Below are positions 1-64,000 of a DNA stretch of 64,000 nucleotides, piece by piece. The stretch comes from Diphasiastrum complanatum (taxonomy: Eukaryota > Streptophyta > Lycopodiopsida > Lycopodiales > Lycopodiaceae). Location of the stretch: assembly GCA_029204225.1 (NCBI GenBank), contig MU832088.1, forward strand, positions 1 through 64,000, in the 5' to 3' direction. Numbering within the stretch: the first letter of the stretch is position 1; each line of letters opens with the position of its first letter. A model generated the notes under the pieces. That model was not told the origin of the DNA, did not search any database, and worked only from the letters and a program-made list of their open reading frames with translations. Position numbers and translations under genes: made by a program.

Positions 1-970
1 CATATGTGGGAAGTGATTCACAGATGTAACCCGGTGGTTGGTCCATATAGACTTCATCTTCTAATTCGCCATGTAGGAATGTTGTCTTCCCATCGACTGT
101 GTGAATCCTGAGGTCATAAGTGGCTGCATATGCAAATAGTAAATGTAGGGACGCATGCTTCACAACTGGAGAGAAGGTCTCAGTGTAGTCGATGCCATAC
201 TTCTGAGAAAATTCTTGCGCTACAAGTCTAGCTTTGTACCTCGAAGCATTTCCATTCGGTCCGTACTTTAGCTTGTATGCCCATTTGGCATTGCACTGTC
301 TTCTGCTTGTCTAGTATGGATCGCCACTGAATCCACAGAACTCTTCGGATGTCGAAGCCGAGCTGCTTGGTACAAATCTGGCTAGTGCTCTTCATTCTCT
401 TGTCGATCTCTTGGGAAATTGTTTGGGTACTCCAATGTCCTTGCCTTTGTCTCTTCGGCTAGGTTTGGAACTATTTTGGTTTACAGGCGTTCTAGCTACA
501 GGCATGCTTGTTGTCTTTTCATTGTCTGATTTGTCGCTTAGCTGATGTGGCATTCGAACATCTTCTTCTAAGTGTTTAGGTTTTGCTCCCTCTGTCATGG
601 TTGGCAGGTTGTAGTACTACTTTCCTAAGACGTCATAGCTAGTAGAATCATCGTTGGCCGTTGTTCTAGTTTCATCAAACTTGACGTCTTTGATGATCTT
701 CACTTGGTTGGTTTTTGGCATGTAGATCTTGTAGTACGACGAATGGTTGTCATATCCAACGAGGTGTCCTTATTCGACTTTCTCATTGAGCTTCTTTTGA
801 AGCTTGTCTGGAACATGTGCATAAGCTACATGCCAAAGATTCGAACGTGTGTTAGATTGGGCTTTCTGCCCCACCATAGTTTGTGTGGTGGTGTGTGAGG
901 AACACTAGATCTACCTATCTACTTCTAGATATAGGCGGCTATAGCTATTGCTTCAACCCATAGCACTTTT
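1..970 (-). mobile_element. Ty1/copia retrotransposon fragment (integrase C-end to reverse transcriptase)
   Basis: Read on the minus strand, 300-1 gives the copia reverse-transcriptase start (pieces such as AKWAYKLKYGPNGNASRYKA and GELEDEVYMDQPPGYI). About 900-600 gives the end of the integrase domain (HLVGYDNHSSYYKIYMPK). Order and strand fit one old copia copy that runs off the left edge. It is a fossil with several breaks. Its LTRs are not in view on this side. Confidence 0.85.
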
Positions 971-2049
971 GGTGCCTTCGATAGGTCGTCATGCTGCAAC
1001 TATGATATTGTCAATTCCTTCACCTTCCGCCAACCTACCAATTGAAGGTTCTCCACTTCTCGTCGATACAAGAGTGTCAATGAGGCCGGAAGAAGAACTG
1101 AGGAAACACCCTGAAGCAGAAGGAAAATACAAAGAGTGCCAAGACAATTCATGATTATTTGGAAGACCTACAAGGAAATTGTCCGAGAAATCCAAAGAAA
1201 AGATTCAAAGGCAATTTTCAGAGGACAATATGTTTAGATGATCAAGTTGGTATACATACAAGCTTATACCAGTAGTTATGCCTTATCTAGAACCTATTCC
1301 GTTGGGCATAAATAAACAAGATTCATCACATTCGAAGCCATCGGAAAGGAGATAGGCTGCGAGAAGTCTCTTGACAAAAAGAAAGCTGAAAAGAACAAGC
1401 AAGAGACTCTCAATTATGCAGGGCTATCCTGATAATGTGCTGCAACTTTGAAGTGTTGCCGAGAAGCGTGACGATATCAACCAATAAGTTCTGGGTTTTA
1501 CACAGGCAAATGCTGATCCATGGCTTTCCAAGAATCAAGCATCAAAGCTGAGGCATTGCAGTGGGACCTGCAATACAATAGGGGGAGGATAATGTTAGTT
1601 GATGCCATACCCCTGGCGTGTCGATGCAATGCCTCATCACCCAAAAAGGGTTTCCAGCAGAGATGAAGTTGAGATTCGAGTCTGAGAGCACGAGAATTAT
1701 TAGCGCTAGGCTGATTGAATTTTCTGTGAGCCCCATGGTAATTCCCGAAAGATGGAAAGCCATGTGGGGACTAGTAAATTAGACACTCTCAACTTGAGTT
1801 ATGTTTTTAATAAAAGGGCCTCCTATTATCTAGTAAGAGGTGGAACTCAAATCCTTATAGATTGGGGTTCACTTTGTTGCAAGAGGTGGACTCCAAATTA
1901 TAATACAATTGGGTTCTACAGCTCATGGGTATAGATAGAGGCCTCCTCCACGAGTTTCAAATGTAATCTGTACTGAAATGTTGTTGCTTTGTTAATTCAA
2001 GATTCTACTACTTGCATTTCCTTCCATGCTCCATCTTCATGCATATAGT
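971..2049. other. no gene recognised
   Basis: Only short, unconvincing reading frames occur. Nothing here matches a family I know. It probably consists of repeat debris between two retroelement scraps. Confidence 0.5.
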
Positions 2050-2335
2050 TTAGGTACTGATGTATGAATGTGTTTCTTCTTGATTTCTCTTTAAGGATTG
2101 AATTGGAAATAGTATCAGGTAGATGTGCAGGGCTGGGAGGCTGATCATAGTCGAATGCTTACTACTATTATAGGCAAACTCGATCAATGGAAGATACTTC
2201 TCCCAATCAAATTTCCATCGAGACACATATGCTTGTAGCATTTGTTCCATCGTCTAATTTATTCTTTCCATCTGTCCATCCGTCTCAGGATGATCAGAAG
2301 AACCCAAGCTCAGAGTCGTCTCTAGTTTAGCAAAC
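2050..2335 (-). mobile_element. Ty3/gypsy integrase fragment
   Basis: The minus strand reads through the conserved end of a gypsy integrase: DGQMERIN followed by MEQMLQAYVSRWKFDWEKYL and LIEFAYNSSKHST. This is the region after the catalytic core in chromovirus-like elements. It is a short, broken fossil with no LTR beside it. Confidence 0.8.
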
Positions 2336-2450
2336 ACAACCGACCAAAAGTGCCGATACACCTCATGCAATAACCCAAGTGTAACTCTTTCTATTTCCCT
2401 CCCATTCTCAACTCGGCCTTCCCCTAGTTCACGCGCCCAGAATCTGCAAA

Positions 2451-3530
<1,080 letters not shown>

Positions 3531-4040
3531 ATGGCTCTGATACCAATATAAAGTCCTACACATAGGATACTATCTAAACATGCCAATACAAGCAACACAT
3601 AAGGGAACGGATGGTAGTGGACAAACCAACCCAACCAACCTAGATCGGGCAGATGTAGCTCCCAAGCTATGGATCAATCTCAAAGGGGAAAGAAGAATCA
3701 CTCTAGCAGCATGTAGCTACCAATCATGCAATCACGCATACACTAGTGAGAGCCCAATAGGTATACTTATACCCTCCAAGGCCCATGCACCACTAGTAGT
3801 GCACTGTGACACCTCACTGGACACCTCTGCAGCCTATCTGGGCCATGTCATCCAGTTTTTCAATCACTCACTTATAGATCCATACAAATCCACCATCATA
3901 ACTTTAGGCCTACAACCATTAATTATGACCTTATACACATAAGGGCCCCAATTCCCTTATAGTCACAATTAATTTATGGGTTGTTGGTCTACTAATCCCT
4001 AGCGTGTCCACGCTAGGGATCAATAGCATGGACACACTAC
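3531..4040 (-). mobile_element. LTR remnant with initiator-Met-tRNA primer-binding site
   Basis: At 3,533-3,545 the minus strand reads TGGTATCAGAGCC, the usual plant primer-binding site complementary to initiator tRNA-Met. The LTR should therefore lie at higher coordinates. Sequence to about 4,040 has no coding content and contains a perfect 12-bp-arm hairpin at 3,995-4,020. The outer boundary is not visible. Confidence 0.5.
3995..4020. repeat. perfect hairpin, 12-bp arms with 2-nt loop
   Basis: The arms are ATCCCTAGCGTG and CACGCTAGGGAT, separated by TC. It sits inside the presumed LTR at 3,531-4,040. It may be a leftover regulatory or terminator-like structure of that element. Confidence 0.85.
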
Positions 4041-4129
4041 CCAAGACTAGTCATGGGCATGATAGAGTCCGACTTGTCGACTCACCCTACTATTATCAAG
4101 GACCAGACTGTCCCGACTTTATCGACTAT

Positions 4130-4790
4130 CAGTAGCGACATGCTTAGAATAGAGGCATCTTTTCCAAAAGATTTCTGGGGTGAAGCAATTTCTTGTGCAA
4201 ATTATCTTTGTAAACCATCAACAAGCATGTTATTGGATGCGAATGGGTGTTTAGAGTCAAATACAACAATGATGGCTCCATCAACAACTTCAAAGCAAGA
4301 CTATGTGTGAAATGTTATGCTCAACTCCATGGTCTTGATTATGAAGACACTTTCACACCCATGGCCAAGATGGTCACCATAAGGATTATTATCTCTATTG
4401 AATGCTATTTCAAGTGGAGGATGTTCCAACTTGATGTTTCTAATGCCTTCCTCAATGGCTACCTTGAGGAAGAGATCTATATGGAGAAACCCGAGGGCTT
4501 TATCAAAGATGGCGATGAATCCAAAGTATGCTTATTGTTCAAAAGCATTTACAAGCTCAAGCAAGCCCTGAGGTCTTGGTATGCAAGGCTAAATTCATAT
4601 CTCTTATCACTTGGATTCAATCTAAGTGCCTATGATCCATCTTTGTACATAAAGTTTGTAAATAACAACCTTGTTATTCTCATCATATATGTAGATGATA
4701 TCATCTTGTGTGGAAATTGCATGAAACTTGTTAATGAGACAAAAATTGCTCTTGGTAGTGAATTCAAAACCCATTACTTGGATTTTTTAT
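4130..4790 (+). mobile_element. Ty1/copia reverse-transcriptase fragment
   Basis: The plus strand encodes the end of copia integrase (FPKDFWGEAISCANYL) and then reverse transcriptase: LDVSNAFLNGYLEEEIYMEK, EGFIKDG, IYKLKQALRSWYARL and the catalytic IIYVDDIIL. It is a broken fossil, truncated after the palm domain where unrelated T-rich sequence starts. Confidence 0.9.
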
Positions 4791-4904
4791 TTTTTTACCA
4801 AACCCTTTGCATCCAAATCCATTCTTTACTTTCTACCTATCTCCCACCACTCTCTGTGAGGGGAGGATAAACAAGTAGTATTGTAATACTACTTCGTACA
4901 AATC

Positions 4905-5345
4905 ATGGATACTGAAAATTATGACAAGAGGTATCTTCCAAAGCCGAATCTTCCAAATGAACAACCTGAATCAATTCAACGGACAAGACCACAATTAAGA
5001 TCTGTCATACATGATCCAAGAAATTGAGCTAATCATTCGAAAGGAGATATGATGATTTAGCTTTTAGATTATCTTCTAGACGAGGACCACCTACATATGA
5101 ACGTAGAACTCCAAAATTTGATTTACCAAAATTTGATGGAAGAATGGATCCTCATAAATTTATTCAGACCTTTGAGAATGCATGTGACGTATATGGAGAT
5201 TCTTCACATGAAAGCACGGCCTAGAAAAAAGAATCAAAGAGATCCAGCTGAGAAGGCCAATAGAAAAGAAAAGATTGAGAGGCAGACAAAGATCTTGGCC
5301 GAGTCTCAACAAATAACCATTAGGGGAAATATGAGCTCAAAATGG
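4905..5345 (+). mobile_element. Ty3/gypsy gag-like fragment
   Basis: A frame near 5,090-5,210 reads FDLPKFDGRMDPHKFIQTFE and NACDVYGDS. This is typical of the start of the retrotransposon gag domain, and it is preceded by an Asn/Pro/Arg-rich leader. Only this piece is left and it is broken. Confidence 0.6.
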
Positions 5346-5503
5346 GCCCTCTAAGAAATTTCACTTTAGAGAGAGGTTACATAGAGAGAGAATGTGAACT
5401 GATAACTTTTGGTCGCCATTTTTTGAGTTTTCGGCCTTGCCCGACGTTTAACTGGTATGGTTAACTTCAGACAAAAGCTAGTTAAGAATGAGATGTAATA
5501 ACT

Positions 5504-8430
5504 TCTATGCGTGCTCGTTCCAAAACTCGGGACTAGAGCTTTAAGACTGAAAATCTTGGTGTCCTCAATGCAAAAACTGAAGCAGGATTAGCAGAATTTT
5601 TGAAATTATTGTATGCTTATAGTGAAATATGAGGTGGGACGATTTATCAACGCAACATAAACATTACAAAAGTAAGGTATGAAGGATCTATTCATGTTGA
5701 TTAACTATAATTTGAGCATTAACAGATTGTAGCTTTCAACAATGGCAATGTTCCATTTTCATGTAGCTCTTCCTATGCAATGCACACCAATTATTAAGAA
5801 AAATTTGAAAGTTGTAGAGAATGTTGCTGCAATAGTTAGAGAATTGAGAATGAATAATCATATGAATATAGATTTGTGGGTGGATGGATCAATTTACCCT
5901 AATGATCCAGCTACCAATTTGTGTCCAGATTTTAAGTCCATAACTCATCTTCTCAGATTTGTATGTGAAGAAATATCAGATTACTTGGATATTGTCAAAA
6001 GTTGCGTGATATTGGAATGCATAACATATCTTGTCTTAATCAGCAATTACAGTTTGCTAATAAACAATTGCAACATGCAAATCAACAATTGCTTCCTTAT
6101 GTGCAACACACTAGTTTTGAAAACAATGCACTCAAGAATGCTATGTCAGAGTTGAATGCTGTAGTCACTACTCTTTGGGGATCAAATCAAGAAATGTTAG
6201 AATCCATGGAAAAGTTGCGATCCGAGAGTTTAAAATCAGTTGTTGATATAAAAGTTATTAAAAAGGCAATGATGAAAAAAGAAAGAAAGAGAGTACCGAT
6301 GAAGAATATTGATGACTTATCTACACATAGCGGCAATAAAAAAAAAAAAGAATTCGAGCATTCAAGTATGTATTCATATAAACTGTTTATTTGATTTGTA
6401 TATGTCATTTACTTTTGATTTGCACTTGATAACATGAATTATCTATTTGTCAAAAATAATTTGGATTTTTATGTTTGTTGCAGATCATGTTTGGTGGCAA
6501 AGAACTATTTAACAGATCGTTCGTGCATTGGATCACCTTTAAGTCATGTGTTACCAAGAAAGTCAACAAAGGAAATGATGAAAAATGCTTGGTTTGAAAA
6601 AATGAAAAATGAAATTGCAGAGACTGTTTTGATTAAGGTTCAATCATACCTGGATGCAAATGTGATACAAGGTGCATGTGATGTTTTCGGAATTAGCAAA
6701 AATGCTTATTCTATTTTTTTAGATTAGTTAAAGAAGCTTTTTTCCAAGTGATGGTGAAAAAATCTTATCTTCCACGTTCGTATCGAGTAAGATTAGCAAG
6801 AAATTATTATAATGACTGAATGTTCAAAGTAGTTGGACAACCACTTCATATAACTGAATTATACAAATCAGAATATGGTGAGCTCAATTACAATGATTGC
6901 AATAATATTTTTCTTGATATTGAAAATGTTCTAAAATACATTATTTGATTCTATAAACTAGACGAACATCAAGTAAATGCTTCTTGGTTTCCAAGGGGAG
7001 GCTCGAACCTGGGACCAAAGAAACTTGGGATGCAACATCAAATAAATGGAAAGATCATCATTGTAATAAAATTGGATGAATCTGAAATCATTAAAGGTCA
7101 AAAGTTGGAATGAGTGAGTGTCACTTTGATGAACAAAATTTTAGATACAGATGATCGAACGTTTAGTGTTCAATCGAAAAATCACATATGGTGGCTGGCG
7201 GCATTCCAGGTATACATTTCAATTTTTATTTAGAATATCATTATTAGCATTTCATACCTTGCCAGTTTTTATTAACATGTCATGCATTACTTGCTTCTCT
7301 ACAAGTCTTGAAAGAGAACCATAAAATACTTTCATAGATATTTTCAAGAACAAATTATGACAAGATTATAAAAAGACAATTAGAGGTTGAGAAATTTACA
7401 GTCGAAAACCATGGAAGTTTTCAAATTCAATGGCACTTTGCAAGGGATTTGAAAACATTAAAATGTATGTATAATGTCTCTCATGGGGAAACATCAAAGC
7501 ATCCATGTCTTTAGTACATGAAAGATTGCTACAATATGAATTTGGGACGATCAAACACTGGCCCAACACGAGAAGCTGAAGATCCAAATATGAAAAGTGT
7601 TCTGCCAATTCCATTAAAAAATGTACACATATGCACATTGCATGCTGAGGTTCGTATTATTGAAAAACTTGTTTACCTGTATATTCTACTAGCATGGAAT
7701 CATAAACCGGAGTCTGAGGCTAAAGCAACAATTAGGAGGTTGGAATAGTTCTATCAAATGCAGGACTACATAAAGGGAATGTCATGATTGAAAAAGACTC
7801 TTCGGAAAGAAAAAAAAAACATTCCTAATAAGCCATCAATTGGAGGTGCTAAAGCAAGAAGATTTTTATCCAATTACACGTGCAAAGAATCAAGTGTTAG
7901 ATACGAAATTTGGAGAGAAATTTTTCAAGCAACACGAACACTGAAAGGAAGTAATCGAGTGGAAAAGGGACAAGTGTGGACCAACTTAGACAAACTCATA
8001 GGTGTTATCAAGAAAGAAAATATCATTAGAAGATATGAGAACTTTGCAAAATCATTGCACCACATTTGTAAATCTATACATGATTGTTGGGGAAAAGACA
8101 ACATTACTCATTACATGGTGCTAATCTATATCATTATCTGGTACTTATCTCATTCTGGCGTATATTTTTTTCTACTAATGTAGCTAATCAAAACGCTTGT
8201 TTGCAGCACATCCTTCTTTATCATGCAACTTATTTTGCAAAGGAATATGAGAGCTTAAGTATCATCACAAGGCATGAAAATATCTCATTGGCAAGCAAGA
8301 GGAGCAATTCATAGAGCTACAAATCATGGAGGACACAATTCAAGAAATAAATATTTAGTTCAACTTTTTCAGTGGTTTTACATAAGAGCACAATTTAGAT
8401 ATCAAGCTAAAAACTCGCCAAATGTTACGA
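5504..8430 (+). pseudogene. T gene, transposase-like protein (copy 1)
   Basis: Unknown family shared with copy 2; a DDE-type transposase is my inference. The first exon starts at 5,504 (MRARSKTRD...). Next come IDLWVDGS and SITHLLRFVC, then a long Gln/Asn-rich coiled coil (about 6,030-6,340) ending in a lysine-rich stretch. After an intron (acceptor at about 6,483) comes LVAKNYLTDRSC to VIQGACDVFGISKNA. Later parts read IVIKLDESEIIKGQK, WHFARDLKTLKCMYNVSHG, HPC, VLPIPLKNVHICTLHAEVRI and, at about 8,205-8,420, SHWQARGAIHRATNHGG with LVQLFQWFYIRAQF. It contains about 150 codons (7,650-8,110) that copy 2 lacks. It is broken. Confidence 0.65.
6965..7048 (-). mobile_element. mini-SINE (tRNA-derived, 54 bp) with target-site duplication
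   Basis: The insert is 6,980-7,033. It is flanked by direct repeats aacatcaagtaaatg (6,965-6,979) and aacatcaaataaatg (7,034-7,048). Read on the minus strand it contains a pol III B box, GGTTCGAGCCTCC, and ends GGAAACCAAGAAG. It lacks the A-box half, so it is 5'-truncated. It sits in the T gene, where copy 2 has uninterrupted coding sequence. Related copies are at 32,454, 55,743 and 59,897. Confidence 0.85.
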
Positions 8431-8506
8431 TTTTTTGAAAGGCATTCAAATTCATAACAAAAGAGCTATCCTTGTAATATATCAAAAATCTTTTATAGAA
8501 AATTGT

Positions 8507-8945
8507 TTAATTATCATCATCATCCTCTTCAAGATTCAGACGGATGGTATTGTCATGAAGGAATAATCTGCTTTCACAGGGATCCAAAAATTTTAAATTT
8601 TTTCTTTTGTTCATATCAATGTAACCCGAATAAAGGGCCATTGCAGAAGATCTTTTTGTAGTCTCATTGGGAGTATAGCCCAATATTTTTATTGCCAAAT
8701 CCCTTTTCACAAAAATTATTTTATATGCTCCTTTTGCATACTTATGGCCTCCTAAACAAACTGATAATGATTTGATAGCCATAATGATAGTGGTTGCATA
8801 TGGATTAAAAGATGAATGATATATACAAATCTCATTATCTTGAAAGTTTTTCAAATAATGAGATAGAGACACATCCTTTCTCCTGGTTGATACACCTCGG
8901 ACGCCTCCATGTCTCATACCAAAGACATCCATTTCAATAGCATCC
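8507..8945 (-). pseudogene. M gene, last exon(s), unknown protein (copy 1)
   Basis: Not recognised as any known family. The minus strand reads DAIEMDVFGMRHGGVRG, LSHYLKNFQDNEICIYHSS, IMAIKSLSVCLGGHKYAKGA, IIFVKRDLAIKILGY and LFLHDNTIRLNLEEDDDDN, then stop. It aligns along its length with 25,218-25,678 of copy 2, including the exon start right after an intron acceptor (…TTTACAG at about 8,946). The tail is strongly acidic in both copies. The upstream exon has been lost toward the copia LTR. The 3' end faces the T gene across about 80 bp. Confidence 0.65.
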
Positions 8946-9111
8946 TGTAAACGAGTAAAGAAAATAAATTTAGAATGATATGTGTTATAGTTTCATCATA
9001 TGTGCTATATTTCCATATTGGCATATTGAGGCCAAAACTTGTTTTAGACTTAACGATTGACTTTTCAAAGGTCATTAGTCTAAATGTCACTTGAATAAAC
9101 ACTTTTTGAAA

Positions 9112-11110
9112 GTGTGGAAAAGTTAGAATGTGAGTTTGAGTATATTCAAATTTGAATAGTTGGGTACATTGAATCTAGACCCAAAAATAGTAGGGTTAGA
9201 ATTTTGGAGGGAAAGCCAAGTGGTCAAATAGGGTTTGGATATGCTATAAAAGGATGTAACTCATGGAGAGAGCTATCTTCTCTCTTCTCTATCTCATTTC
9301 ATGCTTATACATGGTTCTCTTGGGTTCTACTATCCATTGGTGCACTATCTTGGTGATTGCTTGCAATTCTATGTGTAGAATGGTCATTAATTATTATTTT
9401 TGGAATCACACATGTGAAATATAGTAGCTTGCTGGTTTTGTACGAACATCAGTAGTACTTTATCATTTCATTCAAGTTTGATCAAGTTCTATTAGTGTTT
9501 GCATCTCATTTTGTGTGTAGATGCTGATTTTTCTACATTGGTGAGATTGGTAGTGTATTTCTCTTTCTAACCAAAGATCATTCAAGTAGATTAGATCATA
9601 ATGATATGAAATCTTTCACATGGTATCAGAGCTTGTGTTTCAGGTTATGAAGGAGAAAATCAGATCTATCAATGATTTGGTGAAGATATCAAGTCTAGAG
9701 CATGCTAGAGAGGATTCTACACCAAAATTGAGCTTTTTGCTTTTGTAGATCAAAACACTATATAGGTCAATATACTTGATCAATTCCAATTTTTCATTTC
9801 ACATACTGGATTTGGACGATTTTTGGATCTGGATTAGCCTAAGTGGTGGCTTATAGATTGCATATCAAATTTTCAAGCATTTGCATGTAGATTTGGAATA
9901 GTCAATTTTTTGTGATTTTGACAAAATCCTGATTTTGATTGGATCTCTAGATAGTGAGGTTGCTGGACTTCATTTGAGTGTGTTTCAATCTTAGGAAGTG
10001 GCAAAAGTCATTAGATTGAGGATAGATCATAGGTTGATCAAGATTCCATGATTATGTGTGTTGATTTGCTTGGTATAAGTGCTAGAAGAGAATTTTTTGA
10101 GATAGTTTCAAATCTTGGTGATTTCTTTTGAAAGAATTTGTTGTTCTTCAAAGGAGTGTTTTGTGCATTGAAACAGGATGAAGGAGAAGCTCGGGCCATT
10201 GCTACATGGCAACCTCAATTGGAGTCATGTTGGAAGCCAATGATAGGCTTACCTCAAGTAACTATTCATTGTGGAAAGTGAGGATGGAGTCACTTCTTGA
10301 GATGAATGATGTTTTGGATATTGTTGTAGGTTTGGAGGAGAGAGTAGCAACACAACAAGATCAAATGAGCCATGACAAGAGGGCCAAGAAGGCTCTACAT
10401 ATGATAAAGATAAATACTACCAATGAACTTCTCAAGGAAGTTGGTAGGTGCACATCATCTTTGGAAGCTTGGAATTCATTGAAGAAGCTTTTTGAGTGCC
10501 CTGTCCTTCCTTTCAGCAAAACTGTTGTGTTGTGGTGTATAGGATGCAGTCCTTCTATGAAGGATTCAAAACTTGGCAAAGTGATTCGAGATGTATTATC
10601 CACCATGATCAGTTCTGATCTGCTTCACTTTGCTTCTTATGCATCTTTGTGCCCTGTTCACGTATTTTGTGAACTTATCAAGTGCTTCTGATTTGTTGTG
10701 AATAAAGTAGACTCTTGCAAACTTGTTATAGTTGGAAATGAAGTCTGAAGGTGTGCCTACCGACAGATCAAGCACACCAAGCTCACGAATCTACAGATGT
10801 TCTATGGCACAGAAGACTATGCCACATGAACCCAATGACATTGTATCAAACAAACCGACATGGAGCTATCACAGGAGTAAGCATCATGAATGCAACGAAC
10901 TCGACAACCTGTGATGCGTGCATGAAAGAGAAGATGTCCTGTACTCCCTTCACCAGGGACTCCTTCAGAACAACAAAGATTTTGAAGTTGGTACATTCAG
11001 ACATCTGCGGACCCTTCGATGTGATCTCAGTAGGTGGCCCGAAATACTTCATGACCCTTCGACGTGATCGGTCTCCAAGAACTATGTATCTGGATGGATC
11101 TGTACTTTGA
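9112..11110 (+). mobile_element. Ty1/copia element remnant: LTR, primer site, gag, integrase start
   Basis: A probable LTR (about 9,112-9,620; left edge uncertain) ends …TTTCACA and is followed directly by the primer site TGGTATCAGAGC at 9,621-9,632. Gag begins at 10,206 (MATSIGVMLEANDRLTSSNY, WKVRMESLLEMNDVLD, EAWNSLKKLFE). At 10,790-11,080 comes the pre-integrase and integrase start (LWHRRLCHMNPMTLYQ, CDACMKEKMSCTPF, HSDICGPFDVISVGGPKYF). It is broken, and most of pol is missing. The same LTR occurs reversed at 44,597-44,890. Confidence 0.8.
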
Positions 11111-12445
11111 AAGTCGGACATTATTTGTCTAAATGTAATGAAGTGAGGTTGCTCCTGAATTAAGAATGACCTCTTGTGTGTTAGATGTCAAGGCTGCACA
11201 CACATTTGTGCATAGATAGGCTATCGAAATATTCGAACTTTCTTTGTCCATCTTCGAGCTTTCAAGCTCTTCGACGTAGGATGAACTGTTGTGGTTCTCC
11301 TATTTGCCTTGAGGTTGCTTGTTCCTTGGATTCTGATAGCAGCGCTTGAACCTTGCATGCATTTTGCCCTTCTATCCTCAACATGGTATCAGAGAGTGAC
11401 TGAAATTTGTGTCACATTGAACCACTCTATTTTTCACAACAATGGTATCAGAGCCTCTTGCTCCTATCAGAGTGCTGATATAGCTTCAGAGCTATCGGAT
11501 CCAAGAGATCAAACATTCAGAACAAGGAACCACAAAATGAGCTGAAGAACACAGTTTACAACAATGGCATCTATAAGCAGCATAAAGTTGAAGATCTGTA
11601 CAATCCTTGACTCAGCTGGATCTAACTTCCTAGCATGGAAGGTGAAGACCTTTCTCATCTTAAAGGGAGAAGGGTTGTGGCCCTGGGTAGATGGCACTGA
11701 AGAAATGCCTACGACCACTGGCAAAGAGCTACGAGAACGGAGAGAAAAGAACGACAAGGTAGTAGTTGTGTTGTCTTCATCCATCGAAGATAGCCTAACG
11801 CTTGACCTCACGACACTCTCTAATGCAAGAGAGATGTGGGATGCATTACTTACCAGGTTCCAGACAAAATCACGCAGCCAAATAATGCTTCTCAAAGACT
11901 ACCTGACGAAGCTACGATGGGATGGCAAGGACCTCAAATCCTTTACCAGAAAGATGAAGGATCTATTCCTTTCATTACACAATGCCGGAACAGACAATGT
12001 CGTATCAGCAAAGAAGCAGCTCGCCTACTTGCTATGAGCGTTACCAAGTTTCTTTTCAAACCACTCGAACGTTGCTAGCGAAAGATCCAAAAGTGACTCT
12101 AAAAAAAATAGAGGTCGAGATTCGAGAAGAAGTCGAAGCCCGTGAGCACCTTGATCACAAAGACTCATCTGATCAGGCTCTCTACAGCAACAAGGAGAAG
12201 CCGAAGAAACAGTTCAAGCCTAAGAAAGAATCAGATCGAAATCAACAAATAGAGGGAGCCACAAAAGGCAAAGGGAAATCAAGAGAGTAGGACAACAAAA
12301 AGAAGATCTGTGTGAGATGCAAACACGAAGGGGACACAATCGATTCATGTTGGCTGAACCTGAAGATCGAATGTATCCATTGCCACAAGAAAGGTCATGC
12401 AGCACAATTCGTGTTCGCTTTCTTCAATGAATCTCTGCAGCTCTA
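11111..12445 (+). mobile_element. second copia remnant: LTR end, primer sites, gag with zinc knuckles
   Basis: Two primer-site-like sequences occur at 11,384 and 11,443, the latter TGGTATCAGAGC. Gag starts at 11,564 (MASISSIKLKICTILDSAGS, FLAWKVKTFLILKGEGLWPW, SNAREMWDALLTRFQTKSRS) and reaches a zinc knuckle near 12,310-12,410 (CVRCKHEGDTIDSC; CIHCHKKGHAA). No pol follows. It is a broken fossil of a different family from its neighbour. Confidence 0.8.
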
Positions 12446-13200
12446 ATACCACTGTTGTCAACTCGGATGGAATTTGATTCTGTCTGCCAGCTACTGCCTG
12501 CTAGATTAGATCTACAATCCTCAAAGGTGTAGACAGACACTGTTGACCTACATTGTAGTTTGTTTAAGTATTCGACAAAGATGAACCAATGTGCGAAATA
12601 AAATAAAATAGCTGAACATGTATAGACAACTCAGACATCCAAGCATTCGAGATCATTCAAGATAAAACTACATGTGCATTTCAGCTACTATATTATCATG
12701 ATCTTTTTAAAGAGCGTTGTTGTGACAAGCCCACACAGTGCATCGGCGCAAGAGAAGTTATGTCTCTCACAAATAATGTCAGATCGTCTCTCTTACTAGC
12801 GGATTTCTTGGACGTCGACTAAGCAACACTATGTCTAGCTCAAGTTGAAACTCAACCATTGACAATCCAACCAATTCTCTCATCTTCGAGCTGCTTATAT
12901 AGATGGAGAGAGAAAGGTTTTAATCTAATTTGAGATTACAAGAATGACTGATTAAGCATGTTCCAACGACATTCAGATTGCCTTCAACATCATCCGTGGA
13001 GGAGGACGTCCTCTTGGTACTTTCTTGATTTTGTTTGTACTTGGTGCGTGAAGATCTACTGCCTTTTGGTCTTCGAGTCTTCTTCGCCTTCATGTCTCAT
13101 TCGATCTTTGGCTTTGCCTTTGAGCTCCTTTGGTCTTCGAATATTTGACCTTTGAGGTATTCGCCTTCGTGCCTTGTTCGATTGAAATAGTTATGTGGCG
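12440..13200 (-). mobile_element. LTR remnant, minus strand
   Basis: The minus strand at 12,451-12,440 reads TGGTATTAGAGC, a one-base variant of the Met-tRNA primer site. It places an LTR at higher coordinates. Sequence to about 13,200 has no credible gene. The far LTR edge could not be fixed. Confidence 0.5.
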
Positions 13201-13429
13201 GTTGTGACCTGAGGACAAAACTACCAACATTGTGTGAGCAACCCCCATGGCTTGTTCCCACTTGAAATTCAGAAACATCTTATTAGAATGTTTGAACGCA
13301 TATGTAGTATCTTTATTCATGATAGTTCTCAACCCATCAGTGCCATCTAAAGGTATGTTTTCATAGCACTTAGAGATATCTGCAACCCATACATTGGTAA
13401 TCTTTGATGGTAGATTGAGATAAAATCAA

Positions 13430-14540
13430 TCAAGGACTCACACTACCTTTGGTACCTAGTTGCCTTATTGAGTTTAAATCTGCCAAAACTACCTACAAAC
13501 TTTGGAGCCTTCCTTCCGTAAACTTTCTGGTGCCCATCTCTATTGAATTGTGGATTACTCTAACCCTTCTTACTGATACAGTAGCTCAAGCTTGAAAACT
13601 TGCCTCTGTACACAAGAATCCCTTGTTTGACACTCCTATGGCCTTTAATACCGTCATAAAAATGAACAGATTTGAACTCTCAAGATGTCCTTCTGAGCAA
13701 ACTTGGGCTAGAACTAGAGGCCACTTTGAAACTAGTTTTAATAGAATGAGCCTGCATCAAGCTAGAATTTGAAACTTGAAAAGATCTTTCTTTAAATGCA
13801 GGTGCAGTGACAAATGTAAAAACAATTCTTCTTTTGTCTGGTTTGACCATGCTTTCTGGTTCATGATGATTAATCTTGCCAAGTTCTTCCCTGGTGCCTC
13901 TCTACAGAACCAACTAAATGCGTTTTTACTTTGGCTGCATAAACCTGCTAGAGATGTCATCAAAGCCCACCTTACCTTTCTTTGTATCAGACAACGCATG
14001 ATTGATGCTGCCATTGAACTTTCCATTAACCCTACTGCTAAAGCTCCTAGCACATCTTGGCAATGTCGAGAATATCCGCGAAATTGACCACCTTCTAACT
14101 AAGCCCAGCTTCTCTACCTTACAGGATAAATACTTCCTAAATACGAGTAAAAAGAGAGGATCCTTCAATCTGAACAATCCAAGTTTGGCTATATCAGGCA
14201 GTGACAACAAGAAGAGAAAATTTTTAATAAAGGCAATGAGGGGCAAACTTGTGGTGGCAAAGAGGATATTTCTATCAGGAAGCTAAATTTTATCGTGATT
14301 GATTCATGTGCAGAAAAAAAAAAAAAACTGGAGGTCAATGCAACAAGTAGGCTACAACTTATGGTTAGACAAAGGGAAGATATTCTTACATTCACTTTAC
14401 TACAATAGATGCCCTGAGAGTACAAATGTCAAACAACTTTATTCTGAGACTTTACTTCAGATTTTTGGTTCTATTGATGAGATCTTTGAGCAAATTGTGT
14501 TTGGTCAGATTTATTTTCCGCATTTGAAACATGAATGATA
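13430..14540 (+). pseudogene. unknown protein family, copy A of a tandem pair
   Basis: Unrecognised. Frames here read FNTVIKMNRFELSRCPSEQ, TRGHFETSFNRMSLHQARI, SFFKCRCSDKCKN, WFMMINLAKFFPGASLQ and LHKPARDVIKAHLTFL. They match copy B (15,223-16,298) over most of its length at roughly 60% by eye. Further frames to 14,538 (for example YYNRCPESTNVKQLYSETLL) may continue it. The coding frame is broken. A Cys cluster (CRCxxKC) after a basic stretch could bind metal. A transposon gene is more likely than a host gene. Confidence 0.5.
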
Positions 14541-15133
14541 TAAACAACTTTCAAGTCCTTTGTGAGTTCGATATTAATTATATTTCAGAATACCTAAAAA
14601 AGAGTTACCAAAAACCCTAATAGAAAAATAAGATTTATTTTTTACTATGTACCTTTAAAAGCACACAAAAATTCCTTCAGATGGATTACGAATGCACATG
14701 ATTGCTACTAGGGTGGCCACATTTCTTACAGGAGCTCTTGGTATTCTGGCTCCACTCCTCATGGAGGGTGTAGGCCTTTAGGCAAGTACATACCGGTGTA
14801 TCCTAAATGAGGATTAACCCACTTTGGCAATACAACTCATCCATTGAAATCCACCTTAATGTGCCAAACAAAATCACCCCTATGTGGTTTACTTATAGGT
14901 TATACACCTGGCATCCAATAGACCAGTTTTTTTAAACTCATGTAAAGTAATTATCTCACGAAGTATTGCTGCTATATACAGTATGAGATCACCAAGAAAA
15001 TATTCATACGCAATATGCTTTATAGATTTATGTTTGAACTATCTGATTTTCTCTTGGCGGACAGTTAGCACTCCATCTCAAAGGTGCAAACTGCCCCCTG
15101 AGATACCTTGCTAATTGTGGGTACAGTTGGTGG

Positions 15134-15135
<2 letters not shown>
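14541..15135. other. spacer between the tandem pair
   Basis: No gene seen. Around 14,680-14,930 short coding-like frames occur, but no family is recognisable. The spacer ends in a (CT)n array. Confidence 0.4.

Positions 15136-15222
<87 letters not shown>
15136..15222. repeat. (CT)n microsatellite
   Basis: About 87 bp of pure CT repeat directly before the start of copy B of the unknown family. Confidence 0.98.
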
Positions 15223-15223
<1 letters not shown>

Positions 15224-16298
15224 GGATGCTCCTTTGTTTAATTTTACCCTTGAAAACTTTCCACTCCTGCATATAATAAAGCTTTATTTTTTATTAAGTA
15301 GATTTTCCACTCAAAAATTTGATTTAATATTTTATAAAGGTTTTCACCCGCTTGTTTATACTGAAGACCTTGATGAAGACAGTGCCTCTCAACTTGAGAT
15401 CTTTTCTAAAGACATTTGCGATATTGGTGACCTCTCATCTTTTGATTTCTGCCAATCCAAAAACTGTCAATTCCCTTTTGTTCCTGCTAGAATCATCGAG
15501 TATAAATCCACTCTTACCTCTTACAAGCTCTAGAGTCTCCCTTCTGTTAATTTCCTTGCATCGATACCTATTGACCTTTGGATTTTGATGACTCATTTGA
15601 CAGAAAAAGAAATACAAGTCTGCAAATTGGCCGCTTTACACAAAAATCCTTTACTCGAGACCCCTGTTTCTTTTGATACCATTATCCGCATGAACAAATT
15701 TGAACCCTCTCGTTGCCCCTCTATGCAAGTTTGGATCAGGACCAGAGGACACTTTGAGATTGACTTCAATAGAATGAACCTACACCAAGCCAGAATTTGG
15801 ATCTGGAAAAGACCCTTTTTCACATGTAGATGTGGTGAAAAGTGTAAAAGTAGTTCTTCCATCATTTTGTTTGATCATGATATGTGGTTCATTATGAATA
15901 ACCTTGCCAAGTTTTTTCCTGGTGCTTCCCTCCAAAATCACATAAACACCTTCTTCATGTGGCTAAATAAACCTGCTAGGGATGTTGTAAAATCTCATAT
16001 TACTTTTCTCTTTATCCAATACATGACGGATGCCTCTATTGAACTTGCTAAAGACTCTTCCGTCAAATTACTTGCACCTTTGGGAGATGCCGAGAATATC
16101 CGAGAGATAGAATGCCTCTTAAAATGTCCGAGTTTTTCTACCCTCCAAGACAAGTACTTCCAGAACTCAAACAAAAGGACAGGCTCTTTTAATTTGAACA
16201 ATCCAAACTCGGTCATTTACGGTTCAGGAACGGGAAAAAAAAAAGCGTGTTTCAGATTTCAAAGCAAAGGAAGGACAGAGCAATGTCAACAAAGATGA
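15223..16298 (+). pseudogene. unknown protein family, copy B of a tandem pair
   Basis: Two long frames, 15,223-15,532 and 15,585-16,298. The second (at most 237 aa) reads EKEIQVCKLAALHKNPLLET, FEPSRCPSMQVWIRTRGHFE, FFTCRCGEKCKSSSS, WFIMNNLAKFFPGASLQNHI, WLNKPARDVVKSHITFL and LQDKYFQNSNKRTGSFNLNN. It matches copy A at 13,430-14,540. It has no signal peptide or membrane segment. A CRCGEKC cluster resembles a small metal site. I cannot assign a function. Repetition and context favour an element-borne gene. The first frame could be an upstream exon or a shifted part of the same gene. Confidence 0.5.
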
Positions 16299-16329
16299 CT
16301 TACTGTTATGGCCATATTCGGTTAAGGAC

Positions 16330-17060
16330 CTGGAATAGTTCTAATATGGTAGGTCGGCCCTCCGGTATTCGAGATTGTTGGTCACACTGTTATTTAATTC
16401 GGTGTCAAGGCCTGTTCGTGACTAATTACCTTGAGAGGACCCAGACACTCTAATTGAGACATATGGAGTATTGCATGTCTGTGTGACGGATATAGACAGG
16501 AGGATTGCATGAAGAGATGAGACCTATTTATAGTTTACTTGCATGGGGGTTGCATGGTTTCATGCACGGGACTCTACTCTCTATATAATGAGGTAGGGAT
16601 TCTCCCGTCGACATATTGGGTTTAGGTTACCAGTTTCTCTCTTCTCCTCTTGCTTTACATGGCATGGCTTGGGGGCTAGATCCAGTTTGATCTAGGATTG
16701 GTTGGGCAATTTGGCTCCATAGTCTCTCCTATTGTGTTCTCCTATCCTCATGTTAGGGGTTATCCCTTGGGGTCTTTACATTGGTATCATAGCCCGGCTA
16801 AGATGCGGTCATGGATGGATGGAGACAAAACTACATCGATTTGGAAGTTGAAGCGCTTGGATTTACATCCCAGTTTGAGTGCTGTTTTTTCTCAAGGGAA
16901 TGGAGTGGGATTCACAAATTCCGGATAAGTAGCATACTTTTCAAAAATTATTGGCAGAGTGCACTTCTACATGGATTTTTTGGTAAAAGATGCTGCAAAT
17001 TTGTAGGAATTTATTTGCAGCTTCATGATTTCTTGAGGAAGTTTTTCAAATGATGTTTAG
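16330..17060 (+). mobile_element. LTR with TATA box and Met-tRNA primer site
   Basis: An LTR-like stretch contains CTCTATATAATGAG near 16,583 and ends …TTTACA at 16,780. It is followed by TGGTATCATAGCC at 16,782-16,794, a variant Met-tRNA primer site. Some 250 bp of untranslated or gag-side sequence follows without a clear gene. The family (gypsy or copia) cannot be fixed from this. Confidence 0.55.
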
Positions 17061-19250
17061 TGATCTGCAAAAGTTAATTCGGTTACTTGGTTCATTGCTG
17101 GATTTCACTCAGATGAAATTATGAACTGCCTGCATCAGTCCACAATGCTCTGAATCATGTTATTTGTTCAAGTTCATAGATAATTTGTTGGTAAATTGTC
17201 CAGTTAATATGGACTGTGGGAGCATAAGCACATCATTCCAATTATCGCATGCATAGGATTAAGGATTATTTTGTCTAAATCCTTCTGTAAACCTGCATGT
17301 TGAGAGCATAGAGCAGAGGAGCAGTTTACTAGTATTCTGATTCTGAGAGGAAAGTGAAGCTATGAATATTAGTTAAGATCAATAACTTCCGTGGATCTGC
17401 TGTTCTCTGTAGAATTTTGATAAGCTTATGCTCACTTCAATATGACCTGCAAGTATTGAAATAAGTATGAAGTAATGTCAGAAATTCTGAGAGCAAATCT
17501 ATTTCTCTTTGGGCTGTAGGCCAAGCCAGGGGTCAAGTTTTTGATGATTGTTGTCCATTTGTAGAAGGCAGAAATCTCGTTCTGAATCAAAGTAAGGTTA
17601 ATCTTGTTGAAGGAAAGAATCTGGTTCACCTTCGAGTTGTTGCATCCCTCTGTGAGAAGAGGTTTTGGGATCTGAGAGTCTTGCAAAAAGCTTTTAGAGT
17701 GATTGTCTTCAGCCCTACAGAAAGATACGCTCAGAAGGAAGCTGATAGCGATCTAGGGCCGATGGTACACATGAGGATTTGCAATCTCATCTTTCTTTTG
17801 CAAAATCTGTTGGAGATGCATCCATTATTGTGAAATGGAGCGCATTTTGACCAGCAAAATTGTATCCCTTTCTATCCAAAACAGTGAAGAGCGTGGAGTT
17901 GTGGAATTGAGGTGCGATGGAGCGAACTAAATTCTGAGTAGTTCGTTCTCTCTCTCGATTGCTCTCTCTCGATTGAGGCAGATTGGTGCGAAGTGATACT
18001 CGGGAGGACGCTTCATAGAATGAAGCTGTGGTGGCTAGAATGTTGTTAAGAAACACTTAGGGTTTGTTTGAGATTTTTTCCAAAACCCTTAAAAGGATTA
18101 CTTTGGGGTAAAGTTTGGCTTTACATGGGGGGTTTTTGGAATTAAAAATTCTTGGGAATTTTATGGCTCTTTTAGGGAAGAAATTACATTTTTTTTTTGA
18201 ATGCATGGCCATAGGGGTTGTTAATTTAGTAACAAATATGTAGCCCAGAGTCTTTTGTTGAGCCTCATTTCCATTTTGTCTTTTGGCATGTGGAAATGGT
18301 TTCGAAAGGAGATTTATGAGACAATCTGCCTAAACCAACAGTGAAGAATAGAATTTTCGATTCTTCGGGGCATTGCCAAGGAAATGGTGTAAAGTGATAT
18401 TTTGATATCCTAACAATCAGTCGGTGAACTAAAGGTTCGCAGATTTAGGATTGGAAGCAAGATATTCATTCCTCATGGGTTACTTTCTCCAATATGGTAC
18501 CCGGTCAAAAAAAAAAATTATTTTTTCTGGTACTATGCTTGGTGGTGACTAAACTTTGGAAGCTAAGTTCTTCCCAGATTAAAAGTTAAATTTGAATTTT
18601 TTTTCTTTTCTGTTGAATTTCGAACTTGGATAAAAGTTTGAAATCTGTTTCTTGTCCGATATATTTTTAATCGATATTGATCGTTGGAAATGGGTCAAGG
18701 GAACGTTTGAGCAACTCGTAAAACCATTAAACAATATGAAATGGCCAGATAGAATGAATGATGATAGAACTCTTTATCCGATCAGATGGAATCTTGTTTG
18801 GATACAGTTTAAGAGTTTCTAAAATCCTATTGGTAGGATTTCCATACTTGTAATTTCACATTCTGAGTTTGAATAGTTTTTGACAATATTGATGGAGTAA
18901 TGCCAAACTAGTGAATAAAAAGAGAAAACAGTCCAATTTTATTGGAAAATCATAATAATAGGAACTGATCAGAAGTAAAATTGATTTCATTTCCAATTAA
19001 AATCCTATGATGGTGTAGATATCGATAATTCTAGCCAGGTATAGGATAGAGATGAAACGGTTTCAAACTTTTTTCCTACAGTAATTAATTTTTTACATTT
19101 ACTAATGTCTTTAGTTCTTCATTATACCTTAGCTAGAAGATTTTTAGGGGACTGAAAATTCTGAGGGAAGAAGGGTAGACATCAGTGGTAGTAAGTGTGA
19201 TTGTGAAATGTATTTCACAGTTAGAATTTGGGTAATCCCAGTAAATAATT
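17061..19250. other. no confident gene; possible old minus-strand exons at 17,432-18,056
   Basis: Minus-strand frames at 17,787-18,056 (89 aa) and 17,432-17,686 (84 aa) look more gene-like than their surroundings, for example KINLTLIQNEISAFYKWTTI. They match nothing I can name, and neither has clear splice sites. The rest is AT-rich and featureless by eye. Confidence 0.3.
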
Positions 19251-19631
19251 GCATTAGAGGAGTTCTAAATTCAAAAAAGGCCCTTTTGTAAAGATTCTTT
19301 TTATATTTTTTCTCAATTTTTTCTTACACATGGACCAGTCAAAACACTCAAATTTGAAATCTACGTAACGTAACTTTTTGAGTCCACATTTTGTTTCCTC
19401 ACTAAAAATGGCATAACTTTTTAGTGGTAAGTCCGAATTTAGCGGAGTTTGGTGCATTGGAAAGCGCACGACAAGGACTTTCCAATGATATGTTAGAAGA
19501 CATAATTTTGAACTACGATTAAAGAGTTATGGCAGGTCAAAAGTATTAGTGTTATAATATTTTAATAATATAAACTACATCTTGCACGAATTTTTAAAGG
19601 GTCTTTTTGGAGCCCAAAACTCCTCTAATGC
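19251..19631. mobile_element. MITE-like element sharing ends with the H3/C48 element
   Basis: 381 bp, bounded by a perfect 14-bp inverted repeat: GCATTAGAGGAGTT at 19,251-19,264 and its complement at 19,618-19,631. Inside the left end, CTTTTGTAAAGATTCTTTTT and TTGAAATCTACGTAACGTA also occur, reversed, at the right end of element copy 2 (28,660-28,780). No coding capacity. I could not identify a clear target-site duplication. Confidence 0.7.
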
Positions 19632-21339
19632 TTAATACCGGATATTAATTTCCTAGATTAAATTAATAACTATATCTTTGTAACGATTGAGTTATCTGTA
19701 GTTTTGGATGTCAATTGTGATGTTAGAAGTAGAATCTGATACATGGATTACATTGGATCTGTTAATTGATAGAAGCTTGTCCCTAGAGTAGAACTCTTGG
19801 ATCCAATGGGATTCAAAGCTTGTCATTAACCAGGAAAGATCAGAATGTAATGTGGATCCATGCTAATTCTTCTGTTTAAATCACATGATCAGGATCTGTA
19901 GTATCCATCTGAGTGGTGTGCCAATCATCCGAATAAATGGATTCTCCAGTGTTTGGGAACAAGAGATAATATCCTAGTGATTATAGGACAGCTAGATGAT
20001 CAGTGGATCTCTAGAATATCAGATAAGGCGGTCAAGGGTTTTCTGGAAAAAAAAGTTGATGGTATGGGACATCAGTAATTTTAGAAAGAGAATTCTAGGA
20101 CTGTAAAGATCTGATGATCAATGGTGTGTTTTTAGTACCTAGTCGCGATATGGAAAAAAGAAAACCATTCGATCAAATGTTGGGTATTTTGAAAAATTTT
20201 GAGGTTTAATCTAGATCCCAATGTGGTATCTCATCATTTACAAAATCAAAGGCCCTCAAATCTATTTCTCACTTTCTTAATTAATCCTTTACTTCTTAGT
20301 AATTTCTATAATATAGACATCAGACTGGTTCATATGATTCTTTCCAGCATGAAGTTATTCTTCTGAAAGACTGTTATGTCATATAAATTACTACTTGTGT
20401 GAATAGACTTGGAATTCAAATAAATTCTAAGGTTAACGTGTTTCAATTTCTTAAACCTTGTATATCTCTTGTTGCATAAATAGATTTCAGTGGAATGATT
20501 GTACTGTCACTCGGGTTGGAAATATTTGAAGGAAAAGTCTTGTTTGTAATAAAGTGGAAGCACGTTTACACACCATCATACACTTCATATAGCCTACTGT
20601 CCAACGATCAGCGATGGACAGGAGGAGCTTTTTTCTCTTATGCTCTGATAATTTATAATGATTAATGGGCTGACTATCCAGTGATGGACTACAAACTGTA
20701 ATTATCTTTTTGGATATGTTTTGCATAGATATCCTCCTCTTGTCGGATATAGTTAAGCTCAATAATGATGACATATTGACTCTCTTTAAAGTGTTCACTT
20801 ATCTTTGGTCTCACAATACGAAACTAATGATATTTCATGTTATAGTTGCATCGTATTGCTCCGGCTTCTCCAAGGTACGTCTTGGTTCATATCTGTACCT
20901 GATATCAATTATCTCAAGGTATGGCACCAATCTCCACAAAGCAAGTTAGCTATCGTAATCCGATTATGTCTTGTAAACGTTCTTTTCATAATCATTTTGT
21001 AAGTAGCTATATGCTAAACAGTGTGACTTTTGGCTTTTTTATGATCTAAAAGAGAAAGAATTCTCTTGCTTAAAACAACCATGGCTGTTTCTCAAGAAGC
21101 TACGTCTACAACCATTCGGGTATGCTTTTTGAGTTTAAACAAACTATTCGCATCCTCAATAAGTATGGTAGTTTCGGTTCCATATTTTTATGGTATATCA
21201 CTCCTCTACACAAGCTCTTGTTTTCTCTTCTTTCTTTTCTTTTCTAATTTTTTTTTTAAAAAATGACATAAGACCACATTTAAGTCGAACTAAAGCACCT
21301 TGAAATAAGATTTGGTCACTAAAAGTAACGGTAAGGACT
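19632..21339. other. no gene recognised
   Basis: AT-rich, with scattered short frames of up to about 100 codons that resemble no known family. Confidence 0.45.
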
Positions 21340-22356
<1,017 letters not shown>

Positions 22357-23003
22357 GAATAATACTCAATTATATCTCGCTCTTTTATTTACACTTTGTT
22401 GGGTGATATCTAAGTCAAATTAGAGGAGTTCTCAATATCAAAAAGATTCTTTAAGGAATGCCATGTAGGATATACAAAAATATCAAAATTAAAAAAAAAA
22501 CAATATTGTTTATTTGCTTGCCCACACCACCCCCAAGGCCTCCCCAACTCCCAATGATCTAACCACAGTGTCTATAGTCACAGTTAAGAACTGTTAACAG
22601 TTCGCAGTATAATTTGACTACATTCAAAAATATTTCCTCCATTGGTTACGAAAAGGGCAATATTTTCACTAGATCTAGAATATGACCGCCATCTCCAAAT
22701 TTGAATCGAAAAAAATTGCAAAATGTTTACATATACATTCCTTCCATGAGAATGGAAATATGAGCGCCAACTACCTATGGGAATGAAAAAATGAGCGGCA
22801 TTTCCAAATTTAAATCAAGCATACAAGCATGGAGATTGGATTGATCGTACATAGTATATAATATAATCAAAGATGAGTATTTTGTTTTGCTTCATAGAAT
22901 CTGGTCATAGTACTTTGATGCAACTGATTACTCTATTATTTTTTTTATGATGACATTATATCATCTACATGTGGATATCCCTATTGATTTGGCACCTTTG
23001 CAG

Positions 23004-25097
23004 AGAAGAGGAGGCAAAGGAGTTCAAATATCTGCTGAAGATCGTTCTCGTTACAAGGCAAAAGGAAAGAAAAACTTGGATTTGTGGACAGATGGAACTT
23101 ATATCCACAAGATCCAAGCACTTTGACACATCCCACATTCTCTTCAATAACTCATTTAGTTACATGGATATGCAATGGGCATAGTGGATTACTAGGATAT
23201 TGTGAAAGATTGCAAAACCATGGAAAACAACTTTATATGAATCAAGTTCACTTTTTAGAAGGTGAGTTAATTCGGATATCCTCTTATTGTCAGAATAGAG
23301 ATTGTCATCTCCAAAAGACGTTAGAAGAAAATGAACAACTTAAAAATAATAATGAATCATTACAGAAGATAACAATCGATATCAAATCGGAACTAGAACA
23401 AATGCAATCAGTCTTACAGTCTATTCGTATTGAAAACTTACAATTATTGAAGGATGTGGATTTGGCAAAGAAGAAAGCTGAAAGTAAGAAGCGAAAGTGA
23501 AAAAGTTGCAAGGATATTCAAACGCTTTCAAAAGGAGGTTATCAAAATAGAAGGATCCGTGCATTCAAGTAAGCATATTGTGATTTTTGTAAGTTTTTTA
23601 ATGACATTTGGATTTAATTTCAGCTATGGTGATATTTTGTTAACTATCTATTTTTTTTGCAGATCTGCATTAGTAGCTCCTCGGAATATTAAAGACAATG
23701 CTTCACTAGGAATGTCATTGGGCACAATATTGACTTGCAAATCCACTAAGCGTATCATGATGAACAATAGGATTTCAAATGTAAAGTGTAAAATAACAGA
23801 GTCTTTGATGGTGGACATTCAAATTTTTTTAGATAAGACTATAGTTCAGGGTGCTTGTGATTTTGCGGGTATTAGCAGGGAAGCATATGCAACAATACTT
23901 AAACTAATTAGAGAAGCTTTTAAGCAAGTTCAAATTAGAAAACTCCCAATCCCTAGGACATATCATTTGAAGAAAGAGAGGGATACATTAAACATAGGTA
24001 TGCATAAGATCACTGGAACTCCATTTCATATTGAGGAGGTGTATGAAACTGATGGAAGATCGATATTCTATAATTCATCAAACAATTTATTTGTTGATCT
24101 AAATTACTTGCTGAGATACATCGTCACATTCTATGATATAACCTATGAAAAGGTGAATGGCAAAATAATCATAGTATTTAAGTTAGATGAGTCAGAAATT
24201 GTGAAAGGGCAGAAGATGGAAAGGGTTAGTATAACTCTCATGAATGGTGCTCTATCACAAACAGAGAACCAAGAAGATTTCAAATTCAGTGTCCAGTCAA
24301 AAAATGATATATGGTAGTTGGCAACGTTTCAGGTAACTAGCCTCATTATTACATTACATTCATTGAATAGTATTAATACATTGTAAACTAAGTCTGATTA
24401 ATTCTTTGGACAGGTGCTGAAAGAGTATCATGATATATTATCATGGATATTCTCAAGGACATCTTATCCTAGGATCATCAAGGACCATATGGATGGAGGA
24501 CTTCTCAATATTCCAGGAGTTGGAGACTTCAATGTTGAATGGCACTTAGCAGGTGATTTGAAAACATTGAAATGTATGTATAATGTCTCTCACGGTGCTA
24601 CACCAAAACACCCTTGTTTGTATTGCATGAAAATGGCAAAAGATGTAACTAGGAGTACAGGAATTACTAGAGAATATGCAGATCCAAACTGGAAGCCTGT
24701 GTTGCCTATCCCCTTAAAAAATGTGCATGTTTGCACTCTTCATGCAGAAGTTAGATTAATAGAAAATTTTCATATATATTTAGATCCAAACGTAAGACTA
24801 ACATTATGATTTTGACATATGCAGCACATACTAAGAGATCATACAACATTTTTTGCAAATACATATGGAAGCTTGAGTGTATGGTCATCACAAGGGATGG
24901 AGAAGTCACACTGGCAAGCACGAGCAGCATTTCATCGAAAAACACAACATGGAGGAACCAATGAAAAACGAAACTACATTTGTCAATTGTTTCAGTGGTT
25001 CTACCGCAGAGTTCAGATTCGACATATAACAAAGTCCACACAATACAACAAGTTTAAAAAAGCATGCAAGTTTATACAGGAAAAGAAAATTAGATGA
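23004..25097 (+). pseudogene. T gene, transposase-like protein (copy 2)
   Basis: Exon starts after …TTTGCAG at 23,003: RRGGKGVQISAEDRSRYKAK then LDLWTDG, SITHLVTWIC and a coiled coil (about 23,240-23,490). An intron (acceptor at about 23,661) leads to SALVAPRNIKDNASLGMSLG, VQGACDFAGISREAYATILK, KIIIVFKLDESEIVKGQK and, after an intron ending at about 24,413, EWHLAGDLKTLKCMYNVSHG, HPCLYCMK, VLPIPLKNVHVCTLHAEVRL. A last exon (from about 24,823) gives QGMEKSHWQARAAFHRKTQH and QLFQWFYRRVQIRH. KLDES, GDLK and LHAE could be the D-D-E triad of an RNase H fold, with CxxC between; this is inference. The layout recalls large uncharacterised transposon-linked proteins of animals and protists. A segment found in copy 1 is missing here. 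Confidence 0.7.
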
Positions 25098-25217
25098 TTG
25101 CTGAGTCGAAGATCATCATGACATATTCAGAATTGCTTTGCAAATTCATTGAACAAGACAGGAGAAATACCCAATGTAAATGTATTGATTGTATTATACC
25201 AAAATACAAAGTGTCAG

Positions 25218-25800
25218 CTATTCATCATCAGATCTTGTATCAGATTCTATCGTAGTATTGTCATGAAGAAATTCTCTGCTAGCGTATGCATCTAATAGAT
25301 GTGCATTATCCTTATTTCCACTAAGCTCAATATAAGTGGAATACAATGAATAATGGGAGCTCCTTAAAGGAACATTCCCATCAGTAAAGCCTAAAATGTT
25401 CAAAACATAAGATCTTTTGACAAAAATGATCTGATTTGTCTTAACAAATTTATGTCCTCCTAGATAAAATGATAAAGCTTTAACTGCCATTATAAGACTC
25501 TCCTCGATTGGGCTCAGCTTGGAATCAGCAATACAGATCTCATTTTTCAGGAAATGCCTAAGATAGTGGCCCAGTCCATTGTCCCTCTGGAACGAGGATG
25601 CGTGTTGTCTGAACCCACCTCGTCTTGCAGCAAAATCATCTATTATGAGAGCATCCTACAATAGGAAATTTGTTAGCAAAAACACATCAGTGATTGAAAA
25701 CATTCAAATGCAAGGAAGATTAAACACTTACACATTCTTCATCAGCAGTAGCAACCAGATCAGGATGATCAATATAATGACCATGTACTGAAGTGGAATC
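25218..25800 (-). pseudogene. M gene, unknown protein, last two exons (copy 2)
   Basis: Not recognised. On the minus strand an exon from about 25,800 reads HYIDHPDLVATADEEC. It is followed by a GT…AG intron (about 25,679-25,731) and the last exon, 25,678-25,218: DALIIDDFAARRGGFRQHAS, LGHYLRHFLKNEICIADSKL, MAVKALSFYLGGHKFVKTNQ, IIFVKRSYVLNILGF and a tail SDTRSDDE. It aligns with copy 1 (8,507-8,945) throughout. The LGGHK…IIFVKR core is best conserved. The 5' part is cut off exactly where the H3-tail/C48 frame starts on the other strand, which suggests a deletion joined the two. Confidence 0.65.
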
Positions 25801-27205
25801 ATTAGTGTCCAAGGATTTTCAGCTCCTGATGAGAATGAGGGATAGGTACTGTAGATTACATGTATCTCCTGCTCCTAGACCAACTCTTGTAGATAGGACT
25901 AATCTTCCTACGAAGCGTCCTAGGAAGCAGACAGCCCCCAGGCGTGCTCCTAAGAAAGTGAAGCCTAACCTTTCAGATTTTGTGAAGCCTATCCCAGAAT
26001 CCATTGTAGATAACGCTGCTATTGATAATGCTATAAATATAGCTACCTCTGTTTTGGATACTCCTATAATTGTTGTAGATACTACACATCCACCTCCTCC
26101 TCCTCCTCCCAATTTTTATACATATATAGATTCGGATGATTATCTTAAATTTGAGAAAGACATATCGGATGCTATATATACGATTGGTATTCCTTTTTGT
26201 TTTAGACTAGATGAACTTGATTTTAGTATTAATTTCAGAGTTCTAGATTGTCTGGATCTCAAAGACAGACGGGCTTCTATCAGTGATCATGTGATAGAGT
26301 CCGGGCTTACACTCTTGCAATATGACATTGCAAGATATTCATCAAATGAGTTGCTGGTGCAGAGTAACTTCCTGCTTCAGGCCTTCAAGGAGAACAATGA
26401 CACATTGTCACAGTGTCCGACAAGTGGATTCACACTAGCAACAAAGTATTTGCTCATACCTTATCATACGAAGTAAGTTATATTAAATGCTTCTTGTTGT
26501 TTTATGCATTAACATTGGCATTGTCAATGAAAAAAGTTCTCAAAATTGCAACTAAAAAAATTTCAATCTTATTTTGCAGTGACCACTGGAGTTTAAACCT
26601 AATCTCTATTAAGAGATCTGTAAATAATATTATTAAATGTTTTTGTGTCAAGATGAATTCGACGAGAAATACGCATAAGGATGTAGATATATACATTCCA
26701 TATCTAAGTAAATATATTCCTACAAACGTTCCCCATTTCGTGGACTGGCAGATCGTCAGCTTGGAGGTAAACTCTGTCTTTCTTAATAGCATTTTGAAAT
26801 CAGTATTCTAATGAAATATTTTCAATCTAATTCATTCTGTTTCATAATTGATTTCTTGTGTGCTGAATTATTTTGCAGTCACCCCAGCAAAATGATTCAT
26901 TCAACTGTGGGTGGTACACACTGTACAATGCCACATTGTTTTTTGAGTGGTTCAACCTTCAACAAGATGTTGATATTTCTAAGGTAATAAATTCTGTTTA
27001 TTCTTATTTTGGATTTATGATTAGTTTTTTATTCTGGTGATGTTATTGGCCATTACTAATACATGAATGTTCTATTTTGCAGTTTACACTTCCTGAGTAC
27101 ACATCAAGCCAGGTGTACAGATTTAAACAAGAAATTATCCTGACTATACTGGCTAGGGCAAGGCTTCAGCCTCCCGTTATTGATGATGTAGTTGTACTAA
27201 ATTAA
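25793..27205 (+). CDS. H3-tail/linker/C48 (Ulp1-like) cysteine protease, four exons (copy 2)
   Basis: Exons about 25,793-26,472, 26,580-26,766, 26,879-26,983 and 27,083-27,205, all with GT…AG introns and one open frame. It begins inside the last helix of a histone H3 fold (SKDFQLLMRMRDRYCRLHV; compare H3 PKDIQLARRIRG). A basic stretch (TKRPRKQTAPRRAPKKVKP), a run of seven prolines and a folded-looking middle follow. Then come DHWSLNLISIK, FCVKMNSTRNTH and SPQQNDSFNCGWYTLYN: the His, oxyanion Gln and Cys of clan CE family C48. Asn stands where Ulp1 has the catalytic Asp; a conserved Asp lies ten residues later. Likely role: a SUMO/ubiquitin-like or self-processing protease. The true start and most of the H3 domain are lost, so expression is doubtful. 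Copy 3 has the full layout. Confidence 0.75.
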
Positions 27206-27379
27206 GATCAAAAAAAATATAGATATCATAGAACAAAAATACATGTATAGACTTCATAGAAAAATATATATTGATATATCAAATGCTGTTCCAGTTTATG
27301 AATTTGGGAGCACAAAATGTACAGATGCCCAACTTGGGCTTTCATTTATTGAATGAAAGAGTGTATACACAAATTTTTA

Positions 27380-28330
27380 CTAAAATTTATTTGAAACTAC
27401 TGTTCTCCCACAATGGTGATTGTTGTAGGTAGATCTTTGCAGCACGTTATCAGCTCCTGTCTTTTTCGCATCTGTGACATGGCAAATATTAGTGAATGTG
27501 CAATTGTAAATGATGACATTTTCTATTATTTTGTTCCTTTTGTGAAATGGCAATAAACATAAAGTACTTACGAGTCTTCCGTTGATGATAAATCTGAAAT
27601 ATGCTGGTAGATTGGTTTGTAATAGCATGAGCTCTGTTCTGATAAAATCAAGCTTCCAGTGCTCTTCCACCTCAACCATAGTCAAATATTTCTCATTGTA
27701 GATAATGCTTATCTCCATTCGGTCTGTGTGACCATTTAGTTCAAAGTCTTGATCCAGTGGTAGCCATGTACCTTCAATTTTCTTGTATCTTTGGTAGCTT
27801 CCTCTATATTGCAGCTTTCCAACATCAGAGTGAATCACGTCTAATATTCCTGCAAGTGATTTTGCAGGCTCCCATTCACTTATGCATGATGGATACAAAT
27901 CTGAAAAAAAAAAAACAATGTTGAAGCATTTAAATCATAATCTGAAGAGCATCAATAAAGGAAATCACCTATGATTGTTGTAGAGTGCATATATTTTGAT
28001 ATAGTTACAATTACATTTTTTATGATCATGAGGATTGATATCATGTACTTTGATTTCTGAATGCATATATACATGTTGCACTAAGACTTTTGATATCGAT
28101 TGACCTCCCGGGGTAGTCTTAAACTCCAAAAATTTTGCTTTCCAATAAGATTTGTAAGTCATTTTTGCTCTTTTCTTTTGTCAAAAATTGCCCTTTGATG
28201 ATGGATGCAGCAATACCCATGAGTTCTTCGTATATTTTGTTGGCTTCCAGTTATCAGCTTCATCTTTCTCATTGTAAAGAATCACAGAATGGATTGTAGA
28301 TATGGGTCTCCTTGCCATTGCTATTTTCAA
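27380..28330 (-). pseudogene. N gene, unknown protein at the right end of copy 2
   Basis: Unrecognised. From the 5' side: MARRPISTIHSVILYNEKDE (about 28,318 downward), YKSYWKAKFLEFKTTPGGQS and HVYMHSEIKVHDINPHDHKK (about 28,160-27,970), then after a probable intron SCISEWEPAKSLAGILDVIH, GKLQYRGSYQRYKKIEGTWL and DFIRTELMLLQTNLPAYFRF. A probable further intron leads to a short last exon (DAKKTGADNVLQRSTYNNHH). It is convergent with the protease gene, about 170 bp away. A few breaks are present. Nothing in it identifies a polymerase, capsid or nuclease; it could be a DNA-binding accessory protein. Confidence 0.45.
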
Positions 28331-28780
28331 AGCTTGGGCGCGAAAAATCTCTCTGATATGTTACTTAATTTTAATTTTTCGTATCACATTTAATTCAATG
28401 TGAATGCCAACATAGTCATAGTTACTACGTATACCATATTTTATGCAACTGTACATACTATATTTCTATAACTGTAACTAGTATAGTTAGAAAATTTCAT
28501 TATACTAACTAGCATAGTAAAGTAAATTTAACTTGAGGTATTGACGTCGGGCAGATTAGCACGTGTCGGGCAGGAAGAAGAAACCAATGGGATACGTCCA
28601 TGCTGCTCGGACACAAATTTCAAAGTTTTCTATATTGCATTTCTATTTTTTAGTTAATCTGAACTACGTTACGTAGATTTCAAATCTGTGCATTTTGATT
28701 GGGCCTGGTGACGGTCGAAACTAAAGAAAGAAAATAAAAGTATCTTTACAAAGGGTCTTTTTGATATTGAGAACTCCTCT

Positions 28781-29699
28781 GATGTCTAAACCACAAGGCT
28801 TATATGCCAAAACACAGGGTTCTTTTTAAATTTTAAAACTCCTCAATAGACTTTACCACCATTTTCAACGATCAAGATGTTTTTCATTATATCCGACGGA
28901 TGAGATTGCTTACCTCCTCCACAAGGAATTCACGTGGAAGAGGAAGGGAATTGCTATAAGAAAAGTGGGTCAAAATAATGTCTTTTCAATGGTAAAGGTG
29001 ATCCATCACTAGTGGACAACGACCTACTGCATATTATGTTTGCTCGGTATTATCTCTTTATCTCTTTACGTATGTTTTGTCATATATCGAATATGGACAA
29101 TGATATGCAAAGTTATGTGTCTCTTTCTTCACAGCGGCTTCTAGATTGCAGAAGTGCATCTCTATTCGTTTTTTTTGGATTTGAAATACACTCTCATACA
29201 GGTATGTATATGGCAAGCATCATTATGACTAGACTGAATGATAACATACGAATTATTGCATGCTTTCTTTTAGGAGAAGCGGTTTCATTTTGAATCTAAA
29301 TATGTGCTGATTGGCATTGTTTATTATGCTACCACCGTTGTGTAACAATGGCAATAACTAAACTTGAACTCGCTTACTAGCATTCTTTGAAGGAAACGTC
29401 TCTCGTAACAAACATGACTTCCTCACAGGATTTGGTCACGACATCTATTCAAGTTAGTGTTGCAAAACTTATTTGGTGTATTGCTCACAATAAAATGATG
29501 TTGTTGACAAACAATAGGAAAACATTCCTACGCTACCTATATCGGAAAAAAGTAAGCTACTAATCTAGTTTCATTTTTTTTCAAAGAAAACATGCTTCGC
29601 TAACTAAGGCTTCACATATTATGATTCTTTAGCTTTCCCATGCAGAAAGTTTTAAACCAATAAACACAAGTATTGATAACCTAGGCGCCCTTAATGCAC
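28781..29699. other. no gene; one further element-end-like motif
   Basis: At about 28,810-28,850 a sequence resembling the element ends recurs (GGGTTCTTTTTAAATTTTAA then AACTCCTC), possibly the edge of another related MITE. The rest has only a 93-codon frame (29,012-29,293) with no recognisable domain. Confidence 0.4.
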
Positions 29700-31800
29700 A
29701 TGGAGTTGTGTGAGGGATCACTGCACTCGTAGCATCGGAACGACATGGAGTTGCCCTAATCCTTTACGAGTGCTAGGGTAAAATACTTGGCCAAATATAA
29801 GCACACACATGTATGGTTGTATTTTTAAGACACGATTAGTATTAAAATGATTAAAACAGAGCAATAGTTGGCGGACTCTTGGAAAGCATGGATATGCTCA
29901 AGGGTTACGAGAACGGTGCACTACCTACGTATTATACGATAGGTTCAGGTATTGGTATGGCATGGATTTGTCGTGCTTCTTCTGGTGCTTTTCCTTCTTG
30001 TTTGTTTCCCTCTATTGTTGATGACACGCATATTGTGGGACCTGCTAATGACATCTTTCCAGCTTTCCTACATTTCTCTCAAAAACTTTCGGCTTTGGGC
30101 CTCATTGTCAATCCCTCTAAGTGCGTTTCTTGGTGTCCTCAGGGCCTCCTTCCTAAGCTCCCTTTAACTACATGTTTCAATACTCCGGTTGATAGAATTC
30201 GAGCACTTGGTATTCCTATAGGTTTCTCGGATTTTGTGGCTTCCTCTTTGTGGGACACTTTGGGCGCGCATCTTCGTCACGCTGATTTGCTACCAAAGCT
30301 TGGCAATGCTCAAGTTGCTCTAGGGATTCTCACTCAATGCTTCGCTCAACGGCCAAGTTATATTCTACGGTGTGTTCCTCCCTATCCTGATGTTTTGGCT
30401 TTGCTACAGGATTTCGATAATACTTTATCAGATATTTTGGGTCGCTTGATGGGTTTAGAATCCTTTCGTATTCCCAATGGTCAGTTCGTTAAGAGACAAG
30501 TCTCTCTTCCCGCTTCGTCCGGTGGTGTTGGTCTTCTTTGCACAGCTTCTATTGCTCCAGCTGCTTTTATGGGAAGTTGGGCCCTTGTTGCCTCTGCACT
30601 TATCTCTCGGTTTCAGCAGGACAACAAGCCCATTCTTCTTGATTCAGTAGCTCATGTGGAAACATGCATTCTTCCTTTACAACAACATCTTCGTGCGGCC
30701 AAGGATCTCATCCCTCCACTTGTGCGAGCTTCTTTGCCTTCCTTTGAGACTTTGCTTAGCCATCAGGGTGCTCATTTTCAGAAGTATCTTTTGGAGCGCT
30801 TTCACTCACATGCTTTCACTCAGCTTCTCAGTGATTAGCCTTCCGATGAGACTCGGGCTCGCCTTTTGTCTTGTGCAGGCCCGGGTGCTGGTGCTTGGCT
30901 TGTTGTGCGCCTTGTTGTTACACACTTGCGCCTTTCTTCAGAGTTGTTTCTCACCGCTCTTCGGGTTAGGTTGGGTCTCCCTCATCCAGTGCTAGCAGGT
31001 TTGACAAAATGTTCCCGTGGTCACCCTATTGATTCTATTGGCACTCATCTCATGTGTTGCCCTTCTGGCGGAGAGCGCACTGCGACTCATGATTCCATTC
31101 GTGACGTATTGACATCTATTGCACATGAGTGCAGCTTTCATGTTCTCCGGGAGCAGATCCACATCTTGCATGTGTCTGATTCTCAATCGCCCCTGACCTC
31201 CTTCGTCGTGCTTCAACTACTCAGGGTGCCACTGCTTCTCATGAAGCTCTAGATTAAAGAGCGAGATTATTCACATCGTACTCCTGGAGAAAACTTTATT
31301 CCTTTTGCTTTGGAAACATATGGGTGCCTGCATAAGAAATTCGATGGTTTTCTATCATCTTGTGCAGGTTTTGCGGCGAAACTCCAAGGACGTGGTGCCT
31401 CACCTTTATCTATCATTACAGCTTATTATCGTCAACGAGTTTCTATGACTTTACAACGCACTCAGGCACTTGCAATACTTCGACGTGTCGTAGTTGCAGG
31501 AACGGCTGCTTTACAGTTTCCTGCACTACCTAAACTTCCAACTATCTTAACTAGCGACTTACACCAAGCAGTAGGCTTTATGTAGATACTCTGCGAGATT
31601 GTTGCTTTGTTTTAGTTGTACAGTATCTCAATTCGCCTTATGGCCTTTACGTTTTCAACATGCATTCCTTTGTACTCTGATGGGTTTTCCCATCTTTTAT
31701 TAATAAAAACAGGAAGTTTTTTCTTTTTCAGCTATGTTTCAATTTGTTGGTTTATGAATAAAGGTTTCAAAAGGTTTGGTCTTGTTTTAGCAAGAGGAAT
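29700..31800 (+). mobile_element. LINE remnant (3' part of ORF2 and 3' untranslated end)
   Basis: From about 29,970 the plus strand encodes the later part of a LINE reverse transcriptase. IVDDTHIVGP is the catalytic YADD-type motif, followed by LSALGLIVNPSKCVSWCPQG and IRALGIPIGF. The C-terminal region after 30,838 continues in other frames: LSCAGPGAGAWLV, LGLPHPVL, GTHLMCCPSGGERTATHDSI. The 5' part of the ORF is missing. Repeats around GCATGGATATGC (29,888) precede it, as in the shorter derivatives at 21.3-22.2 kb and 52.0-52.8 kb. The end TTTATGAATAAAGG at about 31,755 runs into CT repeats. At least two breaks interrupt the frame. Confidence 0.85.
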
Positions 31801-31811
31801 TGTGTTTCGTT

Positions 31812-31881
31812 AATCTCTCTCTCTCTCTATCTCTCAAATTCTCTTTCCAAAAATTTCTAGAAGCACGTCCTCTATCTTTCA

Positions 31882-31948
<67 letters not shown>

Positions 31949-32009
31949 AAAAAATAAAAAATCACTCTTCCTAAATCCCACTCTTGCACTCTCTCTCTCT
32001 CTCTCACCA

Positions 32010-32057
<48 letters not shown>

Positions 32058-32196
32058 TCTCTCTGTACAAAACTTTCTCGATATTTCTCTCTCTACGAAA
32101 CATTCCATAAAACTGCCCGTCGTCATTCGCACGTCGCCCTTTAGTTGCCCCCGTCTTTGACATTTTAGGGCACTCGTGGCCCAATAGAATTTCAAG

Positions 32197-32255
<59 letters not shown>
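31812..32255. repeat. microsatellite cluster: (CT)n, (AT)n, (CT)n
   Basis: CT runs at 31,816-31,836, 31,885-31,942 and 32,199-32,255, and an (AT)n run of 42 bp at 32,013-32,054. The cluster follows the 3' end of the LINE. Reading frames across it are artefacts. Confidence 0.95.
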
Positions 32256-32259
<4 letters not shown>

Positions 32260-32437
32260 AATGACAAAGACCACACTGGGATAATATGGTGGAAACCAAG
32301 TCACCAAGGTCACCAAGGAAAATGCTAAGATGCCTAGGGCATTCCTCCAAGTCCCCCTAACTTGCATATGTGTTGTGTCTAAGGGCATTTAAGTTTTGGT
32401 AAAAGGCTAAAGCCCACAAACCCTTTTGGGCTATCTA

Positions 32438-32545
32438 AACCAATGAGTAATGATTGTTGGTTTCCAAGGGAGAATCGAACTTGGAACCAAAGAAACCAAG
32501 CTAACCAACTAGGCCAACCCCTTTGGGTGAACCAATGAGTAATGA
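32438..32545 (-). mobile_element. mini-SINE (76 bp) with 16-bp target-site duplication
   Basis: Direct repeats aaccaatgagtaatga at 32,438-32,453 and 32,530-32,545 flank a 76-bp insert. On the minus strand it carries an A-box-like TGGCCTAGTTGG and a B-box-like GGTTCCAAGTTCGATTC, and ends GGAAACCAACA. It is the same family as 6,980, 55,743 and 59,897. Confidence 0.88.
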
Positions 32546-33019
32546 CCAATGGTCATTCATGATGCCACCCAAAGCACTTGCATATGGAACTTAAAGAGAG
32601 GAAGATTTACTTTACTAAAAAGATGGCATCTCTAGATTAGAAAGTTAGAAAGTAGCCAAACACAAACTTCTAAGGCTTAAGCAACCCTCGTGACACAAGC
32701 TGGAAGCTGAAAGTGATACTCCATTGTCTCTGTACCTTACACTCCATCATCATCCTGTTCCTGGAGAAACCAGCACGAAGGTCTAGAGCCTAGATCCAAT
32801 GAGGAGTAAAGTAATATAGTTGTTTTCTCTTCATAAATCGTGGGCATTTGTTGGAAGAGCAATTGGCGTTGTTTGCTGCCCACGTCCAACTGTTGTATAG
32901 CTGCCACCACCAGCATCTACGGCTCCTCCACGTCCTGCAAGATGCCAAGCCACATGTAGCTGCACCTCTTTTTGACAGCTCGCTAACAATGTCGCCTTCT
33001 TCTTCCTCAATTTTTTGGA

Positions 33020-33023
<4 letters not shown>

Positions 33024-33074
<51 letters not shown>
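33024..33074. repeat. (CT)n microsatellite
   Basis: About 50 bp of CT repeat, 0.9 kb upstream of the aspartic protease gene. Confidence 0.97.
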
Positions 33075-33079
<5 letters not shown>

Positions 33080-33938
33080 GTCACCAGTGCCCATAAAAAA
33101 TTCACAATTACAAACAGCCCAATTGTGGAGGTTCTCATTTTATCTCTTGCCTTGTAGATTTTTCGGTTCAGAATCAGTTAGTTCAGCAATCATATCTCAC
33201 CAGTGTTCATAAGAAATTCACAAAGACAGCCCAATTGTTAAGATTCATGTTTTAGGCTTCATTTTTGGATTGGTAGGTTTTTAGATGGTTCAAAATCAGT
33301 TAGTTTCAGCTATGAATTCCAGATTTTAGAGTTCTTTTCTAGCATCTGATGAAAATCTGGTGGGTTTTTTTATGAGGTTGGTTTGAAACTCTTTTACGAG
33401 CACTGAAATTTCAGCTTGACCCAGCTTTTGTCTCGTTGCAGCCTTGCTTTTGTGTCGAGAGTGCAAATGGTATATGACACACTAGTACAGCAGCAGCATT
33501 CGCCCATTTCGGTCGTTTCTTCGCAGCTCGCTCACTGCTCTTGATTATGTGGTGAAATTATCTATGACGAGTACTGCCACATATCACCGCTTTCATTTTG
33601 CAAACAGGTCCAGATTTAAACTCTTATTATTATTCTCATTGCTCAATGGTTTTGTTGCAGCTGTATTTGGGCATGCCGAGCATAGTCCAGATATGGGAAT
33701 TCCATTTATCATTTCTGTTGTAGTACTATCTGCTCCCGTGTGCTCCTTGCTTTCCCTAGTACGTATCAGTCATCTTTGGATCTATGATTGAGCAGATTCT
33801 TTCATGTGAATTTATCGAAGCCTGGAGCTCAAATCTCGCAAATGCAATTAATGCAAATAGTTAACCGTTTTGAGATGCGCTATGTAGAGGCGTAGAGGTT
33901 TGTGTGAATCCAAATGCGAAAATAGAGCTAAAGACGTT
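33075..33938 (+). other. upstream region of the aspartic protease gene
   Basis: Holds only a 76-codon frame from an ATG at 33,564 with a hydrophobic middle (FKLLLLFSLLNGFVAAVF), ending at 33,791. It might be an upstream open frame or non-coding leader. I could not place the promoter with confidence. Confidence 0.3.
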
Positions 33939-35633
33939 ATGGAATCCGATTGCAGCAACAACAAAATGGCTTCTCTTCTGAAGTCCACGAGTAGAAGGTT
34001 CAACTTTGTTCATCAGTTTATTTTTTCCGCCTCTATTCTATGCTTCCTCTTTGGTCTTTCGGCTGCGGCATCGTCTTCTTATTACACGAACCAGCATTTA
34101 TCCTTCCACGACGGGTTTCAGCCAGATTTTCTCTCAAATTTCTGGAATGGCACAACGCTTTCACCCGGCAGTTCACATAGAATTCTCGAATCTAAGGAAG
34201 GCGAATTCTTGAAAGCAGGTTCAAAGAAGAGGCAGGTGCGAGGAGGCGCAAATGAAATAAAACAGCGGATGTCGTTGAAGCTCATCCACCGATCTTCCCC
34301 ACACTCTCCACACCCAAAGAATCACTCTGCTCAAGTCCACCTTCTAAAGGATTTGCTAGAGTTGGATGCTGTCAGATTGAAAGGATACAGGTTTAGCTCT
34401 AGGGTCAATAATGGACGCCTTGCCTCAAATTCCATGAGGAGAGCAGGGAAAGCTGCCGATGCTAGAATCACCCATGCGAGGCACCATTCAGATAGCGCCA
34501 ATGATAGGATTAGTTCGGGTGCAACTTTAGGCTCGGGTCAGTACTTTGTAGATTTCTACGTAGGAACTCCAGCAAGAAAATATTCCCTGATCGTGGATAC
34601 TGGCAGTGATTTAATCTGGGTTCAATGCCACCCTTGCAGAAGATGCTACCCACAATCAAATGCCATATATTACCCCAGGAACTCATCATCTTTCTTATCG
34701 GTTCCTTGTACTGCTAATCAATGCTTTCTTGTTCCAGCACCACGCGATGCCCCTTGCGATCTTAGATCCCCAACAAGCTGCAGATACACTTACATGTACA
34801 GCGATACGACTTCTACCACTGGCATCCTCGCTTCTGAGACGGTCACCATGATGTCCAGCTCTGGAAAGTGTTTGAAGATCAGCAATATCACGTTTGGCTG
34901 TGGGATACGGAACGGAGGTCCGTCACTACTTGGATCTAACGGCGTCCTTGGTCTGGGGCAGGGAGCCGTTTCTTTCGCATCTCAGGTGGGATATCGATTT
35001 GAGAGCAGATTTTCTTATTGCCTGGTAGATTATCTAAAACCTATTACGGAAAGCAGTCTGCTGGTGTTTGGAGATGCCAATATCAAGCGATCTCTGAAGG
35101 ATGCTATCCAGTACACTCCTCTTTTGAAGAATATATTTGCAGAAACGTACTACTATGTAGGCATTAAGCATGTTTGCGTGAACGGACACGTTCTGCCTAT
35201 TCATTCAAAAGAGTGGCAGATTGACGCTGCTGGCTATGGCGGCACCATCGTCGATTCTGGCACAACCCTTACATACTTCAGACAAGCGGCTTATTCACGT
35301 ATATTAGCTGCATTTCAAAGAGCCATCACTTTTCCTAGAGTAGCATCCATCCAAGGCTTGGATCTCTGTTTCAACTTCTCTGCGGCCTCTGGCAAACAGA
35401 TGCCTGAATTCTCCTTCCTTCTTGAAGGAGATGTCGTCTTTCAGCCCCCACCAGAGAACTACTTTGTTGACACAGCTCCAGACGTGAAGTGCCTTGCAAT
35501 GCATGGTGTTGCTTCACCTCTTGCATCAAACACAATTGGAAACTTGCTGCAGCAGAATTTTTTTGTAGAGTATGACAGATTGAAGGCCCAACTGGGTTTT
35601 GTTAGGGCAAACTGCTCTTCTTCATCATTGTAG
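33939..35633 (+). CDS. nepenthesin-type aspartic protease (family A1), intronless
   Basis: 564 codons in one exon. The first in-frame ATG is at 33,939; a second at 33,966 (aacaaaATGgct) has a better context and puts a hydrophobic signal segment (FVHQFIFSASILCFLFGLSA) nearer the N-terminus. Residues ~40-190 form a propeptide (SLKLIHRSSPHSP is typical). The mature enzyme begins near GSGQYFVDFYVGTPARKYSL. Catalytic Asp220 lies in VDTGSDLIWVQC and Asp439 in IVDSGTTLTYF. The Cys-rich nepenthesin insert follows the first motif (CHPCRRCYPQ…PCTANQC…SCRYTYMYSD). The gene ends GNLLQQNFFVEYDRLKAQLG. Expected to be a secreted or vacuolar/apoplastic endopeptidase, as for CDR1- and ASPG-like plant proteins; the exact role is unknown. 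An AATAAA lies at 35,795. It looks intact. Confidence 0.93.
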   Translation: MESDCSNNKMASLLKSTSRRFNFVHQFIFSASILCFLFGLSAAASSSYYTNQHLSFHDGFQPDFLSNFWNGTTLSPGSSHRILESKEGEFLKAGSKKRQVRGGANEIKQRMSLKLIHRSSPHSPHPKNHSAQVHLLKDLLELDAVRLKGYRFSSRVNNGRLASNSMRRAGKAADARITHARHHSDSANDRISSGATLGSGQYFVDFYVGTPARKYSLIVDTGSDLIWVQCHPCRRCYPQSNAIYYPRNSSSFLSVPCTANQCFLVPAPRDAPCDLRSPTSCRYTYMYSDTTSTTGILASETVTMMSSSGKCLKISNITFGCGIRNGGPSLLGSNGVLGLGQGAVSFASQVGYRFESRFSYCLVDYLKPITESSLLVFGDANIKRSLKDAIQYTPLLKNIFAETYYYVGIKHVCVNGHVLPIHSKEWQIDAAGYGGTIVDSGTTLTYFRQAAYSRILAAFQRAITFPRVASIQGLDLCFNFSAASGKQMPEFSFLLEGDVVFQPPPENYFVDTAPDVKCLAMHGVASPLASNTIGNLLQQNFFVEYDRLKAQLGFVRANCSSSSL

Positions 35634-37300
35634 CCAATAAAGACCACACCATACTTCTCAGAGGTAATCACCAACATACATTGGATAAACTCACAAGCTA
35701 TAAGCTCACATATTTGCTTTTCAGCAACGACAAATTCAAATTCTTTGTGAAAAGTGAGCACTATTTGCTGGATTGCCGCATACATATTTATGTGAATAAA
35801 ACTGCCAAATTACTTCCAACTGGCAAGCAGCAGCTGGCCAGATTCTTGTTTACATGTTCAATCCTGCTATAAATTCTCCATCTATTCGTTTTTTGAAGCA
35901 TGCCCATTGCCAACAAGCTAGCTGCTCCCCAATTACAGTCAGCTTGATGCATATTCTGAACCCTTTGGGGTTTCAGAGGGGTGGGAAAGAAAGAGGTGAT
36001 TGTTTCTGTGTCTGCACAGGAAGACGTGAATGTTTTTAGTGATTTAATGGCCAGAAACTAAAATCATGGCAGGCTGTTAGGCCAAGCTACAATTAAGCAA
36101 GGTTGACCTAATGTAGTTCATTAAGAGAAACAAAAACAACAACATTGTGGTATACCAAAAAGGGCTTACCATAGTCTTCTTGTAGAATTAATTTCTCAAT
36201 TCACAAACTCAATTGTCCTGAAAATGTTTGCGCAATGGTTGGCATGCTGGTTTCTCATTCTGTGATCTGAATGGTTGGCATCTTGGTTTCTCATTCTGTG
36301 ATCTGAATATTGGTGATTTTAGAATCTAACATTGACAGTTTTCCTATTTGATAATCACTATTATGCAATTTTACTCATAGCAGTCATGACTTTAAAAAAA
36401 AACCACACTTCCTATACTTTCCCATCTACAATTATACAATGAGTATTCATGAATGTAGTCACAATATTGATAATTTCATATTTTCAACAAAATTGCAGTC
36501 ATGATTTCATGATAACGTTTATTATTTTTATATTTGAGCATTCACAGTTTTACAATCTCACAATCGACATTCACAAAAGTATCAAAAAGCGGTACCTTCA
36601 CAATGTTGCTATCAATATCAATAAAAGTTGTCACAGATTTTACTAGTCAATATTTAAAAGTTTCATGACTCAACATTAACAACTTCAAAATTGATGTGTA
36701 CAAAGGCAATTATGAAGCTCATGATGATGTATTCACAATTTGAGGAAATTTCTCACGAATTCCTAAAATTGTACAATTGAATCATCTTGGTTCCACAATT
36801 TGTATTCAAAAAAGTTTTTCTTTTACGTTTATGAAAACCACGATTTTGTCAAGATATTCAAAATCAGTTGAACAACGTTGCCATTAGCAATCAAAATTAG
36901 TTAAAAGGTATTATCAGCTATCAACTATTTCAATTATGACATTGTTCTTTATCATTATTGATTTGGAATGTTTTGAATCTTCTAAAAAATTTCCAAAACA
37001 CACGAGCATGTAATTTTTGTAATTACTTACTGTGTGATTACATCTAACTTTTTGAGAATGACATTTCTATGTTTAATAGACACATAGATAATGCAAGTTT
37101 TTTTAAGTTACAACATAACAACATTAAACATATATGGGTCGAATACAAAATTCAACTATCATTATGACATACAAATCACTCTTTACAATTTATGTTTGAC
37201 TCTAATTGGGACAAAATTGCGTAGCTAGTTGCAGCAACATGCCTGGAGGTGTCGCTTGTGGATGCTAGGCTCAATGATATGCCATATGGTCTGGTGGGCT
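35634..37300. other. non-coding, AT-rich; small tandem duplication
   Basis: A 36-bp unit (starting aatggttggcatgctggttt) occurs twice in tandem at 36,235-36,306. From 36,340 to about 36,780 the sequence is a degenerate TTCACAATTT-type low-complexity region that resembles 54,200-54,780. No gene seen. Confidence 0.6.
36340..36780. repeat. diverged AT-rich repeat shared with 54,200-54,780
   Basis: Both copies contain TATATTTGAG, then ATCTCACAATC, then a TTCACAAAA/TTTACAAAA-like sequence, in the same order and strand, with many ATTCACAATTT-like words. Similarity is patchy, so the repeat is old. Confidence 0.5.
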
Positions 37301-37513
37301 CCTACTTTGCTCTTTGGTTTTGTAGGTTGGCTTGGTTGCTTATAAAAAAGACTCATATTATTTTGGTTAGCTTGCTTGGATGGTTCAATCTAGTTTCCAA
37401 CTACTCATGTTGAGTCTTTTCTATGTTGTGTGGGGATGTGTTCAATTTTGGTCATAGGAGCTAGTGTTGACTTGCGTGTTGGACTGTGGTGGTTGGATTG
37501 GTTTGGCACGTGG

Positions 37514-37735
37514 TTGAACATTGGAAGTTAAGTTGGCTGTGCCAAGCTCTCTTCAGGTGACAACATGCTATCTCTCCAATGATGATTCTAAGATCGTTAT
37601 TGCCTTCTTCTCTCATCATTCATTGGTTGAACATTGGAAGTTAATTGGTTGTGCCAAGCTCACTTAAGGTGCCGACACACTCTCTCCAACAATGATTCTA
37701 AGATCGTTATTGCCTCCTCCTCAACTCATTCATTG
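37514..37735. repeat. tandem duplication, about 112-bp unit
   Basis: TTGAACATTGGAAGTTAA…GTGCCAAGCTC…GATTCTAAGATCGTTATTGCC…TCATTCATTG occurs twice head to tail (37,514-37,626 and 37,627-37,735), with about 85% identity by eye. Confidence 0.8.
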
Positions 37736-37981
37736 TTGGCTCTCTCTAGTGATAATTACATAATCGTTGGTCCCTCCTTTGTATACTTTCTCGTACACCG
37801 CCCATGTGTGGACATGGTTTGAACTTACGTGGTCAATCCAAGGACTAAGTATCAATATTTTAGAATCTTTCTTGCCTTTTCTTTCTTTTTTTAGAAAAAA
37901 GCTGACATGTCTAACCATTTGTGCACCACCACTCGTCGGGTCTGTGAAGCCCTAAACGTGCTCAATCAACCCTCAAAAAAT

Positions 37982-37984
<3 letters not shown>

Positions 37985-38027
<43 letters not shown>
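37985..38027. repeat. (CT)n microsatellite
   Basis: About 43 bp of pure CT. Confidence 0.97.
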
Positions 38028-38030
<3 letters not shown>

Positions 38031-38401
38031 TGACATTCTTTGGAGTTTTTGAACACAGAACCAAAAAAAGCCCCAAAATCACAAATAGTTGCACTGCAAA
38101 AACAACCTTTTGGCACTGCCCCCAGTTCGCTTCAAAAGAATCTCTGGAACGTTCTTCTCTCCACATATCAAGTCTTTGCATGCAACACTCTTGATATAGC
38201 AGCGGCAGGTGTTAGTTTCTAATTAAATCTTCAAACTAGAAAGGATGGCAGGTTCGCTGGCAGCTGCGATCTGCAGTTCGTGGGACGTGTTTATCTTTGA
38301 TAGGCATGATGAGGGTCAACGGTCAACCGGTCAACGCAAGTCAAAAACCCTAAACATTTTAACCAATCAAAATGCCATATTCACATTTTGTCCATAGCGT
38401 A

Positions 38402-38404
<3 letters not shown>

Positions 38405-38469
<65 letters not shown>
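38405..38469. repeat. compound (CT)n(CA)n microsatellite
   Basis: CT to about 38,438, then CA to 38,469. Confidence 0.97.
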
Positions 38470-38472
<3 letters not shown>

Positions 38473-40253
38473 TTTGGGTTCAATCAAATGTTAGAGGTCA
38501 AAAGGCAGCTTGCTATTGGGACAGCAGGCCTAGATGGAAGAGGTAGCCCACCTCAAAATTGCACATGGCAGCTTCCGATTGACTCTCTATACCTGGAGGT
38601 TGATCCTACTCCTAAACCACGTCTTATGTTATATGTATACATGCATGCATGGGTACGAGAGTTTCTGCAGCAAACGATCACATGGCAGCCATAGCGGATC
38701 TCTGACACCAATCCTCTCTTAAAATTGTGATACAACAAGGTCCACCAAACGCACTTGTTGCCCATGATTGACACATCACAATATTGTTGTAGTAAGGTCT
38801 GAACGACTAAGCATAGCGATTGTCTCTTGCAAATGCCTAGCATGAGACTACGAGTAGTGATCAATCTTGTATCTGACAGCGATTCTAAAAATCACGGCAG
38901 CAGCTTTGTCAGTGAGCAACTGCTTTATCAGAAGCTTTACAAGAGGTGGCTGATACTGCGCCAGGCGCTCACAGGAAGGGGATAGGCGCTCTCTTACATG
39001 CCCTTACATCTCTGACAATCGATTAGAGGTGAAAGTGCAGGCAGCTGTCAAGTGCGGCTCTGCAGGCATTCTGACAAGATGATAACAGGATCTAGTAACA
39101 AGCGAGATACACCTGTAGATGAACCGATCATAGAGGAGAACAGTGACCACTAAAGGAAGACCTTTTCAAAGAAGTTTGAAGTTTTGTGAATGAGATAATG
39201 ATGGTCATATATGGACATTGACCATGGATCATAAGGACATTAAAGAGAAAATTACGACTATGAGAAATGAACATATGGAAACTGAGGAAACTGATCATGC
39301 TTTGAAGAAAGAATAGATGGAAGCAGAGTATGTGAGTTACTCTATGGATATGGAAAACTTGGAACTAGAGAAGATGGTTCAGAAGCTCATTCACATCAAA
39401 GGTGACTCTATGACTGTCCGTCTGCATGATGATATGGTTGTTAGCAAATCCAATAGAGTAATGTAAGATCAAGATACATTGAGTTCAAAAACTTGCAAGT
39501 GAGACAATTGATGAGAAAGCCTAAGACATAAATCAGAATAATGAAGTTCAACTCCTAGAAATTGTTCCTTGGATATTACATCCCCCTTCTCTAGTGGAAA
39601 GCATAGTTTAATTTATTTACAAGGTTTTTCCCAAGAATAAGTTTTGAATATCGCCCAGTCCTATTACCTTCCGCCCCCTACAAATGTTTCTCCGTTCAAA
39701 CCGTCTGATGCAAAATTATAAAAGACGGTGGGAATATTATAGATGTTGTTGATAGTTGTTTTAGGAGCATTTTGAAATAGGTTGTCCAATTATCCAAATT
39801 GGAAAGAAAGGTGTGTTATTGCTATCCATGCTGACTAGAATCAAAGATGATGAATCAAGAGATCATGACATGCATAACCACCTTGTATTGAAGGGAAAAT
39901 GAATGTGGTTAGATGATGAGAAGGCCACATTATATTGGTTGGAGGCTTTAACACTAGAATTGCATCATCTTCAAGCATCATCAATGTTATGGCCATGTCT
40001 GATGTATGAGGATAATTGGAATTATCCTATACATGGAAATTAGTCCTTCAAAGTCTAACTAATTATGCCTCGAGATTTCATTTAATTGGCCAGTTTGACA
40101 ATGTGATTGAATATTTGAGATGGTCTAGCAAAGCCATAACTACAAGCTAAATATTGATTAGGGCTTTGATTAGGCACTAGCCCATGAGCCTAATAGTCTA
40201 GAGAGAGAGAGAGAGAGACCGTAAAAGCAAAACCGTTAAGCATTGTAATTTTA
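38470..40253. other. no confident gene; old coding scraps
   Basis: A charged, coiled-coil-like frame near 39,220-39,470 (MDHKDIKEKITTMRNEHMET, MENLELEKMVQKLIHIKGDS) looks like decayed coding sequence, but no family is evident. The rest shows nothing I can support. Confidence 0.35.
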
Positions 40254-40434
<181 letters not shown>

Positions 40435-40565
40435 GATTAATATTTACAAATTACGTACAAAGGATCCATGGAAGATGCTTCCATGCTAGCATAACAACTT
40501 CAAATTTAATTTAAAGCTATTTGAAGTCAAAGTGTCAAGATCAGAGTAGAAAACAAAAAAATTTC

Positions 40566-41290
40566 TCAAAGGTTTACCTCTTCCTTAAGCTTCATAATAA
40601 TAGCTTCTATGCCAAGTCTAGCTCTGAAGAACTCAAACTTGTCTTTACTTAGGGATTTGGTGAATATATCAACTTCTTGAATTGTTGTGCTACACGAGCT
40701 ACATCCACATCTTTTGTGTTTGTCATCAATTTCATTGAGTAACTGTCGTAGCCATACTGCTTCTTGGATTAGTAAACTCCATGCTATATACTCATCTTCT
40801 ATGGTAGAAAGTGATACAATATCTTGCTTTTTACTTGACCAAAGAAAACAAGCAGCATTTTCAATACTAAAAGTAATATAGCCAATGGTTGATCTTCTAT
40901 TATCAATACTACCAGCATCAACATCAACATAACCATGCAGCTTAGGCAAACCATATTATCTCGAATAAAGAAGACCAAAGTTAAGTGTTCCTTTCCCGTA
41001 CCTCAGAATTCTTTTGGCAATTTTCCAATGATCCATCATGGGTGCTTCCATAAATTGACTAACCAATCACAACACAACAAATGTATGGTCGTGTGGTGGC
41101 AGGATATATGAGGCTCCCAACTAGTTGACGAACAATGTGACATCAACTGGACCACTATCATCAATGCATTTTAACTTCTTACCAACCTCACTAGATATAG
41201 CTTGCAATTAGATATTTTAATCTAGATCCACCATCTCAAATTGTTTGCATAAATCAATTTGTGAACTCGAAGTGAAGGACTCCTAAATTC
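40566..41290 (-). mobile_element. Ty1/copia RNase H and C-terminal fragment
   Basis: The minus strand reads the copia RNase H region: GYVDVDAGSIDNRRSTIGYI, FLWSSKKQDIVSLSTIEDEY, IAWSLLIQEAVWLRQLLNE and EVDIFTKSLSKDKFEFFRAR. Weaker reverse-transcriptase-side sequence lies to about 41,290. It is a broken fossil with no LTR found next to it. Confidence 0.88.
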
Positions 41291-41449
41291 TAAAGTCTTG
41301 ACTTAAACATTGTGTCTTAAAAGTAACAAATCAACAAAACATTGATGAACAAATCCGAAAAGAACTCAAAGCTTAACAAAGTAATTTCATCATTCAATCA
41401 CAAAAGCATTCATTCATGAGACTTGCTGAGGGGTCAAGATGGGGGAAAC

Positions 41450-41463
41450 CCCCCCCCCCCCCC
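41450..41463. repeat. poly-C run (14 bp)
   Basis: C homopolymer followed by a T run; these are often unstable or mis-sequenced. Confidence 0.9.
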
Positions 41464-41648
41464 TGAAGGATTTTTTTTTGTAAATTATGCAAGATGAAAT
41501 GGCCCAAGGCCAAATACACATACATTGGGCAGATGGATTCTCGAATCTTTACATCATTCAGATGCTAACAAATTTGGGATCTTAAAGAATCTCATAAAAA
41601 GGAAAGTGGGTTCTTATGACATGCAAAAGCTTAATGATCAAGAATGAA

Positions 41649-42096
<448 letters not shown>

Positions 42097-42539
42097 TTCC
42101 AAAAAGGGTTCCAATCCAAGTATGGTGTAACCTCCTTAAACCTTAGCTCCAAGCTTCCTTCTCCTGGTACCTACACACAAAGAGACAAAAACAAGAAGCA
42201 AGCAAAAATGAAAAGGAGATGAATAATGATGGAGAGGGGCGAGCTACTCCTTTTATAGGGGTCTCTATGACTTTGCCTGAAATGATACTTGATATCTAAA
42301 CGTTTACAAGGCATGCAAATAATTATCGATGCTGCATTCTCCTCTTTGCAATTTTGGCCAAACCTCTTCACAAGCTCACAATGATACCAAAGTGGACCCA
42401 AGACGCCCCTAATGTCTTCAAAAAGATTAAGGCACATTAGTCTCTGCACCAATCTTATGACCCCCAAATTTGGGAGTTGGAATTCCATGTCCATACGAAT
42501 GCTTCCAAATATGCGATTAAGAACATCTAACACAACTAA
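42097..42539. other. no gene recognised
   Basis: Short minus-strand frame of 120 codons (42,171-42,533) without a recognisable domain. Probably repeat debris. Confidence 0.4.
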
Positions 42540-43700
42540 GTGAGCTTAAAAAAAATTACCCTATATGTTTTGACTATTAGACAACTCATTGAAATGAACT
42601 ATATCACCACCGAGCAGGAAGCCCTTCCCATGATCTTCAAAAAATTTCAGCATTTTCTCCTTGCAAACGTGTTTGTGTTCTTCATGAATGATGACCTATA
42701 TTTGGTAAATTGTCCTTGCATGACTAGAAAAATCACCTAATGGATCTTACTACTATAGTAATTTGAATTTCGAATGGTGGTGAGAACTGGACAATAACAC
42801 TATATGGTTGATCACCTTTCAAGGCTCATCACTAAGAAGGAAGAGGTAGGGGTCGATGACAAACTACATGATGCACCGATCTTTTATGCAAATGTTTTAC
42901 CTGAATGGATGAAAGATATTTTTGAATATCTTACTCAAAAAAGACTTGACCCTAAACTCTCTACCTTTGGAGAAACGTAACTTATTTTCAAAGCTGCACT
43001 ATATAGCCTCATAGCTAGGCAATTATACATAATGAGAATAGACCACATTTTTAAGTTTTGCCTAGTGAGTCATGAAGTATGACCAATAAGTTGTGCCACA
43101 ACCACCCGCAAGGTCCGACAAGAAGGGTTTTGGTGACCTATCATGCACAAGGATATGTATGCTTTTGTGAAACATGAATAACTAGGCCCAAGAGAGCTAG
43201 GTTAATGCCACTCCAGCCTATCCTAGCAAAAAAAAGCCTTTGAAAATTAGGACATAGACTACATCGGCCTAATTCACCCCACCGTTAACGGAATTCCAAG
43301 CCTGATACATAATAGCAGCAATGGATTACTTCACCAAATAGGTGGAAGCCAAGGTCATCAAAGTGTCCAATGCCAATAGCACCACAAAGTTCCTCTACAT
43401 TGAGAACATCATCACATGTTTTGGTTGCCCTTTGGAACTCAGTTAGCGATTGTGGCACTCACTTCTTAGTTGTCCATCACAAAAGTACTCCATGCTACCC
43501 ACATTGCAATGGGAAAACAGAGTCATCAAACAAGATCTTATGCATGATCATTATCAGACCATAGAAGATAGTCGCTTAGATTGGGAGCACAAGCTACAAG
43601 CAGCCTTATGGGCGTCTAGTACGACCTATAAAAACACACCCTTTTTGAACTTGTCTATGGCTTAGAAGCAGTTATGCCTATCTGATGAGTCGATTGGTAG
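42540..43700 (+). mobile_element. Ty3/gypsy fragment: RNase H and integrase
   Basis: From 42,560 the plus strand reads a gypsy RNase H (ITTEQEALPMIFKKFQHFLL, VYLVN-like end). At 43,310-43,690 it reads integrase (MDYFTKWVEAKVIKVSNANS, CGTHFLVVHHKSTPCYPHCN, RLDWEHKLQAALWASSTTYK). Order and strand agree with a single old copy with several breaks. Neither LTR is identified. Confidence 0.82.
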
Positions 43701-44596
43701 CCCTCCATGCCCTTCACATGGAGAAAAAGAAATGGAAGGCGTGGCATGATCAAGTGATAAAACAATAGGATTTATTCTTCAGTGAGCTAACACTCATGTA
43801 TCATGGCAAGGTTACTAAAAAAACCTCAAGTCTAGCTAGGGCCACATAATAAAGTGACCAAAATTTATGGAAATGGTGCCACATATGACTAGTCAACGTT
43901 GATGGAACCTTGTTTCCTACCCTAGTAAATGGGAGTCTCCTAAGGCACCAACCACTTAAATTGCCCTCACTTCAATTGTTTTTTATTTAAACTTTTTCTT
44001 ACTTCTTTTCGCTTTGTTTGAATGATGCCCTCACTTCGTAGTTTTTAATTCCTTCATGCTTCTAAGAGATAGATTGTAAATACTCTATGTTAGACTTTTA
44101 TTTCTACACAATCTGGTGGAGCCATCGATTTGCGTCTTTCACCTGGGGTTGTAATCAAAGGATCGTGCCCGATATGAGCTATCAGTCTCAATTTTGGACT
44201 GATTTGAGATGAGGCCGCATGTTTTTTTCATTTTTTTGTAAATCTTTCCCTTATGATCAAAAACAGGTTTCTTAATCGGGACAATAGCCTCGACCACTTG
44301 GCCAGGTGAGCTGTTAGTTAAGCAAAGATGGATGTGAGCACCATAGACTCTTGTGGGCTCTAGCCATGATGGGTTTCTTTGGTCACAGGCTTGTGATTTA
44401 GTAGGATTGTCAAACATGATGGATGGTTTGAATAGTTGGAGGGATTAGCAAATAGAGAATAGATAATTTAATGCACTTTCATAGGCATGGAATGAAATGC
44501 AGTGGGAGTGGTAAGTGGATGTGATGGTGCAAGGTAGGTGGAGAGAGACAAAAAATGATGGGTGGGTTATACATAATAATTACGTAATGTAAACTG
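43701..44596. other. no gene recognised
   Basis: Follows the gypsy integrase and may hold its degraded 3' side. A 92-codon minus-strand frame (44,139-44,417) matches nothing I know. Confidence 0.4.
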
Positions 44597-44890
44597 TGTG
44601 AAAGATTTTAGATCATTATGATCCAATCTACTTGAATGATATTTGGTTAGAAAGAGAAATACACTCCAATCTCACCAATGTAGAAAAATCAGCATCTACA
44701 CACAAAATGAGATGCAAACACTAATAGAACTTGATCAAACTTGAATGAAATGAAAAAGTACTGTTGTTGTCCATACAAAACCAGCAAGCTACTGTATTTC
44801 ACACGTGAGGATCCAAAAATAGCAAATATAGATCATTCTACACAGAATTGCAAGCAATCACCAAGATAGTGCACCAATGGATAGTGCCAA
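44597..44890 (-). mobile_element. partial LTR, same family as 9,325-9,620
   Basis: Reversed, this matches the last 300 bp of the copia LTR at 9.1-9.6 kb: the ends ATCATTCAAGTAGATT…ATGAT…AAATCTTTCACA and TGTGTAGATGCTGATTTTTC correspond. No primer site or coding part is attached. It lies directly beyond the 3' end of element copy 3. Confidence 0.85.
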
Positions 44891-45522
44891 TCATCATGTC
44901 TTTTTATCAATATAGAATATTGCATTTTAGTATTACACTATGGACACAACCTGATTGTAAGAATCTATATTGATATTAATAAAAAAATCCATAAACGGGT
45001 TGTTTACATGCAAAATGATTGTATCCTTTTTTTTTGTGTATCTCTTTTTACAAATAGATCTCTATTCAATTTTTCTATATTTTCTTTATCAGTATTAGGA
45101 ACTGATAAGGGAACAGCTCCTTCTATAATCTCATCTTTCTCTGTTTCGGGACGGGCCTCAATGCCTTTTAAGACAATAGGACTCTTTGCTATTATATTGC
45201 CTTCCTTTGTATTAGAAAGGACTTCTATTTCTTTTTTATCATCTATAAAAATATCTGCATCCTGAGCAACCTGAAAGACTGTTAAGGAAGAGCAGCTTGC
45301 TTTTGAGGGCCCTCGATCTCAAGTGCAATGCTTACACCGTTTTGAACATAGGTTCTGATCAACTCTTGCCGAAATCTATATACATCGTCAAGAGTATACG
45401 GTTCAAGAGTGAACTCTCATCACGAAACACAAGAATCAGAAAATTACAAACAATGATAGTAAAGAAATATGAATCAGAATGAAAGAAACTACAAATGAAC
45501 AGAATCCACTTCTAAATTATAC

Positions 45523-45617
45523 CACTCAAAAAATAGCTTTGTATTGTATAGGATGAAAAATGTAAAACACCACTCAAAAAATAGCTTTGTATTGTATAGG
45601 ATGAAAAATGTACAACT
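45523..45617. repeat. 48-bp tandem duplication in protease exon (copy 3)
   Basis: CCACTCAAAAAATAGCTTTG…GATGAAAAATGTA occurs twice in tandem. The period is a multiple of three and it lies in the exon that carries the Gln and Cys motifs. Copy 2 has only one unit here. Confidence 0.9.
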
Positions 45618-46006
45618 AAAAGCGTCCTTTTGCTGTACACACTACATATATACAAAAATTAGTAATATTATGATAGAAAATTTATTTATGCTATGATGAT
45701 AGATTTGAACTAAAAAGGAATACATGCATATCAAAGATAAATTGAATATACCTTGAGAGATCTAATGGTTATCTCTCCAATTGAGGTTGTCGTTGTCGGT
45801 ATTTTTCAAACGACATCATAAAGTAGAGAATCAAATTCTCTATGTGTATTTGCAGCTGAGTTTAATTTTACACATAGAAAATTTGATGCTCCCTCCTTAT
45901 TTATCTTTACAGAAATAATGTTCAGGCTCCAATGCCGACTGCAACAACCAAAATACAAATATCGATAAATCTATACTTATTAAAGCAATTTTTACCTATT
46001 ATAGCA

Positions 46007-46132
46007 ATGCCGCATGCAACAATCCATATTAAAGCAACAAAAACAAAAGAGCAATCCTTACTTATTGAAGCAATGCCGCATGCAACAATCCAGATTAAAG
46101 CAACAAAAACAAAAGAGCAATCCTTACTTATT
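46007..46132. repeat. 66-bp tandem duplication in intron (copy 3)
   Basis: ATGCCGCATGCAACAATCCA…CAATCCTTACTTATT occurs at 46,007-46,072 and again at 46,073-46,132, with one difference. It spans the 5' splice-site side of the intron before the protease His exon. Confidence 0.92.
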
Positions 46133-47324
46133 TTCATATGGAATCAAATAAAATTTCGCCACAGGACTGCATTCGATAAAATATACAGCCTTCTTAAAAT
46201 TGGTTTGCCTTTATCGCTCCCATGAAAAATGCACTAACAACAAAAACAATACCATGGGAATCAAAACTAATACTATTCTACAAAAAGGATCCTCCAGCTT
46301 CTACTATTACATCTGAATTTTTTGATGTTTTATCTTTCAGCTCGGCACAAAATTTGGGACCTAATCTAAAGCTTTTAAGTGAATCTGGAAGAAAAAATCA
46401 AAATAATTGCCAAGAAGATCAATTTTATTAGCTAGGTAGGCCTTGTACTGGTTATAATGGTCAGAATCAAAGTAAACTTGGGCAGAATTGTTTGGAATTC
46501 TTACAAAAAGATTATTAGAGGAGTAGAAAAAGAAGTTTCTACAATATTTACGGATTTCTCTATTATTTTGTCGAGCTCCTCTTGGATAATCAACACTTTT
46601 GGTGAAGAAACCTGCTGAGGAGCTGGACGAATAATAGGAGAAAAAAGAGGTGATGATTCTCGATCTGAATCAGATTCTCCAGCATCTGACTCAGAGCTCA
46701 AGACGATCCGGGGTCTCTTGGCCGGAATAAATTTAGGAGGAAGGGAAGTAGTTGGCCTTTGAGATCTAGCCTTCTTGGGGATAGGCTGCTTCCTCTTCCT
46801 CCTAGAGGTAGTCGGCAAGTTGTTTCTATCTAGAGGCAGGTCTCTGGAGGTGCTGGCGTTATCAACATGTAGACCAAAAAAACGGTCCCGAAGTCTTCTG
46901 AGAATGACGAAATCTTTTGGCATGATGGTGACATGCTTACCGTGCACTGCCAAAAGACAAGTATCCTCAAAAAACTGGGACAAAAAAACTTCTACATCAT
47001 CCTGTAAGGCCTGCATGGCTGTCACGACAAAACGAACATTTAGCCCAAGTGACAGAGTGACATTCCTTATAGATCGACTGAAAGGAGCTCTAGGGATCAA
47101 CAGTTCAGTTGATCTCTAGAGTTTTCTAATCTCCCTCAATCAGACCTGCTTCTTGCCATGTCTACGACCAGTACCAGGGGGAACACGGGCATGGCATGGC
47201 TGTACAGTGGTTATGGCACGGGCAATGGATTTGGTCCTGGCCATCATTCTGATAAAAAAGAAATTAAAAAAAAAAATTGAACAAAAGTGCAAGGAATGAA
47301 AACAAAAAAAATTTACGATAAAGG

Positions 47325-47502
47325 GGCACTTGAGATCGATACCATAACTGAATATCGGTTTTGAGCGCAAGATATACACGGAATATTTTTAGAAAGGAGA
47401 TGCGTGCTCGAAAGCGATATTGGACTAACAGTGGTATCGGTCTCGAGCGCATTGTTAGAAGGCGGACGATTAAATGGTGAGAGAGCGCGCTTGAGAGTGA
47501 TA
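47325..47502. repeat. 17-bp inverted-motif array, left arm (5 copies)
   Basis: Forward form TATCGGTYTCGAGCGCA at 47,353 and 47,435. Reverse form (consensus TGCGCTCGAAAGCGATA) at 47,325, 47,403 and 47,486. Reverse-to-reverse spacing is 78 and 83 bp. Each reverse/forward pair is separated by 11-15 nt and could fold as a stem-loop in RNA or DNA. Confidence 0.8.
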
Positions 47503-47882
47503 TTGGGAGCGAAAACCAAAAATTCTGCAAAAAAAATGAAAATTTCGAGGACTTATATATACAAAATTTTTGCACGTGTGAAAAAACGGCCGAGAACACG
47601 TGTCGTCATCTAATTCGTGCACGTGGAATGTCCGTACTGACAATGATGACCTCATTATGAGGCCACGTGGGCTGGGACACATGCATGAATCCTTTTTCGA
47701 CACGTGTCATTCTCGCACGTGACAGATGTCAGATCAATCATTGTATGTACGGCGTATTAATTCTGACCAATCATACGTGGACATGTGTTTTTTTGTAACT
47801 CCTCCACATGTGTGAATTTTTTTTTATAAATAGGTCATTTTCGGCTCAAATTTTCACGCAAATTTTAGATTTCTTGTCCGGA

Positions 47883-48110
47883 TATCAATTTCAAGTGCGC
47901 CATTTGCACTGATTACCCTCCGTTAACTTACTTGCGCTTGGAACCGATACTGCCTCATCCAGTCTCGCATTCAAGTGCACCTTACATTGCATTTCTTATC
48001 TGCTCTTTGTTCACGTGCTCGGATCCGATACCCTAATTTCTAATATCACTTTCGAGCGCACATTGCCTTGAGGTTCTTGTCTGACCTGCAGTTTGCGCCT
48101 GAGAGCGATA
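47883..48110. repeat. 17-bp inverted-motif array, right arm (6 copies)
   Basis: Forward copies at 47,883 (TATCAATTTCAAGTGCGC), 47,963 (weakest) and 48,044 (TATCACTTTCGAGCGCA). Reverse copies at 47,932, 48,014 and 48,094 (TGCGCCTGAGAGCGATA). Forward-to-forward spacing is 80 and 81 bp, reverse-to-reverse 82 and 80 bp. Reverse/forward pairs have 13-nt loops. The last copy ends 33 bp before the ATG of gene X. Confidence 0.8.
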
Positions 48111-48143
48111 TTTGGAATTTTACTTCTGTAGTTTTTGTTTAAA

Positions 48144-48840
48144 ATGTCTAATTTTGATTCTAGTTTGCTTTCTTTTTTTCATGAATCTGGTATTATTGAT
48201 AATTTGGAGTATTTCAAATCTCTTTTTTCTCCTTTTCTTTTTATTCTTCCCTCTATTGCTGAGGGTCCCGGTGTGGAGGCATTTTTTGAGATATATCTCA
48301 GAATTATGTCTCTGCTCAGTCCTCCGTTATTCAAATCTCAGAATAAGGACATGATTCATTATCAGGACCTGGTGGCACTCGACAAGCATAGCTATAAAGC
48401 TAAGTTTGACAGAATGTTCACCAAGTTACATAAAGATTCCAAGTCTGTAGACGAGTGCCCAATTCACAATAAAAAATGTAGATTTGTTGATTTTTAGTCT
48501 GCATTTGTTTTTTTTTTTTAGTTAAATATTTTTAACTATTCGGAAGCTGTCCCTTCCACTTCTGAAGCTGCTTCTTCCAGTGATACAAAGTCTAAAAAGT
48601 CAAAGATTGTAGCTATAGATTTTTTTTTAATTGATACGAACGTTAATTTAGATGATTGTTCATATTTTGATCCTATTTGAAATAGGAAATCGTTTATAGG
48701 CCCTAGAACACCCACTACCCTTTCTCCTTCTGATAAATCTTTGATCACTTTGCCTACTTATAATATAAATAATAATTCTTTTTTGACAATATCGGATATA
48801 TCGGATCTTTTTTATTTCACTGAATGTTGACAGATCCTTT
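48144..48840 (+). pseudogene. gene X, unknown protein divergent from the H3-protease gene
   Basis: The ATG at 48,144 opens 117 codons to 48,497: MSNFDSSLLSFFHESGIIDN, GPGVEAFFEIYLRIMSLLSP, MIHYQDLVALDKHSYKAKFD, then DECPIHNKKC. The continuation after 48,530 is Ser-rich (VPSTSEAASSSDTKSKKSK) and then reads SYFDPI, PRTPTTLSPSDKS and SDISDLFYF. Introns are likely but not certain. The family is unknown. By position, divergent from the protease gene, it could be the 5' half of gene M, which also lies head to head with the protease gene in copy 2; that is inference. A few breaks are present. Confidence 0.5.
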
Positions 48841-51800
48841 GCTTGGGAAGATATGTTTACTCATTTCTTTGCTTACTTCTTCTTATGTCTGTCAGCAAAG
48901 ACAATGGGCTCTTGCTTAAGTTATTCTTTCTTGTTAAAGCCCAAAATCAGGCAGAAGGGACAGATTAACGTTGTAGTATTTTGTCCTGCCTGTCAGAGGA
49001 CAACTCAGGGTCGTTCCCTCTTGAAAGCACTCACACTCAAACAGAGATGCAAGCCATGAACATTCATTTATAGATCAGCATGCAGCCCAAATGAACATTC
49101 AATAGTTTCTACAGCTACCTACTCTAAAAATGAACTGAATCAGATCCTACACATTACTAAAACTGAGCTACACTTGGATTAATCCACAAAGCTGAAACAA
49201 GAAATTAATCTACAGCATTTTAGAGGTCCAAGAATCAAGAAACCAACCAGTCTTTTGATTCTTGGACATCCCAAGAATGTCAAGAACTAGAATGTCAAGA
49301 ATATGCAGGATCTTCACCACATTTCTAGCCTATTTAGTTTACTTGAATGTCGATTCCTACATTAATCCACAAACAAGAAATGAAAACTAATCCACAACTA
49401 GGAAAGCAAGAAAACTAATCCACTCTAAAGTCCACAACCACACACAATATGAATGGAAGGGCATGATCATAGGGGCATCACTCAAGAAAACCACCATGAT
49501 CAAGGAGCTTAGTGTAGTATCAAACTCATGAAAAATCTTCTTATTAAGCATGGAGTAGATACAATGCAAAAAGCTCCTCTTCACAAAGAGGGAGTCTTTA
49601 TAATAAGCAAGAGAGCTCCTTAGGTGGCATCCTAGTGGAATTTCCACAATTTTCAAATTACAAGTGGAATTATGCTCTCCATTAGAGGTCACCATCAAAA
49701 GGTGAGGGGTCTACTTGCATTTATTACTTTGCCTAGAAATACTAGTTCCTACATGGTCATTCTCTTTCGGGATTCTCCATGAGGCTTACATAGTTCTTGC
49801 TTGTCATTACTAACTAGTATTCCTCAGCTCTCAGTCTTTGTAAGACTCGTCTTTTCAGAGACCTCCTCGGTCTAAGGTGAGAGGTGCTCTTGAGTTGCTC
49901 TGGTCGAGTATCTTGGGGATTCGTCAGAATCAGCCAACATCATCCCACCCCTAATGTGTTGTAGGACCCACTGCAACCTATATTGGACGATGTCGCTTCG
50001 CTTTACATTGGCATTTTCGATTGTCACTTGGAGAAGCGTAGATCCTCGTTCGCTTGCATAAAATCAAGTGTTTATTGTTGCCGATCTTTATCAAAATCGG
50101 TTTCGCAACTTGCCGCAATGTAATCAGAATGTCTTATTGCTGCAAGTGGTTGACATTCTCAAAATTGGAGAACTCCCAGCAGCTTCACAACTCGCATACT
50201 CGAGTGCTTTTCTCGTGTCTATTTCTTTCGTTGCATCTACCATGGATGGTTTCACTATTAATTTGTGGGCAGATTCTAACTTATGGGAGGTCTGTATCCT
50301 CCATTTGCTTCTGGGTGTTTCTGTGGTTCTTCTCTTAGTTGAAGTTCCAGTCTCAAGGGAAACCTTTGTTTTGCGGGTCGTACAAACTTCGATTATCAGT
50401 CTCAAGAGGATGGACTCATCATCAATAAATTGGTGGTAGGAACAGATTTGGGTGGACGGTTTGGTAATGGTAAGGAAACATGATGAAGGCTTGGTGGGAG
50501 GGTGAAGGAACTGATAGTTCTACAGTTGCAGCCTTGGACCCTTACAATGTCGAGCTTTGACCACCGCTTGCTGGGTGAGGAGCTTGTTTTATTTTGTAGG
50601 TTCACGGATGTCTTCAACTTTCTTTCTTTTTTTCTGCAGCACTTTCTTTGATCCATTACTTTTGGATCTCTTTGGGCTTCATAAGAGGGGATTCAACCAT
50701 CATTGCTCCAGAGAGTCTCTTTTGATCAAGATCGATCTGACTTAACTGTTGCTTAAGTTTTTTCCTTTCCTCCTCAGCTTCTTGGATTTTTCTCTTTATT
50801 TCTTCTAGCTTCTTCGCTTGCTTCTTAGATCTTTTTTGGCTGATCAACCAATGTAGGTGGTAGTTGGTCTCCGCAAGACACTTGCAATGATCTTTTAGTC
50901 GCTTCAGTAAAACTTATCAAAAAACTGGGAATTTCTCAAAAGAACAGTGAATTGATGATAAACAAACAGATGGACGGTAGAGGTGGAGGTGGTGACATCG
51001 GTAGATGGTGTGGACGATAGGTATGAGAATGGGCGCAGAAGTACGGCAAGAGGCCGGTTGAAGAAGGAGACTGATTTTTCCAATGCTTGTGTTTTTCTTT
51101 TCTGAAGGATCTTCGTCATGACTGTGATACTTCTTCTGATTGAGTCACTTTGGATTACCCATCTGCTTGCTTAGCCTTGTCTTTATCCTCTTTGATTCGT
51201 GACATTGGCTGTCGATCTTGTTGATGGTGTTGTTGGCAATGTGGCTGCTCTAGTGGATCCAAGCAGATCCACTCTCTCTCCCCCCCACCCCCCAAAATCT
51301 GTTGGTGGGGATGTTGTTGCTAGTAACTATTCATGCTCAAGATTGGATCGTCATGTGGAAGACGTAGTTGAAACATGTTTAACTTGTGACTGGACTAAAG
51401 ATTGAACAAATTTTAACTAAATTTGTTTCGATCTTGTTGTAGTTGACTCAAAAATGAAAATAATTATGTTATGTAGGAATCAACTTGAAAGTGAAAAAGA
51501 TTTCTCAAATTTTCAATATGCTCAAAGATCGAAAACTCTTTGCAAGGTGATCTGAAGATGGACAGATGAATGAAAATGTGTTCTTGAGATGCTCTATGGA
51601 AGACTCTCGTGCGATAGCTATTTCTCATGCAAAAATCAATCACACACTAGGAATGAAGAGGAACAAGGAAATAAACAAACTGTATAGAGAGTGAGGATTG
51701 TATAGCACTTGTCAAACAAAACTTGCATTCATCAACATGGATAATTTTCCTTGACAATTGCAATATTTCATTTGTTTTGTAGAGTAATGATACTTACTCT

Positions 51801-51969
51801 GACTTGCCCTTGTCAAAAACAAGACAAGAATAGTGACATGGAATCTACCATCGTTGGTGGTAGATGTTGTAAGATATAGCTTGAGATGCAGTGATGGTTG
51901 AGGTACTATGTCTTGAGGACCTCTCTGAGCAAGAGATTCTAGATTTCCAATTCCTAGATTTATTGTGTA
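48841..51969. other. no confident gene; repeat-like stretch with coding scraps
   Basis: Scraps include a frame at about 48,890-48,975 (KDNGLLLKLFFLVK) that faintly resembles the M gene (RDNGLGHYLRHFLK). A minus-strand coiled-coil frame (50,847-50,656; KKQAKKLEEIKRKIQEAEEE) and plus-strand frames at 50,068-50,439 and 51,199-51,405 also occur. None can be assigned. The region looks like mixed retroelement debris. Confidence 0.35.
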
Positions 51970-54199
<2,230 letters not shown>

Positions 54200-54780
54200 G
54201 GTAATTAGGACTTAAAGAAAATAGCCACAATTTTCATTATTGATTATTTGTATATTTACACAAGTATTCAAAATTGTAGTGTCAATATTGATAGTTCTAG
54301 AATTTTAACAATTGTACTCACAATTTTACAATAACTGATTTTTTTTTTTATATTTGAGTACTTGTTATCTCACAATCAATATTTACAAAATATTGCATGA
54401 TTGTCAAAATAACAAATTCATGACACTGCAATAACTTTTTACAAACGTGGAATATGTTCTATCAAGAATTCATAGTTTTATTGCACAATACTAACAATTT
54501 CAATATCAATGTTCTCAAAAGTACTCATAAATCTCATGATGTAGTATCAACAATTTTATTATGTGCATTCACGATTTCATGACAGCATTCATGAATCCCA
54601 TAATTTACTATTCATGAAAGTACTAGTCATATAATTTGCGATTCACAATTTTATGATTGAAGTCACAAAAACGATCACAAGTTCTACAATAATTTGAGCA
54701 CGCACAATTTCACAATGTATCTTTGCAAACGTGATTATAGATATCCTTTGAAGCAATTGCAATTTAATGATTCAGTATCA
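54200..54780. repeat. diverged AT-rich repeat shared with 36,340-36,780
   Basis: The same ordered words as at 36.3-36.8 kb (TATATTTGAG, ATCTCACAATC, CACAATTTTA), with heavy divergence. Confidence 0.5.
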
Positions 54781-55734
54781 TTAATCAAAACCGAAATGGT
54801 AATCATCCCCAAGGATCAACTTTATTAGATCAAAAAGAGGTTATATTCATACATAGACTGACCGGTCTTGGGGCCACCAACACGTGCTGGGCATTGTGCC
54901 TGGCTCGTGCTAGTAGAGGGAGCTGAGACCTAGCAACTGGATTCCTGGCACTGGTTGAGCTGCCCAAGTTTCTGTCTGCCGGACTCCCCCTATAGTTCTG
55001 CTGTGATTCGGCGCACCCCCTCTGTCCTGAAATATAGTGCTTTCTGGTAAAGCACACTTTTTAGGACTTAGTTTTTATTTTGCTAATTAAGCCTGGCAGA
55101 ATCAGTCTGGCTCTCGGACATGGGTCCCGGGAGCCGTCTTGGCGGCAAAATCAACTTGCTTCCTGACTAGGCCATGACTCGAGCTCCAGAGCTAGCTCAT
55201 GACTTGTGACTACTTAACTGGCTCACCACAGGTCGGAGGCTCAGTCCTTGACGTTCTAACTTGCTCTAGGACCTTAGGGAGCGTCACCCCTTAGAGTCTT
55301 ACAGGGCACGCTGGGTGCACCTGAGTCAACTTTACAACACCTAGGCAACCAGTTTTTCCAAAAAAAAAAAAACTGGTGCGCCCTGACGCGTGCCAGCATT
55401 GCCAGCACCTATCAAGGTGCTGAAGATAAGCGGAGCCTAGCATAACCATATACAATTTTGGAATTTCAACCACATCTCGTAGAATAATGTCAAAAAACAT
55501 AACTCTCTCATGACATTGACTAAGAGCATGTAATGAATTGTGATACATGAGAATCATAGAACATCCTGTATCTAAATTTTAAAAAAGTGCAAATTGAAAA
55601 ACAATTAGTGGATTAGAAAACCCTCCCCTTGGAGAGTTCTAGATAGGGAAATGTAACTCTTCATCTATATTCTCAATTTGAGAACCTTGATGTTGGTAGG
55701 GTCTTAGCTTCTCAAAATCAACAAAGGTTTTCAT
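54781..55734. other. no gene; GC-richer island
   Basis: From 54,850 to 55,440 the base composition is clearly more GC-rich than on either side (for example GGGTCCCGGGAGCCGTCTTG). No frame has a recognisable domain. It may be a piece of an LTR from a GC-richer family. Confidence 0.35.
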
Positions 55735-55801
55735 CAAATATGCTTCTTGGTTTCCAAGGGAAGCTTAGAACTGGAGACCAAAGAAACATGACACAAATAT
55801 G
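55735..55801 (-). mobile_element. mini-SINE (51 bp) with 8-bp direct repeats
   Basis: Direct repeats caaatatg at 55,735-55,742 and 55,794-55,801 flank 51 bp. Read on the minus strand the insert contains GTTTCTTTGGTCTCCAG, a degraded B box, and ends CTTGGAAACCAAGAAGC. 5'-truncated like the copy at 6,980. Confidence 0.75.
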
Positions 55802-56583
55802 ATGTTACATATGGTTTAAATATGATGTTACATATGGGTTAAAGGTTTGTGCAGCTTGAAGGGACAAAAATGTACCCAAATGGGCCCTTCTTTCATAACC
55901 ATGAACCAAAGTCCACATCCACATCCACATCAAGACTCGAGAGGCCCACCTTGTGATATGACAAAACCAAAGCAACTATCATTAATGCATACAGTACCTC
56001 TTAACACTGGCTAATTAAATAAGGCTATAGCTTCTGATGGTTTAGCCATAACCCACATGGCACAAAATCTTACACCTTGAATGGGAGATTGTGATTTGTG
56101 AAACAAGTAAACTTGAGAATGCAAACCTGTAAAATTCAAATCTTGCTGAACAATCGCAACAAGCCTTATTGCAAAAGTGAAACTGTGAAAGAAGTAAAAA
56201 CTTGAGAGCTGAAAGCCTGTGAGATTTCAATCATGTTGAAAAATGGCAACAAGCATTTCTTCAGAGCTGAACTTGTGAAAAAGTAAACTTGAGAGATAAA
56301 ACTCGGTAGAATTCAAATCTTGCTGAAGAATGGCATCAAAACCTATTACTTCAGAGATGAATTTGTGAAAGGAATAAACTTGAAAGATGGAATCCTGTAA
56401 AATTTAGATCTTGCCGAGTAAGGGCAACAGGAGCTTAGTAAGAGTGTAACTCAGAGGCTTTGCATGATCATGAAAAGAAGAGTATGCACTGGAGATCTGC
56501 AGCTTGCGTACTTATTATTGTGCAGATTATTGCAGTTGTACTCGATTAAATTTAAGGCAGCTCTTTGGGCTTTATACTTCGCA
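55802..56583. other. region downstream of the kinase gene
   Basis: Contains four loose repeats (56,100-56,460) built on GTGAAA…GTAAACTTGAGA…CTGTAAAATTCAAATCTTGCTGA…GGCAACA, each about 80-95 bp. No gene seen. Confidence 0.55.
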
Positions 56584-58088
56584 CTAGTAGTGCTCAAAAT
56601 CAGTCGATTTTGCAGTTGGGTCATGGTTTCTTTGAGATGTTGGATCTGTGCCAGTAATAGAGAGCTGCTGCTCCAGATTGAATGGTCTCGGAATCTCTGG
56701 TGGCAAAGTGCAGCGAATGAGAGCCCAGTTTATCTCCCGGAAAAAACCATGCTGCTTGATCTCTGATGCTCCCCTTGCAGATCCCAACCTGATGTGTGGA
56801 TCCTTCACCAACAAGCTCGCGATCAGGCCCTTGGCGGAGTCAGAGACATCTACTCCTGCAGGAAAGCTGAGCGGCTTAGCTAGCACGTTCATCAACGTCA
56901 CCTCGTTTTCACTTCCTTTGAAGGGAGTTTTGCCGAACAAAAGCTCAAACAGGAACACTCCTAGTGTCCACCAGTCCACAGCGCTGCCATGCCCACCTCC
57001 TGAGACGACCTCTGGAGCGAGATACTCGTGTGTGCCCACGAAAGACATGGATCGTGCATTTGTGGGCTCTGCGAATAGCTCAGGTAGCGGAGCTATTCGG
57101 TTGTCCACTTCGCAGCTCTCTCTTTGCTTCTTCTTTTTCCATCTCGTGTGGGGCTTGCTGGTTCCCACTGAAGCACAGTATAGGAGAGGTTCTAACGCGC
57201 ATGGGGCAATGCAGGATGGTAGAATGAACGAGCCGCGGCATCTCCTTGATACTTTAAGTAGCGTAGAGGCTGATTGTATGAGGGTGGGACTTACGTCACA
57301 GATTAGAGACAGATCAAAATCAGAGAGCATAATGTGCCCATCTTCTCGCACGAGTACGTTTTCAGGCTTGAGATCTCTGTACACGACACCCATCATGTGA
57401 AGATACTCCAGTGCCAGAAGTACCTCTGCTGCATAGAACCTGCACTATAGCACCACTCAACCTTAGCTCGAAGATGGCTACGAGTTTTTCTTCCAATTCT
57501 AGCTGTCAAATTTAACTACAGAACTGTAAGTAACTAAAACAACTAAAGGACTGCCAACAAAAAAACTTGACCAATCTACCACCTACGCGTAACCCACCTT
57601 GCAGCCTCCTCATCGAAACGCTTGCCGTATTGTAGTTGCCTAAGATTATATAAATCACCACCAGGACAAAAGTCCATAACCAAGCATGAGAACTGATTGG
57701 TTTCGAAGTGTGCATATAACGTTGGGAGGAACGGGTGATCCAGAGACTCCAAAATCTCCTTCTCTGTTTGTGCTCTGGGTAGCTTGTTTCTTTTTGCCAG
57801 GGATATCTTGTCCATCACTTTCATGGCAAAGTAGGTCTTGCTTCCACGAAGCTCCGACAGAAACACCGTGCCTATGTCTCCAGACCCCAGCCCCAGTAGC
57901 AGCTTGAAATCCCTCAACCCAATCCCACCATCTCTCTGTTTCACCGCACGTATTGCTGCCCATGCTGCATCATTGCCTTTATGCGGCTTGCTGTTACCAA
58001 GTTCATCGCGTACTTTGCCAGAAAGAGAGTGCCTTCTCTCCCTAGCGTCATTGCTACTATCATCACCTGAATCTGTATTGGAAAACAT
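56584..58088 (-). CDS. AGC-VIII protein kinase, D6PK-like, two exons
   Basis: Exon 1 is 58,088-57,598, a 158-bp GT…AG intron follows, and exon 2 is 57,439-56,584; 448 aa in one open frame. A Ser/Thr kinase of the plant-specific AGC-VIII group. Features: Gly loop [10 protein letters not shown] (66-75), Lys90 in [18 protein letters not shown] with Asp186, and DFD (204-206) replacing DFG, which is diagnostic of this group. An activation-segment insertion of about 90 residues with a basic patch (WKKKKQR, 264-270) precedes [16 protein letters not shown] (Ser294/296 likely phospho-sites). The end is [21 protein letters not shown]6PK-type kinases act at the plasma membrane and phosphorylate PIN auxin exporters. 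The C-terminus ends DFEHY, so the usual hydrophobic PIF-like motif is altered or absent. The ATG follows an in-frame upstream stretch without another ATG. Looks functional. Confidence 0.92.
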
Positions 58089-59878
58089 TTTTTGGAGCCA
58101 AAAGAAATTCAAGATGAAGGCTTATCTCTCTTTCCAAAGTAACGAATCAAGCTACAGTTGCATCACGAAAGGCTTCCAGCTGACGACACGAGACACATGC
58201 TGCATGAGCTAGAACGTGCTTTGTTATGGCTGCAATTGACAGCCAGGCTGAAGAACTGTCGAGCGACAAAGTTCTAAAAGTAACGTCATTCACGAAAAAC
58301 CGAGCGGTAGAGATCAGCCATGTGCAACCAAATCCATCATAGCTTCTGTATTTTAGCCTGATGTTGCCTTTTGCTCTCAAATCCAGGAAATAGTAAACCG
58401 TGGAATGCACTCGAAGTGTTGCTCTATGGAAAGTGCCTTGATACAATGGAACCCAATTGCGGCAGAGGCTCAGATCAATCTACGCTGATTCAAACATATG
58501 CATTGTGCCCCACAGTATTCAAAATTACGCAATGTTTGCCTTGCCCGCATAGCTACCAATAACAGCAGCACTCCTGACTCCCGAGCTGAGTCCTCGCTGC
58601 GCTAAACGAAGCTAGAAGGAACAGCACTTCTGACCAGTGAGATGCGTCCTCGCTGCGCTTAATGAACACAAAGCACTGAATCATTGAACCTGCATCCATC
58701 CTACATTTATCCTACGACTGCCAAAAGGAATCCTCAATAGCTGTACTAGCTGCAGCAGCCTACACAACCTACAATTCAAAAACCCAATTTCCAGCCACCT
58801 TCGTAAAAACCCAATTTCCAACTACATACATTCCTTTCAGAGGAGAAAGCGATTTTCAATCCACAGCTTACCATTTTTTCCACCTGCACAACTGATCCAA
58901 GCTTCAGAATCTACATCAAGCCTTTACTAATCCGCCAAGAGCGGAGTATTGTTCAGGTGGGTCAAACTAAGATAAGCACTACCCAGTCCACTGTACTAAG
59001 AGTAGATTTTTGTGGGTTTTGATCCTTGTCTGCCTCACACTCTCTGGAGCATTGTTACCTCCATGCCGTCTCAACACTGGAGTGTAGAAAGAGACAGGCA
59101 GGTGATGGAAGGAGACAGGCATTGTTACCTCCTTGCCTTCTCTACTACTGGAGTGTAGAAAGAGACAGGCAGGTGATAGTGAGAGCTTCCGAGCAGCCAG
59201 GGCAGTGGAAGATGTGACAATCACCATGCAACAATTGCAAAATGGAAAAATAAGAGACAAAATTTGAACTTACTGCTCTTGTTTTATTTGGTGTTGGCAC
59301 ATGGCATTGCACCCAAATAGCAAAGTGCTAGCAAATTAGCAAAGCTCATATAAGTGGCCTATCCTCATCTTACACAAACTTCAAATGGCTCATCCTTACC
59401 TCTAACTTTTTCATGAGTTCACATAACAAAAGTTATTCTATTTTTAACTTTTCATGTCCCTCATCACTATGATTGACTTCACTTACTTTTGAGCTGGACT
59501 TGGACATTGCATGGCCCCACACACATCCCACTCTAGAGAATCCTTCATGTGAAATAGTGACCATGATGAACTACTTATAGCCTTTGGGAATGGTTGGCTG
59601 GATGAGGGTGGGGTCGTTGCAACCTCACCCTCATGCTACCCTCACCCCCACCCCATGCCTCAGGACCATCATGAGGAATATTGAAATTGTAGAATTCTTG
59701 ATTTGAGTAGAGGGAAAAAGTATTCACAAACCCACCACTTATTAAAGGACCACTGAATATGCCCTTTAAAGTCTTGGCCTTAGGTAGAATAAAGACTATT
59801 CACCAACCCATCACTTATTGGAGTGTTATCTATGTAGCATGCCCTTTCGTAGTGCATCATTTTAACATCAGTTTCGAA
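58089..59878. other. upstream region of the kinase gene; tandem duplications
   Basis: No other gene seen. A 70-bp unit (CATTGTTACCTCC…CTGGAGTGTAGAAAGAGACA) is duplicated at about 59,052-59,190. A looser duplication built on GTCCTCGCTGCGCT lies at 58,566-58,680. The kinase promoter should lie just above 58,088, but I could not fix a TATA box. Confidence 0.5.
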
Positions 59879-60000
59879 ATTTTCGTGAAGGAAATGCATC
59901 TTGGTTTCCAAGGGAGCCTTGAACCTAGGACCAAAGAAACTTTGGATGCCAAGCAAACCAACTGAGCCAACCCCTGGATCTCATTTTCGTGAAGGAAATG
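59879..60000 (-). mobile_element. mini-SINE (86 bp, full length) with perfect 18-bp target-site duplication
   Basis: attttcgtgaaggaaatg stands at 59,879-59,896 and again at 59,983-60,000. The 86-bp insert, read on the minus strand, begins GGGGTTGGCTCAGTTGG just inside its end (A box TGGCTCAGTTGG). It continues to B-box GGTTCAAGGCTCC and ends GGAAACCAAGATGC. It is little longer than a tRNA and shows no extra body or poly-A/T tail. It is the most complete of four copies. Confidence 0.92.
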
Positions 60001-61464
60001 GAGGAGCCTCACAAAACAAAATCTTTGAAGCAAAATTTTTCATGGTAAAAGCTTTTTATGTGCCCTTTTATAGTGTCAAAAGGTGCACATAAAAAAATTT
60101 ACCTTTTGTTACACGCATCTTCCGCATGAAAGGTGTATGTAGAAAAAATTTACGACAAAAAAAAAAACAGATTTTACAAAGAGGAAGGGACTCCCTCGGA
60201 GCCTCCCCCCCTTAATTGCCTTTTGAAATGACACAAAGGTATTATGAAATGGTGGGCTTGAATTAACTGGGATCTTGCCCACATAGGCCCATGATCAAAT
60301 TTCTAGACATGACCTTTTCTTTTTTTCTCTCGAAGACATGAACGTTTTGAGCCTTATGCATCTTCTTGGCTTGCCCTTGGCCCTTACTATGCGACATATG
60401 TAGTAAATTATGAAGCAAATAAGTGTCAACCTAACCAATGGTTGAGAGTGTAGGAATGGCCTACCCCTCATCCAACCATGGAAATTTCTCTTTCATCATG
60501 AACATATCATGATGCCACATTTCAAACATGTTTGAACAACTAATGTCCACTTGAGAGTTGACAAAATAACATAGATGCTGAATATGAGAATCTCTTTGTT
60601 TGATTAGATTGTATTTTTGTTTCCTTTCTAAAAATGTCACTAGTTTTTTAGAAAGTTCTTTTATTTGGACATGAGCCATAATTTTTGACTTCTTCAGTTG
60701 AAATGCCATGGACAAGCAATACAAAGTTTAATTTTCTCAATATGGTGAATAGCTGGCCCGCGCCCTTTATAGTCAAAATCATGTCACCAAGCGCTTGGGC
60801 TCATCTTCCAACCAATAATGAATGGCATAGCAACATTTTCTAAAAGTAAAACTAGCATCTTGCTTTAAAGACCAATTTAAAAATTTAGCCAAATGAAGTT
60901 GACTTTCTAATAAGCGACACTCCTAAATAAATCTCATGCTCAACAAAAGTAGTACTTTGTGTAGTCTAGAATTTGCAAAATGACTATATAGTCAATATTG
61001 TAAAATTGTGGGCTAAAGACTATGTAGACATTGAATATACTAGAATGTGAGAACGTCTATGAGAGCTTGGAGAGAGGGCATGTGGCGCTATGGCTCACAT
61101 GGATCTAATCCAAGCATAAAAAGAACTAAGTAATAGAACTTCAACGATCGAGACAAGCAAATCACCTAACCCAACCATATAGCAAATCCACACTCACCTC
61201 AAAGTTGGGAGTTATCCAACAACATCATCCTAGATCTCACTTAAGCAATAGCTATGGTGTCCAAGAGGAATAGCCTTTTGCAAGCTTAATTGCATTTGCC
61301 CCTTCTTATGTTTTTCACCCAATGACCAATTTCCATTTTTTGATTGGCCTACTAGCTTTCATTGATATTACACTCAATGAAAATATCACATTTTTTTTAT
61401 GTCTTCTTTCACTCTATTAGACTATGTCATGGTGAGATAGAGAAGTTTGTAGCCTTCTATAGCT
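60001..61464. other. no gene recognised
   Basis: AT-rich non-coding sequence. One 87-codon minus-strand frame (60,461-60,724) has no recognisable domain. Confidence 0.45.
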
Positions 61465-62080
61465 CACTACCACACCAATGACACAGCGACATTTATGCAT
61501 ATAGTAGCAACGGATACAATGTGCACAATCGTCCCTATAAACGTCACTATCTTCTTTTTTAAGCGTCGCTACTGAACCGTCGCTTAGCCACAGTTATAGC
61601 GACATATCAGCGACAAAAATAACAAAACTAGCGACATTTAAACGTCTTTCGGTGACACATAATTCGTCGTTGCGTGTCTCTAAATATGTCACCAACGATT
61701 ATTGTCACGAATCGGTGCCGCGTGACGGACAGTTCAAATTATAAGTAAGTCTCGCCCAATGACGATTTAGCGTTGTTATAATGTCGAATCAAATTCGAGC
61801 ACGAAATTGAACAAAGTGGATCGTCGCGCGGCGACAATTACAAATGTCGCAAGAACGTCGCAAACACTCTCGAGTCTGATTTCTGTGCAAAATATATAGT
61901 GTTGTCGGGAGACAATTGTACGTCGCCCCACAACATTTGTTGAATTTTACAAAAAAAAAAAAAAAAAAAACTTTAGCAACGTTTGTGTGACGCATACTTT
62001 AGCGTCGCACAAATGTCGCTAGCATTTTTTTAGGGTTTAGAGGAACGTCACCAAGTGACATTTAGTTTGGATTCAAAAAA
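61465..62080 (+). mobile_element. CACTA-like terminal region with GCGAC sub-terminal repeats
   Basis: A possible terminal repeat CACTACCACACCAATG starts at 61,465. It is followed by more than a dozen GCGAC/GTCGC words in both orientations over about 570 bp (for example TAGCGACATTT and CGTCGCTAC). Plant CACTA elements have CACTA ends and dense, mixed-orientation sub-terminal repeats of this sort. No transposase or second end is visible. Confidence 0.5.
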
Positions 62081-63054
62081 AAATATTGGGTCCCACGAGT
62101 GCTCATTTCCACCTGCAAGGCCCCATTTGTTTTGGTTGGGAGTACATATATGTGAGCGACCTCTCTCGTTTTTGAGAGAATTCTTGTGCTATTTTTGAGG
62201 TGAGCACTAGCATTAATCAAAATTGCTCACGTGTGCTACGTATTCTAAATCATAATGTGCATGTATGTGTATTCTATATACAAAAAAAATATTTACATTT
62301 TTACATGTGCAGCTTCAATTTTCATCTGAGAAGAAGGCATCACCTCTGCAAATGCCTTCTTCCTCGTCGTCATCCCCCCCGCCGCTGCCGCCAGTCCCCT
62401 CCGTCGTCGTTGCCATCCCCTACTCCTACGCAAGTTCTTGATCAATCTGCTCCTCTTGCTCTTGATCAATCTGCACATGCAATCACAAGTACTTTGTGAA
62501 ATTTGAATGCAATGCAATCATATTTTAACTACACATGAGGTACTTTGTGAAAGTTGAATGCAATAACTAAAGAGTAGTTTCAACTAAAAGTCAAAAATTG
62601 TTTATTAGGGAATAACTTAGGGTCTACCTGATCAATTGAAAAGATGTCTCTACTATCCAATCCTCTGCGCATGTTCTCGAAATTACAATCGTAGCAGAGT
62701 TTATATTCTTCAATTGGCTCTCTGCCATAGATCGTACTCTGTAGCATCAAAAAAACTTGCTAGCAATTAAGCTATGAATATAACTTAGTTGACTTCAACT
62801 ATAAATAGAACTTAACAATGAATTTAGGGTTAAAAATTACTCACAAAATAATCTACAAAACGTTGTTCCCCCCCAAAGCCAAGATGACTGATACTATTCA
62901 TGCTCAATCTTACTCTTGCGGCTTCCTTATGCTTGTCATATTGATGGGGGGTTTTCCTAAACCATCTACAAGTATTCGACCTAAAATGATTTTAAAATCA
63001 CAAAGATCCAAACTCTATACTTGAAACTACAAGATTTGGGCTAGAAACACCTCC
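62081..63054. other. short open frame downstream of the CACTA-like end; otherwise no gene
   Basis: An ATG at 62,352 opens a 29-codon Ser/Pro/Val frame (MPSSSSSSPPPLPPVPSVVV). A 14-bp word, CTTGATCAATCTGC, is repeated in tandem-like fashion near 62,438-62,475. It could be a first exon of the CACTA-like element, but this is weak. The stretch up to 63,054 may be the leader of the minus-strand LTR element. Confidence 0.3.
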
Positions 63055-63720
63055 TGATACCATGTGAAAAATATAGACCCAAAATACATTCAATGGATCA
63101 ACAAGATCTTAGCCAAATTTGGTTGCACATCTAGAAATAGTTAGAAGATAGAAATCACTTTCTTTATCCATGCTAGAAGTTAGAAATGCATAATTATTTG
63201 ATCATAGACACTTAGATATGACTTAGTATTATCCTTGTATGTACAGAAGCAGTACAATATTGTCCTTCACACATGTGGAAGCAAGATCTACAATTAAATC
63301 AGCATTCTACCCATAGAAAACCAAGATATCAAGAGAAATACACATGAGATGGACATAGAATCACGAGAGATGAATTCTCCTCATCAAAAGAGAATACAAT
63401 GATATGTTATCCACACTGCTACTGCTATTTATAGCTTCTCAAATGTCATTTGGCCAATTGCCCTAAACTTGTCCTAAATGGTAATTTCTTGGTATCTCAC
63501 CAAATGACCTAGAAATTCTATTCTAGATGTAATGTATGAAAATTAGCCAATTCCAATGAACCCATCCACTTATCTACTTGCCAAAAATAGTACAAACACT
63601 ATTTAGGCCTTTACTGACAAATATGAACTTAATTCTAAGTTGATATTTCATTTTGGCCTCCAAAATGCCAAATAAAAAACCAAACTAGTTGACAATGTTT
63701 CACAGTCTTCTCTTTTTTAA
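63055..63720 (-). mobile_element. copia-type LTR, minus strand, with primer site and TATA box
   Basis: The minus strand reads …TTTTCACA followed by TGGTATCAGGAGG (63,062-63,050), a Met-tRNA-like primer site. So the LTR runs from 63,063 upward. The TATA element CTATAAATAG lies near 63,428-63,437. The far edge is estimated. It is related to the plus-strand copy at 63,790. Confidence 0.65.
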
Positions 63721-63789
63721 ACTCAAGCAACACATCCTATGGTCCACGATGGATTGATAGTGGGATTCTATCATTTAGAAAAAGTGGAA

Positions 63790-64000
63790 AAATGACATTT
63801 GAGTAGCTATAAATAACAGTAGTAGCATGGAGAACATATCATTGTATTCTCTTTTGGTGTAGGAAATTCATCTCTTTTGGTTCTATGTGCATCTCATGTG
63901 TATTTCTCTTAATATCTTGGTTTTCTATGTGTAGAATGTTGATTTTGTGATTGATCTTGCTTCCATGTTGGCTATACAGTATCCCAACCAGCTATGGCTC
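63790..64000 (+). mobile_element. partial LTR of the same family, plus strand, running off the window
   Basis: From TGACATTTGAGTAGCTATAA onward it matches the reversed LTR at 63,285-63,455, including ATATCATTGTATTCTCTTTT and TCTCATGTGTATTTCTCTT. The two copies are head to head, with about 330 bp between the matching parts. Confidence 0.75.

Follow-up and report, generated by a model that had tools for sequence, protein, structure and literature searches.

Can a mobile element carry a gene in which a histone H3-like domain is fused to a C48 (Ulp1-type) protease, or do two unrelated remnants happen to lie side by side? The question is raised by a minus-strand locus in the first 64,000 nucleotides of contig MU832088.1 of Diphasiastrum complanatum (the window), which the first-pass annotation, made from the letters alone, had read as such a fusion. 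The proposed start at MARTKSIAR holds and lies at 47244 on the minus strand. A profile search had been named there as the check on the H3 similarity, and the match proved significant: the core at 46858-47115 (minus strand) reaches E 9e-17 with the Pfam Histone profile, passing the curated cut-off, and a PDB search aligns 77 of its residues gaplessly with solved H3 (E 9.1e-17). Both protease motifs were also found where they had been reported, HWSLNIISVK inside 45938-45752 and VQQKDAFSC from about 45641 on the minus strand. The layout of this copy, which we call copy C, is as follows.

44885..48842, no strand assigned: extent of the copy C element, from DNA similarity to the loci fetched from the genome
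47244-45004, minus strand: fusion gene, opening MARTKSIARA, with the 86-codon H3 core within it
46128..47247, minus strand: exon 1, comprising H3 tail, H3 core, linker and N-terminal half of the protease (reading frames; donor AA/GTAAGG)
47116..47244, minus strand: N-terminal tail resembling that of H3, MARTKSIARA..., interrupted in frame by TGA and TAG
46858..47115, minus strand: H3 core, from the end of alpha-N to alpha-3, 86 codons, open (Pfam and PDB)
46504..46857, minus strand: basic, Ser/Pro-rich linker, present in 20/20 loci fetched
45752..45938, minus strand: exon 2, with RHWSL (catalytic His) and KLNS (Asn where Asp is usual); one in-frame stop
45493..45641, minus strand: exon 3 (end approximate), with CVQQKDAFSC carrying Gln and Cys; donor lost
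45004..45413, minus strand: exon 4 and acidic C-terminal tail; frameshift near 45284
48132..48494, plus strand: accessory ORF, head to head with the H3-C48 gene and divergent from it

Copy C is decayed, as is evident from two stops between tail and core (TGA 47142-47140, TAG 47118-47116), a frameshift near 46500 with further stops in exon 1, the exon 2 stop, a tandem duplication of 48 nt within exon 3 (45521-45616, after CVQQKDAFSC) and the lost donor. Its exon 1 is homologous to an open 369-aa exon 1 at another locus of the genome, L024. The decay had gone unmentioned in the first-pass annotation. The downstream end of the copy adjoins a piece of a Copia-type LTR; the similarity between 44597-44885 and 9329-9620, at first read as an element end, is this LTR piece.

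With H3 and protease in pieces, the window copy taken alone would fit a chance adjacency between an H3 pseudogene and what is left of an unrelated protease. In the 1.745-Gb D. complanatum assembly the H3 core gave at least 150 matches (the best 150 of 6,253 first-look candidates); the 150 listed, the window copy itself left aside, share 79-91% identity with the window core. Exon 1 of a second window copy, copy B (described below), likewise gave at least 150 matches (the best 150 of 5,709 candidates), 79-98% identical excluding itself; the copy numbers of both types are lower bounds. Linkage was examined in twenty loci, each spanning about 9.7 kb and including an H3 match; they were partly picked for long open frames and are not all independent, as the pairs L009/L010 and L016/L017 are near-identical. 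The linker follows the H3 core in all twenty, and C48 exons come next on the same strand in 16; two of the four loci that lack these exons (L019 and L021, as opposed to L014 and L023) nevertheless match its N-terminal protease half. The same linkage recurs in families B, D and E. The first-pass annotation had allowed that H3 segment and protease might never be adjacent in another copy, and this is not the case: a chance juxtaposition is refuted by the linkage elsewhere in the genome and retains practically no probability.

The window itself contains a second fusion gene within an element with well-defined ends, as well as a relative of this element.

22419..28783, no strand assigned: element B, with terminal inverted repeats (TIRs) at 22419-22452 and 28750-28783
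22950..25078, plus strand: transposase-like gene of element B; a TAG replaces a conserved Trp
25221..25738, minus strand: accessory gene of element B, with 25221-25655 as open frame; extension of the exon to 25738 is an interpretive reading
25793..26472, plus strand: copy B exon 1, 5'-truncated, with the last H3 helix, linker and N-terminal half of the protease (reading frame; genome matches)
26580..26766, plus strand: copy B exon 2, with DHWSL and KMNS (reading frame, profile match)
26879..26983, plus strand: copy B exon 3, with PQQNDSFNC (reading frame, profile match)
27083..27205, plus strand: copy B exon 4, to the stop (reading frame)
27383..27934, minus strand: second accessory gene of element B; relatives lie downstream (3') of the fusion gene in 9/20 loci
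5733..8992, no strand assigned: element A, a decayed relative with a transposase-like gene and a minus-strand accessory gene (span approximate)

The inverted repeats that had been ascribed to this second element are real, 34 nt each and 91% complementary. The recurrence of linker and protease at 25793-27205 was confirmed as well: copy B is readable across its four exons, and the spliced protein matches Peptidase_C48 with E 3.3e-9, above the cut-off. Two further statements about copy B stood in part. Of the intron positions and phases said to be shared with copy C, the intron before the exon with the catalytic His-Trp (HW) has the same phase in both copies; the remaining introns were compared by eye only. 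The observation that only the last H3 helix is kept is correct for the window copy and does not extend to its relatives, six of six of which (picked for open frames exceeding the aligned part; one has a stop in the tail) have an entire H3 domain immediately upstream and in frame. By comparison with these sequences, therefore, the single helix of the window copy is a truncation. No H3-C48 gene was detected in element A (5733..8992).

The transposase-like protein of element B has 54 relatives at E <= 10 among 1,227 candidates, those with a named source coming from the ferns Ceratopteris and Adiantum; against Pfam it gave no match above the cut-off. Among the twenty loci, a transposase-like gene lies upstream of H3 in ten. 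On the opposite strand upstream of H3, relatives of the 48132 ORF are found in 13 loci and relatives of the copy B accessory gene at 25221..25738 in ten. Inverted ends of family C, starting CATTAGAGAAA, were seen on the left in three loci and on the right in six, left and right ends being read in separate copies and never both in one; the ends of element B start ATTAGAGGAG and ATCAGAGGAG and are similar. Adding the left-end-to-H3 span to the H3-to-right-end span, each measured in different copies, gives a family C element of about 9.7 kb. Element B and family C thus both combine inverted ends with a transposase-like gene, the hallmarks of a TIR DNA transposon, and this context is established for families B and C. 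These multi-gene elements form an abundant group, in which the H3-C48 gene is a regular accessory.

Seventeen further H3-like loci were read and assigned to family B (five), D (two), E (three) and F (seven). Families B, C, D and E share one architecture, an H3 tail and core followed by a basic linker and a C48 protease, and in all four the intron before the HW exon is in phase 2 at the same position. H3 runs on into the N-terminal half of the protease in all three of the longer stretches of families D and E (one with a stop), and the HW exon is present in L101 (D) and L103 (E) and unrecognised in L102 (E). Open exon 1 stretches of 363-369 aa were found in L024, L016 (where the frame is shifted at its end) and L101. 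When exons of different family C copies are summed, the fusion is predicted to encode one protein of about 600 residues; an unsystematic look at the loci read noticed no copy open through all exons. In family F the H3-like domain mostly lies behind a proline-rich stretch and mostly ends in RRER(N), as free H3 does; in L104, the only longer stretch of this family read, it is unfused to a protease.

Homologues of the fusion outside this genome were sought as well. Spliced copy B found none at E <= 10 among 1,556 protein candidates, the copy C ORF none at E <= 0.001 among 202, and three scans of viral contigs gave none. This is weak evidence of absence, as the protein database seems to be poor in plants and returned no canonical H3 either.

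What kind of histone has been captured? Profile, helix register and contact residues all identify an H3 fold. Pfam Histone matches lie above the cut-off for window copy C (9e-17), L024 (1.5e-23) and family D (8.5e-25). The register is gapless in C over its 77 residues, with a one-residue gap in B and a longer loop 1 in E; loop 1 is longer in B (by one residue) and E and of canonical length in C and D. The H3 domains of families B-E are 47-69% identical to one another and 43-52% identical to host H3 (39-47 of 90 positions); they have neither the near-identity to host H3 nor the full tail with K9 and K27 of a canonical H3. F104, H113, K115, T118, D123 and R129, which we take to be residues contacting H4 and H3', are present in 9/9 copies of families B-F compared; R69 and R72 are kept in eight of the nine and R83 in seven.

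Several positions resemble centromeric H3. W47, P63 and A65 occur in 9/9 copies of B-F, T75 in all eight copies of B-E, and W84 is common to families D and E; exceptions elsewhere are Ser63 in L023 and Ala75 in L078. P63, A65 and T75 are the residues of plant CENH3. A tree places B-E in one clade (support 93), which is joined by F (67) and then by plant CENH3 (73), apart from host H3. The domain also shares with CENH3/CENP-A a divergent H3 sequence and an altered tail. It differs in that loop 1 of family C is canonical in length and the nearest solved sequences are canonical H3, which ranks first in the PDB for families B and C. CENH3 and CENP-A are, moreover, free histones that are not known to carry a protease. 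We regard derivation from a CENH3-like histone as a lead that these sequences suggest rather than as a result. No host CENH3 was identified among the best 150 H3-like matches, which comprise 13 canonical-looking sequences (three read, all of them confirmed) and 137 others (17 read).

This resemblance gives some substance to an explanation in terms of integration, whereby the H3 domain would be a targeting module that marks or reads a class of chromatin, such as centromeric nucleosomes, and the protease would serve maturation or transposition. Chromodomains and CENH3 chromatin are known to steer some retrotransposons. The CENH3-like residues and the tree are in keeping with such a role, and so is a local clustering of copies: a neighbour lies no more than 1 Mb away for 34 C-type and 34 B-type copies, compared with 18.7 and 17.7 at random, the observed values being reached by two of 500 and one of 500 random sets, respectively, although part of the clustering may be duplication. 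Centrophilic integration of retrotransposons via CENH3 chromatin, cited in PMC13317346, offers a precedent. Against targeting stands the global distribution of copies, which shows no preferred chromosome region (Kolmogorov-Smirnov p 0.54 for 119 of 150 C-type and 0.70 for 113 of 150 B-type copies, typed by hand, with contig C7, the small contigs and some close neighbours excluded; contigs C1-C23, C7 aside, measure 42-102 Mb). Uniform positions speak against insertion into centromeres only, and insertion confined to one chromosome region, tried as a candidate, is unsupported. Together with the first rank of canonical H3 for families B and C, this leads us to consider integration targeting unlikely.

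The N-terminal tails have a pattern of their own. Among C-type copies, Met stands at the expected place in 46 of 64 (in one, L057, by chance); these tails carry Lys4 in 44/46 and Ala at position 9 in 40/46, with Arg (30/46) or Lys (15/46) at position 2. The 11 B-type tails, MDRRKQTRRD or near it, have Lys4 in ten and Lys9 in none, and the tails of D and E (MARTKQTARL or MAQTKQIARL) have Lys4 in the one D and all three E copies, with Leu at position 9. Lys9 occurs in a single tail, that of L019 (C-type), and is missing from all others read. Most C-type tails and those of D and E are of ARTK or AKTK type, as would suit a decoy, an H3 part titrating H4, H3 chaperones or readers of the ARTK tail and so weakening silencing or replication-coupled chromatin assembly, with a protease used mainly for self-processing. 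The retained H4- and H3-contact positions agree with this proposal. On its own, however, it leaves a fused and partly constrained protease unexplained, and we think it improbable.

In the three families whose protease exons were compared with Pfam, Peptidase_C48 scores 37.4 bits for family B (cut-off 20.7) and 18.1, below the cut-off, for family C, with no match for family E. A profile built from all four families retrieves solved structures of SENP2 (3.7e-5), Ulp1 (8e-4) and SENP8 (0.003). At the active site, His and Asn (in M/LNS, at the Asp position) are found in B, C, D and E, and Gln and Cys in B, C and E, the families in which exon 3 was read; single copies have lost one or other of these residues. 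The set departs from the usual His-Asp-Gln-Cys by Asn in place of Asp. Asn at this position is known in some clan CE proteases. The enzyme may therefore act as a C48 peptidase does, on a modified triad; with Asn replacing Asp in B, C, D and E alike, its activity could be altered.

Changes were counted by parsimony on a tree of the H3 cores, 63 of the 65 read being unique. Internal branches carry 78 amino-acid and 64 silent changes, significantly fewer amino-acid changes than the neutral 2.26 to 1 expected from the terminal-branch spectrum (p 3.5e-4); terminal branches carry 249 and 137 (internal vs terminal, Fisher p 0.055). Six segments were then compared in 23 copies, with internal-branch ratios expressed relative to neutral. 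These were 0.52 for the H3 core (p 0.0097), 0.61 for the N-terminal half of the protease (p 0.0017) and 0.52 for exon 3 (p 0.039); in the same 23 copies, constraint was not significant for exon 2 (0.84, p 0.59) or exon 4 (0.78, p 0.42), and none was detected for the linker (1.19, p 0.61). The H3 result is partly biased, because copies were picked by H3 similarity and the terminal H3 ratio is also 0.62, and the result for the N-terminal half may be biased by the preference for long open frames. The linker makes a useful inner control; lying in the same exon as the N-terminal half, it shows no effect of open-frame selection. The substitution pattern indicates that the H3 core, like parts of the protease, has been under constraint during the spread of the elements.

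These data bear on the notion that the histone segment is a passenger, a captured and functionless gene fragment hitch-hiking like other transduplications. Mostly truncated captured H3 copies are indeed reported for fungal hAT elements (PMC6710886). In our set many copies are broken too, with a stop in 21 of the 63 unique cores and none in the other 42. Yet the same fusion occurs in four families whose H3 domains have diverged as far as given above, all 65 C-type cores read (drawn from a list of full-core matches) align without gaps, internal branches are constrained, and long open exon 1 stretches persist in L024, L016 and L101. We judge a passenger to be quite improbable. Of 959 differences from the majority base, 547 are G>A or C>T, as expected of methylated, silenced copies.

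Taken together, a transposon-borne H3-C48 fusion is strongly supported by the linkage in four families, the constraint on the H3 core and part of the protease, and the TIR and transposase-like context in B and C, in agreement with the mobile-element gene originally proposed.

Transposons are silenced through chromatin, and few counter-strategies are known. The role that we favour for the fusion product, with a confidence that falls somewhat short of even, is that of a chromatin-targeted, deSUMOylating anti-silencing factor. The H3 domain would pair with host H4, and the fusion protein would enter nucleosomes or travel with H3-H4 chaperones; the protease, thereby brought to chromatin, would remove SUMO from silencing factors. 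The H3K9 methylation mark could not sit on the fusion H3, as its tail keeps Lys4 and lacks Lys9 (L019 being the one exception read). Chromatin targeting, nucleosome entry and SUMO removal, the roles put forward in the first-pass annotation, are plausible candidates. By analogy, the product might act like VANC/KIU of Arabidopsis VANDAL elements, only aimed by a histone fold. A bolder version is a selfish nucleosome, built on a captured CENH3-like histone with a tail trimmed to the ARTK type (Lys4, no Lys9) and a fused SUMO-type protease; chromatin specified by the element would then resist H3K9 methylation and deSUMOylate the silencing machinery. This version strikes us as doubtful.

VANC proteins have an anti-silencing role according to PMC13317346, PMC5735166 and PMC10398659, and the first of these places Ulp1 domains in anti-silencing VANC-type genes. 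Like the present gene, the KIU/VANC-type genes that VANDAL elements (non-TIR MULEs) carry in various plants, Arabidopsis among them, are accessory genes of a DNA transposon with a captured Ulp1 (C48) domain. They differ in that PMC13317346, from which the word 'histone' is absent, mentions no histone domain for them, and our elements differ from VANDAL by their TIRs and by a transposase-like protein without a Pfam match above the cut-off. In the hAT elements of Dothideomycetes a DNA transposon has likewise multiplied a sequence resembling H3, with 784 copies reported; those copies are intronless, mostly truncated and lie beside the hAT transposase, and the words 'fusion' and 'Ulp1' are absent from the main text of PMC6710886. 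Ginger1 and Mutator elements encode a C48/Ulp1 protease (PMC2836005), which in Ginger1 is a C-terminal domain of the transposase, and 'histone' is absent from the main text of that paper. Histones of NCLDV viruses are genome-encoded histone folds fused to other sequence, as ours are, but there a histone is joined either to a second histone, as a doublet, or to a protein of unknown function, and 'protease' does not occur in the main text of PMC9145170. Capture of H3 by a fungal transposon (PMC6710886) and C48 in transposons were already known. Our searches of open-access full text turned up neither a fusion of histone and protease nor a transposon with such a gene as a conserved component, and the statement in the first-pass annotation that it knew of no described fusion of this kind is uncontradicted there.

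Should the favoured role be correct, joining a histone variant to a SUMO-type protease would amount to a direct attack on the nucleosome by a mobile element, and histone variants would be spread and remodelled by selfish DNA. As natural H3 variants mostly with Lys4 and without Lys9, the domains could be useful for testing the part of those residues in silencing. They are also a hazard for annotation, since 137 of the best 150 H3-like genome matches fall outside the canonical-looking H3 set. Host H3 genes and the fern relatives of the transposase accord with a clubmoss, and the gymnosperms named for a survey in the first-pass annotation are probably the wrong group: the three canonical host H3 genes that were read all have Tyr41 together with Ala31, and the first Phe41 H3.1 appears in ferns, according to PMC5809374.

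Among the 150 scored matches to the query with CENH3, the centromeric H3 variant, in the genome (G000), only 13 had the look of canonical host H3 (3 of these 13 were read), and none of the 17 read among the remaining 137 was canonical H3. Multicopy H3-like genes of another family, F, are found at loci L084, L086, L088, L092, L093, L096, L099 and L104. Most of them carry a proline-rich N-terminal part and end as a free H3 does, with RRER and one further residue before the stop. Residues W47, P63 and A65 are common to the families that join H3 to a C48 protease and to family F, of which one copy was compared. Family F could be a CENH3-derived repeat. At L104, a separate frame begins MARTKQTARD.

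In another genomic locus, L026, one element copy seems to lie inside the H3 core of another, in opposite orientation (3996-4249); such a nested insertion could reveal the target-site duplication. A 66-nt tandem duplication (91% identity) sits in intron 1 of the window's fusion gene. Two ferns, Ceratopteris richardii and Adiantum nelumboides, encode proteins related to the transposase-like protein of element B (P0034, P0040), and in the latter fern the relative is joined to a DUF7794 protein within a single annotated protein.

Further features of the window are as follows.

9329-9620 and 44597-44885, opposite orientation: two Copia-type LTR pieces
13419-14283 and 15459-16295: tandem pair, relatives of an unidentified protein
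33888-35630, plus strand: ORF of 581 aa with the motif DTGSDLIWVQC
45984-46115: the intronic tandem duplication
58121-56587, minus strand: protein kinase candidate, by motif

The ORF, presumably aspartic protease-like, and the minus-strand gene, which we take to be a protein kinase, both by their motifs, are probable host genes. The LTR pieces are 92% identical across 292 nt; the first is followed by TGGTATCAGAGC, a typical primer-binding start. The tandem relatives share ~63% identity across 179 residues, and a long CT repeat precedes the second.
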